NCBI RefSeq assembly: GCF_012273655.1
Contig: NZ_JAAWWP010000012.1
Coordinates: 124,001 to 188,000, forward strand
Origin: Streptomyces physcomitrii
Lineage (GTDB): Bacteria > Actinomycetota > Actinomycetes > Streptomycetales > Streptomycetaceae
Direction of reading: 5' to 3'
DNA length: 64,000 nucleotides
Position 1 is the stretch's first letter; each line of letters opens with the position of its first letter. The position numbers and the translations under genes are program-made. The notes under the pieces are model-generated. The model was not told the DNA's origin. It saw nothing but the letters and a program-made list of their open reading frames with translations, and did not search any database. Of this stretch, positions 1 through 64,000 are shown in pieces.

Positions 1-627
1 GCGGGGGCCGGGGGACGGCGGGGCGGCCGCGCGCCGGGGCGCCGCGGGCTCGGCGAAGACGGAATCCGCGGGCCGCTCCCCGCTCTCCACCGCCCGCACC
101 GCGGCCAGCAGGTCCGCCGCCTTGCCGCTGAGCTTGGTGCCCGCCTCCGGGGCGCTCTGCTTCTCCGCCTTGCGCCGCTCGATCCGCGCCCGCAGCTCCC
201 GCTGGGCCTGCAACTCGGCCTCGGCTTCGGACAGTTCGGCACCGGGGGTGGATGCCTCAGCGCCGGAGGCGGACTCCTCCGTACCCGAGGTCGGTCCTTC
301 CGTGCCTGAGGCCGGTTCCTCCGCGGCGGGGGTGGTTCCCTCAGCCCCGGCGGCCCCTTCCTCGGCCCCGGTCGCCCCTTCCTCGGCGGCTCCCGCGCCC
401 GTTTCCGCCGTCTCGTCCGCGGTGGTCTCTCCGGCCCCAGCCGCCTCGGCATCCCGGCCAGCCGCTGAGCCGCCCGAGTCTCCCGAGCCGCCCAAGTCAC
501 CCGACTCTGCCGGGTCCTGCGGGCCTCCTGCCTCCGCCGCCACCGCATCCGTATCCGCCGCGTCGGTCGCGGGTTCCTCCGGCGGTCCCGGCTCGGTGTC
601 CCGGGCGAGTGCGGGTTCGGCGTTCAC
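1..627 (-). CDS. Cut-off disordered protein, possibly a helix-hairpin-helix/RecD-like protein
   Basis: Open frame running off the left edge; 209 codons of the N-terminus are visible. The GTG start overlaps the stop of the aldo/keto reductase in a GTGA, so translation is probably coupled. The first 130 or so residues are acidic and low in complexity (Glu, Ala, Gly, Thr, Pro) with imperfect repeats around SGTE/SGAE and EEGA. A basic, coiled-coil-like stretch (AELQAQRELRARIERRKAEK) follows, then a helix containing KAADLLAAVRAVESGE. From memory, this basic stretch precedes helix-hairpin-helix helicase-like proteins in Streptomyces, but no catalytic domain is in view, so the function is not shown. 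A candidate DNA-damage promoter lies at 706-728 inside the upstream gene. Confidence 0.6.
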   Translation of the reverse strand, partial: MNAEPALARDTEPGPPEEPATDAADTDAVAAEAGGPQDPAESGDLGGSGDSGGSAAGRDAEAAGAGETTADETAETGAGAAEEGATGAEEGAAGAEGTTPAAEEPASGTEGPTSGTEESASGAEASTPGAELSEAEAELQAQRELRARIERRKAEKQSAPEAGTKLSGKAADLLAAVRAVESGERPADSVFAEPAAPRRAAAPPSPGPR

Positions 628-1607
628 AGCGTGCTCCAGTCCTGGTCGGGATAGCGGTGCACGGGCGCGGAGACGTCGTCCAGCGCCTGGCAGATCTCTC
701 GGGGAAGACTAAGTGCCTCCACTGACAGCGCGGCGCTGAGCTGCTGCGCGTTGCGTGCCCCGACGATCGGCGCGCTGACGCCGGGGCGGTCGCGCACCCA
801 GGCGAGCGCGACCTGGAGCGGGGTGGCGGCGAGGCCGTCGGCGGCGGTCGCGACCGCTTCCACGATCCGGTTCGCGGTCTCGTCCAGATACGGCGCGACG
901 AAGGGGGCCAGGTGCTCCGAACCGCCGCGCGAGTCGGCCGGGGTGGAGTGCCGGTACTTGCCCGTGAGCACCCCGCGGCCCAGGGGCGAGGAGGGCAGCA
1001 GCCCCACCCCGAGGTCCAGGGCGGCGGGCAGCACCTCGCGTTCGACGCCGCGCTGGAGCAGGGAGTACTCCATCTGCGTACTGGCGAGCCGGGTGCGGGT
1101 CCCGGGGGCCGCGAGCTGCCAGGTGGCGGCCTTGGCGAGCTGCCAGCCGCAGAAGTTGGACACCCCCGCGTACCGGGCGCGGCCGCTGCTCACCGCCAGG
1201 TCGAGCGCCCCGAGGGTCTCCTCCAGCGGGGTCCAGGGGTCGAAGGCGTGGATCTGCCAGAGGTCCACGTAGTCCGTGCCGAGGCGGGTGAGGGAGGCGT
1301 CGAGGGCGTCGAGCAGATGGCCGCGGGAGCCGTCGAAGCGGCGCTCCGGATCGGGCACGCTGCCCGCCTTGGTGGCGAGGACGAGGTCGCGTCTGGGGAC
1401 GAGGCTGTCCACGAGTCTGCCGAGCAGGTACTCCGACTCGCCGTCGCCGTACACATCGGCGGTGTCGACGAGGGTGCCGCCCGCCTCCCAGAAGACCTTG
1501 AGCAGGTCCGCCGCGTCGTTCTCGTCGGTGTCCCGGCCCCAGGTCAGGGTGCCGAGTCCGATGCGCGAGACGCGCAGGCCTGTGCGGCCGAGATGCCTCT
1601 GTTCCAT
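624..1607 (-). CDS. Aldo/keto reductase
   Basis: Predicted NADPH-dependent oxidoreductase of 327 residues with an (alpha/beta)8 barrel. The full catalytic tetrad of the family is present: Asp48 and Tyr53 in VDTADVYG, Lys80 in LATKAG, His120 in LWQIH. The N-terminal MEQRHLGRTGLRVSRIGLG is typical for the family, so the ATG at 1607 is preferred over one at 1658. No good ribosome-binding site precedes it, but TAATCT at 1616-1621 (minus strand) ends 8 bases before the start, which fits a leaderless mRNA. The substrate cannot be told. The codons around 700-728 are unusually rare for this genome (TCA, GCA, CTT, AGT, CTT); see the promoter entry there. Confidence 0.9.
   Translation of the reverse strand: MEQRHLGRTGLRVSRIGLGTLTWGRDTDENDAADLLKVFWEAGGTLVDTADVYGDGESEYLLGRLVDSLVPRRDLVLATKAGSVPDPERRFDGSRGHLLDALDASLTRLGTDYVDLWQIHAFDPWTPLEETLGALDLAVSSGRARYAGVSNFCGWQLAKAATWQLAAPGTRTRLASTQMEYSLLQRGVEREVLPAALDLGVGLLPSSPLGRGVLTGKYRHSTPADSRGGSEHLAPFVAPYLDETANRIVEAVATAADGLAATPLQVALAWVRDRPGVSAPIVGARNAQQLSAALSVEALSLPREICQALDDVSAPVHRYPDQDWSTL
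706..728 (-). promoter_or_regulatory. Candidate PafBC/RecA-NDp-type promoter inside the aldo/keto reductase gene
   Basis: On the minus strand CTGTCAGTG, eight bases, then TAGTCT. This matches the actinobacterial DNA-damage promoter pattern TTGTCRGTG-N8-TANNNT at 8 of 9 upstream positions with exact spacing and a full -10. It points at the gene starting at 627, about 80 bases downstream. The overlapping codons are a run of rare ones, as if the DNA motif rather than the protein were under selection. Confidence 0.55.
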
Positions 1608-1746
1608 GGGCGCTGAGATTACTGGCCGCGCGCGGGCTCGTGGGGCGCCTGTGGACAACGCGCGCCCGGCGGGGCCTGACGCGGGCGCGCACCGGGCGCT
1701 AGGGTCGGCGGCACAGGGACATTACTGATCGGTAAGGGGACGGCGG

Positions 1747-2808
1747 ATGGCTATGAAGCTCGGCATCAACCTCGGCTACTGGGGCGCCGGAATGGACGCG
1801 GACAACCTCGCCGTCGCCAAGGAGGCCGACCGGCTCGGCTACGACGTCTGCTGGGCCGCCGAGGCCTACGGCTCGGACGGCGCGACCGTACTGTCCTGGG
1901 TGGCGGCGCAGACCGAGCGGATCGACGTCGGCTCCGCGATCTTCCAGATCCCCGCCCGGCAGCCCGCCATGACGGCGATGACCGCCGCCACCCTCGACTC
2001 CCTCTCCGGCGGCCGCTTCCGCCTCGGCCTCGGCGTCTCCGGGCCGCAGGTCTCGGAGGGCTGGTACGGCGTGAAGTTCGACCGGCCGCTGGCCCGGACC
2101 CGGGAGTACGTGGAGATCGTCCGCAAGGCGATGAGCCGCGAGCGGCTGTCCTACGAGGGCCAGCACTGGACCCTGCCGCTGCCCGACGGCCCCGGCAAGC
2201 CGCTCAAGCTCACCGTCCACCCCGAGCGCGAGCGCATCCCGCTCTACATCGCCGCGATCGGCCCGAAGAACCTGGAGCAGACCGGCGAGATCGCGGACGG
2301 CGCGCTGCTCATCTTCCCGGCGGCCGCGCACCTGGAGGAGACCGCGCTGCGGCACCTGCGGGCCGGCCGCGAGAAGGCGGGCAAGACCCTGGAGGGCTTC
2401 GACGTGGTGCCGACCGTGCCGCTCTCGCTCGGCGAGGACAAGGACGTGCCCACCCTCGCCGACGCCTTCCGGCCCTACACCGCGCTCTACGTCGGCGGCA
2501 TGGGCAGCCGCAAGCAGAACTTCTACAACCAGCTCGCCCAGCGCATGGGGTACGAGCAGGCCGCGGCCGAGATCCAGGACAAGTACCTCGCCGGGGACAA
2601 GGAGGGCGCCGCCGCCGCGATCCCGCACGAGCTGATCGACTCGACCACGCTGCTCGGCTCCGTGCCGCGGATCGCGGAGGGGATGGCGGCCTACGCCGAG
2701 GCCGGGGTCACCACGCTGACGCTCGCCCCCGCGGGCTTCTCGCGCGAGGAGCGGCTCGCCTCGCTGCGGGCCGGTGTCGAGGCGCTCGAACTCGCCGGTC
2801 TCGCCTGA
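1747..2808 (+). CDS. LLM-class F420-dependent oxidoreductase (Rv3520c-like)
   Basis: A 353-residue luciferase-like TIM-barrel protein. The opening KLGINLGYWGAG, the WAAEAYGSD segment and GRFRLGLGVSGPQ resemble the F420-dependent Rv3520c subfamily, so coenzyme F420 is the expected cofactor; the substrate is unknown. The ATG at 1747 follows a purine-rich GGGGACGG; an ATG two codons later is possible. A TAGGGT -10-like hexamer lies at 1700-1705, giving a leader of about 40 bases. It is transcribed away from the aldo/keto reductase, so the interval 1608-1746 is a divergent promoter region. Confidence 0.88.
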   Translation: MAMKLGINLGYWGAGMDADNLAVAKEADRLGYDVCWAAEAYGSDGATVLSWVAAQTERIDVGSAIFQIPARQPAMTAMTAATLDSLSGGRFRLGLGVSGPQVSEGWYGVKFDRPLARTREYVEIVRKAMSRERLSYEGQHWTLPLPDGPGKPLKLTVHPERERIPLYIAAIGPKNLEQTGEIADGALLIFPAAAHLEETALRHLRAGREKAGKTLEGFDVVPTVPLSLGEDKDVPTLADAFRPYTALYVGGMGSRKQNFYNQLAQRMGYEQAAAEIQDKYLAGDKEGAAAAIPHELIDSTTLLGSVPRIAEGMAAYAEAGVTTLTLAPAGFSREERLASLRAGVEALELAGLA

Positions 2809-3028
2809 GAACCCGCCCCCTTGAGTCCCCTTGCGTCCCCGCGGCCGTGGTGGGGGCTCGGGGGGTCTCCCCGCCACGGCCGTCGCCTTGCTCAACGGCT
2901 CGCGTCCCACCCGGTTACGCCCTGCTTCTCATCCGTTCGGCCCAGTTGTGCGACTGTCGCGTTGCCGGGCCGCCGGTGCGGCCGTGTACTCGTCTCCTGC
3001 GGGACGTCGCACGGAGGTGGCAAGGCAG

Positions 3029-3817
3029 ATGCTTTCGGTCAAGAGCCTGTTCGAGGAGATCTTCGACAACGACGAGTCCTTCCGGCTGTTCTGCTCCGTC
3101 GCGGCCAGCGGTGAGGAGCAGGGCGGCTGGGAGAACGGGCGGATCGCCGCCCTGGTCCCCGAGGAGCAGCGGGCGCTCGCGCCGAAGATCGCCCGGCACG
3201 GGGCCGACGAGGACAAACACGGCCGGATCTTCCGGGCGTTGATGAAGAAGCGGGGGGTGGCGCCCGTCGAGGTGCCGCCCGAGACCGACTACACGATGCT
3301 CCTGGAGAAGCAGGGCATCGGGCTGCCGCACGCGCAGCTGCGGCGCGAGGAGCCGCTGACGGTGGAGGACCTCGTCACCTACCTCGCGCACAGCAGGGTC
3401 ACCGAGCAGCGGGCCTCGGAGCAGATGCAGCTGCTGCTCACCCACTTCGGCGACCATCCCGAGGTCGGCCGCGCGGTGCGGATGATCTCCGCGGACGAGG
3501 ACAACCATCTCGCGTACTGCCACGAGGAGTTGCTGCGGTTCGCGGCGGCCGGGCACGGCCGCGCCATCCAGGCGGCGCTGCGCGAGTGCGCGCTCGCCGA
3601 GATCCGCGTCTACCGGGAGGTCAGCCTCGCGGTGATGGCGCACATGGGCCGCGTGCTCGGCTGGTCGCGGCCCAAGGCGGCGCTGCTCGCCGCGGGCGTC
3701 CACGCGGTCTACGCCTGGGAGCGCCTCGCGGGCTGGCGGCGGATGGCCTCGCTGGCCATGCCCGAGCGCCGCGACGCCCTCGGCGGACCGCCCGCCCCCG
3801 CACCCGAGTTCGCCTGA
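3029..3817 (+). CDS. Ferritin-like diiron-fold protein
   Basis: A 262-residue, mostly helical protein. The motif ADED-x-H occurs twice (Glu61/His64 and Glu157/His160), the two-fold iron-ligand signature of ferritin-like four-helix bundles such as rubrerythrin and MiaE relatives. This suggests a diiron site, but enzymatic versus storage function is not clear. The ATG at 3029 is chosen because GGAGGTGG lies just upstream (3013-3020); upstream in-frame codons lack support. It follows the F420 enzyme by 220 bases, of which 2809-3012 holds no recognised feature. Confidence 0.8.
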   Translation: MLSVKSLFEEIFDNDESFRLFCSVAASGEEQGGWENGRIAALVPEEQRALAPKIARHGADEDKHGRIFRALMKKRGVAPVEVPPETDYTMLLEKQGIGLPHAQLRREEPLTVEDLVTYLAHSRVTEQRASEQMQLLLTHFGDHPEVGRAVRMISADEDNHLAYCHEELLRFAAAGHGRAIQAALRECALAEIRVYREVSLAVMAHMGRVLGWSRPKAALLAAGVHAVYAWERLAGWRRMASLAMPERRDALGGPPAPAPEFA

Positions 3818-3875
3818 AGCGGACCGGCCGGCACCGCCCGGACCGCGACCCGCCCGGACCCCGGCCCGCCCCGGC

Positions 3876-4871
3876 TCACATCCAGCCGCGGCGCTTGAAC
3901 AGGCGGTACAGGCCGATCTCCAGGACCGCCATCACCAGGACGACGGCCGGGTACGACCAGGTCCAGCGCAGTTCGGGCATGTGCTCGAAGTTCATCCCGT
4001 AGATCCCGGCGATCATCGTCGGGACGGCCGCCATCGCCGCCCAGGCGGAGATCTTGCGCATGTCGTCGTTCTGCCGGACGCTCATCTGCGCCAGGTGCGC
4101 CGACAGGACGTCGGAGACGAGCCGGTCCAGGGTCTCCGTGGAGTCGTTGACGCGGGTCAGGTGGTCGTTGACGTCGCGGAAGAAGGGCTGCGCCGAGTCG
4201 TCGAGGAAGGGCAGCGCGGAGCCGGCGGGGCCGAGTCCGGCGAGCCGGGTCAGCGGGGGCAGCAGCGGTCCCGTCGCCCGCCGGAACTCCTGGATCTGGC
4301 GCTTGAAGAGATAGATCCGCGAGGCCGTCTCGCGCCCGCCGCCGGTGGGGGAGAAGACCTCCGTCTCCAGCTCCTCCAGGTCGTTCTGCAACTCGGTGGC
4401 GACCTCCAGATAGTGGTCGACCACCGCGTCGGAGACCGCGTAGAGCACCGCCGTCGGTCCGTGCCGCAGGGTCTCGCGCTCGGCCTCCAGGCGCTTGCGC
4501 ACCTCGGCGAGGGTGGTGTCCCTGCCGTGCCGCACCGTGACCACGAAGGAGTCGCCGATGAAGATCATCAGCTCGCCGGAGGAGACGGTGTCGCTGTCCG
4601 GCTCGTAGGTCACCGGCTTGAGGACCACGAACAGCGAGTCGTCGTAGACCTCCAGCTTCGGGCGCTGGTGCGCCTTCAGGGAGTCCTCGACGGCCAGCGG
4701 ATGCAGCCCGAACTCGCGGGTGACCTCCGCGAACTCCTCCTCGGTCGGCTCCAGCAGACCGATCCAAACGAAGGCCTGGTCACCGGCGCGTGCCGTACGC
4801 AGAGCCCGGGGCAGGTCCGAGGGCTCCTCGGTCCGCCGCCCGTCGCGGTAGATGGCGCAGTCGACAATCAT
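3876..4871 (-). CDS. corA: CorA-family magnesium/cobalt transporter
   Basis: A 331-residue inner-membrane divalent-cation channel subunit. The hallmark GMN motif sits in YGMNFEHMPE between two C-terminal membrane helices (about residues 265-285 and 300-320), preceded by a long helical cytoplasmic domain. The ATG at 4871 has GGGGAGA about nine bases upstream; an ATG at 4880 lies too close to the same site. The protein ends KRRGWM, typical of the family. It converges with the ferritin-like gene and diverges from the phosphatase gene at 4944. Confidence 0.92.
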   Translation of the reverse strand: MIVDCAIYRDGRRTEEPSDLPRALRTARAGDQAFVWIGLLEPTEEEFAEVTREFGLHPLAVEDSLKAHQRPKLEVYDDSLFVVLKPVTYEPDSDTVSSGELMIFIGDSFVVTVRHGRDTTLAEVRKRLEAERETLRHGPTAVLYAVSDAVVDHYLEVATELQNDLEELETEVFSPTGGGRETASRIYLFKRQIQEFRRATGPLLPPLTRLAGLGPAGSALPFLDDSAQPFFRDVNDHLTRVNDSTETLDRLVSDVLSAHLAQMSVRQNDDMRKISAWAAMAAVPTMIAGIYGMNFEHMPELRWTWSYPAVVLVMAVLEIGLYRLFKRRGWM

Positions 4872-4943
4872 CAGCCGCATTCTCCCCGGGCCGGTTGGGG
4901 CCCGCACCCCACCCCCCGTACTTCCTCGCCTACCCTGGCCCGC

Positions 4944-5645
4944 ATGCCGACGCTGCTGCTTGTCCGCCATGGACGCTCCACCGCCAACACCGCGGGCCTG
5001 CTCGCCGGCTGGACCCCGGGGGTGGCCCTCGACGAACGCGGCGCCGCCCAGGCCGCCGCGCTGCCCGCCCGGCTGGCCGGGATCCCGCTCGCCGCCGCCG
5101 TGGCGAGCCCGCTCCAGCGCTGCCAGGAGACCCTCGCGCCGCTGCTCGCCGAGCGACCGGGCCTCGCCCTGCACGAGGAGGAGCGCATCGGTGAGTGCCA
5201 CTACGGCGACTGGTCCGGACGCAAGCTCTCCGAGCTGGTCGGCGAGCCCCTGATGGAGATCGTCCAGCAGCACCCCTCGGCCGCGGCCTTCCCCGGCGGC
5301 GAGTCGATGCGCGCCATGGCGAGCCGCGCGGGCGAGGCGGTACGGGAGTGGAACGCGCGGATCGAGGCGGAGCACGGCGCCGAGGCCACCTATCTGATGT
5401 GCTCGCACGGCGACATCATCAAGTCCCTGGTGGCGGACGCGCTCGGGCTGCACCTCGACCTCTTCCAGCGGATCTCCGTCGAGCCCTGCTCGGTGACCGT
5501 GATCCGCTACACCCGCACCCGGCCGTTCCTGCTCCGCCTCGGCGACACCGGCGACTTCGCCTCCCTCGTCCCGCGCGAGGAGTCCGGGGACCGGGGGGAA
5601 GCGGGCGGTGACGCCACCGTCGGGGGTGGTGCGGGCGCACCGTGA
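4944..5645 (+). CDS. Histidine phosphatase family protein (MSMEG_4193-like)
   Basis: A 233-residue phosphoglycerate-mutase-like phosphatase. RHG at residues 8-10 carries the phosphorylated histidine, and the second histidine appears in CSHGDI. The Gly/Asp-rich C-terminal tail is probably disordered. TACCCT at 4931-4936 ends seven bases before the ATG and no ribosome-binding site is seen, so the mRNA is probably leaderless. It heads a run of same-strand genes (DUF3090, SCO1664 family, mshC), an arrangement I recall as conserved in actinobacteria; the substrate is unknown. Confidence 0.88.
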   Translation: MPTLLLVRHGRSTANTAGLLAGWTPGVALDERGAAQAAALPARLAGIPLAAAVASPLQRCQETLAPLLAERPGLALHEEERIGECHYGDWSGRKLSELVGEPLMEIVQQHPSAAAFPGGESMRAMASRAGEAVREWNARIEAEHGAEATYLMCSHGDIIKSLVADALGLHLDLFQRISVEPCSVTVIRYTRTRPFLLRLGDTGDFASLVPREESGDRGEAGGDATVGGGAGAP

Positions 5646-5711
5646 TCGTCCGCCGCAGTAGGGTGATCCGGTCGCCGTAAACCTTGCCGCCGATTCGCTG
5701 GGAGACAGTTC

Positions 5712-6302
5712 GTGTCCCGTCAGGTGTTCCTGTACGACCCGCCGGAGCGGTTTGTCGCCGGTACGGTCGGGCTGCCCGGGCGCCGCTCCTTCTTCCTGCA
5801 AGCCTCGGCCGGGGGCCGGGTGACCAGCGTCGCCCTGGAGAAGACGCAGGTCGCCGCGCTCGCCGAGCGGATGGACGAGCTGCTCGACGAGGTGGTGCGG
5901 CGCAGTGGCGGCAGCGCCTCGGTGCCCGCCGTCTCCCCCGCCGAGATCTCCGACACCGCGCCGCTGGACGCCCCGGTCGAGGAGGAGTTCCGGGTCGGCA
6001 CCATGGCGCTCGCCTGGGACGGCGACGAGCAGCGCATGGTCGTCGAGGCGCAGGCCCTGGTCGAGCTGGAGGCCGAGAGCGAGGACGACCTCGCCGAGGC
6101 CGAGGAGGCGCTCCTCCAGGACGACGAGAACGGCCCGCCCATGCTCCGGGTCCGCCTCACCGGCACCCAGGCCCGCGCCTTCGCCAAGCGCGCCCTCGAC
6201 GTGGTGAACGCCGGACGCCCGCCCTGCCCGCTGTGCAGCCTGCCGCTCGACCCGGAGGGACACGTATGTCCGCGCCAGAACGGATACCGGCGCGGGGAGT
6301 GA
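5712..6302 (+). CDS. DUF3090 family protein
   Basis: A 196-residue protein of unknown function. The start MSRQVFLYDPPERFVAGTVG and the length match the DUF3090 (TIGR03847) family. The C-terminus has a probable zinc site, CPLC followed by HVCP. GTG start at 5712 with GGGAGA at 5700-5705; a TAGGGT hexamer at 5659-5664 is a likely -10, giving a leader of about 45 bases. The last 37 bases overlap the next gene, so the two are probably translated together. Confidence 0.9.
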   Translation: MSRQVFLYDPPERFVAGTVGLPGRRSFFLQASAGGRVTSVALEKTQVAALAERMDELLDEVVRRSGGSASVPAVSPAEISDTAPLDAPVEEEFRVGTMALAWDGDEQRMVVEAQALVELEAESEDDLAEAEEALLQDDENGPPMLRVRLTGTQARAFAKRALDVVNAGRPPCPLCSLPLDPEGHVCPRQNGYRRGE

Positions 6303-7084
6303 GCGCCGCCGAGCTGCTCCGCCGGGGCGAGCTGGTGGTGCGCGGCCGGATCCCCGAGGCCTCCAACGCCGTCCTGCAGTGCGAGGTGACGTACGAGGGC
6401 GAGAGCCTCACCTGCGTCTACAAGCCGGTGGCGGGGGAGCGGCCGCTGTGGGACTTCCCCGACGGCACCCTCGCCGAGCGCGAGGTCGCCGCCTACGAGA
6501 TCTCCGAGGCGCTCGGCTGGGGTCTGGTGCCGCCGACCGTGCTGCGCGAGGGGCCGCACGGGCGGGGGATGTGCCAGCTGTGGGTGGAGGCGGTGCCGGA
6601 GGCCGAGCTGCTCGCCCTGGTGGACGCCGAGGAGCCCGCCGAGGGCTGGAAGGCGGTCGGTTTCGCCGAGGTCGGCGCGGGGCGCACGGCCCTGCTCGTG
6701 CACGCCGACGACGCCCGCCTGCGCCGCCTCGCCGTCTTCGACGCGGTGATCAACAACTCCGACCGCAAGGGCGGCCATCTGCTGCCCGGCGCCGGTGAGC
6801 GGCTCTACGGGATCGACCACGGCGTCACCTTCCATGTGGACGACAAGCTGCGCACCCTGCTCTGGGGCTGGGCCGGCGAGCCGCTCACCGAGGAGGCGCG
6901 CACCGCCCTCGGCGCCCTGGAGAAGCGGCTCACCGAGGGGCAGCCGCTGGCCGCGCGGCTCTGTGAGCTGCTGACCGGCGCCGAGGTGGCGGCGCTGCGT
7001 GGCCGGATCTCCGTGCTGCTCACCACCGGGCGCCATCCGGAGCCGAGCGGGGAGTGGCCCGCGATCCCCTGGCCGCCGATCTGA
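6266..7084 (+). CDS. SCO1664 family protein (kinase-like fold)
   Basis: A 272-residue protein matching the conserved actinobacterial SCO1664 family. It looks like a phosphatidylinositol-kinase-like fold: VYKP (possible ATP-binding lysine), NNSDRKGGH and GIDHGVTFH resemble a catalytic and metal-binding loop. Substrate and role are not established. ATG at 6266 with GGAGGGA at 6254-6260, inside the end of the DUF3090 gene. Its company (histidine phosphatase, DUF3090 protein, mshC) is a conserved group, but no pathway can be read from the sequence. Confidence 0.85.
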   Translation: MSAPERIPARGVSAAELLRRGELVVRGRIPEASNAVLQCEVTYEGESLTCVYKPVAGERPLWDFPDGTLAEREVAAYEISEALGWGLVPPTVLREGPHGRGMCQLWVEAVPEAELLALVDAEEPAEGWKAVGFAEVGAGRTALLVHADDARLRRLAVFDAVINNSDRKGGHLLPGAGERLYGIDHGVTFHVDDKLRTLLWGWAGEPLTEEARTALGALEKRLTEGQPLAARLCELLTGAEVAALRGRISVLLTTGRHPEPSGEWPAIPWPPI

Positions 7085-7111
7085 GGTGCGCGCTGGGGAG
7101 GCTTCGCGCGG

Positions 7112-7170
7112 ACCGGGGCGGATCGGGTGGTCCGGGGTGGATCGGGGTGGTCCGGGGTGGACCGGGCCGG
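7112..7170 (+). repeat. Six tandem ~10-bp GC-rich units
   Basis: Consecutive units close to (A/T)(C/T)CGGGGTGG follow the SCO1664-family stop; two of the larger 20-base units are almost identical (7121-7140 and 7141-7160). The repeat is non-coding and lies about 140 bases before mshC. Confidence 0.7.
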
Positions 7171-7305
7171 TTCTCGCCGGTGCCCGCCGCGCGCGGTCCG
7201 GTCGAGCGCCGCAGCACATCGGGGCGTTCCGGGCAAGGGTGCCCAACAGGCCATCCGCGGGCGTCCGGTTCGTACCCGGAACATGTGTCCGGTTAGGCTC
7301 AAGGC

Positions 7306-8535
7306 ATGTATGCCTGGCCCGCTTCTGAGGTCCCCGCCCTGCCCGGCACGGGTCGCGACCTCCGGATCCACGACACCGCGACCGGCGGCCTCGTCACCCT
7401 CGACCCCGGTCCCGTCGCCCGTATCTACGTCTGCGGCATCACCCCGTACGACGCGACCCACCTGGGTCACGCGGCGACCTACAACGCGTTCGACCTCGTG
7501 CAGCGCGTGTGGCTCGACACCAAGCGGCAGGTCCACTACGTGCAGAACGTCACGGACATCGACGATCCCCTCCTGGAGCGCGCCGAGCGGGACGGGATCG
7601 ACTGGGCCGGGCTCGCCGAGAAGGAGACCGCCCTCTTCCGCGAGGACATGACGGCCCTGAGGATGCTGCCCCCGCGGCAGTACATCGGCGCCGTCGAGGC
7701 CATCCCGGGCATCGTGCCCCTGGTGGAGCGGCTGCGGGACCTCGGCGCCGCCTACGAGCTCGAGGGCGACGTCTACTTCTCCGTCGAGGCCGACCCGCAC
7801 TTCGGGCAGGTCTCCGGCCTGGACGCCGCGGCGATGCGGCTGCTCTCCGCGGAGCGCGGCGGGGACCCGGACCGCCCGGGCAAGAAGAACCCGCTCGACC
7901 CGATGCTGTGGATGGCGGCCCGGGAGGGCGAGCCCCGCTGGGACGGCGGCTCGCTCGGCGCGGGCAGACCCGGCTGGCACATCGAGTGTGTGGCCATCGC
8001 GCTCGACCACCTCGGCATGGGCTTCGACATCCAGGGCGGCGGCAGCGACCTCGCCTTCCCGCACCACGAGATGGGCGCCTCCCACGCCCAGGCGCTGACC
8101 GGGGAGTTCCCCTTCGCCAAGGCCTATGTGCACGCGGGCATGGTCGCCCTCGACGGGCAGAAGATGTCCAAGTCGAAGGGCAATCTGGTCTTCGTCTCCG
8201 CGCTGCGCCGCGCGGGCGTCGACCCGGCCGCGATCCGGCTGGCGCTCCTCGCCCACCACTACCGCGCCGACTGGGAGTGGACGGACGCCGTGCTCGACGA
8301 GGCGGTGGACCGGCTCGCCCGCTGGCGCGCCGCCGTCTCCCGGCCCGACGGACCCGAGGCGGAGCCCCTGGTGGAGGAGGTGCGCGCGGCCCTCGCCGAG
8401 GACCTCGACGCCCCGGCCGCGCTCGCCGCGGTGGACCGCTGGGCCGCCCGCCAGGCGGAGAACGGCGGCACCGACGAACGGGCGCCCGGAGTGGTCTCCC
8501 GCGCCGTGGACGCCCTCCTCGGAGTGGCCCTCTAG
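7306..8535 (+). CDS. mshC: Cysteine:GlcN-Ins ligase, mycothiol biosynthesis
   Basis: A 409-residue ATP-dependent ligase joining L-cysteine to 1-D-myo-inosityl-2-amino-2-deoxy-alpha-D-glucopyranoside, the third step towards mycothiol. It is a class I cysteinyl-tRNA-synthetase relative: HLGH at 52-55, KMSKS at 286-290, and zinc-site residues Cys43, Thr46, Cys228 and His253. It lacks the tRNA-binding extension of CysS, which supports MshC. TAGGCT at 7294-7299 ends six bases before the ATG, so the mRNA is probably leaderless. An inverted repeat GTTC-N7-GAAC at 7268-7282 lies in the -35 area and could bind a regulator. Confidence 0.95.
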
Positions 8536-8633
8536 GGCACGTCTTCCGACCACGGGGGGCGTCGCCCCGTGGCTCGGGAAGCGGCGCTCCCGGACCCGGC
8601 CCGGTGCCGGGCAAAACCTCATATTCCGTACAG

Positions 8634-8667
8634 GCCCCCGGACTTCCCCGCGAAGTCCGGGGGCTTT
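8634..8667 (+). terminator. Terminator after mshC
   Basis: A perfect 13-bp stem (GCCCCCGGACTTC and its complement at 8652-8664) with a five-base loop, followed by TTTCCTTT. It separates mshC from the glycosidase gene. Confidence 0.8.
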
Positions 8668-8683
8668 CCTTTACCCGGAACCC

Positions 8684-8713
8684 TTGCCTTGCTGCTCGAA
8701 TCTGCGCTAAAAG
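8684..8713 (+). promoter_or_regulatory. Candidate promoter of the GH31 gene
   Basis: TTGCCT (8684-8689), an 18-base spacer and TAAAAG (8708-8713). The -10 ends six bases before the ATG at 8720 and no ribosome-binding site is seen, so transcription may begin at the start codon. Confidence 0.45.
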
Positions 8714-8719
8714 CTCAAC

Positions 8720-11700
8720 ATGCAATCACGAATACGCAAGAGAGTGGCCCTTGCGGGAGCCCTCGCGGGACTTCTCGCGACATTTGTGGGAACGGCGGGT
8801 TCGGCCCAGGCCGAGGACCCCGCGGCCGAGGAGGGCACGACCGTCGGCAAGGTGACGGGCTTCGAGGCGAAGGGCTCCGTCTACCAGCTGTCGGCGGGCG
8901 CGGCGAAGGCCCGCGTCAGCTTCGTCGACAAGGAGACCTTCCGGATCGAACTCGCCCCGGACGGCACCTTCACCGATCCGACCGGCAAGGACATCGTGCA
9001 GCCGCAGGGCAAGCCCCCGGCGACCCGGTGGAAGGAGAAGGGCGACCGCTACGAGCTGAGCACCGGCGCGGTCACCCTGCGGGCCTACAAGTCCCCGCTG
9101 CGCTTCGCGCTCCACCGGGCCGACGGCAGCAAGGTCTGGGAGGAGACCAAGGGCCTCACCTGGACCGAGGACAGCACCACCCAGACCCTCGACCGCGGGG
9201 CCAGGGAGCAGTTCTACGGCGCCGGAATGCAGAACGGCCGCGGCAACACCTCGCACCGGGGCCAGCGGGTCGAGGTCGGCGTCGACTACAACTGGGACGA
9301 CGGCGGGCACCCCAACTCGGTGCCCTTCTACCTCTCCTCGGCCGGGTACGGCGTCTTCCGCAACACCTACGCGCCGAACACGTACACCTTCGACGAACCG
9401 GTCACCGCGGCCGCGAAGGAGAAGCGCTTCGACGCCTACTACTTCGCGGGCGACACCGCCAAGGACGTCATCGGCGACTACACCCAGCTCACCGGGAAGC
9501 CGTTCCTGCCGCCGATCTACGGACTGGAGATCGGCGACTCGGACTGCTACCTGCACAACGCCAACCGGGGCGAGCGGCACACCCTGGACTCGCTGAAGGT
9601 CGCCGACAAGTACCTGGAGAACGACCTCCCGCTCGGCTGGATGCTGGTCAACGACGGCTACGGCTGCGGCTACGAGAACCTCGCCGAGACCGGTGCGGGC
9701 ATGAAGGAGCGCAAGGCGGAACTCGGGATGTGGACCGAGGACGGCCTCGACAAGCTCGCCGACCAGGTCAAGGCGGGCCAGCGGGTCGCCAAGCTGGACG
9801 TCGCCTGGGTCGGCGACGGCTACAAGTTCGCCCTCGACGGCTGCAAGGACGCCTACAAGGGCATCGAGGACAACAGCGACGCCCGCGGCTTCACCTGGGC
9901 ACCCGAGGCCTGGGCCGGCGCCCAGCGCTGCGGGGTGCAGTGGTCCGGCGACCAGTCCGGCAGCTGGGAGAACATCCGCTTCCAGATCCCGACCTACGCG
10001 GGCGCCACCATGTCCGGGCTCGCCTACACCACCGGCGACGTGGACGGGATCTTCGGCGGCAGCCCCAAGACGTACGTCCGCGATCTGCAGTGGAAGTCGC
10101 TGCTGCCGATGACGATGACCATGGACGGCTGGGCGCCCAGCGACAAGCAGCCCTACGTCCACGGGGAGCCCTACACCGCCATCAACCGCAAGTACCAGAA
10201 GCTGCACGAGGCGCTGCTGCCGTATCTGTACTCCTACGCCCATGAGGCCACCGAGACCGGCGTGGGCGCGGTCCGCCCGCTCGCCCTCGAATACCCCGAG
10301 GACCCGAAGGCCGCGACCGACGCCGCCAAGTACGAGTTCCTGACCGGCGAGGACCTGCTCGTCGCCCCGGTCTACGAGGACACCGACGTACGCGACGGGA
10401 TCTATCTGCCGAAGGGCACCTGGACCGACTACTGGACCGGCCGGACCTACCAGGGCCCGACCACGCTGAACGGCTACAACGCCCCGCTCGACACCCTGCC
10501 GATGTTCGTCAAGGCCGGTGCGACGGTGCCGATGTGGCCCGGCATCAGGTCCTACCGGGACCGCGGCCCCGAGGACCAGGTCGCCTGGGACGTCTACCCG
10601 CAGGGCAGGTCCTCCTTCACGCTCTACGAGGACGACGGCGTCACCCGCGAGCACCGGGACGGCAAGTCCTCCACCCAGCGGGTCCAGGTGCGCGCCCCGC
10701 GGCAGGGCGGCGGCGACATCCGCCTCGACGTGGGCGCCGCCGAGGGCTCTTTCGACGGCAAGGCGGAGCAGCGGCCGTACTCCTTCAGCCTGCACACCTC
10801 CGACGCGCCGAGCGCGGTGCGGATCGGCGGGCACCGGCTGCGCGACCTCGGTTCCGCGGCGGCGTACGAGAAGGCCGAGGAGGGCTGGTACTACGACCGG
10901 GACGACCGGGCCGGGGTGATCCGCGTCAAGACCGCGCCCCGCTCCACCGGCCGCCCCTTCACCCTGTACGCCGAGGACACCAGCGCGGTCGGCGGCAAGG
11001 TGCCGGGCGCCGGTGCGGGCGTCAGCGCCCCCTCCGGCCAGGAGATCCCGGTGGGCACCGCCTCCACCGTCCGCTTCGGCGTGACGGCGGGCACCCGGGA
11101 CGCCACCGGGGTGCGGCTCGCCCTCGACCTCCCGGAGGGCTGGCGGGCCGAGCCGCTGAAGGACCTCCGGCGGATCCCCGCGGGCACCACCGCCACGGTG
11201 GACGTGAAGGTCACCCCGCCCGCCGACGCCGAGTCCGGCGAGCGCACCCTCAAGGTCCGCGCCCGCTACACGGCCGCCGGCCAGGACCGCGCGGTCTCCG
11301 GCGCCTTCGGGGTCGCCGCGGTGCCGAAGCCGCCGAAGGGCGACACCTGGGCCGGCGACCTGGAGTGGCTGACCGACACCAACGGCTACGGGCCCGCCGA
11401 GCGCGACCAGAGCAACGGCGAGTCCGCGGCCGGTGACGGCAGGACCCTCAGCCTCGCGGGCAAGAGCTACGAGAAGGGGATCGGCACCCACGCGAACTCC
11501 GACATCGAGGTCCACCTCGGCGGCCGGTGCTCCCGCTTCACCGCGGACGTGGGCATCGACGACGAGATCAAGGACTACGGCGAGGTGGCCTTCTCCGTGG
11601 AGGCCGACGGCAAGGTGCTGTGGACCTCGCCGAAGCTCACCGGGACCTCGGACACCGTCCCGGTCGACCTGGACGTGACCGGCGCCCGGCACGTCCGCCT

Positions 11701-11776
11701 GAAGGTCACCGACACCGACAAGAAGAAGACCGGCGACCACGGCGACTGGGCGGCGGCCAAGTTCCACTGCGCATAA
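8720..11776 (+). CDS. Secreted glycoside hydrolase family 31 with NEW3 and NPCBM domains
   Basis: A 1018-residue exported glycosidase. Residues 1-31 form a signal peptide (basic start, hydrophobic core, cleavage near SAQA). A GH31 beta-sandwich and barrel follow: nucleophile Asp360 in KLDVAWVGDG and acid/base Asp411 in WSGDQSGSWENIRF. C-terminal beta domains reach about residue 760. Next comes a NEW3 immunoglobulin-like domain (about 775-870) and an NPCBM carbohydrate-binding domain (about 878-1018, from TWAGDLEWL). GH31 includes alpha-glucosidases, alpha-xylosidases, alpha-galactosidases and glucanotransferases; the specificity cannot be read here. It has no sugar-transport neighbours and looks like a single-gene insertion between mshC and the PAC2 gene. 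Confidence 0.9.
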   Translation: MQSRIRKRVALAGALAGLLATFVGTAGSAQAEDPAAEEGTTVGKVTGFEAKGSVYQLSAGAAKARVSFVDKETFRIELAPDGTFTDPTGKDIVQPQGKPPATRWKEKGDRYELSTGAVTLRAYKSPLRFALHRADGSKVWEETKGLTWTEDSTTQTLDRGAREQFYGAGMQNGRGNTSHRGQRVEVGVDYNWDDGGHPNSVPFYLSSAGYGVFRNTYAPNTYTFDEPVTAAAKEKRFDAYYFAGDTAKDVIGDYTQLTGKPFLPPIYGLEIGDSDCYLHNANRGERHTLDSLKVADKYLENDLPLGWMLVNDGYGCGYENLAETGAGMKERKAELGMWTEDGLDKLADQVKAGQRVAKLDVAWVGDGYKFALDGCKDAYKGIEDNSDARGFTWAPEAWAGAQRCGVQWSGDQSGSWENIRFQIPTYAGATMSGLAYTTGDVDGIFGGSPKTYVRDLQWKSLLPMTMTMDGWAPSDKQPYVHGEPYTAINRKYQKLHEALLPYLYSYAHEATETGVGAVRPLALEYPEDPKAATDAAKYEFLTGEDLLVAPVYEDTDVRDGIYLPKGTWTDYWTGRTYQGPTTLNGYNAPLDTLPMFVKAGATVPMWPGIRSYRDRGPEDQVAWDVYPQGRSSFTLYEDDGVTREHRDGKSSTQRVQVRAPRQGGGDIRLDVGAAEGSFDGKAEQRPYSFSLHTSDAPSAVRIGGHRLRDLGSAAAYEKAEEGWYYDRDDRAGVIRVKTAPRSTGRPFTLYAEDTSAVGGKVPGAGAGVSAPSGQEIPVGTASTVRFGVTAGTRDATGVRLALDLPEGWRAEPLKDLRRIPAGTTATVDVKVTPPADAESGERTLKVRARYTAAGQDRAVSGAFGVAAVPKPPKGDTWAGDLEWLTDTNGYGPAERDQSNGESAAGDGRTLSLAGKSYEKGIGTHANSDIEVHLGGRCSRFTADVGIDDEIKDYGEVAFSVEADGKVLWTSPKLTGTSDTVPVDLDVTGARHVRLKVTDTDKKKTGDHGDWAAAKFHCA

Positions 11777-11793
11777 GGGAGTTCGCGCACAGA

Positions 11794-11836
11794 GCGGCGG
11801 GGGGGGGGGGGGGGCCCCCCCCCCCCCCCCCGCCGC
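11794..11836. terminator. G16/C17 homopolymer hairpin between convergent genes
   Basis: A run of 16 G directly followed by 17 C, extended by GCGGC on the left and GCCGC on the right, forms an almost loopless stem of about 20 bp. It lies between the GH31 stop (11776) and the end of the convergent PAC2 gene (11871), so it probably stops transcription from both sides. The exact run lengths are a likely sequencing weak point. Confidence 0.65.
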
Positions 11837-11870
11837 CGTGTCGTCGTCCCGGCTCGGCCCTCCCCGGGGC

Positions 11871-12905
11871 TCAGTCCTCCGGCGGTTCCTCCGGGCCCGG
11901 GCCCGAACCGGACCCGCCGGACCCGGAACCCGGCCCGGACCCGCCCTCGTCCTCCGCGGACGGCTTCGGCGAGCGCGGCGGCCTGGCCCGGCCGCCCGGG
12001 CCGGTGTCCCGCAGATACGGGGAGGTCTCGCCGCTCTCGGTGGCGTGGCCGCCCGCCGCCGGACCGCCGTCCCTGCGGCGCAGATAGCGCTCGAACTCGC
12101 GGGCGATGGCCTCCCCGGAGGCCTCCGGCAGCTCCGCGGTGTCCCGGGCCTCCTCCAGGGACTGCACGTACTCGGCGACCTCGCTGTCCTCGGCCGCCAG
12201 CTGGTCGACGCCGAGCTGCCAGGCGCGGGCGTCCTCGGCCAGCTCGCCCAGCGGGATTCGCAGGTCGATCAGGTCCTCCAGGCGGTTCAGGAGCGCCAGG
12301 GTCGCCTTCGGGTTCGGCGGCTGGGAGACGTAGTGCGGGACCGCCGCCCACAGGCTCACGGCGGGGACCCCGGCGTGCGTGCAGGCCTCCTGGAGGATGC
12401 CGACGATCCCGGTGGGGCCCTCGTAGCGGGTCTCCTCCAGGTTCATGGTGCGGGCCAGGTCGGTGTCGGAGGTCACCCCGCTGACCGGCACCGGCCGGGT
12501 GTGCGGGGTGTCGCCGAGCAGCGCGCCGAGGACGACCACCAGCTCCACGCCCAACTCATGGGCGAAGCCGAGGAGTTCGTTGCAGAACGAACGCCAGCGC
12601 ATGGACGGTTCGATACCGCGCACCAGGACCAGGTCACGGGGCTTGTCGCCACCGACGCGGACCACGGACAGCCGGGTCGTCGGCCAGGTGATCTTGCGGG
12701 CGCCGTTCTCCAGGAAGACCGTGGGGCGGTTGACCTGGAAGTCGTAGTAGTCCTCGGCGTCCAGCGCCGCGAAGACCTCGCCCTTGAACTCCTTCTCCAG
12801 ATGCGCGACCGCGGTGGAGGCAGCGTCACCGGCATCGTTCCAGCCCTCGAACGCGGCCACCATGACCGGGTCGACCAGCTCGGGAACCCCCTCGAGCTCG
12901 ATCAC
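11871..12905 (-). CDS. parJ: PAC2-family protein, probable ParJ
   Basis: A 344-residue PAC2 (proteasome-assembly-chaperone-like) protein. The start VIELEGVPELVDPVMVAAFEGWNDAG and the VLGALLGDTPHTRP segment are typical of the actinobacterial family. The last 60 or so residues are Gly/Ser/Pro-rich and disordered. The S. coelicolor protein at this locus (SCO1662) was described as ParJ, which interacts with the partition ATPase ParA; the name here rests on family and position. GTG start at 12905 with AAGGAGG about seven bases upstream; a TAAGGT -10-like hexamer lies further upstream. Despite the fold, no direct link to the proteasome cluster is shown. Confidence 0.8.
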   Translation of the reverse strand: MIELEGVPELVDPVMVAAFEGWNDAGDAASTAVAHLEKEFKGEVFAALDAEDYYDFQVNRPTVFLENGARKITWPTTRLSVVRVGGDKPRDLVLVRGIEPSMRWRSFCNELLGFAHELGVELVVVLGALLGDTPHTRPVPVSGVTSDTDLARTMNLEETRYEGPTGIVGILQEACTHAGVPAVSLWAAVPHYVSQPPNPKATLALLNRLEDLIDLRIPLGELAEDARAWQLGVDQLAAEDSEVAEYVQSLEEARDTAELPEASGEAIAREFERYLRRRDGGPAAGGHATESGETSPYLRDTGPGGRARPPRSPKPSAEDEGGSGPGSGSGGSGSGPGPEEPPED

Positions 12906-13028
12906 CCAGCGCCTCCTTCCGACGTGCCCTCGTGTACGAGCCAACCTTACGGGCTCCGCGGCACTCGCTCCGCAGCTCCGCCTGGACAGGGGGCGGGTAC
13001 CCGGGCACACGCGCCGGGGGCCCGGCGC

Positions 13029-14087
13029 TCACTCCCACAGGGTGCTCGGGGCCTCCCGCCGCACCACCGGCGCGATCTCCTCGGCGAAGCGCCGCAGGGT
13101 CTCCCGCTGCTCAGGCCCGCCGAGGCCGAAGCCGTCCACGGCGACCGACTGGAGGTCGTGCCCGTAGAGCGCGTGGTAGCCGAGGATCTTGTCGATGATC
13201 TGCTGCGGCGAGCCGATGAGCTGCGGCCCTTCCCCGATGGCCTCCTCGATGGTGCGGTACGGGGTGTTGTAGCCCGCCTTCCCGGCGAGTTCGGGCTTGA
13301 AGGCCCGCCGCACGCCCGCCTCGTACAGCTCCTTGTAGCGGGAGACGGCCTGCTGCGAGCTGTCCGCGATCAGCAGTCCGCCGGAGCCCGCGGCGACCCG
13401 GGCCCGCGCCGGGTCGTGGCCGTACTCCGCGAAGCGCTCCCGGTAGTGCGCGATGAGCTTGGCGTAGGCCGCCCGGGGCTGGACGGCGTTGGCGGTGAAG
13501 AGCGGATCGCCGTGGCGGGCGGCGAGTTCGGTGGAGTGCAGGCTGGTCGCCGAGCCGTGCCAGATCCGCGGCGGGTCCCCGTAGGGCCGCGGCAGGGTGG
13601 TCGCCCCCTTCAGCGGTGGCCGGAACTCGCCGGTCCAGTCGACGCCTTCCTCGCGCCAGAGCCTGCGCAGGAGTGCGTACTTCTCGCGCTGGAGGTCCCA
13701 CTGGCGCTCCTCGTCGAGCCCGAAGAGCGCGAAGTGGCCCGCCTCCGCACCCTTGCCGACGACGAGTTCGACCCGGCCGCGGGAGAGCTGGTCCACGGTG
13801 GCGTAGTCCTCGGCGACCCGGACCGGGTCGAGGACGGCGAGCACCGTGACGCCGGTCAGCAGGCGGATGCGGGTGGTGCGCGCGGCGAGCGCGCCGAGCA
13901 CCACGGTGGGGCTGGAGGAGAGGAAGGGCCCGGCGTGCCGCTCGCCGACCGCGAAGGCCTCGAAGCCGAGCCGCTCGGCCTCCTCGCCGAGCGCCACCAC
14001 CTCGGCCAGGCGGTCGGCGGGGGAGGGGAGTTCGCCGGTCAGCGGGTGCGGGGCGTGGCTGACGAGCGAGAGCAGCTGGAACTTCAC
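13029..14087 (-). CDS. LLM-class flavin-dependent oxidoreductase
   Basis: A 352-residue luciferase-like monooxygenase. It begins KFQLLSLVSHAPHP and carries GVTVLAVLDPVRVAEDYA and GRVELVVGKGAE, typical of the FMN-dependent bacterial-luciferase fold. Substrate unknown; this subgroup differs from the F420-like protein at 1747. GTG start at 14087 with GGAAGGA just upstream. It is on the same strand as the PAC2 gene (123 bases apart) and lies beyond the terminator that ends the glycerol operon. Confidence 0.85.
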   Translation of the reverse strand: MKFQLLSLVSHAPHPLTGELPSPADRLAEVVALGEEAERLGFEAFAVGERHAGPFLSSSPTVVLGALAARTTRIRLLTGVTVLAVLDPVRVAEDYATVDQLSRGRVELVVGKGAEAGHFALFGLDEERQWDLQREKYALLRRLWREEGVDWTGEFRPPLKGATTLPRPYGDPPRIWHGSATSLHSTELAARHGDPLFTANAVQPRAAYAKLIAHYRERFAEYGHDPARARVAAGSGGLLIADSSQQAVSRYKELYEAGVRRAFKPELAGKAGYNTPYRTIEEAIGEGPQLIGSPQQIIDKILGYHALYGHDLQSVAVDGFGLGGPEQRETLRRFAEEIAPVVRREAPSTLWE

Positions 14088-14284
14088 CGGGTTTCCTTCC
14101 GCCGGGCGGCCCCCGCCGGGGGCGGCGGACGGGACGCCTCCACCCTCACTCCGGCCCGTTGCGGGCGGATGTACGGCGTATGGCGGGGCCCGGCCGCCGG
14201 ACGCACTGCCCGACCGCACCGAATCGCCCGGACAGCACCGCCAGGGACTTCCTCCGGATCGCGGGCCCGGCCCGAGCCGGAAAA

Positions 14285-14324
14285 GGCCCGAGGGGCCGCC
14301 ACCGAAGTGGCCGCCCCTCGGGCC
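14285..14324 (-). terminator. Terminator of the glycerol operon
   Basis: A 12-bp perfect outer stem (GGCCCGAGGGGC paired with 14313-14324) plus a four-bp inner stem (CCAC/GTGG) with a CGAA loop, starting 22 bases after the glpD stop. Confidence 0.8.
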
Positions 14325-14345
14325 CTGTTGCCGAGAGCCTGCCGC

Positions 14346-15950
14346 TCAGCGGCGCAGCAGGTTCTCCACCTTGCCGCGGATGTCCTCGGTGTCGAGGCCG
14401 CGGATGGTCAGGGTGGTGCGGCGGCGCAGGACGTCCTCCGCGGTCTCGGCCCACTCGTGGTCGCGGGCGTAGGCGACCTGGGCCCAGATCTCCGGGGCGT
14501 CCGGGTGGATGCGCTCGGCCAGTTCGGGGCGCTCCTCTGCCAGGCGCGCGATGTCCAGGGCCAGCGAACCGTAGTGGGTGGCCAGGTGCTTGGCGGTGTC
14601 GGCGGCCATCCGCGGGCCCGGGGCGGGGCCGTCCACGAGCAGCCGGTGGGTGACGGCGCGCGGGTTGGCGATGCCCGGCAGCGGCAGCCGCTTGGGCAGC
14701 TGGGACTGCGGTTCCATGTCCTCGCCGAGCGGCCGCCCGGGCAGCGTGGCGAGCTTGTTCATCACGGTGCGGCCGATGTGCCGGAAGGTGGTCCACTTGC
14801 CGCCCGCCACCGAGAGCATCCCGCCGGGACCCTCGGTGACCACGGTCTCCCGCTTGGCCTTGGAGGTGTCGCCGGGCCCGCCGGGCAGCACCCGCAGTCC
14901 GGCGAAGGCGTACGTCATCAGCTCGCGCTTGAGCTGGTTGTCGCGGACCGAGAAGGCGGCCTCGTCGAGTATCTGGTCGATGTCGCCCTCGGTCACCGCC
15001 ACCTCGCCGGGGTCGCCCTCGAACTCCTCGTCGGTGGTGCCGAGCAGGAGCATGTCCTCCCAGGGCAGGGCGAAGGTGATGCGGTACTTGTCGATCGGGG
15101 TGGCGAGCGCGGCACGCCAGGGGGCGGTCCGCTTGAGGACCAGGTGGGCGCCCTTGGAGAGCCGGATCGAGGGGGCCGCGTCCGGGTTCTCCATCCGGCG
15201 CAGGTGGTCCACCCAGGGCCCGGTGGCGTTGAGCACCAGGCGCGCCTGCACCCCGAACTCGGCGCCGTCCACGCGGTCCCGCAGCTCGGCGCCGCTGACC
15301 CGGCCGCGGGTGAAGCGCAGCCCGGTGACCTCGGCGTGGTTGAGGACGACGGCGCCCGCCTCGGCGGCGGCGCGCACCGTCATCAGGGCCATCCGCGCGT
15401 CGTTCATCTGGTCGTCGCCGTAGACCGCCACGGCCTTGAGGCCCTCGGTGCGCAGCTCGGGGACGTCCTGCTGGGCCTTCGCGGGGCTCAGCAGATGGCC
15501 GACGCCGTCACCGAAGGCGGAGAGCGCGGAGTAGGCGAAGACCCCGGCGCCGAGCTTGGCGGCGCCGTGCGGGCCGCCCTTGTAGACGGGCAGGTAGAAG
15601 GTGAGCGGGTTGGCCAGGTGCGGGGCGACCTGGCGGGAGACGGCCCGCCGCTCGAAGTGGTTCTCGGCGACCAGCCTGACCGCGCCGGTCTGCAGGTAGC
15701 GCAGACCGCCGTGGAGCAGTTTGGAGGAGGCGGACGAGGTGGCGCCGGCGAAGTCGCCGGCGTCCACCAGGGCCACCCGCAGACCCGACTGTGCGGCGTG
15801 CCAGGCGGTGGAGATGCCCAGGATGCCGCCGCCGATCACCAGGAGGTCGAAGGTCGCCGCGGACAGGCGCTCCCGGGTCTCGGCCCGTTCCGGCCGGGAA
15901 CCCGCAGTCGGGCGCGTTCCGGGTGCGGGAACGCTCTGCAGGGTGGTCAT
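14346..15950 (-). CDS. glpD: Glycerol-3-phosphate dehydrogenase (FAD, aerobic)
   Basis: A 534-residue membrane-associated flavoenzyme oxidising sn-glycerol 3-phosphate to dihydroxyacetone phosphate and passing electrons to quinone. The FAD-binding GGGILG is at about residues 40-45, followed by SSASSKLLHGGLRYL and, later, SVAGGKWTTFRHIG, both family signatures. Full length. ATG at 15950 with GAGGAG about ten bases upstream. It is the last gene of glpF-glpK-glpD, 43 bases after glpK, and is followed by a strong terminator. Expected to be glycerol-induced under GylR. Confidence 0.95.
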   Translation of the reverse strand: MTTLQSVPAPGTRPTAGSRPERAETRERLSAATFDLLVIGGGILGISTAWHAAQSGLRVALVDAGDFAGATSSASSKLLHGGLRYLQTGAVRLVAENHFERRAVSRQVAPHLANPLTFYLPVYKGGPHGAAKLGAGVFAYSALSAFGDGVGHLLSPAKAQQDVPELRTEGLKAVAVYGDDQMNDARMALMTVRAAAEAGAVVLNHAEVTGLRFTRGRVSGAELRDRVDGAEFGVQARLVLNATGPWVDHLRRMENPDAAPSIRLSKGAHLVLKRTAPWRAALATPIDKYRITFALPWEDMLLLGTTDEEFEGDPGEVAVTEGDIDQILDEAAFSVRDNQLKRELMTYAFAGLRVLPGGPGDTSKAKRETVVTEGPGGMLSVAGGKWTTFRHIGRTVMNKLATLPGRPLGEDMEPQSQLPKRLPLPGIANPRAVTHRLLVDGPAPGPRMAADTAKHLATHYGSLALDIARLAEERPELAERIHPDAPEIWAQVAYARDHEWAETAEDVLRRRTTLTIRGLDTEDIRGKVENLLRR

Positions 15951-15993
15951 GTGTCCAACTCCTCTAGTGCTACTGAGAGTTGCCGACCTGCGG

Positions 15994-17547
15994 TCAGCTC
16001 TCGTCGTCGAGCCAGCCCATGGTCCGCTCCACGGCCTTGAGCCAGCTCTTGTACTCGCGCTCGCGGGTCTCCGCGTCCATGCGGGGGGTCCACTCGGCGG
16101 CGCGGCGCCAGTTGGCGCGCAGCGCCTCGGTGTCCGGCCAGAAGCCGACGGCGAGGCCGGCGGCGTAGGCCGCTCCGAGGCAGGTGGTCTCGGCGACCAT
16201 CGGGCGCACCACGGGCGCGTCCAGGACGTCCGAGAGGGTCTGCATCAGCAGGTTGTTGGAGGTCATGCCGCCGTCGACCTTGAGCGTGGTCAGCTCGACG
16301 CCGGAGTCCTTGGTCATGGCGTCGGAGATCTCGCGGGTCTGCCAGGCGGTGGCCTCCAGCACGGCGCGCGCGATGTGCGCCTTGGTGACGTACCGGGTCA
16401 GTCCGGCGATCACCCCGCGGGCGTCCGAGCGCCAGTACGGGGCGAAGAGGCCGGAGAAGGCCGGGACGAAGTAGGCGCCGCCGTTGTCCTCGACGGAGGA
16501 GGCGAGCGTCTCGATCTCGGCGGCCGAGTTGATCAGGCCCATCTGGTCGCGCATCCACTGCACCAGGGAGCCGGTGACCGCGATGGAGCCCTCCAGGGCG
16601 TACACCGGCTTGTTGTCGCCGATCTGGTAGCCGACCGTGGTCAGCAGCCCCGAGTAGGAGTTGATCGCCTTCCCGCCGGTGTTGATCAGCATGAAGGTGC
16701 CGGTGCCGTACGTGGACTTGGCCTCGCCCTCGGCGAAACAGGTCTGGCCGAAGAGGGCCGCCTGCTGGTCGCCGAGCGCGGAGGCGACCGGTACCCCGCC
16801 GAGGAGTTCGCCGAGCGGGCCCCCGGTGACCTCGCCGTAGACCTCGGCGGAGGAGCGGATCTCGGGCAGGACCGCGGCCGGGACCTCCATCGAGGTGAGG
16901 ATCTTGTCGTCCCACTTCATGGTGTGGAGGTTCATCAGCATCGTGCGCGAGGCGTTGGTGACGTCGGTGACGTGCACGCCGCCCTGGGCGCCGCCGGTGA
17001 GGTTCCAGATGACCCAGGAGTCCATGGTGCCGAAGAGGATGTCCCCGGCCTCGGCGCGCTCGCGCAGCCCCTCGACGTTGTCGAGCAGCCAGCGGATCTT
17101 CGGTCCCGCGAAGTAGCTCGCGAGCGGCAGCCCGGTCTCGCGGCGGAAGCGGTCCTGGCCGACGTTGCGGCCGAGTTCCTTGCACAGGGCGTCGGTGCGG
17201 GTGTCCTGCCAGACGAGGGCGTTGTGCACCGGCTCACCGGTGTTCTTGTCCCAGAGCAGCGTCGTCTCGCGCTGGTTGGTGATGCCGATCGCCTTGATGT
17301 CGTCCCGGCCGATCCCGGCCTTCTGGATGGCTCCGGCCACGACTTCCTGGACATTGGTCCAGATCTCGGCCGCGTTGTGTTCGACCCAGCCCGGCTTGGG
17401 GAGGATCTGCTCGTGTTCTTTCTGGTCGACGGAGACGATGCGCCCGTCGCGGTCGAAGACGATGCAGCGGCTCGACGTCGTGCCCTGGTCGATGGCCGCG
17501 ATGAAGGGGCCGGTGCCGTGCGAGTTGCTGGCGGTCTGGTCGGTCAC
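15994..17547 (-). CDS. glpK: Glycerol kinase
   Basis: A 517-residue FGGY-family cytoplasmic kinase phosphorylating glycerol with ATP. It has the N-terminal phosphate-binding segment [35 protein letters not shown] and the C-terminal signature region around [17 protein letters not shown] start at 17547 with GAGGAG upstream. It lies 39 bases after glpF and 43 before glpD in one operon, so uptake, phosphorylation and oxidation are co-expressed. Confidence 0.96.
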
Positions 17548-17586
17548 GGTGTGCTCCTCGGGTCGTGGTGCGGTCGCGGGGCGGGA

Positions 17587-18375
17587 TCAGGCGAAGGCGA
17601 GCTCGTAGAGTCCGCCCGCCAGGGCACCGCCGATGAGCGGGCCGACGACCGGGATCCAGGCGTAGCCCCAGTCCGAGCCGCCCTTGTTGGCCATGGGGAC
17701 CAGGGCGTGCACGATGCGCGGGCCGAGGTCGCGGACCGGGTTGATGGCGTACCCGGTCGGGCCACCGAGCGAGAGGCCGATGCCGACCACCACGAGGGCG
17801 GTGATGAGCACGCCGAGGACGCCGAGGCCCTTGCCCTCGTCGTTGAGGCCCTGGGTGAGGATGGCCAGGACCAGGACCACGGTCGCGATGATCTCGGTGA
17901 GGAGGTTCTGCACCGCGTTCCGGATCTCCGGACCGGTGGAGAAGATGCCGAGCACGGGGCCGGCCTGGGGTTCGAGGCGCTCGTCGACCATGCCCTCGGG
18001 GCCCGGGGTGCTGATGATCTCGGGGTCCGAGAGGTGGGCGCGGAACTGCCCGTAGTAGGCGACCCAGACCAGGGCGGCGCCGATCATCGCGCCGAGCAGC
18101 TGCGAGGCCAGGTAGAGCGGTACGTCGGACCACTCGGTGCCGCCCTGGATGGCGAGCCCGAGGGTGACCGCGGGGTTGAGGTGGGCGCCGGAGACACCGG
18201 CCGATATGTAGGCGCCGGTGAGCACCGCGAAGCCCCACCCGAAGGTGATGGCGAGCCAGCCCGCGTTCTGTGCCTTCGAGCGCTTGAGCGTGACGGCGGC
18301 GCAGACGCCGGCGCCGAGCAGGATGAGTACGGCGGTCCCGATGACCTCGCCGGTGAAGATGTCGGAGCTGGACAC
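17587..18375 (-). CDS. glpF: Glycerol uptake facilitator (aquaglyceroporin)
   Basis: A 262-residue major-intrinsic-protein channel with six membrane helices and two half-helices. The first pore motif is a standard NPA (HLNPAV). The second reads NPV ([10 protein letters not shown]), with the Arg-Asp of glycerol-type channels kept. GTG start at 18375 with AAAGGAG upstream. First gene of the glycerol operon. A TAGGGT -10 at 18476-18481 (minus strand) with a candidate GylR operator over its -35 region (18498-18517) is the probable inducible promoter. Confidence 0.94.
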
Positions 18376-18825
18376 CCGCGACTCCTTTGTCCTTCGTCCA
18401 GGGGAAGGCGAACCCCGGGTCCCACCGGTGGTTCGTGCCCTCGGGTGAGGGCGTACCGGCCCGTGGCCTTGTCACACCCTAGCGCGTATTGCCGCAAGGT
18501 GTTCGACAATGCCGACCGGTGGGCGCGAGTCTCGCGGCGGGGTCACCAACTCGTCAAGACGGTGCGGCTATCGGATTGACTTGGATTTCCGATCGTTATC
18601 GATCGTCCGCGCTCCGGCCGCCATCCGCATGTCGAACGGACCGGAAGGGCCCCCCGGGGTGCCCGCGGGCCGGGCGCCGGCGGCCGCTCGGGAACGGGGC
18701 GAGGAGGCCGTCCCGGCCCGTGTGGGGAGCGGTACGGGAAGGTGGCGGGCGGGGCGTCGGACGCCCCCGGCGGCGCCGGTGCGCCCGGCCGGGAAGGCGC
18801 CCCGCGCGGAGGCGCGCGCACCGGC
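18376..18825 (-). promoter_or_regulatory. gylR-glpF intergenic region, glycerol operon promoter
   Basis: 450 bases with no gene. It contains the candidate -10 TAGGGT at 18476-18481, the operator-like 20-mer at 18498-18517, and a weaker, one-base-shorter relative at 18623-18637 on the opposite strand. 18570-18600 is locally AT-richer. Nothing else was recognised in 18640-18825. Confidence 0.6.
18498..18517 (+). promoter_or_regulatory. Candidate GylR operator upstream of glpF
   Basis: GGTGTTCGACAATGCCGACC, identical at 17 of 20 positions to the element at 19733-19752 upstream of gylR. It starts 16 bp beyond the TAGGGT hexamer, i.e. over the -35 region, where a repressor would block polymerase. 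Confidence 0.6.
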
Positions 18826-19590
18826 TCAGAAGCGGCTGGCGCCCAGATCCCGGGAGACGGCCCGGGCGCAGTCGCGCACCGAGGCGATCAGACCGGGCAG
18901 CGGCTCGGACTCCTTGCAGACCCGCTCGACGGCCCCCGTCACCCCGACGGCGCCCACCGGCATCCGGCGGCGGTCGTGGATGGGGGCGGCGACCGAGGCG
19001 ACGCCCTCCCAGGTCTCCTCGATGTCGGTGGCGTAGCCGCGGGCCCGGATCAGGTCGAGGGTGGTCTCGATGCGGCCGAGGCCGGTCACGGTGTGCACGG
19101 TGAAGCTGCCCCGCTCGGACTCGACCAGCTCGCTGTGGGCCACCGGGTCGTAGGCGGCGAGGACCTTGCCGAGGGCGGTGGAGTGCAGCGGCTGCATCGC
19201 GCCGACCTCCAGGACCTGGCGGCTGTCGTCGGGCCGGAAGACGTGGTGCACGATCAGCACGCCCTGCTGGTGCAGTACGCCGAGGTAGGCGCTCTCGCCG
19301 CTGGCCCGGGCCAGGTCGTCGGTCCACACCAGGGCACGGGCGCGCAGCTCGTGCACGTCGAGGTAGCTGTTGCCGAGGCGCAGCAGCTCCGCCCCGAGCT
19401 GGTAGCGCCCGGAGGCGGGGTCCTGCTCGACGAAGCCCTCCTGCTGGAGGGTGCGCAGGATGCCGTGCGCGGTGCCCTTGGCGAGGCCCAGGGCGGTGGC
19501 GATGTCGGAGAGGCCCAGCCTGCGCTCGCCGCCCGCGAGCAGGCGCAGTACGGCGGCCGCGCGTTCCAGGGACTGGATGTTGCGTGCCAT
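18826..19590 (-). CDS. gylR: IclR-family glycerol operon regulator
   Basis: A 254-residue regulator, the same length I recall for S. coelicolor GylR. The N-terminal winged helix-turn-helix (about residues 1-65; LSDIATALGLAKGTAHGILR) precedes the IclR effector domain (GESAYLGVLHQQGVLIVHHV, LHSTALGKVLAA). GylR is known to repress the glycerol operon and relieve repression with inducer. The ATG at 19590 has AGGGAG about eleven bases upstream; upstream in-frame codons would run into the operator. It lies on the same strand as glpF, 450 bases upstream. A palindromic operator-like element at 19725-19754 suggests autoregulation. Confidence 0.93.
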   Translation of the reverse strand: MARNIQSLERAAAVLRLLAGGERRLGLSDIATALGLAKGTAHGILRTLQQEGFVEQDPASGRYQLGAELLRLGNSYLDVHELRARALVWTDDLARASGESAYLGVLHQQGVLIVHHVFRPDDSRQVLEVGAMQPLHSTALGKVLAAYDPVAHSELVESERGSFTVHTVTGLGRIETTLDLIRARGYATDIEETWEGVASVAAPIHDRRRMPVGAVGVTGAVERVCKESEPLPGLIASVRDCARAVSRDLGASRF

Positions 19591-20021
19591 GCGCGGGGCT
19601 CCCTTCGAACGGCCTGGGCGAGAGCGGCGGGGCCGGTGAGGACGGGCAGGGGGCGGCGGCTCGGCGAGCCACCCGGGGCGCTGCGCCCGGGGGCGGCAGC
19701 GGAGGAGGTCGGCAAGTAGGGTGCAACACCGTGGTGTTCGGCAATGCTGAACACTATCGGTCTTTACCGACCTGCCGCCAATACACGCCACACCGCGTGC
19801 CGCGTATCCGCCGCCCCGTGATCCGCGCCCCTGCCGGGCCGCCGCGGGACCCGGCAGGCGCCCCTGACGGGCCCGTTCGGCACCGGGGTCCGGACCGTGG
19901 CACGGGAGTCCGCGTGCTGGACGCCCTGACGGCCGGGCCGGGGCACGGTTAGGCTGGCCCGGTGCGCCTTCCGCAGGGAAGCCGCAAAGCCGACAGCCGT
20001 CGCACTCCAGGGAGCATTCTC
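19591..20021. promoter_or_regulatory. gylR-metH divergent intergenic region
   Basis: 431 bases. Nested palindromes at 19725-19754 are likely GylR sites. On the plus strand TAGGCT at 19950-19955 is a probable metH -10, with transcription expected near 19962. No cobalamin, SAM or SAH riboswitch consensus was recognised. The stretch 19760-19940 shows nothing else. Confidence 0.55.
19725..19754. promoter_or_regulatory. Candidate GylR operator upstream of gylR
   Basis: Two overlapping palindromes share one arm: AACACC-GT-GGTGTT (19725-19738) and GTGTTC-N9-GAACAC (19734-19754). The core 20-mer at 19733-19752 matches the glpF-upstream element at 17 of 20 positions. Confidence 0.6.
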
Positions 20022-23537
<3,516 letters not shown>

Positions 23538-23633
23538 CGGCCCGGTCCGGCCCGCCGTACGCGAAAGGCCCGAGGTGTGCGCCGCCGCACAGGGCGGGCG
23601 GGCCCGGTCCGCCGTACACTGGTCGGTCCAGTA

Positions 23634-23669
23634 CAGGCCGGTCGCCCGCGGTTGGGGGCGACCGGCCTG
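23634..23669 (+). terminator. Hairpin after metH, before the HAD gene
   Basis: A perfect 13-bp stem (CAGGCCGGTCGCC paired with 23657-23669, ten-base loop). Just before it, 23614-23634 can form a second stem (GTACACTGG against CCAGTAC). It may end metH mRNA or attenuate transcription into the next gene, which starts 32 bases later. Confidence 0.55.
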
Positions 23670-23701
23670 CCCGTCCCCCACGGAAGGCGGTGAGCGGCCA
23701 G

Positions 23702-24397
23702 ATGACCAGTACGGTCCCGGCGCTCGGTACCCAGCAGGCGGAGAGCTCCGTGCTCGAAGCCGTCCTGCTCGACATGGACGGCACCCTGGTGGACACCGAG
23801 GGCTTCTGGTGGGAGGCCGAGGTGGAGGTCTTCGCCCGGCTCGGCCACCGCCTCGACGAGGCATGGCGCGATGTCGTGGTCGGCGGCCCGATGAGCCGCA
23901 GCGCGGGCTTCCTGATCGAGGCCACCGGCGCCGAGGTCTCCCTGGACGAGCTGGTCGTCCTGCTCAACGACGGCTTCGAGGAGCGCATCAGCCGGGCCCT
24001 GCCGCTGATGCCGGGCGCCGCGCGGCTGCTCGCCGAGCTGACCGCGAACCGGGTGCCCACTGCCCTGGTCTCCGCCTCCCACCGGCGGATCATCGACCGG
24101 GTGCTGCCCTCGCTCGGCGCCGGGCACTTCGCCCTCACCGTGGCGGGCGACGAGGTCGAGCGGACCAAGCCGCACCCCGATCCGTATCTGCTCGCCGCGG
24201 CGGGCCTCGGTGCGGATCCGGTCAGATGTGCGGTGATCGAGGACACCACCACCGGAGTCGCCGCCGCCGAGGCCGCGGGCTGCACCGTCGTCGCCGTGCC
24301 CTCGGTCGCGCCGATCTCCCCGGCGCCCGGGCGGACCGTGGTGCCCTCCCTGGAGAAGGTCGATCTGCGCTTCCTGCGCAGCCTGGTGAAGGGCTGA
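23702..24397 (+). CDS. HAD-superfamily hydrolase
   Basis: A 231-residue phosphatase-like protein of the beta-phosphoglucomutase type. Nucleophile motif DMDGTLVDTE near residues 25-30, motif II around VSASHRR, motif III KPHPDPYL and motif IV IEDTTTGVAAA are all present. The substrate is unknown. ATG at 23702; a GTG four codons upstream (23690) lies closer to GGAAGG and is an alternative. It follows metH on the same strand beyond a hairpin. Confidence 0.85.
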   Translation: MTSTVPALGTQQAESSVLEAVLLDMDGTLVDTEGFWWEAEVEVFARLGHRLDEAWRDVVVGGPMSRSAGFLIEATGAEVSLDELVVLLNDGFEERISRALPLMPGAARLLAELTANRVPTALVSASHRRIIDRVLPSLGAGHFALTVAGDEVERTKPHPDPYLLAAAGLGADPVRCAVIEDTTTGVAAAEAAGCTVVAVPSVAPISPAPGRTVVPSLEKVDLRFLRSLVKG

Positions 24398-24806
24398 TCG
24401 GAGCCGGGGCGGTGCCGCCCGCCGGACCGGTGCGCGCGGCCTCGCGGTGCCGGGTGGGAAATGGCCGGAAGCGGCTGTTTTCCGCCCGGACGGATCGTGT
24501 GAAATCCGCCACCAGCGGGCCGGCCGCGGCGGGCCCCGTCCCGTCGCGAGTGGGCGGATCCGGGCGCTGCCGTGCCTCTTGTGCACCGATTTGTCATTCC
24601 GTGCGCGAAAGCGGCCCGTGTCGGGGTTTCGCACAGTCCGCGTACGGTTTCGCTGCGTAACCGCGCTCTCGCCCGCTGACGCCCGAGGCGCTCGGATACG
24701 GGGGTTAGTGTCGGGCCGTGAGAACCACGCCTCGACCCCCGTACGCCGCGCGGCCCACCCCCGCCGCGCCCGGAGTCCGGGAACCCAGTCCGGGAGAACT
24801 TCGCGC
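24398..24806 (+). other. Non-coding interval before the peptide-binding lipoprotein
   Basis: 409 bases without a convincing gene. It has an interrupted inverted repeat (GTGC-GC-GAAA at 24601-24610 and TTTCGCAC at 24627-24634) and TAGTGT at 24706-24711, a possible -10 giving a leader near 90 bases. Nothing else was recognised. Confidence 0.4.
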
Positions 24807-26411
24807 ATGAACCGTAAGACCTTGGTGCTGCCGGCCGTCGTCGGTCTGCTGGCCTCCGCGCTCGCGGCCTGCGGGGGCTCCGGTGGCGGCGGCCGGGACG
24901 GCGGGGCCATCGTCGTGGGCACCACCGACCGGTTCACCACCTCGAAGGACGCCCCCGCCCCGTTCGACCCGGCCTTCGCCTACGACGCCGGCACCTGGAA
25001 CGTCCTGCGGCAGACCGTGCAGACCCTCACCGCGGTGCCCCGCGGCGACGGGGAGCCGGAGCCCGAGGCCGCCCGCCGGTGCCGCTTCACCGACACCGGC
25101 AACGAGCGCTACGAGTGCACCCTGCGCGAGGACCTGAAGTTCTCCGACGGCACCCCCGTCACCGCGAAGGACGTGAAGTTCTCGCTCGACCGGGTCCGCG
25201 CCATCAAGAGCGAGAGCGGCCCGGTCGCCCTCCTGTCGAGCATCGACACCATCGAGACCCGCGGCGCGGACACGGTGGTCTTCCACCTCGACACCGCCGA
25301 CGCCACCTTCCCGTACAAGCTCGCCACCCCCGCCGCGGGCATCGTCAACCCGGCGGACTACCGGGCCGGGCGGCTGCGCGACGGCTTCGAGATCAGCGGC
25401 TCGGGCCCGTACCGGATGAAGGCGGAGACCGAGGGCGGCGCGCTCGTCAAGGCCGTCTTCACCCGCAATCCGCACTACCAGGGCCAGTTGAAGCCGAAGA
25501 ACGACAAGGTGGAGCTGCGCTCCTTCGCCGGTGCCGACGCCATGGGCAAGGCCCTCGACAAGGGCGACATCGACCTGATGACGCGCACCATGTCACCGGA
25601 GCAGATCCGCGAGCTGTCCACCGCCACCGGGCGGCACATCAACCTGGTGGAGCTGCCCGGCCTGGAGATCCGCTACCTCGGCTTCAACACCGAGGCGCCC
25701 TCGGTCCGCGAGAAGGCCGTCCGCAAGGCGATGGCCCAGCTCGTCGACCGCGGCGCGCTGGCCGCCAAGGTCTACGGCGCCACCGCGGAGCCGCTGTACT
25801 CCCTGGTGCCCACCAACATCACCGGGCACGCCAACTCCTTCTTCAACACCTACGGCAGGCCGAGCGACTCCCAGGCCCGCGCCACCCTGAGGAAGGCGGG
25901 CATCTCCACCCCCGTCAAGCTCACCCTGCACTACACCACCGACCACTACGGCCCGGCGATGAAGAAGGAGTTCGCCCTGCTGCGCGACCAGCTCAACGAC
26001 AGCGGCCTCTTCCGCGCGCGCATCAAGGGCACCGAGTGGAGCAAGTACCGCCCCCAGCAGCTCAAGGGCGAGTACGCGGTCTACGGACTCGGCTGGTTCC
26101 CCGACTTCCCCGACGCCGACAACTTCCTCGCGCCCTTCCTCGACAAGGACAACTTCCTCGGCTCCTCCTACGCCGACAGCCGGATCCGCGAGGAGCTGAT
26201 CCCCGCCTCCCGCCGCGAGGCCGACCGGCTCGGCGCCGCCGAGAGCCTGGAGGAGATCCAGGACATCGTCGCCGAGGACGTCCCGGTGCTCCCGCTGTGG
26301 CAGGGCAAGCAGTACGTCGCCGCCCGCGACGACATCCAGGGCGTGGAGTGGGCGCTGAACTCCTCCTCCGTGCTCCAGCTGTGGGAGCTGAGCCGCGGCG
26401 TCAGCGACTGA
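24807..26411 (+). CDS. Peptide-type ABC transporter substrate-binding lipoprotein
   Basis: A 534-residue extracytoplasmic lipoprotein of solute-binding family 5. The lipobox LAAC (Cys near residue 22) follows a short hydrophobic signal; the mature protein has LREDLKFSDGTPVTAKDVKFSLDR, the SBP_bac_5 signature region. The ligand is probably a peptide but family members also bind other solutes. ATG at 24807 with GGGAGA at 24793-24798. No permease or ATPase gene is adjacent, so it is an orphan or works with a transporter encoded elsewhere. A bidirectional terminator follows. Confidence 0.9.
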   Translation: MNRKTLVLPAVVGLLASALAACGGSGGGGRDGGAIVVGTTDRFTTSKDAPAPFDPAFAYDAGTWNVLRQTVQTLTAVPRGDGEPEPEAARRCRFTDTGNERYECTLREDLKFSDGTPVTAKDVKFSLDRVRAIKSESGPVALLSSIDTIETRGADTVVFHLDTADATFPYKLATPAAGIVNPADYRAGRLRDGFEISGSGPYRMKAETEGGALVKAVFTRNPHYQGQLKPKNDKVELRSFAGADAMGKALDKGDIDLMTRTMSPEQIRELSTATGRHINLVELPGLEIRYLGFNTEAPSVREKAVRKAMAQLVDRGALAAKVYGATAEPLYSLVPTNITGHANSFFNTYGRPSDSQARATLRKAGISTPVKLTLHYTTDHYGPAMKKEFALLRDQLNDSGLFRARIKGTEWSKYRPQQLKGEYAVYGLGWFPDFPDADNFLAPFLDKDNFLGSSYADSRIREELIPASRREADRLGAAESLEEIQDIVAEDVPVLPLWQGKQYVAARDDIQGVEWALNSSSVLQLWELSRGVSD

Positions 26412-26438
26412 GCCCCGGCGGCAGCCGCTCCATGACGA

Positions 26439-26474
26439 CGGCGGGCCCGCGGCACTCCGGTGCCGCGGGCCCGC
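26439..26474. terminator. Bidirectional terminator
   Basis: A 16-bp perfect stem (26439-26454 with 26459-26474) and a TCCG loop, between the convergent lipoprotein and response-regulator genes. Confidence 0.8.
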
Positions 26475-26515
26475 CGCCTCTTCTCCGCTTCCTGACGCCT
26501 GCGGGCGTCGACGCC

Positions 26516-27187
26516 CTACTGGGCCCCGGGGCGCACCAGCCCGCTCTCGTACGCGTACACCGCGGCCTGCACCCGGTCGCGCAGGCCGAGCTTGGTGAGC
26601 ACATGGCCGACATGGGTCTTCACGGTGGTCTCGCTGACGAAGAGGTCCGCGGCGATCTCCGCGTTGGACAGCCCGCGCGCCACCAGCTTCAGCACCTCGA
26701 CCTCGCGCTCGGTCAGCGTGCCCAGGGCGTCCGGCACCGGCTCGTCGCCGGAGGGGAGGTGGCCCGCGTACTTGTCCAGGAGGCGGCGCGTGATGCTGGG
26801 CGCGAGCATCGCCTCGCCGTCCGCCACCACCCGGATGGCCTGGACGAGTTCACCCGCCGGGGCGTCCTTGAGCAGGAAGCCGCTGGCCCCGGCGCGCAGC
26901 GCCTCCACCACGTACTCGTCGAGGTCGAAGGTGGTGAGCACCAGGACCTTCGCCGGTCCGTCGCGGCCGGGCCCGGTGATCTGGCGGGTGGCCTCCACGC
27001 CGTCCATACGGGGCATCCGGATGTCCATCAGGACGACATCGGGCTGCAGGGCGCGGACCTGGTCGAGCGCCTGGAGCCCGTCGCCCGCCTCGCCGACGAC
27101 CGCGATGTCCTGTTCGGCCTCCAGGATCATCCGGAAACCGGTGCGCAGCAGCGGCTGGTCGTCGACCAGTAGGACACGGATGGCCAC
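26516..27187 (-). CDS. NarL/LuxR-family response regulator (orphan)
   Basis: A 223-residue two-component regulator. The receiver domain (about 1-120) has acidic residues in VDDQ, the phosphorylation Asp in LMDIRMPRMDG, Thr in LTTF and Lys in LLKDAP. The C-terminal LuxR-type helix-turn-helix (about 155-215) contains LTEREVEVLKLVARGLSNAEIA. GTG start at 27187 with GAGGGAG about seven bases upstream. No histidine kinase gene is adjacent. It lies 41 bases downstream of the RecB-like gene on the same strand and may share its transcript. Confidence 0.93.
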   Translation of the reverse strand: MAIRVLLVDDQPLLRTGFRMILEAEQDIAVVGEAGDGLQALDQVRALQPDVVLMDIRMPRMDGVEATRQITGPGRDGPAKVLVLTTFDLDEYVVEALRAGASGFLLKDAPAGELVQAIRVVADGEAMLAPSITRRLLDKYAGHLPSGDEPVPDALGTLTEREVEVLKLVARGLSNAEIAADLFVSETTVKTHVGHVLTKLGLRDRVQAAVYAYESGLVRPGAQ

Positions 27188-27228
27188 GTGAGTCTCCCTC
27201 TTGCTAGCCCAGGGGCCGTCCGTTCGGA

Positions 27229-28146
27229 TCAGGCGGGATCCGAGGGAAGGCCCTGGGCCATTCTGCCCTGTACCGTGCCGTCCGCCGTGGCCGCCCTCAC
27301 CGGCAGCGGATACGGCGGGGGAGTGCCCCCGAACTCCGGGCAGTGCGCCTGGTGGTCGCACCAGCCGCACAGCTTGGTGGGCCGCGGCCGCCAGTCGCCC
27401 GTCTCGGTGGCCTCGCGGATCGCCTCCCACAGCGCGTGCAGCTTGCGCTCCACGCGTTCGAGGTCGGCGAGGACCGGGTCGTAGGTGAGGACGTCCCCGC
27501 TGCCGAGGTAGACCAGCTGGAGGCGCCGGGGCACCACCTTCTTCAGGCGCCAGACCACGAGCGCGTAGAACTTCATCTGGAAGAGCGCGCCCTCCGCGTA
27601 CTGGGGGCGGGGCGCCTTGCCGGTCTTGTAGTCGACGATGCGCACCTCGCCGGTGGGCGCGACGTCGACCCGGTCGATGATGCCGCGCAGCCGCAGCCCC
27701 GACTCCAGCTCCGCCTCCACGAACAGCTCCCGCTCGGCGGGCTCCAGACGCGTCGGGTCCTCCAGCGTGAACCAGCGCTCCACCAGCTGCTCCGCCTCGC
27801 CGAGCCAGCGGGTGAGCCGGGCTCCGTCCTCGTCCCCCGCGAAGAGCTCCACCAGCTCCGGCTTGGACTCCCGCAGCCGGTCCCACTGGCCGGGCACCAG
27901 CGATCGGGCGCGCGGCGCGGTGCGGTCCACGGCCGGGGTGTCGAACAGCCGCTCCAGGACGGCGTGCACCAGCGTGCCTCTGGTCGCCGCCTCGCTCGGC
28001 TTCTCCGGCAGCCGGTCGATCACCCGGAAGCGGTACAGCAGCGGGCACTGCATGAAGTCGCTCGCGCGGGAGGGCGAGAGGGAGGCGGGCGCGGCGGGCA
28101 CAGCGGTCGCCACCCGTGCGGCCGTCCCCTCGGCACTGGTTTCCAT
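27229..28146 (-). CDS. RecB-family PD-(D/E)XK exonuclease
   Basis: A 305-residue nuclease of the PDDEXK_1/RecB C-terminal type. Visible motifs: FMQCPLLYRFRVIDRLPE, RGTLVHAVLERLF, GIIDRVDV, the catalytic IVDYKTGKAP, and C-terminal cysteines in CGWCDHQAHC that, with the early CP, could hold an iron-sulfur cluster as in AddB/Cas4-type enzymes. A role in DNA repair is inferred. The ATG at 28146 has no ribosome-binding site but lies seven bases after a TAGGGT -10, so the mRNA is probably leaderless. The promoter matches the DNA-damage PafBC pattern exactly. Confidence 0.88.
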   Translation of the reverse strand: METSAEGTAARVATAVPAAPASLSPSRASDFMQCPLLYRFRVIDRLPEKPSEAATRGTLVHAVLERLFDTPAVDRTAPRARSLVPGQWDRLRESKPELVELFAGDEDGARLTRWLGEAEQLVERWFTLEDPTRLEPAERELFVEAELESGLRLRGIIDRVDVAPTGEVRIVDYKTGKAPRPQYAEGALFQMKFYALVVWRLKKVVPRRLQLVYLGSGDVLTYDPVLADLERVERKLHALWEAIREATETGDWRPRPTKLCGWCDHQAHCPEFGGTPPPYPLPVRAATADGTVQGRMAQGLPSDPA

Positions 28147-28153
28147 GCGCCAG

Positions 28154-28176
28154 ACCCTAAGGCCCCGCACCGACAA
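28154..28176 (-). promoter_or_regulatory. PafBC/RecA-NDp-type promoter of the RecB-like nuclease
   Basis: Minus strand TTGTCGGTG, eight bases, TAGGGT: a full match to TTGTCRGTG-N8-TANNNT. The -10 ends seven bases before the ATG at 28146. Confidence 0.75.
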
Positions 28177-28240
28177 CGGCCGCATACCATCGACGGCAGC
28201 CCCTCTCGCCCTGCATGATCGGAGCGAGACCGGCTTCCGG

Positions 28241-28315
28241 ACCAAGAGCACCAAGAGCAGCACCAAGAGCACCAAGAAGACGAAGAACACGAAGAGCGCG
28301 AAGAGTACGAAGAGT
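28241..28315 (+). repeat. Eight tandem 9-bp purine-rich repeats
   Basis: Eight 9-base units of the form ACCAAGAGC drifting to ACGAAGAGT, with a three-base AGC insertion after the second. The tract is far less GC-rich than its surroundings, is non-coding, and ends 21 bases before the protease start. Confidence 0.85.
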
Positions 28316-28335
28316 TGCTTCGACGAGGGGACAGC

Positions 28336-30036
28336 GTGGACGAGAGCGGGCAGCCGCACCCCGGCGGCCACGGCGCGGACGACCACCGCGACCGGCCGGC
28401 GGGTTCGGACGGCGCCGACACCGGCTCCGCGTCTCCCGAAGCGGGCGGACAGGGGGGACCACCACCCGCCGGGGACCCGGCACCGCCGCGCGCGGAAAGG
28501 CCGGTCCCCCCGGCTGCGGAGGGCTCGGAACCACCGCCTGCCGAGGGCTCGGCGACCCCGCCCGCGGAGGGCCCGGCACCCCGGTCGGCGCAGGCCCCGG
28601 CACCCCCGCCTGCCGAGGACCCGGCGGAGAAGGGCGACCGCGGCACCGGCCAGGGCGACAGCGCCACCCGCCAGGGCGACAGCGGCCCCCGCCAAGGCGA
28701 CAGCGGCACCCCCCGCAACGGCGACGGCGGCACACCCCCGCCGCCCGCACCGGCCCCGCCCCCCGAGCCCGCGCCGCCGTCCTCCCCGGCCCCCTCGCCC
28801 TTCGGGTCCGCCCCGCAGGACGACCACGACCGCAGCCACGCCCGGGGCAATCCGCGGGGCGCCAAGCCGCCGTCCCGCCGACCCGAGCCCGGCGGCGGCA
28901 TCCTGATGGGCCGTCCCTTCGGCGTCCCGGTCTACGTGGCCCCCAGCTGGTTCCTGGTCGCCGTGCTCATCACCTGGGTCTTCGGCGAGCAGCTCGAACG
29001 CGTGCTGCCCGAACTCGGCGGCGCCCGCTATCTGGTCTCGCTCTTCTTCGCCGTCGCCTTCTACGCCTCGGTGCTCGTCCACGAGCTGGCCCACACCGTC
29101 GCCGCGCTCCGCTTCGAGCTGCCGGTGCGCCGGATCCAGCTCCAGTTCTTCGGCGGCGTCTCGGAGATCGAGAAGGAGTCGGAGACCCCCGGCCGGGAGT
29201 TCGTCCTCGCCTTCGTCGGACCGCTGCTCTCCCTGGTGCTCGCCGGGGTCTTCTACCTCGGCATGCTCGCCGTCGAGCCGGGCACGGTCCCCGGGGTGCT
29301 GCTCGCCGGACTGATGATCTCCAACCTCCTCGTCGCCGCCTTCAACCTGCTGCCCGGGCTGCCGCTGGACGGCGGCCGGATGCTGCGCGCCGTGGTCTGG
29401 AAGATCACCGGCAAGCCGATGAGCGGCACCGTCGCCGCGGCCTGGGTCGGCCGCGGCCTCGCCCTGTCCGTACTGGTCGGGCTGCCGCTGCTCACCCAGT
29501 CCGGCGCGCTCGGCGACGACGCCCAGGAGTTCGGTGGCTGGGACACCCTCACCGACGCCCTGCTCGCCGCGATCCTCGCCGGGATCATCTGGACCGGCGC
29601 CGGGAACAGCTTGCGGATGGCCCGGCTGCGCGAGCACCTGCCCGAACTCCGCGCCCGCACCCTGACCCGGCGTGCCGTCCCGGTCGCGTACGACACCCCG
29701 CTCTCGGAGTCGCTGCGCCGCGCCAACGACGCCGGGGCACGCGCCCTGGTGGTGGTCGACCCGGACGGCGAACCCCGCGCCCTGGTGCGGGAGGCCGCCA
29801 TCGTCGGCGTGCCGCAGCACCGGCGCCCCTGGGTCGCCGCGGGCAGCCTCTCCCAGGAGCTGAGCCCGGGCATGCTGGTCTCCGCCGAGCTGTCCGGCGA
29901 GGAGCTGCTCGACGTGCTGCGCGCCACCCCGGCCTCCGAGTACCTGGTGGTCGAGGAGTCCGGCGAGATCTACGGGGTGCTCTCCGCCGCCGATGTGGAG
30001 CGCGCCTTCGTCAAGGCGATGGCCCGCCCGAACTGA
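28336..30036 (+). CDS. Site-2-type membrane metalloprotease (M50) with CBS region
   Basis: A 566-residue intramembrane protease resembling mycobacterial Rip3. The first 190 or so residues are Pro/Gly/Glu-rich and disordered, with a repeated QGDS motif near residues 105-130. Membrane helices carry zinc-binding HELAH (His249, Glu250, His253) and the third ligand Asp345 in LPLDGGR. The last 130 residues resemble a CBS pair. Such enzymes cut membrane-bound anti-sigma factors or other membrane proteins; the substrate here is unknown. GTG at 28336 is preferred for its GAGGGG; a TTG at 28315 is in frame. Confidence 0.87.
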   Translation: MDESGQPHPGGHGADDHRDRPAGSDGADTGSASPEAGGQGGPPPAGDPAPPRAERPVPPAAEGSEPPPAEGSATPPAEGPAPRSAQAPAPPPAEDPAEKGDRGTGQGDSATRQGDSGPRQGDSGTPRNGDGGTPPPPAPAPPPEPAPPSSPAPSPFGSAPQDDHDRSHARGNPRGAKPPSRRPEPGGGILMGRPFGVPVYVAPSWFLVAVLITWVFGEQLERVLPELGGARYLVSLFFAVAFYASVLVHELAHTVAALRFELPVRRIQLQFFGGVSEIEKESETPGREFVLAFVGPLLSLVLAGVFYLGMLAVEPGTVPGVLLAGLMISNLLVAAFNLLPGLPLDGGRMLRAVVWKITGKPMSGTVAAAWVGRGLALSVLVGLPLLTQSGALGDDAQEFGGWDTLTDALLAAILAGIIWTGAGNSLRMARLREHLPELRARTLTRRAVPVAYDTPLSESLRRANDAGARALVVVDPDGEPRALVREAAIVGVPQHRRPWVAAGSLSQELSPGMLVSAELSGEELLDVLRATPASEYLVVEESGEIYGVLSAADVERAFVKAMARPN

Positions 30037-30156
30037 GCCCTGCCGCCCGCCGGCCCCCGGCGCCGGGCCCGACCGGAGTGCCCGGCCGGGGCCCGCGCGG
30101 GTCACCGCCCGTACACCTGGTCGGGGGCCCGCCGGCCGAAAGGTAGGCTGGGCCCC

Positions 30157-31059
30157 ATGTCCGAACCGACCGGTGCCGCCCGCCGTCGCGGGCCCTTCAA
30201 GGTCGGGGACCAGGTACAGCTGACCGATCCCAAGGGACGCCACTACACCTTCACGCTCGAAGCCGGGAAGAATTTCCACACCCACAAGGGTTCCTTCCCG
30301 CACGACGAGTTGATCGGTGCTCCCGAGGGCAGCGTCGTCCGCACCACGGGGAACGTCGCCTATCTGGCGCTGCGCCCCCTGCTCCCCGACTACGTCTTGT
30401 CCATGCCCCGCGGTGCCGCCGTGGTCTACCCCAAGGACGCGGGGCAGATCCTGGCCTTCGCGGACATCTTCCCCGGCGCCCGCGTCGTGGAGGCGGGGGT
30501 CGGCTCCGGCTCGCTGAGCAGCTTCCTGCTGCGCGCCATCGGCGACCACGGAATGCTGCACAGCTACGAGCGGCGCGCGGACTTCGCGGAGATCGCCCAG
30601 CAGAACGTCGAGCGCTACTTCGGCGGTCCGCACCCGGCCTGGCAGCTCACCGTCGGCGACCTCCAGGACAACCTCTCCGACAGCGAGGTCGACCGGGTCA
30701 TCCTGGACATGCTCGCCCCCTGGGAGTGCCTGGACGTCGTCTCCAAGGCGCTCGTCCCCGGCGGGATCGTCTGCTGCTACGTCGCCACCACCACCCAGCT
30801 CGCCCGTACCGTCGAATCCCTGCGCGAGATCGGCTGCTTCAACGAGCCGACCGCCTGGGAGTCCATGATCCGCAACTGGCACATCGAAGGACTCGCCGTG
30901 CGCCCCGATCACCGGATGATCGGCCACACCGGCTTCCTGCTCACCGCCCGGCGGCTCGCCGACGGCGTGGAGCCGCCGATGCGCCGCAGGCGGCCGGCCA
31001 AGGGCGCCTACGGCGAGGACTACGCCGGTCCCAACGCCGACGGCGGCACCCCGCGCTGA
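30157..31059 (+). CDS. trmI: tRNA (adenine-58-N1)-methyltransferase
   Basis: A 300-residue SAM-dependent methyltransferase making m1A58 in the tRNA T-loop. The SAM-binding VEAGVGSGSLSSFLL begins near residue 110; GKNFHTHKGSFPHDELIG and VILDMLAPWECLD are family signatures. TAGGCT at 30144-30149 ends seven bases before the ATG, with no ribosome-binding site, so a leaderless mRNA is likely. From memory it sits next to the proteasome ATPase gene in many actinobacteria, as here. A 20-bp-stem terminator follows. Confidence 0.94.
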   Translation: MSEPTGAARRRGPFKVGDQVQLTDPKGRHYTFTLEAGKNFHTHKGSFPHDELIGAPEGSVVRTTGNVAYLALRPLLPDYVLSMPRGAAVVYPKDAGQILAFADIFPGARVVEAGVGSGSLSSFLLRAIGDHGMLHSYERRADFAEIAQQNVERYFGGPHPAWQLTVGDLQDNLSDSEVDRVILDMLAPWECLDVVSKALVPGGIVCCYVATTTQLARTVESLREIGCFNEPTAWESMIRNWHIEGLAVRPDHRMIGHTGFLLTARRLADGVEPPMRRRRPAKGAYGEDYAGPNADGGTPR

Positions 31060-31080
31060 CCACCCTGCCCCTGCAACTCC

Positions 31081-31133
31081 CGGGCCCCGTGCCCGAGTTC
31101 CCGCCGCTCCGGTGAACTCGGCCACGGGGCCCG
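31081..31133 (+). terminator. Terminator after trmI
   Basis: Arms 31081-31100 and 31114-31133 pair over 20 positions with one mismatch, around a 13-base loop, 21 bases after the trmI stop. Confidence 0.8.
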
Positions 31134-31264
31134 CGCGTTGGCGTGTGCGCCCCTTCGCGCGCGGGTGCGTGCCGAAGAATGCGCCCCCGGCGTTCCGGCC
31201 GAGTGTGACGTATGGCACGATGCTGGCCATCCCCCGCCGGTACAGCCCCCAGGAGACGCTCCTA

Positions 31265-31843
31265 GTGCAGCAATCCGCCGTCCCGGAACTCGCGCACGCC
31301 ACCACCCGGCCCATCCACTGGGTGGCCACCGCCGCGGCCGTGGCCGCCGTGCTCGCCGGGTCCTCCTTCCTCCAGCCCGATCACGCCACGGCCGCCCAGC
31401 CGGACAAGGGCGGCGCCGCGCGCAGCACGCCGGTCGCCGCACCGGATCCGGACGGGGTGCGCTTCCCGCTGGACTGCGGTCCGGTGGCGGCGAAGGTGCA
31501 GCAGCGGGCCAGTGGGGACCTGGACGGCGACGGCAGACCGGAGACGGTGGCGGCGGTGCGCTGCGACGCCGGTTCGGGCAGCCCGCCGGACGGGGTCTAT
31601 GTGCTCACCCAGCCCTCCGGTAAGGGCGGGAAGCCGCGCGTGGTGGCGACCCTGCTCGACCCCAAGGACCGCGAGAACGCCACCGACTTGACCGTCCGCG
31701 ACGGACGCGTCGCGGCCACCCTCCTCGGCTACTCCTCGCCGGAGGTGCCCAGTTGCTGCCCCGACCAGAAGCAGAAGGTGAGCTGGCACTGGCAGGACGG
31801 CGCCTTCGCGCGCAGCACCGGGGACCAGGCCCGCACCGTGTGA
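31265..31843 (+). CDS. Exported hypothetical protein
   Basis: A 192-residue protein not recognised as a named family. An N-terminal hydrophobic segment (about residues 20-35, WVATAAAVAAVLAGSS) followed by ATAAQ suggests a signal peptide or anchor. The mature part has DLDGDGRPE, like calcium-binding FG-GAP/VCBS loops, and a CCP near the C-terminus that may pair with a Cys near residue 75. GTG at 31265 is chosen for AGGAGA upstream; an in-frame ATG at 31220 is possible. It converges with the ferredoxin gene across a large palindrome. Confidence 0.65.
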   Translation: MQQSAVPELAHATTRPIHWVATAAAVAAVLAGSSFLQPDHATAAQPDKGGAARSTPVAAPDPDGVRFPLDCGPVAAKVQQRASGDLDGDGRPETVAAVRCDAGSGSPPDGVYVLTQPSGKGGKPRVVATLLDPKDRENATDLTVRDGRVAATLLGYSSPEVPSCCPDQKQKVSWHWQDGAFARSTGDQARTV

Positions 31844-31886
31844 GGCACGCCACGGCCGGTCACCGTCCGTGGCGGGAATCCGACCA

Positions 31887-31950
31887 GAAGACGAGCACGA
31901 GAAGGGGCCCGGGACGCCGTCGACGGCGTCCCGGGCCCCGCCTCGTCTTC
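31887..31950. terminator. Large palindrome, bidirectional terminator
   Basis: A perfect 36-bp palindrome (31904-31939, 18-bp arms, no loop) is flanked by a further 9-bp inverted repeat (GAAGACGAG at 31887-31895 and CTCGTCTTC at 31942-31950). It lies between two convergent genes. Confidence 0.8.
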
Positions 31951-31969
31951 ACCTGGCGCGCTCGCGGAA

Positions 31970-32278
31970 TCACTCCGCGTCGGGCCCGTAGACCTCCACC
32001 TTGTCCGAAACCCGGCGTACGTGGATGCAGTCGCCCGGACACTCCTTGGCGGAGTCGCTGACATCCCTGAGGAGGGTCAGCGGTACGGGTGTTGCGGCCC
32101 CCGGGGCCTGCAGCAGCTCCTCGTCCGCGCCCTTGACGTAGGCGAGGCCGTCGATGTCCAGCTCGAAGACCTCGGGCGCGTACTCCGCGCAGATCCCGTC
32201 GCCCGTGCACAGGTCCTGGTCGATCCACACTTCGAGGTCGGCGCCGCCTGGTGCGGGCGCACCGCCTGGGTCCTGCAC
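31970..32278 (-). CDS. Ferredoxin, 3Fe-4S type
   Basis: A 102-residue small acidic electron carrier. Cluster cysteines are Cys24 and Cys30 (CTGDGIC) and Cys80 (ECPG); the position that would hold a fourth ligand in 4Fe-4S proteins is Asp27, indicating a 3Fe-4S cluster. A further cysteine, Cys84, replaces the usual alanine near the end. The N-terminal 15 residues are Gly/Pro/Ala-rich. GTG at 32278 with GGGAGA about eight bases upstream. It is divergent from arc; from memory, ferredoxins of this type usually serve P450s, but none is adjacent. Confidence 0.88.
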   Translation of the reverse strand: MQDPGGAPAPGGADLEVWIDQDLCTGDGICAEYAPEVFELDIDGLAYVKGADEELLQAPGAATPVPLTLLRDVSDSAKECPGDCIHVRRVSDKVEVYGPDAE

Positions 32279-32539
32279 GGTCTGTCTCCCTGCCGTTCGC
32301 GGTGCCGGGCGGCCCGGAAAAGGGTGCAAGTCGGGCCAGCTCCGACGGGTGTTGAACGCTTCGACGATACAACCGCCCGCTTTCCGCGGCCCTCAGGTGG
32401 GTATCCCCCTGGCGTGAGGGAGAGCGCAAGGGTGAAGATCGGACACACCCCGTCGGTCTTTGTGATCTAGGGGTTTCAATCGGCACCCACGCAGGTAGGG
32501 TCTGGAAGCGTCCAGCTCCCCTTGGAGGAGGTGAGGACC

Positions 32540-34312
32540 GTGGCAGCCCACGACGACGACATCAACCGCGGCATCCGCCCGGGACGAGGGTCCGAGGACC
32601 CTTCCGGTCAGATCGCCTATCTCGAGCAGGAAATCGCCGTCCTGCGACGTAAGCTCGCCGACTCTCCGCGGCACACGAGGATTCTCGAAGAGCGGATCGT
32701 CGAGCTGCAGAACAATCTGGCCGGCGTCTCCACCCAGAACGAACGGCTCGCCAATACGCTCCGTGAGGCCCGCGACCAGATCGTGGCCCTCAAGGAAGAG
32801 GTCGACCGGCTCGCACAGCCCCCCGCCGGTTTCGGTGTCTTCCTCCTGGCGAACGAGGACGGCACCGCCGACATCTTCACCGGGGGCCGCAAGCTCCGGG
32901 TGAACGTCAGCCCGAGCGTGCCCCTGGACGAGCTGCGGCGCGGCCAGGAGCTGATGCTCAACGAAGCGCTCAACGTGGTCGAGGCCATGGAGTTCGAGCG
33001 GGTCGGCGACATCGTCACGCTCAAGGAGATCCTGGAGGACGGCGAGCGCGCCCTCGTCCTCGGGCACACCGACGAGGAGCGGGTGGTCCGGCTCGCCGAG
33101 CCGCTGCTCGCCGAGGACGTCACCATCCGCCCCGGTGACGCGCTCCTCCTCGAACCCCGTTCGGGCTATGTCTACGAGGTCGTGCCCAAGAGCGAGGTCG
33201 AGGAGCTGGTCCTCGAAGAGGTCCCCGACATCAGCTACGACAAGATCGGCGGCCTCGGCGGCCAGATCGAGAGCATCCGCGACGCCGTGGAGCTCCCGTA
33301 CCTGTACCCGGACCTCTTCAAGGAGCACGAGCTGCGCCCGCCCAAGGGCGTCCTGCTCTACGGCCCTCCCGGCTGCGGAAAGACGCTGATCGCCAAGGCG
33401 GTCGCCAACTCCCTTGCCAAGAAGGTCGCCGAAGTCACCGGGCAGCCCGCCGGGAAGAGCTACTTCCTCAATATCAAGGGCCCGGAGCTGCTCAACAAGT
33501 ACGTCGGCGAGACCGAGCGGCACATCCGCCTGGTCTTCCAGCGGGCCCGGGAGAAGGCCAGCGAGGGCACCCCCGTCATCGTCTTCTTCGACGAGATGGA
33601 GTCCCTCTTCCGCACCCGCGGCTCCGGCGTCAGCTCCGACGTCGAGAACACCATCGTCCCGCAGCTGCTCGCGGAGATCGACGGTGTCGAGGGCCTGGAG
33701 AACGTCATCGTCATCGGCGCCTCCAACCGCGAGGACATGATCGACCCGGCGATCCTGCGCCCCGGGCGCCTCGACGTGAAGATCAAGATCGAGCGGCCCG
33801 ACGCCGAGGCGGCCAAGGACATCTTCGGCAAGTACCTCACCGAGCGGCTCCCGCTGCACGCGGACGACCTCGCGGAGCACGGCACCGACAAGGCCGCCAC
33901 GGTGGACGCGATGATCCAGTCCACGGTCGAGGCGATGTACGCCGAGTCCGAGGAGAACCGCTTCCTCGAAGTCACGTACGCCAATGGCGACAAGGAAGTC
34001 CTGTACTTCAAGGACTTCAATTCCGGCGCCATGATCGAGAACATCGTCGGCCGGGCCAAGAAGATGGCGATCAAGGCCTTCCTGGAACAGAACCAGAAAG
34101 GTCTGCGGGTCGCCCATCTCCTGCAGGCCTGCGTGGACGAGTTCAAGGAGAACGAGGACCTGCCGAACACCACCAACCCCGACGACTGGGCCCGTATCTC
34201 CGGAAAGAAGGGCGAGCGGATCGTCTACATCCGTACGCTCGTCACCGGAAAGCAGGGCGCGGACACGGGACGTTCCATCGACACGGTGGCGAACACCGGT
34301 CAGTACCTGTAA
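32540..34312 (+). CDS. arc: Proteasome-associated AAA ATPase ARC (Mpa)
   Basis: A 590-residue ring-forming ATPase that recognises pupylated proteins, unfolds them and feeds them to the 20S proteasome. Order: N-terminal coiled coil binding Pup (about 20-95), OB domains (about 95-240), AAA domain with Walker A GPPGCGKT (from 275) and Walker B FFDEMES (Asp351). It ends GQYL, the penultimate-tyrosine tail that docks on PrcBA. GTG at 32540 after a GGAGGAGG-type site; a TAGGGT -10 lies at 32496-32501. A canonical terminator follows, so dop is probably transcribed separately. Confidence 0.96.
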
Positions 34313-34323
34313 AAGAACGGGTC

Positions 34324-34368
34324 GGCTGCGGATGCCCCGCGGTGGGGCATCCGCAGCCGCCTGTTTTT
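34324..34368 (+). terminator. Intrinsic terminator after arc
   Basis: A perfect 15-bp stem (34324-34338 and 34344-34358, GCGGT loop) followed by TTTTT at 34364-34368. A U-tract this clear is unusual for Streptomyces. Confidence 0.88.
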
Positions 34369-34416
34369 CTCCCCGGATCCGGTCAGGGCGAATTCCGGCT
34401 GGCCGAGGAGAAGCAA

Positions 34417-34568
34417 TGACGCAAATGATCTCCCCACCGGAGCCATGGCGTTCTAGGCTCGACGGTACCGCTGAGCCGCGCGGTGCGGGGTCGGGCACCG
34501 CACAGCAGGAGCGGTACGTGAGCGTCGTTCCCGCACGGGAGCGCCGCCGGGCAAGGAGGGCCGCATGA
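34417..34568 (+). CDS. Possible 50-residue leader peptide before dop
   Basis: An ATG at 34417 follows a strong AGGAGAAG site and opens a 50-codon frame whose TGA overlaps the dop ATG in ATGA. The product starts [11 protein letters not shown] and has a very basic end ([10 protein letters not shown]). It has no recognised domain. Against it, a TAGGCT hexamer at 34454-34459 could be the dop -10, which would put transcription downstream of this start. It may be a small gene coupling translation of dop, or a chance frame. Confidence 0.35.
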
Positions 34569-36076
34569 CCGTACGGCGAGTAATGGGCATCGAGACGGAG
34601 TACGGGATCTCCGTCCCCGGTCACCCCAACGCCAATGCCATGCTCACCTCGTCCCAGATCGTCAACGCCTACGCGGCGGCGATGCACCGGGCCAGGCGGG
34701 CCCGCTGGGACTTCGAGGAGGAGAACCCGCTGCGCGACGCGCGAGGCTTCGACCTCGCCAGGGAGGCCGCGGACTCCAGTCAGCTCACCGACGAGGACAT
34801 CGGCCTCGCCAATGTGATCCTGACCAACGGTGCCCGGCTCTACGTCGACCACGCCCACCCCGAGTACAGCGCGCCCGAGGTCACCAACCCGCTCGACGCC
34901 GTCCTCTGGGACAAGGCGGGCGAGCGCATCATGGCCGAGGCCGCGGAGCGGGCCGGGGCGCTCCCGGGCGCCCAGCCCATCCACCTGTACAAGAACAACA
35001 CGGACAACAAGGGCGCCTCCTACGGCACCCACGAGAACTACCTGATGAAGCGGGAGACCGCCTTCTCGGACATCGTGCGCCACCTGACCCCCTTCTTCGT
35101 CTCCCGCCAGGTCGTCACCGGCGCCGGACGCGTGGGACTCGGCCAGGACGGCCACGAGCACGGCTTCCAGCTCAGCCAGCGCGCCGACTACTTCGAGGTC
35201 GAGGTCGGCCTGGAGACCACGCTGAAGCGGCCCATCATCAACACCCGCGACGAGCCGCACGCCGACGCGGAGAAGTACCGCCGGCTGCACGTGATCATCG
35301 GGGACGCCAACCTCTCCGAGATCTCGACGTACCTCAAGCTCGGCACCACCGCGCTGGTCCTGTCCATGATCGAGGACGGCTTCATCGCCGTGGACCTCGC
35401 CGTGGACCAGCCCGTCCGCACCCTGCACCAGGTCTCCCACGACCCCACCCTGAGCCACCTGGTCACGCTCCGCAGCGGCCGCACACTCACTGCGGTCCAG
35501 CTCCAGATGGAGTACTACGAGCTGGCCAGGAAGTACGTGGAGGAGCGCTGGGGCGCGGACGCCGACGAGCAGACCAAGGACGTCCTGGCCCGCTGGGAGG
35601 ACGTGCTCGGCCGCCTGGAGAGCGACCCGATGAGCCTGTCCGGGGAGCTCGACTGGGTCGCCAAGCGCGAGCTGATGGAGGGCTACCGGCGCCGCGACGG
35701 CCTCGACTGGGACGCGGCCCGGCTGCATCTGATCGACCTCCAGTACGCCGACGTACGCCCCGACAAGGGCCTCTACAACCGACTGGTGGAGCGCGGCAAG
35801 ATCAAGCGGCTGCTGGACGAGGGCCGGGTCGAGCGCGCCGAGAGCCAGCCGCCGGAGGACACCAGGGCCTACTTCCGCGGCCGCTGCCTGGAGCAGTACG
35901 CGGACGACGTGGCCGCCGCCTCCTGGGACTCGGTCATCTTCGACCTGCCGGGTCACGACTCCTTGCAGCGCGTGCCCACCCTGGAACCGCTGCGCGGCAC
36001 CAGGGACCACGTCAAGGAGCTCCTGGACCGCTGCCGTACGGCGGAGGAGCTGGTCCGGGTGCTGTCCGGCAGGTGA
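34565..36076 (+). CDS. dop: Pup deamidase/depupylase
   Basis: A 503-residue ligase-like enzyme that converts the C-terminal Gln of Pup to Glu and removes Pup from targets. Glutamine-synthetase-like fold: GIETEYGIS near the start, catalytic Asp95 in [13 protein letters not shown], and [11 protein letters not shown]. The extra Dop-specific loop ([18 protein letters not shown]) distinguishes it from PafA, whose gene is at 41110. ATG at 34565 overlaps the stop of the small upstream frame. pup follows 164 bases later with its own promoter. Confidence 0.96.
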
Positions 36077-36161
36077 TCCGGTGGCCGGGATCCGGTCTGA
36101 AAGGTGCGGCTGCCGGGAATCATCGGGATGGCTCCCGGACGTTGCAAGAACAGCGGGGCCG

Positions 36162-36184
36162 ATGTCAGTCCCTGCTTGTAGGGT
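36162..36184 (+). promoter_or_regulatory. Candidate PafBC/RecA-NDp-type promoter of pup
   Basis: ATGTCAGTC, eight bases, TAGGGT: the inner TGTCAGT is intact, 7 of 9 upstream positions match TTGTCRGTG, and the -10 and spacing are exact. Transcription would start near 36191, giving pup a leader of about 50 bases. Confidence 0.5.
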
Positions 36185-36240
36185 CTGATCTTGTACGACT
36201 GCGCAGCGCGCAGTACGTCGAACCGAGCGGGGTGAGGTGT

Positions 36241-36459
36241 ATGGCGACCAAGGACACCGGCGGCGGACAGCAGAAGGCCACGCGTCCCACCGAGGACGTC
36301 GAGGAGCAGACCGAGGAAGCACAGGGCTCCGAGGACCTCAAGGAGCGCCAGGAGAAGCTGAGCGACGACGTCGACTCGGTCCTGGACGAGATCGACGACG
36401 TCCTGGAGGAGAACGCCGAGGACTTCGTGCGGTCGTTCGTGCAGAAGGGCGGCCAGTAG
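36241..36459 (+). CDS. pup: Prokaryotic ubiquitin-like protein Pup
   Basis: A 72-residue, acidic, intrinsically disordered tag that is attached by an isopeptide bond to lysines of target proteins. It ends GGQ, so Dop must deamidate it to GGE before PafA can ligate it. The coiled-coil-forming middle (about residues 30-60, ERQEKLSDDVDSVLDEIDDV) is the ARC-binding part. ATG at 36241 with GAGGTG close upstream. It lies between dop and prcB, with a candidate DNA-damage promoter upstream. Confidence 0.97.
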   Translation: MATKDTGGGQQKATRPTEDVEEQTEEAQGSEDLKERQEKLSDDVDSVLDEIDDVLEENAEDFVRSFVQKGGQ

Positions 36460-36818
36460 GGTCCGCCCGGCTCCGGACGGCGCGGACCGCCGACCGGAGC
36501 GGACCGGTGTCCGGTACGCCGTGACACCCACCCGGCAAGGCGGTGCCCTCGCGGCACCGGCGCGGGGCCGAGGCGGCCGCCGCGACCGGTGCCGCGGCGG
36601 GCCCGCCCCCTGAGCGGCGTGCCCGCGGGCCGCGGGACGGCCCGCCCGCCGCGAAGAACGAGTCCCGCAGCGCGAGAAGAGTCCTTCGGCCGAACATGTG
36701 GATCACCGCCTCAACGCGGGTAGGGTCGGGGCGTACTCAACTGCAATTCGGCCATCGGCGAGTTGGGAACCGCGTCCCAGCATGTGAGCCGGGCTGTCGC
36801 CTACTTGGAAGGAATCGT
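36460..36818 (+). other. pup-prcB interval with probable prcBA promoter
   Basis: 359 bases. TAGGGT at 36721-36726 is a probable -10 for prcBA with a leader near 85 bases. A small hairpin (GGTGCC/GGCACC, 36541-36559) lies after pup. No intervening gene was recognised; I recall other Streptomyces having a small endonuclease-like gene here, which appears absent. Confidence 0.5.
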
Positions 36819-37664
36819 GTGGAAGCCAATCCCCGAAGCACCGGGCGTCTGCCGGCTGCCTTCCTGACGCCTGGGTCCTCCTCCTTCATGGACTTCCTGA
36901 CCGAGCACCAGCCGGAGGTCCTGCCGGGCAACCGGCAGCTGCCGCCCGTGCAGGGCACCGTCGAGGCCCCGCACGGCACCACCATCGTGGCTGCCAGCTT
37001 CCCCGGCGGGGTCGTCCTCGCCGGTGACCGCAGGGCCACCATGGGCAATGTGATCGCCCAGCGCGACATCGAGAAGGTCTTCCCGGCGGACGAGTACTCC
37101 GCGGTCGGCATCGCCGGCACCGCGGGCCTGGCCGTGGAGATGGTGAAGCTCTTCCAGCTGGAGCTGGAGCACTTCGAGAAGGTCGAGGGCGCCCAGCTCT
37201 CCCTGGAGGGCAAGGCCAACCGGCTCTCCACCATGATCCGCTCCAACCTCGGCATGGCCATGCAGGGCCTCGCCGTGGTGCCGCTCTTCGCGGGCTTCGA
37301 CGTCGACCGCGGCAAGGGCCGGATCTTCTCGTACGACGTGACCGGCGGCCGTTCCGAGGAGCGGGGCTTCGCGGCCACCGGCTCCGGCTCGGTCTTCGCC
37401 CGCGGCGCCATGAAGAAGCTCTTCCGCGAGGACCTCACCGAGGACCAGGCCGTCACCCTGGTCGTCCAGGCGCTCTACGACGCGGCCGACGACGACTCGG
37501 CGACCGGCGGCCCCGATCTGCCCCGGCGGATCTTCCCGATCGTCACCGTGATCACCGAGGACGGTTTCCGAAAGCTCACCGAGGAGGAGTCCTCCGCGGT
37601 CGCCCGCTCGATCGTGGAGCGGCGCCAGGAGCAGCCGGACGGCCCGCGCGCGGAACTGCTGTGA
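36819..37664 (+). CDS. prcB: 20S proteasome beta subunit
   Basis: A 281-residue catalytic subunit, the length I recall for S. coelicolor PrcB. A 53-residue propeptide (to HG) is removed so that Thr54 becomes the N-terminal nucleophile of mature [11 protein letters not shown]. Lys and Asp residues of the active site follow in [16 protein letters not shown] at 36819 with GGAAGGA about five bases upstream. It forms an operon with prcA (62-base gap). The mature subunits form the two inner heptamer rings. Confidence 0.96.
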
Positions 37665-37726
37665 CGCGCCGCGGTCACTGATCCCCCGACTCCCCAGCTC
37701 CACCGACAGAAAGGGACGGACAGCCG

Positions 37727-38500
37727 GTGTCGACGCCGTTCTATGTCTCACCCCAGCAGGCCATGGCCGACCGGGCGGAGTACGCCCGCAAGGGCATCGC
37801 ACGCGGTCGCAGCCTGGTCGTGCTGCAGTACGCCGACGGCATTGTCTTCGTCGGTGAGAACCCGTCCCGTGCGCTGCACAAGTTCAGCGAGATCTACGAC
37901 CGGATCGGCTTCGCGGCCGCCGGCAAGTACAACGAGTACGAGAACCTCCGCATCGGCGGTGTCCGCTACGCCGACCTGCGCGGGTACACCTACGACCGCG
38001 ACGACGTGACCGCCCGCGGCCTCGCCAACGTCTACGCCCAGACGCTGGGCACCATCTTCTCCAGCGCGGCCGAGAAGCCGTACGAGGTGGAGCTGGTGGT
38101 CGCCGAGGTGGGGGAGAGCCCCGAGGGCGACCAGATCTACCGGCTGCCGCACGACGGCTCGATCGTGGACGAGCACGGCTCGGTCGCGGTCGGCGGCAAC
38201 TCCGAGCAGATCAGCACCTATCTCGACCAGCAGCACCGGGACGGCATGACGCTCGCCGAGGCGCTGCGGCTCGCCGTGCAGGCGCTCTCCCGGGACACCA
38301 ACGGCGGGGAGCGGGAGATCCCCGCCGAGCGTCTGGAGGTCGCGGTGCTGGACCGGACCCGGCCCCAGCAGCGGAAGTTCAAGCGGATCGTCGGCGGCCA
38401 GCTGGTCCGGCTGCTCGGCGGCGACTCCTCGGCTGCCTCCGAGGAGGAGGACGAGGACGGCGGCAAGGGCGAGGGCAAGGACGGCGACTCCGCGAAGTAG
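37727..38500 (+). CDS. prcA: 20S proteasome alpha subunit
   Basis: A 257-residue subunit of the outer gating rings. It has [31 protein letters not shown] at the N-terminus (gate and first helix) and the alpha-type core without a catalytic Thr. The last 25 residues are Glu/Asp/Gly-rich and disordered. GTG at 37727 with AAAGGGA some way upstream. Second gene of prcBA; a 15-bp hairpin ends the operon, splitting it from the LacI/MFS insertion and pafA. Confidence 0.96.
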
Positions 38501-38522
38501 CCCGCCCCGCAGCAGTACATAT

Positions 38523-38557
38523 CCGCATGCCCCGGCCGCACCGGCCGGGGCATGCGG
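38523..38557. terminator. Terminator after prcA
   Basis: A perfect 15-bp stem (38523-38537 and 38543-38557) with a GCACC loop, 22 bases after the prcA stop and before the convergent LacI gene. Confidence 0.85.
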
Positions 38558-38609
38558 CGTCCCGCGCCGTCAGCCGGCTCGTACGACCGGGAGCGCGCCG
38601 ACCGGTCGG

Positions 38610-39659
38610 TCAGTCCCCGCGTGCTCCGGGCGGCGCGGTAGAGCCCCGTACCACCAGGCGGGCCGGGAGGGTGAGCGGCGCGGGGCGTTCGCCGTCGAGG
38701 ACGGTGAGCAGGGTGCGCATGCCCTGGCGGCCGAACTCCTCGGCGGGCAGATGCACGGTGGTCAGCTCGGGATCCAGCGCGCCCGCGAGCATGACGTCGT
38801 CGAAGCCGGTGACCGACAGATCCTCGGGGACCCGCAGCCCGAGCCGCCGGGCGGCCTTCAGCGCCCCGGCCGCGAGCAGGTCGTCGTCGCAGACCAGCGC
38901 CGTGGGCGGGGGGCCCGGGGCGCCGAGTGCGGACCCGGCGGCCTCCCGGGCGCCCGCGACGGAGAGCGGGGTGGGCGCGGTGCGCAGCTCGGCGCCCGCC
39001 TCGGCGAGCCGCTCGGCGAGCATCCGGGCGCGTACCCGGAAGGTCCAGCTGTCGATGTCCGCGGCCAGATGCAGAAAGCGCCGGTGCCCGAGCGCGAGCA
39101 GATGGTCCGCGACCTGGCGCATGCCCTCCGCGATGCCGAGGTTGACCAGGGCGGCGCCCCGGCTGTCGGCGGGGTCGCTGTCGAGCATCACCAGCGGCAG
39201 CTCGTCGCCGCGGATGGCGGCCAGCGCCTCGGCGGCCATCGAGGAGGCGATCACGCCGTCCAGGAGGGCGCGGGCGGAGTCGAAGGGGTCCCGGGCCGGG
39301 CCGACGCCGCCGGGGGAGGGGTACAGGACGACGCCGAAGCCGTGGTCGGCGGCGACCTCGGCCGCGCCGGTGTAGACCCGGGCGAAGAACTCGTTGGTGA
39401 GCGCGGGGACGACGAGCAGCGCGGTGCGGGTGCGGCCGAGGCGGAGATTGCGGGCGGCGAGGTTCGGCCGGTAGCCGAGCGTCCGGGCGCTCTCCCGGAC
39501 CCGATCGGCGGTGGCCTCGGACACCCGCCCGCGCCACTTCTCGCCGAGCACCAGCGAGACGGCGGCCTGCGAGACCCCGGCGGCGCGGGCGACGTCCCGG
39601 CTGGTGGGTCGGGCGGCGGCGGGACGGCCGGCTCCCCCCTCCGGTGCGGCGTGCCTCAC
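38610..39659 (-). CDS. LacI-family transcriptional regulator
   Basis: A 349-residue regulator. The N-terminal helix-turn-helix (TSRDVARAAGVSQAAVSLVLG, about residues 15-40) and hinge precede a periplasmic-binding-like sensor domain ending DVMLAGALDPELTTVHLP. The effector is unknown, probably a sugar or nucleoside by family. GTG at 39659 with GGAGG upstream. It is divergent from the MFS transporter, and the pair interrupts the Pup-proteasome cluster, so it probably controls that transporter. Confidence 0.9.
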   Translation of the reverse strand: MRHAAPEGGAGRPAAARPTSRDVARAAGVSQAAVSLVLGEKWRGRVSEATADRVRESARTLGYRPNLAARNLRLGRTRTALLVVPALTNEFFARVYTGAAEVAADHGFGVVLYPSPGGVGPARDPFDSARALLDGVIASSMAAEALAAIRGDELPLVMLDSDPADSRGAALVNLGIAEGMRQVADHLLALGHRRFLHLAADIDSWTFRVRARMLAERLAEAGAELRTAPTPLSVAGAREAAGSALGAPGPPPTALVCDDDLLAAGALKAARRLGLRVPEDLSVTGFDDVMLAGALDPELTTVHLPAEEFGRQGMRTLLTVLDGERPAPLTLPARLVVRGSTAPPGARGD

Positions 39660-39772
39660 GGGTGCCTCCGTCGTAGGTCGTCGGTGTCGGGTCCGGTGTT
39701 CCGGGGCTCGGCACGCCCGCCCGGCGGGTGCGCGGGGCGGGCGGCCGAGTGGACTCCGGGTGGGCCTCATGG

Positions 39773-39800
39773 TACGTATGGGTGGCGACGTTATACGTAT
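39773..39800. promoter_or_regulatory. Paired TACGTA palindromes between the LacI and MFS genes
   Basis: TACGTA occurs at 39773-39778 and again inside ATACGTAT at 39793-39800, centres 21 bp apart, in a locally AT-rich divergent promoter. Two helical turns of spacing would suit a LacI-type regulator. Confidence 0.4.
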
Positions 39801-39840
39801 TACTGATCATCCGCCGTGAGGGTGGGGGAGAGGGCCGGGG

Positions 39841-41100
39841 ATGGCGGCGGGGTATCTGGAGATCCTCAGGGCACGGCACGCGGCCAGGCTGCTCACGGGC
39901 ACCCTGGTCGGAAGGCTGCCCAATGCCACGGCCGCGATCGCGATCGTGCTCTTCCTCCGCGCGGAGGGCGGCAGCTACAGCCTCGCCGGGGCGCTGGCCG
40001 CGGTGTACGGGGTGGCCAACGCGGTCGGGCAGCCCCTCCTCGGCCGCCTCGTCGACCTGTACGGACAGCCCCGGGTGCAACTGCCCGCCGCGCTCGCCTC
40101 GGCGCTCGCCATGTCCGCCTTCGCCTTCACCGGGCCCTCGGCCCTCGGCGCCGCCTACCCGACGGTCGCCCTCGCCGGGCTGCTCACCCCGCCCCTCGAA
40201 GGCGGACTGCGCGCCCTGTGGTCCGACGTCCTGGACCGCGAGGAACAGGTGCACACCGCCTACGCGATGGACGCCGTGGCGCAGGAGGTCATGTTCACCG
40301 TGGGCCCCCTGCTCATCACCCTCTTCGTCTCGCTCTGGTCGGCCCAGGGCGCCCTGCTGCTGCTCAGCCTCATCGGGGTGCTCGGGGCGCTCTCGGTGGT
40401 CGTCTCGGAGCCCTCCCGGCGCTGGCGCAGCGCGCCCCGCGAGGCCCACTGGCTGGGCGCGCTGCGCTCACCGGGGCTGCTCGCGCTGCTCGGCGCCCTG
40501 CTCTTCGTGGGCATGGCGCTCGGCTCCATCGCGGTCGCCGGGGTCGCCTACGCCGACGAGAACGGCGGCGACTCCGTCTACGGCTGGATCATGGCGGGCA
40601 TCGGCTTCGGCGCGCTGCTCGGCGGATCGGTCTACGGGGCGCGGCAGTGGAGCGGGGAGCCGCACCGGCGGCTGGCCGTCCTGGTCGCCCTTCTGACGGT
40701 CTGCTACCTCCCCCTGGTGCTGACCCCGGGTCCGGTGGCGATGACCCTGCTCTCGGTGCTCGCGGGCGTCTTCCTGGCGCCGTGCATCGCCTGCGCCTTT
40801 GTCCTGGTCGACCGGCACGCCCCGCGCGGCACCGTCACCGAGGCCTTCTCCTGGCTGGTGACCACCTTCACGGTGGGCACGGCGGTGGGCACCGCCGCCG
40901 CCGGGCCGGTGGTCGAATGGGGCGGGATCCGCCCGGGATTCGCGGTCCCGGCGATCGTCGGAGCCCTGGCCCTGCTGGTCGTGGCGGCCACCGCGCGGGT
41001 GCTCGCGGCGCCCTCGAAGAGCGCTCTGGTGGCCCGCGGTTCGGAAAATGATCGAAACGGTGCCGCCGAACCCGGTTTGGGTACACGCCGTCAGGCGTAA
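39841..41100 (+). CDS. MFS transporter
   Basis: A 419-residue membrane protein with about twelve hydrophobic segments and the MFS loop-2/3 motif variant GQPLLGRLVDLYGQPRV near residues 60-75. Substrate unknown; export is as likely as import. ATG at 39841 after a purine-rich GGGGGAGAGGG. Its stop lies nine bases before the pafA ATG, so the pafA promoter must overlap its end. With the divergent LacI gene it forms a unit inserted between prcA and pafA. Confidence 0.88.
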   Translation: MAAGYLEILRARHAARLLTGTLVGRLPNATAAIAIVLFLRAEGGSYSLAGALAAVYGVANAVGQPLLGRLVDLYGQPRVQLPAALASALAMSAFAFTGPSALGAAYPTVALAGLLTPPLEGGLRALWSDVLDREEQVHTAYAMDAVAQEVMFTVGPLLITLFVSLWSAQGALLLLSLIGVLGALSVVVSEPSRRWRSAPREAHWLGALRSPGLLALLGALLFVGMALGSIAVAGVAYADENGGDSVYGWIMAGIGFGALLGGSVYGARQWSGEPHRRLAVLVALLTVCYLPLVLTPGPVAMTLLSVLAGVFLAPCIACAFVLVDRHAPRGTVTEAFSWLVTTFTVGTAVGTAAAGPVVEWGGIRPGFAVPAIVGALALLVVAATARVLAAPSKSALVARGSENDRNGAAEPGLGTRRQA

Positions 41101-41103
41101 TGT
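41098..41103 (+). promoter_or_regulatory. Candidate -10 of pafA
   Basis: TAATGT ends six bases before the pafA ATG at 41110; no ribosome-binding site is visible. This fits a leaderless pafA transcript initiated at the end of the MFS gene. No convincing -35 was found. Confidence 0.4.
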
Positions 41104-41109
41104 TCAGTC

Positions 41110-42471
41110 ATGGACCGCCGCATTTTCGGGCTGGAGAACGAGTACGGCGTCACATGCACGTTCAGGGGACAGCGCCGCCTGTCTCCTGACGAGGTGGCGC
41201 GGTACCTCTTCCGCCGTGTCGTGTCATGGGGCCGCAGCAGCAATGTCTTTCTGCGCAACGGCGCCCGCCTCTACCTCGACGTGGGATCGCACCCGGAATA
41301 CGCAACTCCCGAATGCGACAACGTGACGGAACTCGTCACCCACGACAAGGCCGGCGAGCGCATTCTGGAAGGCCTGCTGGTCGATGCCGAACGCCGCCTG
41401 CACGAGGAGGGAATCGCGGGCGACGTCTATCTCTTCAAGAACAACACAGACTCGGCGGGAAACTCCTACGGCTGCCACGAGAACTATCTCGTCGCGCGGC
41501 ACGGTGAGTTCTCGCGGCTCGCGGACATCCTCATTCCGTTCCTGGTGACGCGCCAGCTCATCTGCGGCGCGGGCAAGGTGCTGCAGACGCCGCGCGGTGC
41601 GGTGTACTGCGTGAGCCAGCGGGCCGAGCACATCTGGGAGGGCGTCAGCTCCGCGACGACCCGCTCCCGTCCGATCATCAACACCCGCGACGAGCCGCAC
41701 GCGGACGCCGAGCGCTACCGCAGGCTCCACGTCATCGTGGGCGACTCCAACATGTCCGAGACGACCATGCTCCTGAAGGTCGGCGCCACCGACCTCGTAC
41801 TGCGCATGATCGAGGCGGGCACCGTCATGCGTGACCTCACCCTGGAGAACCCGATCCGGGCCATCCGCGAGGTCAGCCACGACACCACCGGACGCCGCAA
41901 GGTGCGCCTGGCGAGCGGCCGCGAGGCCTCCGCCCTGGAGATACAGCGCGAGTACTTCGAGAAGGCCGCCGACTTCGTCGACCGGCGCGGCATCCGCACC
42001 GGCACCGTGGCGCAGGTCCTCGAACTCTGGGAGCGCACCCTCGACGCGATCGAGCAGGAGGACCTCGACCGCATCGGCACCGAGATCGACTGGGTCATGA
42101 AGTACAAGCTCATCGAGCGGTACCGCGAGAAGCACAACATGACCATGTCGCACCCGCGGGTCGCGCAGATAGACCTCGCCTACCACGACATCCACCGCCG
42201 CCGCGGCCTCTACTACCTCCTGGAGAAGAAGGGCCAGGCCACCCGTATCTGCAGCGACTTGAAGATCTTCGAGGGCAAGTCGGTGCCCCCGCAGACCACT
42301 CGGGCCCGGCTGCGCGGCGACTTCATCCGCCGGGCGCAGGAGCAGCGCCGGGACTTCACGGTCGACTGGGTCCACCTGAAGCTCAACGACCAGGCGCAGC
42401 GCACCGTGCTGTGCAAGGACCCCTTCCGTTCGGTCGACGACAGGGTGGAAAAGCTCATCGCCGGCATGTGA
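41110..42471 (+). CDS. pafA: Pup ligase PafA
   Basis: A 453-residue enzyme that phosphorylates the C-terminal Glu of Pup with ATP and joins it to target lysines. Glutamine-synthetase-like fold: [18 protein letters not shown], catalytic Asp57 in [15 protein letters not shown], and [11 protein letters not shown]. It lacks the Dop-type loop. It is a paralogue of dop at 34565. No ribosome-binding site; a probable leaderless start (see -10). A 17-bp-stem hairpin follows. Separated here from prcBA by the LacI/MFS pair. Confidence 0.97.
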
Positions 42472-42507
42472 GTTCACCCCATCCGGTGAGGGTGGGCCGG
42501 GAACGTC

Positions 42508-42548
42508 ACGCGAGGCGTCGTACGTTGTGTGCGTACGACGCCTCGCGT
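42508..42548 (+). terminator. Terminator after pafA
   Basis: A 17-bp stem (42508-42524 with 42532-42548) and a seven-base loop, 37 bases after the pafA stop. Confidence 0.8.
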
Positions 42549-42687
42549 CGCCTCTGCCGTGCGGCACGGCGGACCCCGCAGGGGAGCGGGCCGGGACATC
42601 CGGGCTCTCCCGGGCCCAAGACGCCGCTTTCGTCAGTAAGGTGGCGCGCACGCCCACCACAAGATCGATCGATACGAGGCCCCCACC

Positions 42688-43683
42688 GTGCGCCGACGCT
42701 CCCTACTCCTCGCCGTCCCGGCCGGACTGCTGACTCTCGCCGGGTGCGGCGACGACAAGTCCGACAAGAGCAAGAAGCCCAGCAGCAGTTCGTCCCCCTC
42801 GTCCTCCTCGCCGCCGAAGGCGAAGATCGTGGACGGCCCGCTGCCCGCGGTCACCGGCGGCAAGGGGTTCCGCGACAAGCCGACCGTGGCCAAGGGGCCC
42901 GGCAAGCCCAGCTCCGACCTCGCGGTCAAGACCCTCATCCCCGGCAAGGGCACCGAGGTGGCCAAGGGCGACTACCTCCAGGCCGACTACCTGGGCCAGA
43001 TCTGGGACAGCGCGAAGGTCTTCGACAACTCCTTCGACCGCGGCGCGCCCGCCATCTTCCAGATCGGCGTCGGCCAGGTCATCCCCGGCTGGGACCAGAG
43101 CCTGGTCGGCAAGAAGGTCGGCAGCCGGGTCGAGCTGGCCATCCCGCCGGAGCTGGGATACGGCAAGCAGGGCAACCCGAAGGCCGGCATCAAGGGCGAC
43201 AGCACCCTCGTCTTCGTCGTGGACGTCGTGGACACCTTCAACGCCAAGAGCTCCGCCAAGGGCAAGAAGGTCGCGCAGGACAACATCGACGTGCCCAAGG
43301 TCTCCACCAACACCGACGGCAAGGCCCCCACCATCGAGGTGCCGAAGGCGAAGGCGCCGACCAAGCTGATCGACCAGTACGTCATCGAGGGCGACGGTGA
43401 GGAGCTGAAGGCCACCGACACCGTCCTCGTCCAGTACAAGGGCGTCCTGTGGGACAACGGCAAGGAGTTCGACTCCTCGTACAGCCGCAAGCAGCTCACC
43501 CAGTTCGGCCTCAACCAGGTCGTCAAGGGCTGGGCGCAGGGGCTCACGGGCAAGAAGGTCGGCAGCCGGGTGCTGGTCGTCGTCCCGCCGAAGCTGGGTT
43601 ACGGGGACAAGCCGCCGCAGGGCAGCCCCATCAAGAAGGACTCCACGATGGTCTTCTGCGTGGACATCCTGGCCAAGATGTGA
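42688..43683 (+). CDS. FKBP-type peptidyl-prolyl isomerase lipoprotein, two domains
   Basis: A 331-residue exported foldase. The lipobox LAGC (Cys near residue 20) follows a short signal, then a Ser/Pro/Lys-rich linker. Two FKBP domains follow (about residues 75-185 and 225-331), each with a VGQVIPGWDQ- or LNQVVKGWAQ-type strand and PPxLGYG; several aromatic active-site residues are changed, so one domain may be inactive. GTG at 42688 with GAGG about eight bases upstream; TAAGGT at 42637-42642 is a possible -10. Adjacent to a cytoplasmic FKBP and the PafBC genes. Confidence 0.88.
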   Translation: MRRRSLLLAVPAGLLTLAGCGDDKSDKSKKPSSSSSPSSSSPPKAKIVDGPLPAVTGGKGFRDKPTVAKGPGKPSSDLAVKTLIPGKGTEVAKGDYLQADYLGQIWDSAKVFDNSFDRGAPAIFQIGVGQVIPGWDQSLVGKKVGSRVELAIPPELGYGKQGNPKAGIKGDSTLVFVVDVVDTFNAKSSAKGKKVAQDNIDVPKVSTNTDGKAPTIEVPKAKAPTKLIDQYVIEGDGEELKATDTVLVQYKGVLWDNGKEFDSSYSRKQLTQFGLNQVVKGWAQGLTGKKVGSRVLVVVPPKLGYGDKPPQGSPIKKDSTMVFCVDILAKM

Positions 43684-43738
43684 GTCCCGGGATGCGAGAC
43701 TGTCCCGGTTGTCATCCGCACCAACAGGAGCAAGTGAC

Positions 43739-44113
43739 GTGAGCATCGACAAGCCCGAGGTCGACTTCCCGGGCGGCGAGCCCCCGGCCGACCTCGAGAT
43801 CAAGGACATCACGGTCGGCGACGGCCCCGAGGCCAAGGCGGGGGACACCGTCTCCGTCCACTACGTGGGCGTGGCCTTCTCCAGCGGCGAGGAGTTCGAC
43901 GCCAGCTGGAACCGCGGTACCCCGCTCCAGTTCCAGCTGGGCGCGGGCCAGGTCATCAGCGGCTGGGACCAGGGGGTGCAGGGCATGAAGGTCGGCGGCC
44001 GCCGGCAGCTGACCATCCCGGCCCACCTCGCCTACGGTGACCGCGGCGCCGGTGGCGGCCGCATCAAGCCGGGCGAGACCCTGATCTTCGTCTGCGACCT
44101 GGTCGCCGTCTGA
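43739..44113 (+). CDS. FKBP-type peptidyl-prolyl cis-trans isomerase
   Basis: A 124-residue single-domain cytoplasmic FKBP. It has VHYVG, FDASWNRGTPLQFQLGAGQVISGWDQG and IPAHLAYGDRGAGG, the standard drug-binding and active-site strands. GTG at 43739 with AGGAG about ten bases upstream. It lies 55 bases after the lipoprotein FKBP and probably shares its transcript. A hairpin with TTTT follows. Confidence 0.94.
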   Translation: MSIDKPEVDFPGGEPPADLEIKDITVGDGPEAKAGDTVSVHYVGVAFSSGEEFDASWNRGTPLQFQLGAGQVISGWDQGVQGMKVGGRRQLTIPAHLAYGDRGAGGGRIKPGETLIFVCDLVAV

Positions 44114-44163
44114 GAGATCCCGGCCCCGGGGCCCGCCCGAGCGGCGGACCCGGGCAGCCGCAG

Positions 44164-44204
44164 AGCCGAGGACCCGTGCCCGAGGGCAGGGGCCCTCGGC
44201 TTTT
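44164..44204 (+). terminator. Terminator after the FKBP gene
   Basis: AGCCGAGG (44164-44171) pairs with CCTCGGCT (44194-44201), with a further inner stem possible, followed by TTTT. Confidence 0.7.
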
Positions 44205-44261
44205 GCCGATCAACACCGGAGCGATACGGTCGGAGCCGAAGGACCGTGAGGAAGGGCGTAG

Positions 44262-45233
44262 ATGGCCATTGCCAAGGCCGAGCGGCTCATGAACCTCGCG
44301 CTGTGCCTCCTCGGCACACGCCGGGCGCTGAGCAAGCGCGAGCTGCGTGACTCCATCGAGGCCTACGTCGAGGCCTTCCAGCGGGGTTCCGCCGGCTCCG
44401 AGGAGTCCTTCAACCGGATGTTCGAGCGGGACAAGGACGATCTGCGCGAACTCGGCCTGGTCATCGAGACGGTGGAGAACCTCGACGGCGACGTCGGCTA
44501 TCTGGCCCGCCGGGACAGCAACCGCCTGCCGCCCGTCGCCTTCGACCCCGAGGAGGCGGCGGCCCTCGGCCTCGCCGCCAAGGTCTGGCAGCAGGCGCGC
44601 CTCGCCGGTGCCGCGAGCGGCGCCCTGCAGAAGCTGCGCGCCGCGGGTCTGCCCGAGGAGACCGGACCCGAGTCCACCCACGGCGCCCTCGAACCCCGGA
44701 TCCCCGTGCACGAGAGCGCCTTCGAACCGCTGATGCTGGCCTGCCGCGACCGCAGGCCGGTCGCCTTCGACTACCGCAAGTCCAACGCGGTGCGCCCCGA
44801 GCCCCGCCAGGTCGAGCCCTGGGCCCTGGAGTGCTGGCGCGGCCACTGGTATCTGGCCGGATTCGACCGGGACCGCGGCGCCGAGCGGGTCTTCCGGCTC
44901 TCCCGGATCACCGGCAAGGTGCGCAGCAGGGCGGGCCGGTTCACCGCCGAGGTGCCCGATGTGGTCACGGTGCGCGAGACCGTCGCGAGCTGGGCCGGGG
45001 AGGGCGGCGAGGGCACCGCCAGGATCCGGCTGCGCACCGGCTCCGGCTACCCGCTGCGGGCCAGGGCCCTGTCGGTGCGCGAACTCGGCGACGGCTGGGA
45101 CGAGTTGGAGATCCCGTACGGCCGCGGTCTGGACGCCTGGCTGGTGGAGTTCGGGCCGGACGCGGTGGTGCTCGGTCCCGCGGAGCTGCGGGCCGATGTG
45201 GTGGACCGGCTGCGTGCCGTGGCCAAGGGCTGA
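44262..45233 (+). CDS. pafB: DNA-damage regulator subunit PafB
   Basis: A 323-residue WYL-domain regulator. The N-terminal winged helix-turn-helix (about residues 1-75, MAIAKAERLMNLALCLLGTRRALSKREL) precedes a WYL domain (HWYLAGFDRDRGAERVFRLSRI, about 205-225) and a WCX-type C-terminal domain. In mycobacteria PafB and PafC act together as the LexA-independent activator of DNA-damage genes. ATG at 44262 with GAGGAAGGG upstream. It is followed 11 bases later by pafC, so the pair is co-expressed. Confidence 0.94.
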   Translation: MAIAKAERLMNLALCLLGTRRALSKRELRDSIEAYVEAFQRGSAGSEESFNRMFERDKDDLRELGLVIETVENLDGDVGYLARRDSNRLPPVAFDPEEAAALGLAAKVWQQARLAGAASGALQKLRAAGLPEETGPESTHGALEPRIPVHESAFEPLMLACRDRRPVAFDYRKSNAVRPEPRQVEPWALECWRGHWYLAGFDRDRGAERVFRLSRITGKVRSRAGRFTAEVPDVVTVRETVASWAGEGGEGTARIRLRTGSGYPLRARALSVRELGDGWDELEIPYGRGLDAWLVEFGPDAVVLGPAELRADVVDRLRAVAKG

Positions 45234-45244
45234 GGGGGAGCGAA

Positions 45245-46246
45245 GTGACTGCCGGACCCGCGCGTATCGCCCGCCCCGCGAACGCCATCGACCAGACCCG
45301 CCGGATGCTCTCCCTGGTGACCTACCTCAAGGAGCGCCCGGGGGCCCGGGTGGCCGACGTGGCCCGCGCCTTCGGGGTCAGCGAGGACGAGCTGATCAGC
45401 GACCTCGACGTACTGCCCCTGTGCGGGACCAGCTTCCGCGGCGGCGATCTGCTCGACATCGACACCGACGGCGAACACATCTGGTGGCACAACGTCGACG
45501 ACGTGGCCGAGCCGCTGCGCCTGGCCGCCGACGAGGCGACCGCGCTGCTGGTCGCCGCACGCGCCGTGGCCACCCTGCCCGGGCTGCGCGAGAGCGACCG
45601 CGGGGCCCTGCTGCGGGCCACCGCGAAGCTGGAGGCCGCGGCCGGGGAGGCGGCCGGGGCCAGCGCCCGGCTCTCGGTGACCTTCGAGTCCGAGGGCGGC
45701 GTCTTCGCCGATGTCGACCGGGCCATCTCCGAGCGGCGGCGGCTGTGGATCCGCTACTACTCGCCCGCCCGCGACGAGCTCTCCGACCGCGAGATCGACC
45801 CGATCCGCCTGGTCAGCATCGGGCACACCTATGTGGAGGCCTGGTGCCGCCGCTCCGAGGCGCGGCGGACCTTCCGCCTCGACCGGGTGGCCGAGATCAA
45901 GGTCCTCGACGAGCCCTCCGAGCCGCCCGAGGTGGAGCTGCGCGACCTCTCCGAGGGCCTGGTGCAGCCCGCCGCCGAGGACCCGGAGGTGGTGGTCGAG
46001 GTGGGCCCCGGCGGCCGCTGGGTCGCCGAGTACTACCCGCACGACAGCGCCGAGGAACTGCCCGACGGCGGGCTGCGGATCAGCCTGCGCGCCCCCGACC
46101 CGGGCTCGCTGCGCCGCCTCGCCCTGCGGCTCGGCCAGGACGGCCGGATCGTCGCGCCCCGGGAGCTGGCCGACAGCGCCCGGGACGCCGCCCGCCGGGC
46201 CCTCGCCGCCTACGACGGGCTCGACGCGGACCGGGAGCGGCTGTGA
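45245..46246 (+). CDS. pafC: DNA-damage regulator subunit PafC
   Basis: A 333-residue paralogue of PafB: N-terminal helix-turn-helix (MLSLVTYLKERPGARVADVARAFGVSEDEL), WYL domain (YVEAWCRRSEARRTFRLDRVAEI, about residues 195-220) and C-terminal domain. It pairs with PafB to bind RNA polymerase and the -26 region of PafBC promoters. GTG at 45245 with GGGGGAG just upstream. Its stop overlaps the GTG of the next small gene. Several matches to the PafBC promoter pattern lie in this window. Confidence 0.94.
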   Translation: MTAGPARIARPANAIDQTRRMLSLVTYLKERPGARVADVARAFGVSEDELISDLDVLPLCGTSFRGGDLLDIDTDGEHIWWHNVDDVAEPLRLAADEATALLVAARAVATLPGLRESDRGALLRATAKLEAAAGEAAGASARLSVTFESEGGVFADVDRAISERRRLWIRYYSPARDELSDREIDPIRLVSIGHTYVEAWCRRSEARRTFRLDRVAEIKVLDEPSEPPEVELRDLSEGLVQPAAEDPEVVVEVGPGGRWVAEYYPHDSAEELPDGGLRISLRAPDPGSLRRLALRLGQDGRIVAPRELADSARDAARRALAAYDGLDADRERL

Positions 46247-46617
46247 GCGGCCGGGGGCCGGGCGGACCGGGCGCCACCGGCGGGCCGGACGGCGGCGCCC
46301 CCGCGCTCACCGTCGCCCGGGAACCGGCGCCCTCCGCCGTCCGGGAGACCACCGGGCCCGCCGAGGAGTCCGTCACCGCCGCCCCCGGAGCGGGTGAGCC
46401 CGTGCGGTTCCGGGCCGGCTGCCCCGACTGCCGGGCGCGCTTCGAACTCCCCGCGGGCGCCCTGCGGCTGGCCGTCGGCGGGTCCAGCCGGACCACCTTC
46501 TACTCCTTCACCTGCCCCGAGTGCGGCGCGGCCGTCCGCAAGCCCGCCGGGGAGCGCATCGTCGAACTGCTCAGCGGCGGCGGGGTCAGCACCCTGCGGC
46601 TCCAGCCGAAGTCCTGA
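46243..46617 (+). CDS. Small zinc-ribbon protein
   Basis: A 124-residue protein of unknown function. The first 50 residues are disordered (Gly/Pro/Ala). Two CxxC pairs (Cys60/Cys63 in GCPDC and Cys91/Cys94 in TCPEC) form a likely zinc ribbon. The GTG overlaps the pafC stop (GTGA), so it is probably translationally coupled to pafBC. The coupling suggests a link with the damage regulator, but nothing in the sequence shows what it does. Confidence 0.75.
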   Translation: MSGRGPGGPGATGGPDGGAPALTVAREPAPSAVRETTGPAEESVTAAPGAGEPVRFRAGCPDCRARFELPAGALRLAVGGSSRTTFYSFTCPECGAAVRKPAGERIVELLSGGGVSTLRLQPKS

Positions 46618-46691
46618 CGGGTGCCCGGGCCCCGAGCCCGTTCTGCCGGGCGGATGCCGGGACTTCGGGCACCCTCCCCTAAGCTCGCAGC

Positions 46692-46904
46692 ATGTTCTGG
46701 GCAATGCTCGCGATCGGACTCGGCTTCGCCGGGATCGCGGTCCTCGGTGTACTGGCGGTCCGGGTCTTCACGGAGGCGCAGCGGCTCGGGCAGCAGGTGG
46801 CGCGGGCCACCGAGGAGATCGGCCGGGCCTCCGAGGAACTGGAGCGGGCCGCGATGACCGCGGCCCGCGCGCACGGCGAGAGCCTGCCCACGGATCTGCG
46901 CTGA
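46692..46904 (+). CDS. Small single-pass membrane protein
   Basis: A 70-residue protein: a membrane helix at about residues 3-25 (MFWAMLAIGLGFAGIAVLGV), then a charged amphipathic or coiled-coil stretch (TEAQRLGQQVARATEEIGRA). No named domain. TAAGCT at 46680-46685 ends six bases before the ATG and no ribosome-binding site is seen, suggesting a leaderless mRNA. It lies between the pafBC operon and tatA. Confidence 0.7.
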   Translation: MFWAMLAIGLGFAGIAVLGVLAVRVFTEAQRLGQQVARATEEIGRASEELERAAMTAARAHGESLPTDLR

Positions 46905-47141
46905 GCACCCGGCCCGGCACCGGGCGGCGGGCTTGAACGGATCGTGTCTGTCGGGCCCGGCCACCCGCCAGGTAGGCTTTTGCGCACGGCCCGAGGAATG
47001 GGGCGCGGGCCGTGACCGGGAGTACGCGCAGGTATTGCCGCACGTTCACCCCTGAGCGTTACGATCTCGGACAGCACGGTGGCCGGGACGCATCCGGTCG
47101 ACGGGCAGCATCGCCCACGCCGCCTCGGTGAGAAGGTAGAC

Positions 47142-47426
47142 ATGTTTTCTGGAAAGCTCGGCGCTCCCGAGATCATTCTCATCCTTGTCGTCATCATCCT
47201 GCTGTTCGGCGCGAAGAAGCTCCCGGACATGGCGCGCTCGCTGGGCAAGTCCGCCCGGATCCTCAAGAGCGAGGCCAAGGCGATGAAGAACGACGGTGGG
47301 AAGGACCAGGACCAGACCCCGGCCGACCCGCCCGTCTCGGAGCAGCAGCGCACCATCCAGGCCGCTCCCGGCGACGTCGACAGCTCGCGTCCCGTCAGCG
47401 AGCCGACGGACTCCACCAAGCGCTGA
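47142..47426 (+). CDS. tatA: Sec-independent translocase protein TatA
   Basis: A 94-residue subunit that forms the protein-conducting part of the twin-arginine pathway. N-terminal membrane helix (about 8-22, PEIILILVVIILLFG), the conserved FG hinge, then an amphipathic helix (KKLPDMARSLGKSARILK) and an acidic, disordered tail. ATG at 47142 with GAGAAGG upstream. TAGGCT (46973-46978) or TACGAT (47060-47065) could be its -10. It precedes tatC by 47 bases. Confidence 0.96.
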   Translation: MFSGKLGAPEIILILVVIILLFGAKKLPDMARSLGKSARILKSEAKAMKNDGGKDQDQTPADPPVSEQQRTIQAAPGDVDSSRPVSEPTDSTKR

Positions 47427-47473
47427 CTCAGGGCCGGAACCGACCGGCTCGCGGTACGAGATGAGGACGTGGG

Positions 47474-48421
47474 TTGCTCAAGTCTGCCCGCAAGAAGGAG
47501 AAGGATCCCGAGGGACGGATGTCTCTCGGCGATCATCTTCGTGAGCTCCGCAACCGGCTCGCGAAGGCCGTCCTGGCGATCGTCGTGGTCACGGTGGTCG
47601 CTGCCTTCTTCTACAAGGACATGATCGAGTTCTTCACCGAACCGATCCTCGACGCCGTCGGCTGCGAGGCCAGCTTCTCCGAGCTCGCGAAGCAGGAGAG
47701 CGGCACCTGTGCCCGGATCGTCCTCAACGGACTCCTGACGCCCTTCACCCTGGCGCTCAAGGTCTCCCTGACGGCCGGTGTGGTGCTCGCCTCGCCGATC
47801 TGGCTCTACCAGCTGTGGGCCTTCATCGCTCCCGGGCTGCACCGCCACGAGAAGAAGTACGCGCTCGCCTTCGTCGGCGCGGGCTTCCCGCTCTTCCTCG
47901 GCGGCGCCCTCTTCGCCTACCTCACGCTGCCCACCATGGCGACGGTGCTCCTCGACCTCTCGCCGGAGAACCTCGACAACCAGTTGCCCCTGGACGAACT
48001 GCTCGACCTGATCACCCGCATGGTGATCGTCTTCGGGCTCTCCTTCGAACTGCCGCTGCTGCTCGTGATGCTCAACCTCACCGGCATGATCACCGGCCGC
48101 CGGATGATCGGCTGGTGGCGCGGCATGATCATGGGCATCACCGTGTTCTCCGCGCTCGTCACGCCCAGCACCGACCCGCTGACCATGCTGGCGCTGGCCG
48201 GGCCGATCTGCTTCCTGTACTTCGTCGCCGCCGGGTTCTCCCTGGTCAACGACCGCCGCAAGGCCCGTATCGCCGCGCTCGGCCCCTCCGAGGACGAGGC
48301 CTCGGAGCTCGACTCCCCGGAGGAGATCGAGGAGGTGGAGGCGGTGGCCTCCGCGCCCGCCCTGCCGGAGCAGGCCGGTTCGGACCCGCACCGGGTCAAC
48401 GGCTACGACGATGTGACCTGA
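47474..48421 (+). CDS. tatC: Sec-independent translocase protein TatC
   Basis: A 315-residue receptor for twin-arginine signal peptides with six membrane helices. Conserved HLRELRNRL near the N-terminus, FYKDMIEFFTEPIL and LYQLWAFIAPGLHRHEKKYA are family signatures. The last 60 residues are acidic and disordered. A TTG at 47474 with GAGGACG upstream is the start; no ATG or GTG lies before the conserved N-terminus. Its last codons form the first copy of a tandem repeat that continues downstream. Confidence 0.95.
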   Translation: MLKSARKKEKDPEGRMSLGDHLRELRNRLAKAVLAIVVVTVVAAFFYKDMIEFFTEPILDAVGCEASFSELAKQESGTCARIVLNGLLTPFTLALKVSLTAGVVLASPIWLYQLWAFIAPGLHRHEKKYALAFVGAGFPLFLGGALFAYLTLPTMATVLLDLSPENLDNQLPLDELLDLITRMVIVFGLSFELPLLLVMLNLTGMITGRRMIGWWRGMIMGITVFSALVTPSTDPLTMLALAGPICFLYFVAAGFSLVNDRRKARIAALGPSEDEASELDSPEEIEEVEAVASAPALPEQAGSDPHRVNGYDDVT

Positions 48422-48526
48422 GCCGTCCCGGGCCCTAGCTATCGAGGGGTCCCGGAGACGTGACCCGAGCCGTACCCGGGATGTGCCCTGAGCGGTTCCC
48501 GGGACGTGACCCGAGCGGTTCCCGGG
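48411..48526 (+). repeat. Imperfect 23-bp repeats spanning the tatC stop
   Basis: Copies at 48411-48432, 48458-48480, 48481-48503 and 48504-48526, close to ACGTGACCCGAGCGGT followed by TCCCGGG. The first contains the last tatC codons and stop. The three later ones are non-coding. Confidence 0.85.
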
Positions 48527-48637
48527 GCGTCCGCCGCCGCCCAGCCGACGGAGCGTCAGCGGCGGCCCGCGGCAACGGAGTCCGCGGGCTCTGCCGGAGC
48601 TGTTGCCCTGGCGGGCGGCGGTTTATATCGTCCAGCC

Positions 48638-49690
48638 GTGACCCGCGAGATCATCCTCTTCGTCAATCCCACCGCCGGCCGCGGCCGCGGTGCCCGGGCC
48701 GCCCGACCGGTGGCCGACCTGCTGCGGACGGCGGGCCACCGGGTCCGCACGGTCGTCGGCAAGGACGCGGCCGAGGCCGTGGGCAAGGCGCGGGCGGCCG
48801 TCGCCGAGGGCACCGACGCCCTGATCGCCGTGGGCGGTGACGGCATGGCGGGGCTCGCCCTGCAGGTGGTGGGCGGTACCGAGGTGCCGCTCGGCCTGGT
48901 CGCCGTCGGCACCGGCAACGACCTGGCCCGCTCGCTCGGACTTCCGCTGCGGGACCCCCGGGCCGCCGCCCTGGAGCTCACCCGGGTACTCGCGGTGCCC
49001 GCCGCGGAGCCGCTGCGGGCGACCCCGGTGGACCTCGGCCGGGTCGCCGCCGGGACCGCGGGGATCGGCGGCCCCGGCCCGGGCGCGGAAGGCCCCGAGG
49101 CCACGGACCCCGGCGGTGCGGCCCCCGGCAGCGCGGGCGCGAGCCCCGGAAGCGCCGCCGCAGGCACCGGCACCTGGTTCGGGACCGTGCTCGCCTCCGG
49201 CTTCGACTCGCGGGTGAACGACCGCGGCAACCGGATCCGGCTGCCGCTCGGCCGGTTCAAGTACGACCTCGCCATCCTGGCCGAGCTGGCCGCCTTCCGG
49301 CCGATCCCGTACCGGATACGGCTCGACGGGGGAGAGGTGCGGGAGATCGAGGCGACCCTCGTCGCGGTGGGCAACGGGCCCTCCTACGGCGGCGGGATGC
49401 GGATCTGCGCCGGGGCCGACATGCACGACGGGCTCTTCCAGGTCACCGTCGTCGGCGAGGCGAGCCGTACCGATCTGCTGCGGGTCTTCCCGCGGGTCTA
49501 CCAGGGCACCCACCTCGACCACCCCTCGGTCACCGTGCACCGGGCCGCCCGGGTCGAGCTGGCTGCGCCGGGGGTCACCGCGTACGCGGACGGGGACCCG
49601 GTGGGGGCGCTGCCGCTGACCGCCGAGTGCGTGCCGGGGGCGGTGCGGTTTCTCGGGCTCCGAGCGGGGCCGGTAGGACGATCCTCATAA
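48638..49690 (+). CDS. Diacylglycerol/sphingosine-kinase-like lipid kinase
   Basis: A 350-residue DAGK-catalytic-domain protein. It has FVNPTAGRG near the start, the nucleotide-binding GGDG (AVGGDGMAGL) and VGTGNDLARSLGLP, then the C-terminal beta domain (VAVGNGPSYGGGMRICAGA). A Gly/Pro/Ala-rich stretch of about 40 residues (142-183) interrupts the fold and looks like a lineage-specific insertion. Likely phosphorylates a lipid with ATP. GTG at 48638 has no ribosome-binding site; TTATAT at 48623-48628 could be a -10 of a leaderless mRNA. Confidence 0.85.
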   Translation: MTREIILFVNPTAGRGRGARAARPVADLLRTAGHRVRTVVGKDAAEAVGKARAAVAEGTDALIAVGGDGMAGLALQVVGGTEVPLGLVAVGTGNDLARSLGLPLRDPRAAALELTRVLAVPAAEPLRATPVDLGRVAAGTAGIGGPGPGAEGPEATDPGGAAPGSAGASPGSAAAGTGTWFGTVLASGFDSRVNDRGNRIRLPLGRFKYDLAILAELAAFRPIPYRIRLDGGEVREIEATLVAVGNGPSYGGGMRICAGADMHDGLFQVTVVGEASRTDLLRVFPRVYQGTHLDHPSVTVHRAARVELAAPGVTAYADGDPVGALPLTAECVPGAVRFLGLRAGPVGRSS

Positions 49691-49700
49691 AGATCGTGCA

Positions 49701-49723
49701 CTGTCAGAGGTGGCCGGTAGTCT
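49701..49723 (+). promoter_or_regulatory. Candidate PafBC/RecA-NDp-type promoter of helY
   Basis: CTGTCAGAG, eight bases, TAGTCT: 7 of 9 upstream positions match TTGTCRGTG, with exact spacing and a full -10. The -10 ends ten bases before the ATG at 49734. Confidence 0.45.
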
Positions 49724-49733
49724 CGAAAGCACG

Positions 49734-52544
49734 ATGACAGAGGATCTCTCACCGGCCGAGCGATATGCGGCAGCACGCAGGCGTGCCGCAGAGCAGGCGA
49801 CCGCACTCGCCTCCTTCCGCGAGATGTACGACTTCGGGCTCGACCCCTTCCAGACCGAGGCCTGCCAGGCGCTCGAAGAGGGCATGGGGGTGCTGGTCGC
49901 CGCGCCCACCGGCTCCGGCAAGACGATCGTCGGCGAGTTCGCCGTCCACCTGGCGCTCGGCCAGGGCAAGAAGTGCTTCTACACCACGCCGATCAAGGCG
50001 CTCTCCAACCAGAAGTACAGCGATCTCGCCGCGCGCTACGGCGCCGACAAGGTCGGCCTGCTCACCGGCGACAACAGCGTCAACTCCGACGCCCCGGTGG
50101 TCGTGATGACCACCGAGGTGCTGCGGAACATGCTCTACGCGGGCTCCCAGGCCCTGCTCGGCCTCGGCTATGTGGTCATGGACGAGGTGCACTACCTCTC
50201 GGACCGCTTCCGCGGCGCCGTCTGGGAGGAAGTGATCATCCACCTGCCGGAGTCGGTCACCCTGGTCTCCCTCTCGGCGACGGTCTCCAACGCCGAGGAG
50301 TTCGGTGACTGGCTGGACACCGTCCGCGGCCGTACCGAGGTGATCGTCTCCGAGCACCGCCCGGTCCCGCTCTTCCAGCACGTGCTGGCCGGGCGGCGGA
50401 TGTACGACCTCTTCGAGGAGGGCGAGGGCCGCAAGAGAGCGGTCAACCCCGATCTGACGCGGATGGCGAGGATGGACGCCAGCCGCCCCGCCTTCGGCAA
50501 GGACCGCCGCCGCGGCCGGGCGATGCGCGAGGCCGACCGGGAGCGCGAGCGCCGCCAGCGCACCCGGATCTGGACACCGGGCCGCCCCGAGGTCATCGAA
50601 CGCCTCGACGCCGAGGGCCTGTTGCCCGCCATCACCTTCATCTTCAGCCGGGCCGGCTGCGAGTCCGCGGTGCAGCAGTGCCTGTACGCGGGGCTGCGGC
50701 TCAACGACGAGGAGGGGCGCGCCACCGTCCGCGAGATCGTGGAGAGGCGCACCGAGTCCATCCCCCGCGAGGACCTGCACGTCCTCGGCTACTACGAGTG
50801 GCTGGAGGGCCTGGAGCGCGGGATCGCCGCCCACCACGCGGGCATGCTGCCCACCTTCAAGGAGGTCGTGGAGGAGCTGTTCGTCCGCGGTCTGGTCAAG
50901 GCGGTCTTCGCCACCGAGACCCTCGCGCTCGGCATCAACATGCCCGCCAGGTCCGTGGTCCTGGAGAAGCTCGTCAAGTGGAACGGCGAGCAGCACGCCG
51001 ACATCACCCCCGGCGAGTACACCCAGTTGACCGGGCGCGCGGGCCGCCGCGGCATCGACATCGAGGGCCACGCCGTCGTGCTCTGGCACCGCGGGATGAG
51101 CCCCGAGCACCTCGCCGGACTCGCCGGTACGCGTACGTATCCCCTGCGGTCCAGCTTCCGGCCCTCGTACAACATGGCCGTCAATCTGGTCCAGCAGTTC
51201 GGGCGGCACCGCTCGCGGGAGCTGCTCGAGACCTCCTTCGCGCAGTTCCAGGCGGACCGCGCGGTGGTCGGCATCTCCCGCCAAGTGCAGCGCAACGAGG
51301 AGGGGTTGGAGGGCTACAAGGCCTCGATGACCTGCCACCTCGGCGACTTCGAGGAGTACGCGGCGCTGCGCCGCCAGCTCAAGGACCGGGAGAACGAACT
51401 CGCCAGGCAGGGCGCCCTGCAGCGCCGCGCCGCGGCCGCCTCGGCGCTGGAGAAGCTGAAGCCGGGTGATGTGATCCACGTGCCCACCGGCAAGTTCGCC
51501 GGGCTCGCCCTGGTGCTCGACCCGGGCCTCGCCGCCGGCCGCTCCAACGGCCACCGGGGCTTCGAGCAGCACGACGGGCCGCGCCCGCTGGTGCTGACCG
51601 CCGAGCGCCAGGTCAAGCGGCTGGCCGCGATGGACTTCCCGGTGCCGGTGGAGCCGCTGGAGCGGATGCGCATCCCCAAGTCCTTCAACCCGCGCAGCCC
51701 GCAGTCCCGGCGCGATCTGGCCTCGGCACTGCGGACCAAGGCCGGGCACATCGCCCCGGAGCGGCACCGCAAGCAGCGCGCGGCGGCCGCCGACGACCAG
51801 GAGATCGCCCGGCTGCGGGCGGAGCTGCGGGCGCACCCCTGCCACGGCTGCGGCGAGCGCGAGGACCACGCCCGCTGGGCCGAGCGCTACCACCGGCTGC
51901 TGCGCGACACCGGCCAGCTGGAGCGCCGTATCGAGGGGCGCACCAACACCATCGCCCGTACCTTCGACCGGATCGTCGCCCTGCTGACCGAGCTCGACTA
52001 CCTCCGGGGGAACGAGGTCACCGAGCACGGCAGGCGCCTCGCCCGCCTCTACGGCGAACTCGACCTGCTGGCCAGCGAGTGCCTGCGGGACGGGGTCTGG
52101 GAGGGCCTCGGGCCCGCCGAACTCGCCGCCTGCGTCTCGGCCTTGGTGTACGAGTCGCGGATCGGGGACGACGCGGTCGCGCCGAAGGTGCCGTCCGGGA
52201 AGGCGAAGGCCGCGCTCGGGGAGATGGTGCGGATCTGGGGCCGGCTCGACGCGGTCGAGGAGGAGTTCGGGATCAGCCAGACCGAGGGCGTCGGGCAGCG
52301 CGAGCCCGACCTCGGCTTCGCCTGGGCGGTGTACATGTGGGCCTCCGGCAAGGGGCTCGACGAGGTGCTGCGCGAGGCGGAGATGCCCGCCGGCGACTTC
52401 GTGCGCTGGTGCAAGCAGGTCATCGACGTGCTCGGCCAGATTGCCGCCGCCGCGCCCGCCGAGCAGTCGACGGTCGCCAAGAACGCCCGGCGCGCGGTCG
52501 AGGCGGTGCTGCGCGGAGTGGTGGCGTACTCCTCGGTGGGCTGA
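49734..52544 (+). CDS. helY: Ski2-like DEVH-box RNA helicase HelY
   Basis: A 936-residue superfamily 2 helicase. Walker A APTGSGKT (residues 57-64), DEVH (150-153), SLSAT, and the second RecA-like domain with LTGRAGRRGID. The C-terminal arch/helical region carries CHGCGEREDH, a possible metal site. Relatives act in RNA turnover; mycobacterial helY is also next to tatC. ATG at 49734 at the very start of the predicted transcript, with a candidate DNA-damage promoter just upstream. Confidence 0.93.
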   Translation: MTEDLSPAERYAAARRRAAEQATALASFREMYDFGLDPFQTEACQALEEGMGVLVAAPTGSGKTIVGEFAVHLALGQGKKCFYTTPIKALSNQKYSDLAARYGADKVGLLTGDNSVNSDAPVVVMTTEVLRNMLYAGSQALLGLGYVVMDEVHYLSDRFRGAVWEEVIIHLPESVTLVSLSATVSNAEEFGDWLDTVRGRTEVIVSEHRPVPLFQHVLAGRRMYDLFEEGEGRKRAVNPDLTRMARMDASRPAFGKDRRRGRAMREADRERERRQRTRIWTPGRPEVIERLDAEGLLPAITFIFSRAGCESAVQQCLYAGLRLNDEEGRATVREIVERRTESIPREDLHVLGYYEWLEGLERGIAAHHAGMLPTFKEVVEELFVRGLVKAVFATETLALGINMPARSVVLEKLVKWNGEQHADITPGEYTQLTGRAGRRGIDIEGHAVVLWHRGMSPEHLAGLAGTRTYPLRSSFRPSYNMAVNLVQQFGRHRSRELLETSFAQFQADRAVVGISRQVQRNEEGLEGYKASMTCHLGDFEEYAALRRQLKDRENELARQGALQRRAAAASALEKLKPGDVIHVPTGKFAGLALVLDPGLAAGRSNGHRGFEQHDGPRPLVLTAERQVKRLAAMDFPVPVEPLERMRIPKSFNPRSPQSRRDLASALRTKAGHIAPERHRKQRAAAADDQEIARLRAELRAHPCHGCGEREDHARWAERYHRLLRDTGQLERRIEGRTNTIARTFDRIVALLTELDYLRGNEVTEHGRRLARLYGELDLLASECLRDGVWEGLGPAELAACVSALVYESRIGDDAVAPKVPSGKAKAALGEMVRIWGRLDAVEEEFGISQTEGVGQREPDLGFAWAVYMWASGKGLDEVLREAEMPAGDFVRWCKQVIDVLGQIAAAAPAEQSTVAKNARRAVEAVLRGVVAYSSVG

Positions 52545-52602
52545 CCCTCGGCGGCCGTCGGCGCGGGGCGCCGCCCGGGGGCGGCGCCGGACCGGCCGGG
52601 GC

Positions 52603-52893
52603 TCAGTGCTTGCGCAGGCGGCCCGCGATCGCGTGGCCGACGAAGAGGTAGACGACGGCGGCCAGACCGTAGCCGCAGACCACGCGCGCCCACTCCTTGT
52701 CGAAGGTGAACAGGTCGTGGGACCAGGTGGCGAGCCAGCGGGCCGTGTCATGGGTGACCTGCACCAGGTCGTTGCCCGGGTTGGCGTCCAGCAGGTAGAG
52801 CACGATCCACAGCCCGATGATGAAGGCGAGGATGTCCGCGGCGAGCGCGATGACTCTGCTGGCGGTCGAGGCGTTGCGCGAAAGTGTTGTCAT
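52603..52893 (-). CDS. Small two-helix membrane protein
   Basis: A 96-residue protein not recognised by name. Two membrane helices (about residues 15-35, IALAADILAFIIGLWIVLYLL, and 70-88, VVCGYGLAAVVYLFVG) flank an extracytoplasmic loop; short basic C-terminus (GRLRKH). ATG at 52893; GGGCAAGG upstream is a weak site. It converges with helY and is divergent from the conservon. Confidence 0.72.
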   Translation of the reverse strand: MTTLSRNASTASRVIALAADILAFIIGLWIVLYLLDANPGNDLVQVTHDTARWLATWSHDLFTFDKEWARVVCGYGLAAVVYLFVGHAIAGRLRKH

Positions 52894-53310
52894 GTACAGC
52901 GCCTTGCCCTTTGCGTCTCGGTGAAACGCTACCCGTTCGAAGCGGTATCGAACTGGCTGGTCAGAGACCGGGTGCCCGCCCCCGGCGGCCGGGGGTGAGC
53001 GGGGTCGAGGTATTCCGGATGCGCCTTCCGGCCGCGGTGCGCACGCGTCCATACGTGATCACCTTCTGCGAGCGGGCGACTTCGCTGCGTGCAAATGGAG
53101 TCGAGTCTAGGACTCCTGGCGGGCGATTTCAGGGCCTTGCGGAATATGACATGCGGTGGCTGCGGCGGGACTAAGCTCGCCCGCAGCGCACCGAGTTGAG
53201 ACGTATTCGGGCCTTGGTTCCCTATGCACCCTATGTGTGCCCGGATCCGGCTGCTCCCGGCGGCGCGCGACGACCTAGGTCCCCCGTCAGGAAGTCTTCA
53301 GAGGGCAGAC
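52894..53310 (+). other. Conservon promoter region
   Basis: 417 bases without a clear gene. TAAGCT at 53172-53177 is a possible -10 for the conservon, and GACCTAGGTC at 53272-53281 is a perfect 10-bp palindrome 30 bases before cvnA. An in-frame ATG at 53224 could extend cvnA, but the ribosome-binding site favours 53311. Confidence 0.4.
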
Positions 53311-54867
53311 ATGGTGAGTGTTGAACCGCCTCCCACCGGCCGCGAAGTCCCCTATGTGCGCGTACTGCTGCTGCCCGCCGTGCTGATGGCCGCGGTGGCC
53401 GCGGCCGCCGCGGCCCTGGTGGACGAAGAGGCGCGGCCGGCCGTCGCGGTGTGCGGGGCGGTGTGCCTGCTCCTCGTCCTCGCCGTCGCGGCCCAGGCGG
53501 TACGCGGCTTCCGTACGGCGCGGCGGCTGCGCGCCCGGCACGCCCACCAGATCGCCTTCCTCAAGCGCCGCACCGACGCCCACGAGGAGCAGAGCGTCCG
53601 CCTCGGGCGCGATCTGCTGCCCGAGGCGCTGCTGCGGCTCGGCCGGGGCGAGTCGCCCGCCGAGGTGGTGGGGGCGCTGGTGGACGCCGACCCGGTCCAC
53701 CGCGATCTGCCGATGGCCGGTCGGGCGCTGCTGCGCGATGTCCTGGAGATCGTGGACAACGAGCGGGCGATGCGCGAGTCCGCGCAGCTCGCCTTCGTCA
53801 ACATCGCCCGCCGGGTGCAGGCGATCGTCCACCGCCAGGCCGCCGAACTGCGCGAGATGGAGGAGGACCACGGCCGCAACCCCGAGGTCTTCGACGACCT
53901 GCTGCGCATCGACCACGGCACCGCCCTGATCGGCCGCCTCGCCGACTCCGTCACGGTGCTCGGCGGCGCCCGGCCCGGCCGCCAATGGCCCGGCCCCGTA
54001 CCGCTGTTCAGCGTGCTGCGCGGGGCGATGTCCCGGATCCTCGACTACCAGCGCGTCGATCTGCACTCCCTGGTGGACGTGGCCGTCCTCGGCACCTCCG
54101 TCGAACCGCTCATCCACGCCTGCGCGGAACTCCTCGACAACGCCACCCGCTACTCGCCGCCGCAGACCCGGGTGCATGTCACCGCCGTCGAGGTGCAGAC
54201 CGGTGTCGCCGTCGAGATCGAGGACGGCGGCGTCAGCCTCAGCGAGGAGGCCCGGGCCCGCGCCGAGCGGATGCTGGCCCAGGCCCAGGTGGGCATCGAC
54301 CTCAACGACCTCGGCGAGACCCCCCGCCTCGGCATGGCCGTGGTCGGGCGGCTCGCGCAGATGTACGGGATGCAGGTCTCGCTGCGGCAGTCCGCGTACG
54401 GCGGCGTACGCGCCGTGCTGGTCGTGCCCCGCGAGATGCTCACCACCGCCCCGGCACCCGCGCTCGCGCACGGCATCGGCGCCGCCGCGGTGCCCCGGGT
54501 CAACGAGGAGGGGCGGCTCATCGAGGAGCCCGCCCGCCCGGCCAAGCGGCACCGGCAGCCGACCGGGCCCATCGCCTCGCCGCCGCTGGTCCCCGCCGTG
54601 GTCGCCGAGTCCTTCGACCCGCCCCAGATCGAGGAGTGGACCCCGAACGGCCTCCCGCAGCGCCGCAGCCGGGTCCGCTCCTCGTACACCCGCCGCCTCG
54701 CGGAACGCGCCCAGGCCGCGCCCGCCCGCGAGGCGCGCGGCGGCGACGGCGAACCCGAACCGGGCCTGTGGATCGAGGCGTTCATGACCGGCGCGAGCGG
54801 CTCGGACGAGACCAGCGCCGAGGGACGCCGCCACCCGGCGTCCGAGGAGGAGGGAAACCACCAGTGA
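53311..54867 (+). CDS. cvnA9: Conservon sensor kinase-like protein CvnA (RarA type)
   Basis: A 518-residue membrane histidine-kinase-like protein. Two hydrophobic segments (about residues 15-35 and 45-65) anchor it; a helical domain follows, then an ATPase domain with the N-box ELLDNATRYSPP (Asn277) and EIEDGGVSLS. No standard phospho-acceptor His box is obvious. The C-terminal 110 residues are disordered. ATG at 53311 with GAGGG five bases upstream. It heads a conservon; numbering as conservon 9 rests on the tat/helY neighbourhood. Its stop overlaps cvnB. Confidence 0.88.
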   Translation: MVSVEPPPTGREVPYVRVLLLPAVLMAAVAAAAAALVDEEARPAVAVCGAVCLLLVLAVAAQAVRGFRTARRLRARHAHQIAFLKRRTDAHEEQSVRLGRDLLPEALLRLGRGESPAEVVGALVDADPVHRDLPMAGRALLRDVLEIVDNERAMRESAQLAFVNIARRVQAIVHRQAAELREMEEDHGRNPEVFDDLLRIDHGTALIGRLADSVTVLGGARPGRQWPGPVPLFSVLRGAMSRILDYQRVDLHSLVDVAVLGTSVEPLIHACAELLDNATRYSPPQTRVHVTAVEVQTGVAVEIEDGGVSLSEEARARAERMLAQAQVGIDLNDLGETPRLGMAVVGRLAQMYGMQVSLRQSAYGGVRAVLVVPREMLTTAPAPALAHGIGAAAVPRVNEEGRLIEEPARPAKRHRQPTGPIASPPLVPAVVAESFDPPQIEEWTPNGLPQRRSRVRSSYTRRLAERAQAAPAREARGGDGEPEPGLWIEAFMTGASGSDETSAEGRRHPASEEEGNHQ

Positions 54868-55271
54868 TCCACCAGCGCGCCAACTTCGACTGGATGCTCA
54901 AGGAACTCGCCGACGGCGTCCCCCAGACCCGCCAGATCGTGGTGCTCTCCGCCGACGGACTGCGCATCGCCCGGTACGGGGGCGATCCGGACGCCGCCGA
55001 CCGGATCGCGGCCGCCTGCGCGGGACTCCAGAGCCTGGCCGCGGCCGTGGCCACCGAGATCCCCGAGAGCGACGGCCGGATGCGGATGGTCATCATCGAG
55101 GTCAGCGGCGGCTTCTTCTATCTGATGGCCGCGGGCGCCGGCGCCTACCTCGCCGTACTCGCCGACGAGACCGTCGACGCCGGGCTGATCGGCAACCGGA
55201 TGCGCGACCTGGTGGTCCGCATCGGCGCCCATCTGACCAGCCCGCCCCGCCGCGACGGGCAGCCCGTATGA
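54864..55271 (+). CDS. cvnB9: Roadblock/LC7 protein CvnB (RarB type)
   Basis: A 135-residue roadblock/LC7 (MglB-like) protein: FDWMLKELADGVPQTRQIVVLSADGL and the GGFFYLMAAGAGAYLAVL strand region are typical. Family members act with or on the small GTPase CvnD. The GTG overlaps the cvnA stop (GTGA) with GGAGGAGGG upstream, and its stop overlaps the cvnC ATG (ATGA), so the genes are translationally coupled. Confidence 0.93.
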   Translation: MIHQRANFDWMLKELADGVPQTRQIVVLSADGLRIARYGGDPDAADRIAAACAGLQSLAAAVATEIPESDGRMRMVIIEVSGGFFYLMAAGAGAYLAVLADETVDAGLIGNRMRDLVVRIGAHLTSPPRRDGQPV

Positions 55272-55639
55272 CCGGTGCGCGGCGCGAACGGCGGGCCCCG
55301 ACCGGGTCGGCCGCCAACCCGGAGCGCCTGTACGTCCTGACCGGGGGCACCGAGGCGGCCGAGCGGGCCGCTCTCGACCTGGTCACCCTGATCGTGGCGC
55401 GGGGCGAGGCGCCGCCCACCGCGCCGCCCGAACAGGCCGCCCTGCTGCGGATGTGCGCCACCCCGCTGTCGGTGGCCGAACTCTCCGCCTATCTGAACCT
55501 GCCGTTCAGCGTGGTGACCGTACTGCTGACCGAGCTGCTGGCGGCCCGGCTCGTCGAGGCGCGTGCCCCGGTCGTCCGCTCGGCGCTCCCGGACCGGACC
55601 CTTCTCGAAGCGGTGATGCATGGACTTCAACAGCTCTGA
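55268..55639 (+). CDS. cvnC9: DUF742 protein CvnC (RarC type)
   Basis: A 123-residue DUF742 protein with a winged-helix-like core (LSVAELSAYLNLPFSVVTVLLTELLAARLVEAR). It contains RLYVLTGG near residue 20, a family signature. Biochemical role not established; conserved partner of CvnA, B and D. ATG overlaps cvnB (ATGA), and its end overlaps cvnD by 20 bases. Confidence 0.93.
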   Translation: MTGARRERRAPTGSAANPERLYVLTGGTEAAERAALDLVTLIVARGEAPPTAPPEQAALLRMCATPLSVAELSAYLNLPFSVVTVLLTELLAARLVEARAPVVRSALPDRTLLEAVMHGLQQL

Positions 55640-56234
55640 CACCCTCGCCGGTCCCCGCCGCGAGGACGTGCTCCCGGCGACGGCCGCCTCCGCGGTGAAG
55701 GTCGTGATCGTCGGCGGTTTCGGGGTCGGCAAGACCACCATGGTCGGCTCGGTCAGCGAGATCAGACCGCTGACCACCGAGGAGACGATGACCCAGGCCG
55801 GGATCGGCATCGACGACGACTACGGCTCCGCCACGAAGACCGCCACCACCGTCGCCATGGACTTCGGCCGGATCAGCATCACCGAGCAGCTGGTCCTCTA
55901 CCTCTTCGGCACCCCCGGCCAGGAGCGCTTCTGGTTCCTGTGGAACGGGCTCTTCGAGGGCGCCCTCGGGGCCGTCGTCCTGGTGGACACCCGGCGCCTG
56001 GAGGTCAGCTTCGACGTCATCGGGCGCCTGGAGGAACGCGGGGTGCCCTTCGTGGTGGCGGTCAACTCCTTTCCGGGTGCGCCCCGTTACCCGGTCGCCG
56101 AACTCCGCGCCGCCCTCGACCTGCCCGAGGAGATCCCGATCCTGCACTGCGACGCCCGCCGCCGCGCCTCCAGCCGGGACGTCCTGCTCAGCCTGATGCG
56201 CTTCCTGCACTCCCTGAGCACCGCCCCGTCCTGA
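55620..56234 (+). CDS. cvnD9: Small GTPase-like protein CvnD (RarD type)
   Basis: A 204-residue MglA/Ras-like nucleotide-binding protein. P-loop GGFGVGKTT (32-40) and the switch II motif GTPGQERF (97-104) are intact. The usual NKxD base-recognition motif appears as VNSF, so guanine specificity should not be assumed. Starts inside cvnC. Conservons are thought to form membrane-associated switch complexes; in S. coelicolor conservon 9 affects aerial growth and antibiotic production. Confidence 0.93.
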   Translation: MDFNSSDTLAGPRREDVLPATAASAVKVVIVGGFGVGKTTMVGSVSEIRPLTTEETMTQAGIGIDDDYGSATKTATTVAMDFGRISITEQLVLYLFGTPGQERFWFLWNGLFEGALGAVVLVDTRRLEVSFDVIGRLEERGVPFVVAVNSFPGAPRYPVAELRAALDLPEEIPILHCDARRRASSRDVLLSLMRFLHSLSTAPS

Positions 56235-56356
56235 GCACGGCCCCTCGCGGGAGCCCGCCGGGTCCCCGACTCCACTGCCGCGCACCCCAGTTGACCGATC
56301 AGACGGCCCCACCGCACGTACGCCCTCACCCGGAACCGGAACCTCGGAGCGACACC

Positions 56357-57892
56357 GTGACGACCCCTTCGCCCTACCGACCCGGCACCGACGACACCGC
56401 CCCCGCGCCCCCGCCGGGCTGCCCCGCGCACGGCCGCGGGCCCGGCGGTGCGCACCGCCTGTACGGACCCGAGGCGGAGGACCTGGCCGCCGTCTACGAG
56501 CGGATGCGCGCCGAGCACGGGGCGGTCGCCCCCGCCCTGCTCCACGACGACCTGCCGGTCTGGGCGGTCCTCGGGCACGCCGAGAACCTCCGGATGGTGC
56601 GCAACTCCTCGCACTTCACCCGCGATTCACGCCACTGGCGAGCCGTCCAGGACGGCTCCGCGGGCCCCGACCACCCGCTCGCCCCGGTCTTCACCTGGCA
56701 GCCGATGTGCAGCTTCGTCGAGGGCGCCGAGCACCGCAGGCTCCGCGGGGCGGTGACCGGCGCGATGGCCACCATCGACCACCGCGGGGTGCGCCGCCAC
56801 ATCAACCGCTTCAGCCAGCGCCTGGTCAACGAGTTCTGCGAGGACGGCCGCGCCGACCTCGTCTCCCGCTTCGCCGAGCACCTGCCGATGATGGTGATGT
56901 GCCAGGTCATCGGCATGCCCGAGGAGTACGACGAGCGGATGGTGCAGGCCGCCCGCGACATGATCCAGGGCACCGAGACCGCCATCGCCAGCAACGCCCA
57001 TGTGATGGCGGCGCTCACCCGGCTGGTGCGCCGCCGCCGGGAGCGGCCGGTCGAGGACTTCACCAGCGCCCTGATCACCCACGAGTCCCGGCTCTCCGAC
57101 GAGGAGGTGGCCCAGCACCTGCGCCTGGTCCTCATCGCCTCCTACGAGGCCACCGCCAACCTCATCGCCAATGTGCTGCGCATGGTGCTCACCGACCCGC
57201 GCTTCCGCGCCCAGCTCAACGGCGGCCGGATGACGGTGCCGGAGGCGGTCGAGCAGTCGCTCTGGGACGAGCCGCCGTTCAGCGCCATGGTCGGCTACTT
57301 CGCCACCCAGGACACCGAGTTGGGCGGCAAGCACATCCGGGCGGGCGACGGACTCATCCTCGGCATCGCCCCGGGCAATGTCGACCCGGCGGTACGCCCC
57401 GACCCCGAGGCCCCCATGCAGGGCAACCGGGCGCACCTGGCCTTCAGCGGCGGGCCGCACGAGTGCCCCGGCCAGGACCTCGGCCGCGCCATCGCCGACA
57501 CCGGCGTGGACGCCCTCTTCATGCGACTGCCGGATGTCGAACTCGCCGTGCCCGAGGGAGAGTTGCGCTGGCGGTCCTCGGTGCTCTCGCGGCACCTGGT
57601 GGAGCTGCCGGTGCAGTTCGCGCCCCGGCCTCCGCAGGAACCCGCCGGGCAGGCCGTCACCGTACCGGCGCCGCGCGGCAACTGGGAGGTCTCCTCCCTG
57701 ACCGCGAACTCGGCCGCGAACTCGGCCCCGACGGCGGCGACTTCGGCACCCGTGCCCGCCTCGGAGCCCGCGCCGGAACCGGCCGCCACCGCACCGGCGA
57801 CCGCCCCCGGTGCCGCCCGCCACGCCCAGAGCGAGCGCCGCGGCGGCCTCGGCCGGCGCCTCCTGCGGTGGTGGCGGGGCCAAGGGCGGTGA
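56357..57892 (+). CDS. CYP157-type cytochrome P450 (RarE type) lacking the ExxR motif
   Basis: A 511-residue P450. The haem ligand is Cys370 in FSGGPHECPGQDLGR. The K-helix ExxR found in almost all P450s is replaced by EQSLW (299-303), the known peculiarity of the CYP157 family. The I-helix reads LIASYEATANLI. The last 90 residues are an Ala/Pro-rich tail ending in a basic, Trp-containing RRLLRWWRG that may touch the membrane. GTG at 56357 with GGAG about seven bases upstream. It closes the conservon; substrate and redox partner are unknown. Confidence 0.9.
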   Translation: MTTPSPYRPGTDDTAPAPPPGCPAHGRGPGGAHRLYGPEAEDLAAVYERMRAEHGAVAPALLHDDLPVWAVLGHAENLRMVRNSSHFTRDSRHWRAVQDGSAGPDHPLAPVFTWQPMCSFVEGAEHRRLRGAVTGAMATIDHRGVRRHINRFSQRLVNEFCEDGRADLVSRFAEHLPMMVMCQVIGMPEEYDERMVQAARDMIQGTETAIASNAHVMAALTRLVRRRRERPVEDFTSALITHESRLSDEEVAQHLRLVLIASYEATANLIANVLRMVLTDPRFRAQLNGGRMTVPEAVEQSLWDEPPFSAMVGYFATQDTELGGKHIRAGDGLILGIAPGNVDPAVRPDPEAPMQGNRAHLAFSGGPHECPGQDLGRAIADTGVDALFMRLPDVELAVPEGELRWRSSVLSRHLVELPVQFAPRPPQEPAGQAVTVPAPRGNWEVSSLTANSAANSAPTAATSAPVPASEPAPEPAATAPATAPGAARHAQSERRGGLGRRLLRWWRGQGR

Positions 57893-58022
57893 GCGAGAGG
57901 GGAGTTGCCTCCCGGTCGGGTCAAGGTCCTTGAGCGGCTGAGGAGTTGGACGTCGAGACGGGGCGCGCGGGCAGGATCTGAGCGCAGTCGGGCGGGTCAA
58001 GTGGGCTGGTCCGCACGGCCGT

Positions 58023-58892
58023 TCAGTCCTCGGAGGGCGGGCTGCTGGCCCAGCGGATGGCCCGGGTCAGGATCCGGCCCGCGGGACGTACGCCCGCCGT
58101 CTCGACCAGGGGCAGCCGCGGCAGCCAGAGCATGGCCCGGGCCCAGGACGGGAGCAGCGCCACCGCGTTGGCGGCGAGGATCGCGTACGGGCCGCGTACC
58201 GCGAGGGGCAGCGGGGGCCGCAGCAGCAGGAAGCGGGCGGCCTCCCGGGCCTCGGGGGTCGCACGCAGCTCGGGGCGGTAGGCCTTCAGCCGGGCGCGCA
58301 GCGCGGCCACGTCCCGGGGCGGGTCGAGCGCGCCGAGGGCGCCGGCCACCTCGGCGGTGTCGGCCACGTACGCGTCGTAGTCGGCGTCCGAGAGCGGCGC
58401 CGCCCCGTAGAGCCGGTGGGCGCGCAGGAAGCAGTAGGCCTCGGCGGTGTGCACCCACTCCAGGAGGTGCGGGTCCCCGGCGTGGTAGTCGAGGCCCTCC
58501 GCGGTCACCCCGCGCACCCGCTCGTGAACCGAACGCACCCGGTCCACGGCGTGCTCGGCGTCCTCGGCGGTGCCGTAGGTGGTGACCGCGAGGAAGTAGC
58601 TGGTCCGCTGGAGGCGGCCCCAGGGGTCGCCGCGGTAGCCCGAGTGCGCCGCGACAGCGGCCATGGCCCGCGGATGCAGGGACTGCAGCAGCAGCGCGCT
58701 CAGTCCGCCGGTGTACATGGCGGCGTCGGCGTGCACGGTGCGGATGGGCCGCTCCGGGGCGAACCAACGCGGCCCCGGGGTGTCGTGGATACGCGCGCGG
58801 TGCCGTTCACCCTCGGGCCCGGCCACCCGCGCGAACAGGCTCCGGCCGAGCCGCCGGCGCAGCTCCGCGATTCCGGTGTCCGGGATGCTCAT
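58023..58892 (-). CDS. DUF2236 (MpaB/latex-clearing-type) oxygenase-like protein
   Basis: A 289-residue helical protein of the DUF2236 family, which includes haem-b rubber oxygenase Lcp and the MpaB group. Conserved features: RWFAPERPIRTVHADAAMYTGGLSALLLQSLHPRAMAAV, HSGYRGDPWGRL, and the haem-binding-type arginine/threonine region YFLAVTTYGT. Whether it binds haem is not shown. ATG at 58892 without a ribosome-binding site; an upstream in-frame ATG (58964) is less likely. It faces the P450 gene end to end. Confidence 0.82.
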   Translation of the reverse strand: MSIPDTGIAELRRRLGRSLFARVAGPEGERHRARIHDTPGPRWFAPERPIRTVHADAAMYTGGLSALLLQSLHPRAMAAVAAHSGYRGDPWGRLQRTSYFLAVTTYGTAEDAEHAVDRVRSVHERVRGVTAEGLDYHAGDPHLLEWVHTAEAYCFLRAHRLYGAAPLSDADYDAYVADTAEVAGALGALDPPRDVAALRARLKAYRPELRATPEAREAARFLLLRPPLPLAVRGPYAILAANAVALLPSWARAMLWLPRLPLVETAGVRPAGRILTRAIRWASSPPSED

Positions 58893-58995
58893 AAGTCCAG
58901 TATCCGCCGCCCGGCCGGTACGGGGGAGTGGTTCACGGCGCGGGGCGGGCCCGGGCGGCTCCACCGGGCGGGGCGGCCCGGCGCGGGGGCGCCGC

Positions 58996-59973
58996 TCAGC
59001 ACGGCTGCTCCGTGCCGTCCGCTGTCCCGCCGTCCGCCGTCCCGTACTCCGCGCCGGACCAGGCCGAGAGCCGGCGGCGGCTGTCGAAGCGGTGCCGGCC
59101 GCCGGTCACCGGGTCGGTGAACTCCAGGGTGCGGGCGAGGAGTTGGAGCGGGCTGCCCAGGTCCTCCGGGGTGTCGGCCGGGGCCACCTCCGGGTAGAGC
59201 GGGTCGCCGAGGAGGGGGATGCCGAGGGCGTTCATGTGCACCCGGAGCTGGTGGGTGCGGCCCGTGGTGGGGAGCAGGCGGTAGCGGCCGAGCCCGGCGC
59301 GGTGCGCGAGGAGTTCGATGTGGCTCACGGCGTTGGGCTCGCCGGGCACCTCCTCGGCGGTGAGCCGCCCGGGCTCCTTCTCGATCCGGCTCTGCACGGT
59401 GCGCGGCAGCGCCAGCTCGGGCCGGTACGGCGCCACCCCCTCGTACTCCTTGTGGATCCGGCGGTCCCGGAAGAGGGTCTGGTACCGGCCGCGCTCCTCG
59501 GGACGCAGGGTGAACAGGACCAGACCGGCGGTCAGCCGGTCGAGCCGGTGGGCGGCGCCGAGCTGCGGCAGGTCCAGCTCGCGGCGCAGCCGGGCCAGCG
59601 CGGTGTCGGTGATGTGCGAGCCGCGCGGGGTGGTGGCGAGGAAGTGCGGCTTGTCGGCGACCAGGATGTGCGCGTCCCGGTAGACCACCTCGATCCCGAA
59701 GGGCACCGGCTCCTCGGGCGCCGGCTCCCGGTGGAACCAGACGAAGAGCCCCGGTTCGTACGGGGTCGCCCGGGTCACGGCGGCGCCGTCCGCGAGGACG
59801 AACTCACCCCGGTCCAGCATGGCGTCGACGACCGCGGCCCCCGGGGCGAGGCGCTCGGCCAGGTGGTCCCGGACGGTGGCCCAGGACCCCTCGCCCGGCA
59901 GCCGCAGCCGTACCGGATCCACTCCCTCACGCTGGGGGAGCGGGCAGCCGGGAACCTGCGGTCTGCGTCTCAT
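58996..59973 (-). CDS. RluA-family pseudouridine synthase
   Basis: A 325-residue RNA-modifying enzyme. The active-site motif HRLDR (142-146) carries catalytic Asp145, followed by LTAGLVLF; GRTHQLRVHMNALGIPLLGDPLY is the second signature. The N-terminal 70 residues differ from a typical S4 domain. The RNA target is unknown. ATG at 59973, or the GTG codon just before it; TACGCT ends eight bases upstream of the ATG, so the mRNA may be leaderless. The C-terminus is Gly/Thr-rich. Confidence 0.9.
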   Translation of the reverse strand: MRRRPQVPGCPLPQREGVDPVRLRLPGEGSWATVRDHLAERLAPGAAVVDAMLDRGEFVLADGAAVTRATPYEPGLFVWFHREPAPEEPVPFGIEVVYRDAHILVADKPHFLATTPRGSHITDTALARLRRELDLPQLGAAHRLDRLTAGLVLFTLRPEERGRYQTLFRDRRIHKEYEGVAPYRPELALPRTVQSRIEKEPGRLTAEEVPGEPNAVSHIELLAHRAGLGRYRLLPTTGRTHQLRVHMNALGIPLLGDPLYPEVAPADTPEDLGSPLQLLARTLEFTDPVTGGRHRFDSRRRLSAWSGAEYGTADGGTADGTEQPC

Positions 59974-60127
59974 CACGGTCCAGCGTACGGGGGCGGGCGC
60001 GGGCGGGTCCGGCCTTGGACGCCCCAGCCGGGTCCGGTCCATGGGCGCCTGCCTCCGCACCGCTCGCCCGCTCGGCCCCGCCCGTCGTCCCCTCGGCCGG
60101 GCCGCCCCCTCGGCCGGCCCGGACCGC

Positions 60128-60964
60128 TCAGGCCGTCCCGGTGCCGCTCTCCTGCTCGGCCTCGACCTCCGCGTTCCAGTCGCGCTTGGAGGCCTGCCAG
60201 CCGTCCTCGTTGTGGCCGAGGCGCCAGTATCCGGAGATCGAGAGCTGCTCGCGGGGGATCGCCCGCTCGACGCGGAGCAGGCGGCGCAGCTCCTTGACGA
60301 AGCCCGCCTCGCCGTGGACGAAGGCGTGCACCTTCCCGGCGGGGAACTCCAGGGCGCGGACCGCCTCCACCAGCGCGGCGCCGACCGGCCGCCCGCCCCG
60401 GTGCAGCCAGACGATCTCCGCGTCGGTGGTGATCTTCTGCTCCTCCTCGGGCCCGGCGACCTCGACGAACGCCCGGGCGTCGGCGCCCCGGGGCAGCGCC
60501 TCCAGGGCGGCCGCGACGGCGGGCAGGGCGCTCTCGTCACCGGCGAGCAGATGCCAGTCGGCCGCCGGGTCCGGGGCGTAGCCGCCGCCGGGGCCGAGCA
60601 GCCGGATGCGGTCGCCGGGCCGGGCCGCGGCGGCCCAGGGACCGGCCAGGCCCTCCGCGCCGTGCACCACGAAGTCGACGGTCAGCTCGCGGCTCTCCGG
60701 CTCCCAGGCGCGCACCGTGTAGGTACGGGTCACCGGCCACTGGTCCCGGGGCAGCTCGGCGCGGATCTGCTGGATGTCGAAGGGCTCGGGGTAACCGACC
60801 CCGGCGGGCGGGAAGAGGATCTTGACGTAGTGGTCCGTGCAGTCCCCGGCCGTGAACTGCGCGAGGCCCTCGCCGCCGAGCACCACGCGCTGCATGTGCG
60901 GGGTGAGCCGCTCGGTGCGGACCACCTCGGCGAGATGTACCTGGGGTGCGGAACGCTTGGCCAT
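60128..60964 (-). CDS. Siderophore-interacting protein (flavin ferric-siderophore reductase)
   Basis: A 278-residue ViuB/YqjH-type reductase thought to release iron from siderophores with FAD and NAD(P)H. FAD-binding RTYTVR and an NAD-domain HLLAGDESALPAV are visible, plus YWRLGHNEDGW near the C-terminus. ATG at 60964 with GGGGAG about eleven bases upstream. A palindrome resembling an iron-regulator box lies 33-53 bases upstream, so expression is probably iron-repressed. Confidence 0.92.
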   Translation of the reverse strand: MAKRSAPQVHLAEVVRTERLTPHMQRVVLGGEGLAQFTAGDCTDHYVKILFPPAGVGYPEPFDIQQIRAELPRDQWPVTRTYTVRAWEPESRELTVDFVVHGAEGLAGPWAAAARPGDRIRLLGPGGGYAPDPAADWHLLAGDESALPAVAAALEALPRGADARAFVEVAGPEEEQKITTDAEIVWLHRGGRPVGAALVEAVRALEFPAGKVHAFVHGEAGFVKELRRLLRVERAIPREQLSISGYWRLGHNEDGWQASKRDWNAEVEAEQESGTGTA

Positions 60965-60996
60965 GGAGGACTCCCCGTCAACTGCTCGGCATTTGT

Positions 60997-61017
60997 ACTT
61001 AGGGTGTCCTAAGTTAG
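60997..61017 (-). promoter_or_regulatory. Candidate DmdR/IdeR iron box
   Basis: ACTTAGG-GTGT-CCTAAGT is a perfect 18-bp palindrome (60997-61014). Read on the minus strand, 61017-60999 matches the 19-bp Streptomyces iron-box consensus at about 12 positions, including TTAGG and CCTAA. It precedes the siderophore-interacting gene. Confidence 0.45.
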
Positions 61018-61080
61018 CAGCTTCCGGTGAACGGTCCCCCGGTCGGCTCCCGCCACTCCGGCCCGGGGCGGTACGCGTCC

Positions 61081-62007
61081 TCAGGCGCCCCCGAGGGTGG
61101 TGAGCAGCCGCTCCAGGGAGCCGCCGAGATTCCAGCGCGCGGCCAGCTCGTCCAGGGCGGCGGCATCGCGCGGCCCCGTGGGCAGGGCCGGGTCGTGCTC
61201 CGGCACCGGGACGTCGGTGGCCACCCGGACGACCTTCGGGGCGACCGCGAGATAGGGCCGCGACTCGTCGAGGCGCCTGCGCTGGGTCGGGGTGAGCCTG
61301 GCGGTGCGGTCGCCGACGGCCGCGAGGATCCCGGCCAGGTCGCCGAACTCGGCCAGCAGTTTGGCGGCGGTCTTCTCGCCGATGCCCGGCACCCCCGGCA
61401 GGCCGTCGCTCGGGTCGCCGCGCAGCAGTGCCAGATCCGCGTACCCGCCGCCGTCCACGCCGTACTTCTCGCGCAGCCAGGACTCGTCGGTCAGCTGGAG
61501 CGAGCCGACGCCCTTGAGCGGATAGAGCACCCGCACGCCCCGGGCGTCGTCGACCAGCTGGTAGAGGTCGCGGTCGCCGGTGACGATGTCCACCGGGCCC
61601 TTCGCCCGGGTGGCCAGGGTGCCGATCACATCGTCCGCCTCGTACCCCGCGACGCCGATCCGCGCGATGCCGAGGGCGTCGAGCACCGCCTCGATCACCG
61701 GGACCTGCGGGGCGAGGGTGTCCGGCACCTCCTCCTCGTCCGGCCCCGCGGCGTGCTCCTCGGCGACCCGGTGCGCCTTGTACGAGGGGATCAGCTCGAC
61801 CCGCCACTCGGGCCGCCAGTCGGCGTCCATGCAGGCCACCAGCTCGTCGGGGCGGTGGTCGCGCACCAGGCGGTCGATGAAGTCGAGCAGCCCGCGCACG
61901 GCGTTCACCGGGGTGCCGTCGGGCGCCCGCACCGACTCGGGCATGCCGAAGTACGCGCGGAAGTAGAGGGAGGCGGTGTCGAGGAGCATGAGCCGTCGCT
62001 GAGTCAC
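61081..62007 (-). CDS. 5'-3' exonuclease (FEN/Pol I N-terminal type)
   Basis: A 308-residue stand-alone exonuclease like the 5' nuclease domain of DNA polymerase I. Metal-binding acidic motifs are LLDTASLYFRAYFG, GYEADDVIGTLA and TGDRDLYQLV; the helix-3-turn-helix DPSDGLPGVPGIGEKTAAKLL binds DNA. GTG at 62007 lies six bases after a -10-like CATGAT, so a leaderless start is likely; an ATG at 61989 is in frame. The promoter resembles the PafBC pattern, fitting a repair role. Confidence 0.92.
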   Translation of the reverse strand: MTQRRLMLLDTASLYFRAYFGMPESVRAPDGTPVNAVRGLLDFIDRLVRDHRPDELVACMDADWRPEWRVELIPSYKAHRVAEEHAAGPDEEEVPDTLAPQVPVIEAVLDALGIARIGVAGYEADDVIGTLATRAKGPVDIVTGDRDLYQLVDDARGVRVLYPLKGVGSLQLTDESWLREKYGVDGGGYADLALLRGDPSDGLPGVPGIGEKTAAKLLAEFGDLAGILAAVGDRTARLTPTQRRRLDESRPYLAVAPKVVRVATDVPVPEHDPALPTGPRDAAALDELAARWNLGGSLERLLTTLGGA

Positions 62008-62013
62008 CCGGGC

Positions 62014-62036
62014 ATCATGCCGCACCCCACCGACAG
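62014..62036 (-). promoter_or_regulatory. Candidate PafBC/RecA-NDp-type promoter of the 5'-3' exonuclease
   Basis: Minus strand CTGTCGGTG, eight bases, CATGAT: 8 of 9 upstream positions match, spacing is exact, and the -10 keeps A2 and T6 but not T1 of TANNNT. It ends six bases before the GTG start. Confidence 0.55.
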
Positions 62037-62116
62037 CGCCCTCACGCTCCGCGTCCGTACCTCGCGATTGGTGCAAATCAAGCCAGAAGGGGAAGCTGTG
62101 ACCTGCGGCACTGGCT

Positions 62117-62135
62117 GGTTTGACGCGTGTAAACC
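62117..62135 (+). promoter_or_regulatory. Inverted repeat before the betaine-type transporter
   Basis: GGTTT-N9-AAACC in the 230-base leader of the transporter operon, overlapping a TTGACG that could be a -35, though no matching -10 was found. Could be a regulator site; weak evidence. Nothing else was recognised between 62037 and 62254. Confidence 0.25.
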
Positions 62136-62266
62136 GGGGCAGGCGCGCACGCGGTGTGGACCGGCCCCGCCCAGTTGCGGCCGGCTGATGCGGGCAGAAC
62201 CCGTTCCACACCCCGGCCTGCGACCGGGGAGACGCGGGCCCGCTTCGCTCGACCCGAGAGGTGCAT

Positions 62267-63418
62267 GTGTCCAGACTGCAAGCAGAGCATCTGTACAAGG
62301 TGTTCGGCAGACGAGCCGCTGACGCGGTGGAGAAACTGAAGGGCGGTGCGGACCGCGAGGAAATGCGGGCCGAGGGGACCACCGCCGCCGTCATCGACGC
62401 GTCCTTCACCGTCGAGCCAGGGCAGATATTCGTGGTCATGGGCCTCTCCGGCTCCGGCAAGTCCACGCTGCTGCGGATGCTGAACGGGCTGCTCGAACCG
62501 ACATCGGGCCAGGTCCTCTTCGACGGGCAGGACCTGACCGCACTCGGCGCCCGGGAGCTGCGCCGCGTACGGGCCACCCGGATCAGCATGGTCTTCCAGC
62601 ACTTCGCGCTCTTCCCGCACCGCAGCGTCCTGGAGAACGCCGCCTACGGCCTGGAGGTCCAGGGCGTGGCGCGGTCCGAGCGGGAGCGGCGGGCCACCGA
62701 GGCCCTGGAGCTGGCCGGGCTCAAGGGCTGGGAGAAGTCCTGGCCCGACGAGCTGTCCGGCGGCATGCAGCAGCGCGTGGGCCTGGCCCGGGCGCTGGCC
62801 ACCGACGCCGACCTGCTGCTCATGGACGAGTCCTTCAGCGCGCTCGACCCGCTGATCCGCCGGGACATGCAGGACCAGCTCCTGGAACTCCAGCGGCGGC
62901 TGAAGAAGACCATCGTCTTCATCACCCACGACCTCAACGAGGCGATGCGCCTCGGCGACCGCATCGCGGTCATGCGCGACGGCCGCATCGTGCAGACCGG
63001 CACCGCGGAAGACATCCTTGTCACCCCCGCCAACGACTATGTCGCCGCCTTCACCCAGGACGTCGACCGCTCCCGGGTGCTCACCGCGGGCGCGGTGATG
63101 GCCGACCCCGAGGAGGCCTTCGGGACCAGGACTGCGGGCGGCAAGGAGCTGCGGACCGCCGAGGACGTCCTCGCCGCGGCCCCCGCCACGGTGCGCGAGC
63201 ACACCCCCGTACTGGAGCTGTTCACCCCCTGTGCGGGCAGCGAGACCCCGGTCGCCGTCACCGACGCCGAGGGCCGCCTCACGGGTGTGGTCACCCGGCA
63301 GCGGCTGCTCGCCGTGCTCGGGGACCCGATGCCGCCGGAGGAGCCCGCGGCAGCGGCGCCCCCGGTGGCCATCGGCAAGGACGACAGCGACACGGGCAAG
63401 GTGAGCGCGGGTGCCTAG
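62267..63418 (+). CDS. proV: Glycine betaine/proline-type ABC transporter ATPase
   Basis: A 383-residue ATP-binding subunit of an osmoprotectant importer. Walker A GLSGSGKST (59-67, Lys65), signature LSGGMQQRVGLARAL, Walker B LLMDES, the OpuA/ProV-type N-terminal extension (LYKVFGRRAADAVEKLKGG), and a C-terminal regulatory region (about 270-360) with one CBS-like half (VAVTDAEGRLTGVVTRQRLL). GTG at 62267 with GAGAGG six bases upstream; a GTG two codons earlier is in frame. It overlaps the permease gene by eight bases. Confidence 0.93.
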   Translation: MSRLQAEHLYKVFGRRAADAVEKLKGGADREEMRAEGTTAAVIDASFTVEPGQIFVVMGLSGSGKSTLLRMLNGLLEPTSGQVLFDGQDLTALGARELRRVRATRISMVFQHFALFPHRSVLENAAYGLEVQGVARSERERRATEALELAGLKGWEKSWPDELSGGMQQRVGLARALATDADLLLMDESFSALDPLIRRDMQDQLLELQRRLKKTIVFITHDLNEAMRLGDRIAVMRDGRIVQTGTAEDILVTPANDYVAAFTQDVDRSRVLTAGAVMADPEEAFGTRTAGGKELRTAEDVLAAAPATVREHTPVLELFTPCAGSETPVAVTDAEGRLTGVVTRQRLLAVLGDPMPPEEPAAAAPPVAIGKDDSDTGKVSAGA

Positions 63419-64000
63419 GATTCCTCTCGGCGACTGGGTCGACAGCGGGGTCGACTGGCTCGTCGACCACATGGCCTGGCTCTTCGACTTCGTGAAGTCG
63501 GTCTGCAACGGGATGTACGACGCCATCGACGGGGTGCTCACCGCGCCCGAGCCGATGCTGCTCGCGGGCATCCTCGCGGTTCTCGCCTTCTGGCTGCGCG
63601 GCCTGACCGGCGGCGTGCTCGCCTTCGCGGGCTTCCTGCTCATCGACTCCCTCGAACTGTGGGAGGACGCGATGGGCACCCTCTCACTCGTCCTGGTCGC
63701 GACGATCATCGCGCTGCTGATCTCGGTACCGCTCGGGATCTGGGCCGCGCGCTCGAACACGGTCAGCGCGGTCGTACGGCCCGTCCTGGACCTGATGCAG
63801 ACCATGCCGGCCATGGTCTACCTCATCCCGGCCATGCTCTTCGTGGGCCTCGGCGTCCCGGCGGGCATCGTCGCCACCCTGATCTTCGCCCTGCCGCCCG
63901 GGGTGCGGATGACCGAACTCGGCATCCGCCAGGTCGACAAGGAACTCGTCGAGGCCGCCGAGGCCTTCGGCACCTCGCCGCGCAACACCCTGCTGCGGGT
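63411..64000 (+). CDS. proW: Glycine betaine/proline-type ABC transporter permease (cut at the right edge)
   Basis: The first 196 codons of a ProW/OpuAB-type permease. After a hydrophilic N-terminus (VPRIPLGDWVDSGVDWLVDH) several membrane helices follow, and the EAA-loop ELVEAAEAFGTSPRNTLLRV, which contacts the ATPase, is visible at the right edge. The GTG overlaps the end of the ATPase gene by eight bases, with AAGGTGAG upstream. The substrate-binding protein should lie beyond the window or be fused to this gene. Confidence 0.92.
   Translation, partial: MPRIPLGDWVDSGVDWLVDHMAWLFDFVKSVCNGMYDAIDGVLTAPEPMLLAGILAVLAFWLRGLTGGVLAFAGFLLIDSLELWEDAMGTLSLVLVATIIALLISVPLGIWAARSNTVSAVVRPVLDLMQTMPAMVYLIPAMLFVGLGVPAGIVATLIFALPPGVRMTELGIRQVDKELVEAAEAFGTSPRNTLLR

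Follow-up and report, generated by a model that had tools for sequence, protein, structure and literature searches.

The window (the whole 64,000-nucleotide stretch of Streptomyces physcomitrii DNA analysed here) carries a Pup-proteasome gene cluster in which a peptidyl-prolyl isomerase gene accompanies arc, dop, pup, two proteasome subunit genes, pafA, pafB and pafC (Table 1). Both genes of the PafBC regulator are present in this genome and, as stated in a preliminary description of the window, lie in the same cluster as pup; we recovered them by homology and domain content. Between the end of dop (36076) and the ATG of pup (36241) are 164 bases, which house the element considered here.

Table 1. 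Features of the pup locus (positions within the window).
Feature	Position	Strand	Basis or remark
arc, proteasome ATPase (start approximate)	32522..34312	+	TIGR03689
dop, depupylase	34565..36076	+	TIGR03688
SigR-like element GGGAAT-N19-CGTT	36115..36143	+	AAT and CGTT bases 70-93% conserved, anchored genus set
Conserved GGGGCCGA abutting the core 5', at the place expected for a -35 hexamer	36155..36162	+	genus alignment
Candidate PafBC/RecA-NDp-type promoter of pup: TGTCAG (36163-36168), N10, -10 TAGGGT (36179-36184)	36163..36184	+	exact frame, conserved in genus
Imperfect inverted repeat TCAGTCCC-N8-GGGTCTGA over core and -10	36165..36188	+	perfect in species with TCAGACCC
Bases after the core, TCCC in this strain (site base 7 = 36169)	36169..36172	+	ACC in 111/134 genus sites
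pup, prokaryotic ubiquitin-like protein, 72 aa	36241..36459	+	TIGR03687
ORF with proteasome subunit, prcB by position (start approximate)	36543..37664	+	PF00227
prcA, proteasome alpha subunit	37727..38500	+	TIGR03691
pafA, Pup ligase	41110..42471	+	TIGR03686
pafB by position and homology, WYL and WCX domains	44262..45233	+	homology, domains
pafC, HTH_PafC, WYL and WCX domains (start approximate)	45233..46246	+	PF19187, PF13280, PF25583

On the plus strand this gap reads ATGTCAGTC at 36162-36170, then eight bases, then TAGGGT at 36179-36184; letters, N8 spacing and -10 are exactly as first described. Counted from the core, the arrangement on the pup strand is TGTCAG-N10-TAGGGT, with 56 bases separating the end of the -10 from the pup ATG. 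Assuming that the transcript starts about 7 bases past TAGGGT, the leader would measure about 50 bases, in agreement with the earlier estimate, and both orientation and distance fit the gene. The PafBC motif of Mycobacterium tuberculosis is reported as TGTCGG, TGTCAG or TGTCAC followed by N10-TA-N3-T (PMC8151990), and the pup site matches the frame TGTCRG-N10-TA-N3-T of this published motif exactly. Compared with the longer TTGTCAGTG-N8-TANNNT it displays exactly two mismatches, at bases 1 and 9, as had been pointed out, and thus departs in two of nine bases from the full nonamer, which PMC5656591 gives as tTGTCRgtg (lower case being taken as less conserved bases). This mismatch was not counted as excluding the PafBC class, since the recA and radA sites of a genome from another family (G186) deviate likewise.

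The surroundings of the -10 agree with such an assignment. A scan of 36000-36300 gave no sigma-70-like promoter with a -35, and PafBC-class promoters characteristically lack a consensus -35; a TTGACA-like -35 situated 16-18 bases 5' of the -10, the mark of a housekeeping promoter, is absent at pup. The SOS box of LexA has the form GAAC-N4-GTTC. No match to it with ≤1 mismatch was detected in 27955-43908, and control of pup by LexA was discarded for want of a box near the gene.

Loose matching to the nonamer is uninformative: at ≤3 mismatches the window contains 7 matches against 5.97 expected, a chance-level yield for which such matches were dropped as evidence and which vindicates the original caution that the resemblance was suggestive only. 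The exact frame TGTCRG-N10-TANNNT, by comparison, occurs 73 times in this genome against 5 occurrences of the reversed pattern. An ATG or GTG lies 5-10 bases past the -10 in 44 of the 72 sites that were read (of 73), as in leaderless messages. Within the window the only four exact matches start at 36163, 49702, 28154 and 706, and it is in terms of this exact frame that arc, dop and prcBA do lack the motif, as had been claimed.

Two forms of the site can be told apart by the bases that follow the core. T comes next in 49 of the 73 genome sites and is itself followed by G in 43 of those 49, which corresponds to the published TG form. A second form, TGTCRGACC, has 11 members in the exact frame; when TGTCRGACC was combined with TANNNT at any of 21 spacings, 13 copies were retrieved, 11 of them at exactly N7. 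This is the same core-to--10 distance as in the TG form, from which we conclude that the ACC form is real. In 79 sampled genomes of the class Actinomycetes, the ACC form numbers 203 sites versus 8 controls and the TG form 933 sites versus 35; in five Streptomyces genomes (G000, G013, G056, G067, G087) there are 266 TG-form sites versus 7 controls. As to the other exact matches of the window, the TG-form site at 28154-28175 (minus strand) stands 7 bases before an ORF for a PD-(D/E)XK nuclease, and of those at 706-727 (minus strand) and 49702-49723 (plus strand) one precedes a RecD2-type HHH ORF and one, in AGG form, a DEAD-box helicase ORF.

The preliminary description had also proposed conservation of the motif upstream of pup in other Streptomyces as a check. 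We assembled a genus sample of 80 named loci (all but two labelled Streptomyces) and 70 of the 149 pup-bearing genomes of the genus, the latter comprising the 30 nearest by Pup sequence (own genome included) and, in order to offset the bias towards close relatives, 40 from the bottom of the list. The exact frame is found in 134 of 146 distinct pup upstreams (150 read) and never in antisense orientation, against a mean of 0.035 after shuffling (first-order resampling, 200 rounds); the bottom-of-list set taken alone yields 36/40. All 12 upstreams without the exact frame keep TAGGGT, and they are one (8 cases), two (3) or five (1) bases away from TGTCRG. The -10 and the start codon lie 36-122 apart, depending on the upstream, which fits a promoter whose parts shift as one unit; no other exact site flanks pup within up to 3 kb on each side in the 80 named loci.

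These alignments change the reading of the site. Directly behind the core, 115 of the 134 sites have A, 8 have G, 6 have C and 5 have T, and each of the next two bases is C in 131/134; TGTCRGACC in full is present at 111 sites and the TG form at none. The genus therefore normally has the ACC form at pup, from which the T of the window most plausibly departs by a single change. The intact TGTCAGT core emphasised at the outset is consequently misleading, and the heptamer was rejected as evidence: 43 of the 49 TGTCRGT sites continue with a G that pup lacks, and A replaces the T in most of the genus.

Outside the genus the picture is patchier. Pup is encoded in 68 of the 79 class genomes, and TGTC[AG][GC]-N10-TANNNT precedes it in 13 of these, distributed over six families, with no antisense match and a shuffle mean of 0.05 (500 rounds); five of the 13 come from the genus of the window. 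Two members of one family (G186 and G203 of family f18) possess the canonical TGTCGGTGG form ahead of pup, three members of another (G188, G205 and G220 of family f19; loci L234, L235 and L226) possess TGTCAC-N10-TAGGGT, and G187 has TGTCGC, which falls outside the three M. tuberculosis variants. The remaining 55 loci are devoid of an exact site; among them, G198 supplies no more than 26 upstream bases, and G200 is anchored inside the gene. By eye, a locus of yet another family (L216 in G156, family f8) carries AGTCGG-N10-TAGGGT ahead of pup, one base off the frame. As a general pup element, TGTCRGACCNNNNNNGTAGGGT was abandoned, being no better than control at ≤3 mismatches (62 versus 56).

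Genes of DNA repair stand behind many of the sister sites. Five of the 11 ACC-form sites of this genome have repair genes downstream: four lie ahead of exonuclease III, a SCO1167-type helicase, ligA and sbcD (L149, L154, L156 and L157, respectively) and the fifth ahead of ruvC, where a RuvA-matching frame adjoins downstream. The other six precede an ABC transporter, a CobW protein, a hydrolase, a DUF2797 protein and two proteins without family. Among the 34 of 43 TG-form sites examined, 12 have a replication or repair protein downstream as judged from Pfam domains (AlkZ-like, RecD2-type HHH, PD-(D/E)XK nuclease, MgsA/RarA, RecA, an endonuclease/exonuclease-family protein, UvrD, RadA, DnaX, UvrB, O6-methylguanine methyltransferase and DNA polymerase III alpha; RadA being so labelled from its protein domains). 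A site in which the core is followed by T and then C, as at the pup of this strain, lies ahead of a UvrD-type helicase gene (L117). The association recurs at the ACC-form sites of other genomes, with endonuclease IV, UvrA and RecQ genes behind three of nine in G205, UvrA, RecA and RadA behind three of nine in G186, and two nuclease genes behind two of three in G177. The earlier suggestion of a DNA-damage promoter at pup thus survives in part: a conserved, promoter-like site of the PafBC/RecA-NDp type, with repair genes behind many of its sisters, does precede the gene, and the evidence for it resides in the TGTCRG-N10-TANNNT frame in its ACC form, not in the heptamer.

The main reason for placing the pup site in the PafBC class is that orthologous promoters swap forms. 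In recA and radA the TG form of this genome is replaced by the ACC form in G186; for pup the reverse is seen, G186 having the TG form and Streptomyces usually the ACC form. Upstream of ruvC (33 Streptomyces taken, 30 of them from a 61-genome set; 32 read) the exact frame is present in all 32, as the TG form in 29, AGG in 1, CGC in 1 and ACC in the genome of the window; across the class it was found at 9 of 69 ruvC loci, five of the nine being from Streptomyces. The PD-(D/E)XK nuclease gene has the TG form here and the ACC form in G177, the orthology of this pair being presumed. Were the two forms read by separate factors, orthologous promoters should keep their form, which recA, radA, ruvC and pup do not; one regulator most likely reads both.

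The alternative is that the ACC form is read by another regulator of the same architecture, such as a paralogous WYL-domain activator, in which case pup would answer a different or partly overlapping signal. We regard this as rather unlikely, although several observations speak for it. The first base past the core is associated with its neighbour (T with G, A with CC; Fisher p 0.0004), GGCC precedes the core at 6 of this genome's 11 ACC-form sites, and some genomes have TG-form sites and no ACC-form ones (15 and 0 in G165, 14 and 0 in G195). Moreover, the PafB profile matches at 1e-20 in 73 of the 79 class genomes (some in fragments), and five of the six genomes without such a match hold ACC-form sites, 11 in total against 1 control (G164, G177, G197, G206, G213 and G216, with 0, 3, 2, 2, 1 and 3 sites at a completeness of 78, 100, 86, 78, 76 and 91%). 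Besides the swapping itself, however, the published M. tuberculosis motif (PMC8151990) leaves the bases after the core open, and the GGCC extension is not general (1/9 in G205, 0/9 in G186, 2/3 in G177). The PafB-less genomes, for their part, are mostly incomplete, four of the six reaching only 76-86%, and G206 among them has 13 TG-form sites.

Still less probable, in our opinion, is that TAGGGT serves as nothing more than the -10 of a housekeeping promoter that transcribes pup constitutively, with TGTCRG bound by something unrelated to damage or conserved for some other reason. That TAGGGT occurs ahead of pup without an exact TGTC site in several other families, and is kept by each of the 12 frame-less upstreams of the genus sample, is in line with such a promoter, as is the fact that conservation extends beyond the motif (GGGGCC before and CTGATC after the pup site in the genus set), so that other factors may act there. 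The inverted repeat that spans the site, TCRGACCC-N8-GGGTCTGA in its genus version, could perhaps be the operator of another factor or form an RNA structure; with positions counted from 0 and G-T accepted as a pair, two of its eight pairs, 6-21 and 9-18, are broken in 11 and 14 of the 134 sites without a restoring change, and pair 4-23 in 12/134. Against a constitutive promoter count the lack of any sigma-70-like promoter with a -35 in 36000-36300 and the exact 10-base spacing between core and -10, which the pup site has in common with 72 other sites of the genome. Least credible is that the SigR-like element is the main driver of pup under thiol stress and the TGTC element a minor one, since, for all the conservation of its AAT and CGTT at fixed spacing and the elevated pup and pafA2 transcripts reported for Corynebacterium glutamicum lacking the anti-SigH factor (PMC3489674), its spacer of 19 is two longer than the peak spacing of this genome (17) and departs from the S. 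coelicolor consensus GGGAAT-17-CGTTG quoted in that paper, the start mapped there ahead of the C. glutamicum pup resembled a SigA promoter, and a SigR promoter would in any case not exclude a damage promoter. The gene may possess tandem thiol-stress and DNA-damage promoters.

The results computed here, namely a conserved element resembling a promoter, the genome-wide class to which it belongs, the repair genes downstream of its sister sites and the TG/ACC swapping, together indicate that in Streptomyces pup most likely belongs to the PafBC (RecA-NDp) regulon. PafBC is described as acting by sigma adaptation, through which the housekeeping polymerase is reprogrammed, with single-stranded DNA as the trigger (PMC11804915); several proteins of its regulon are pupylated and removed after damage (PMC8223512); and SCO6735 of S. 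coelicolor, preceded by a RecA-NDp promoter, is reported to be induced fivefold by UV (PMC5087735). From these published observations we infer that pup would be induced by damage in a PafBC-dependent manner, PafBC being the presumed binder, single-stranded DNA the signal, sigma adaptation the mode of action and clearance the purpose; pup would thus rise with the repair genes and supply the tag for removal of their products. Upon damage, PafBC loaded with single-stranded DNA would bind TGTCRG in the spacer and enable the housekeeping holoenzyme to use TAGGGT without a consensus -35. The pup mRNA would then increase together with those of recA, uvrB, ruvC, ligA and others, and the surplus of Pup would help to remove repair proteins after repair has been completed. 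We consider this account of the pup element, as a PafBC-class promoter that raises pup mRNA with the repair genes and thereby provides Pup for clearance, to be a good deal likelier than the contrary. For the more specific proposition that PafBC induces the tag directly through the ACC form, and that the response to damage thereby carries the means of its own termination, repair proteins and tag rising together, our preference is slight.

Such an arrangement may not be general. In M. smegmatis, under the conditions tested, PafBC was reported to be without influence on pupylation or on proteasome components (PMC5656591), a result that, for that organism, speaks against control of pup by PafBC. 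The same 2017 paper calls the link between pafBC and the Pup genes elusive. If correct, our reading would explain, for Streptomyces, why pafBC accompanies the Pup genes; it would place tag supply and DNA repair under one switch and open the puzzle of pafBC in the Pup locus to direct testing. In addition, the PafBC regulon would grow by the ACC form, as a search with the gtg consensus would miss the ligA, sbcD, exonuclease III and ruvC sites of this genome. PMC9380542 reports that S. venezuelae has not conserved the PafBC motif of M. smegmatis; the TG-form sites counted above in five Streptomyces genomes, among which S. venezuelae is not knowingly included, bear on this remark and are at odds with it in spirit. 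In the open-access literature searched, we found neither an account of this pup promoter nor any mapped transcript start or expression measurement for pup in Streptomyces, although an earlier mention in subscription papers is possible. Judged by titles, the same literature contained nothing on the promoter of SCO1646, which we take to be the pup of S. coelicolor, and no promoter paper combining TGTCAGACC with Streptomyces.

The closest known counterparts of the pup site are the mycobacterial RecA-NDp promoters and recA P1, which depend on PafBC. Like these, it consists of TGTCRG, 10 bases and TANNNT, has no detectable -35 and keeps the company of repair genes; it differs in that the gene behind it encodes the tag Pup and in that ACC (TCC in this strain) takes the place of gtg in most of the genus. 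The RecA-NDp promoter of SCO6735 (PMC5087735, PMC9411070) belongs to the same genus and promoter class, but the gene that it drives encodes a macrodomain hydrolase and not Pup. Stress control of pup has a precedent in C. glutamicum, where SigH is reported to govern pup and pafA2 (PMC3489674), and a similar GGGAAT/CGTT pair lies upstream of pup in the window; that system, as described, is however a network of an ECF sigma factor, whereas the tag supply of Streptomyces, as the pup site suggests, would be tied to DNA damage through PafBC.
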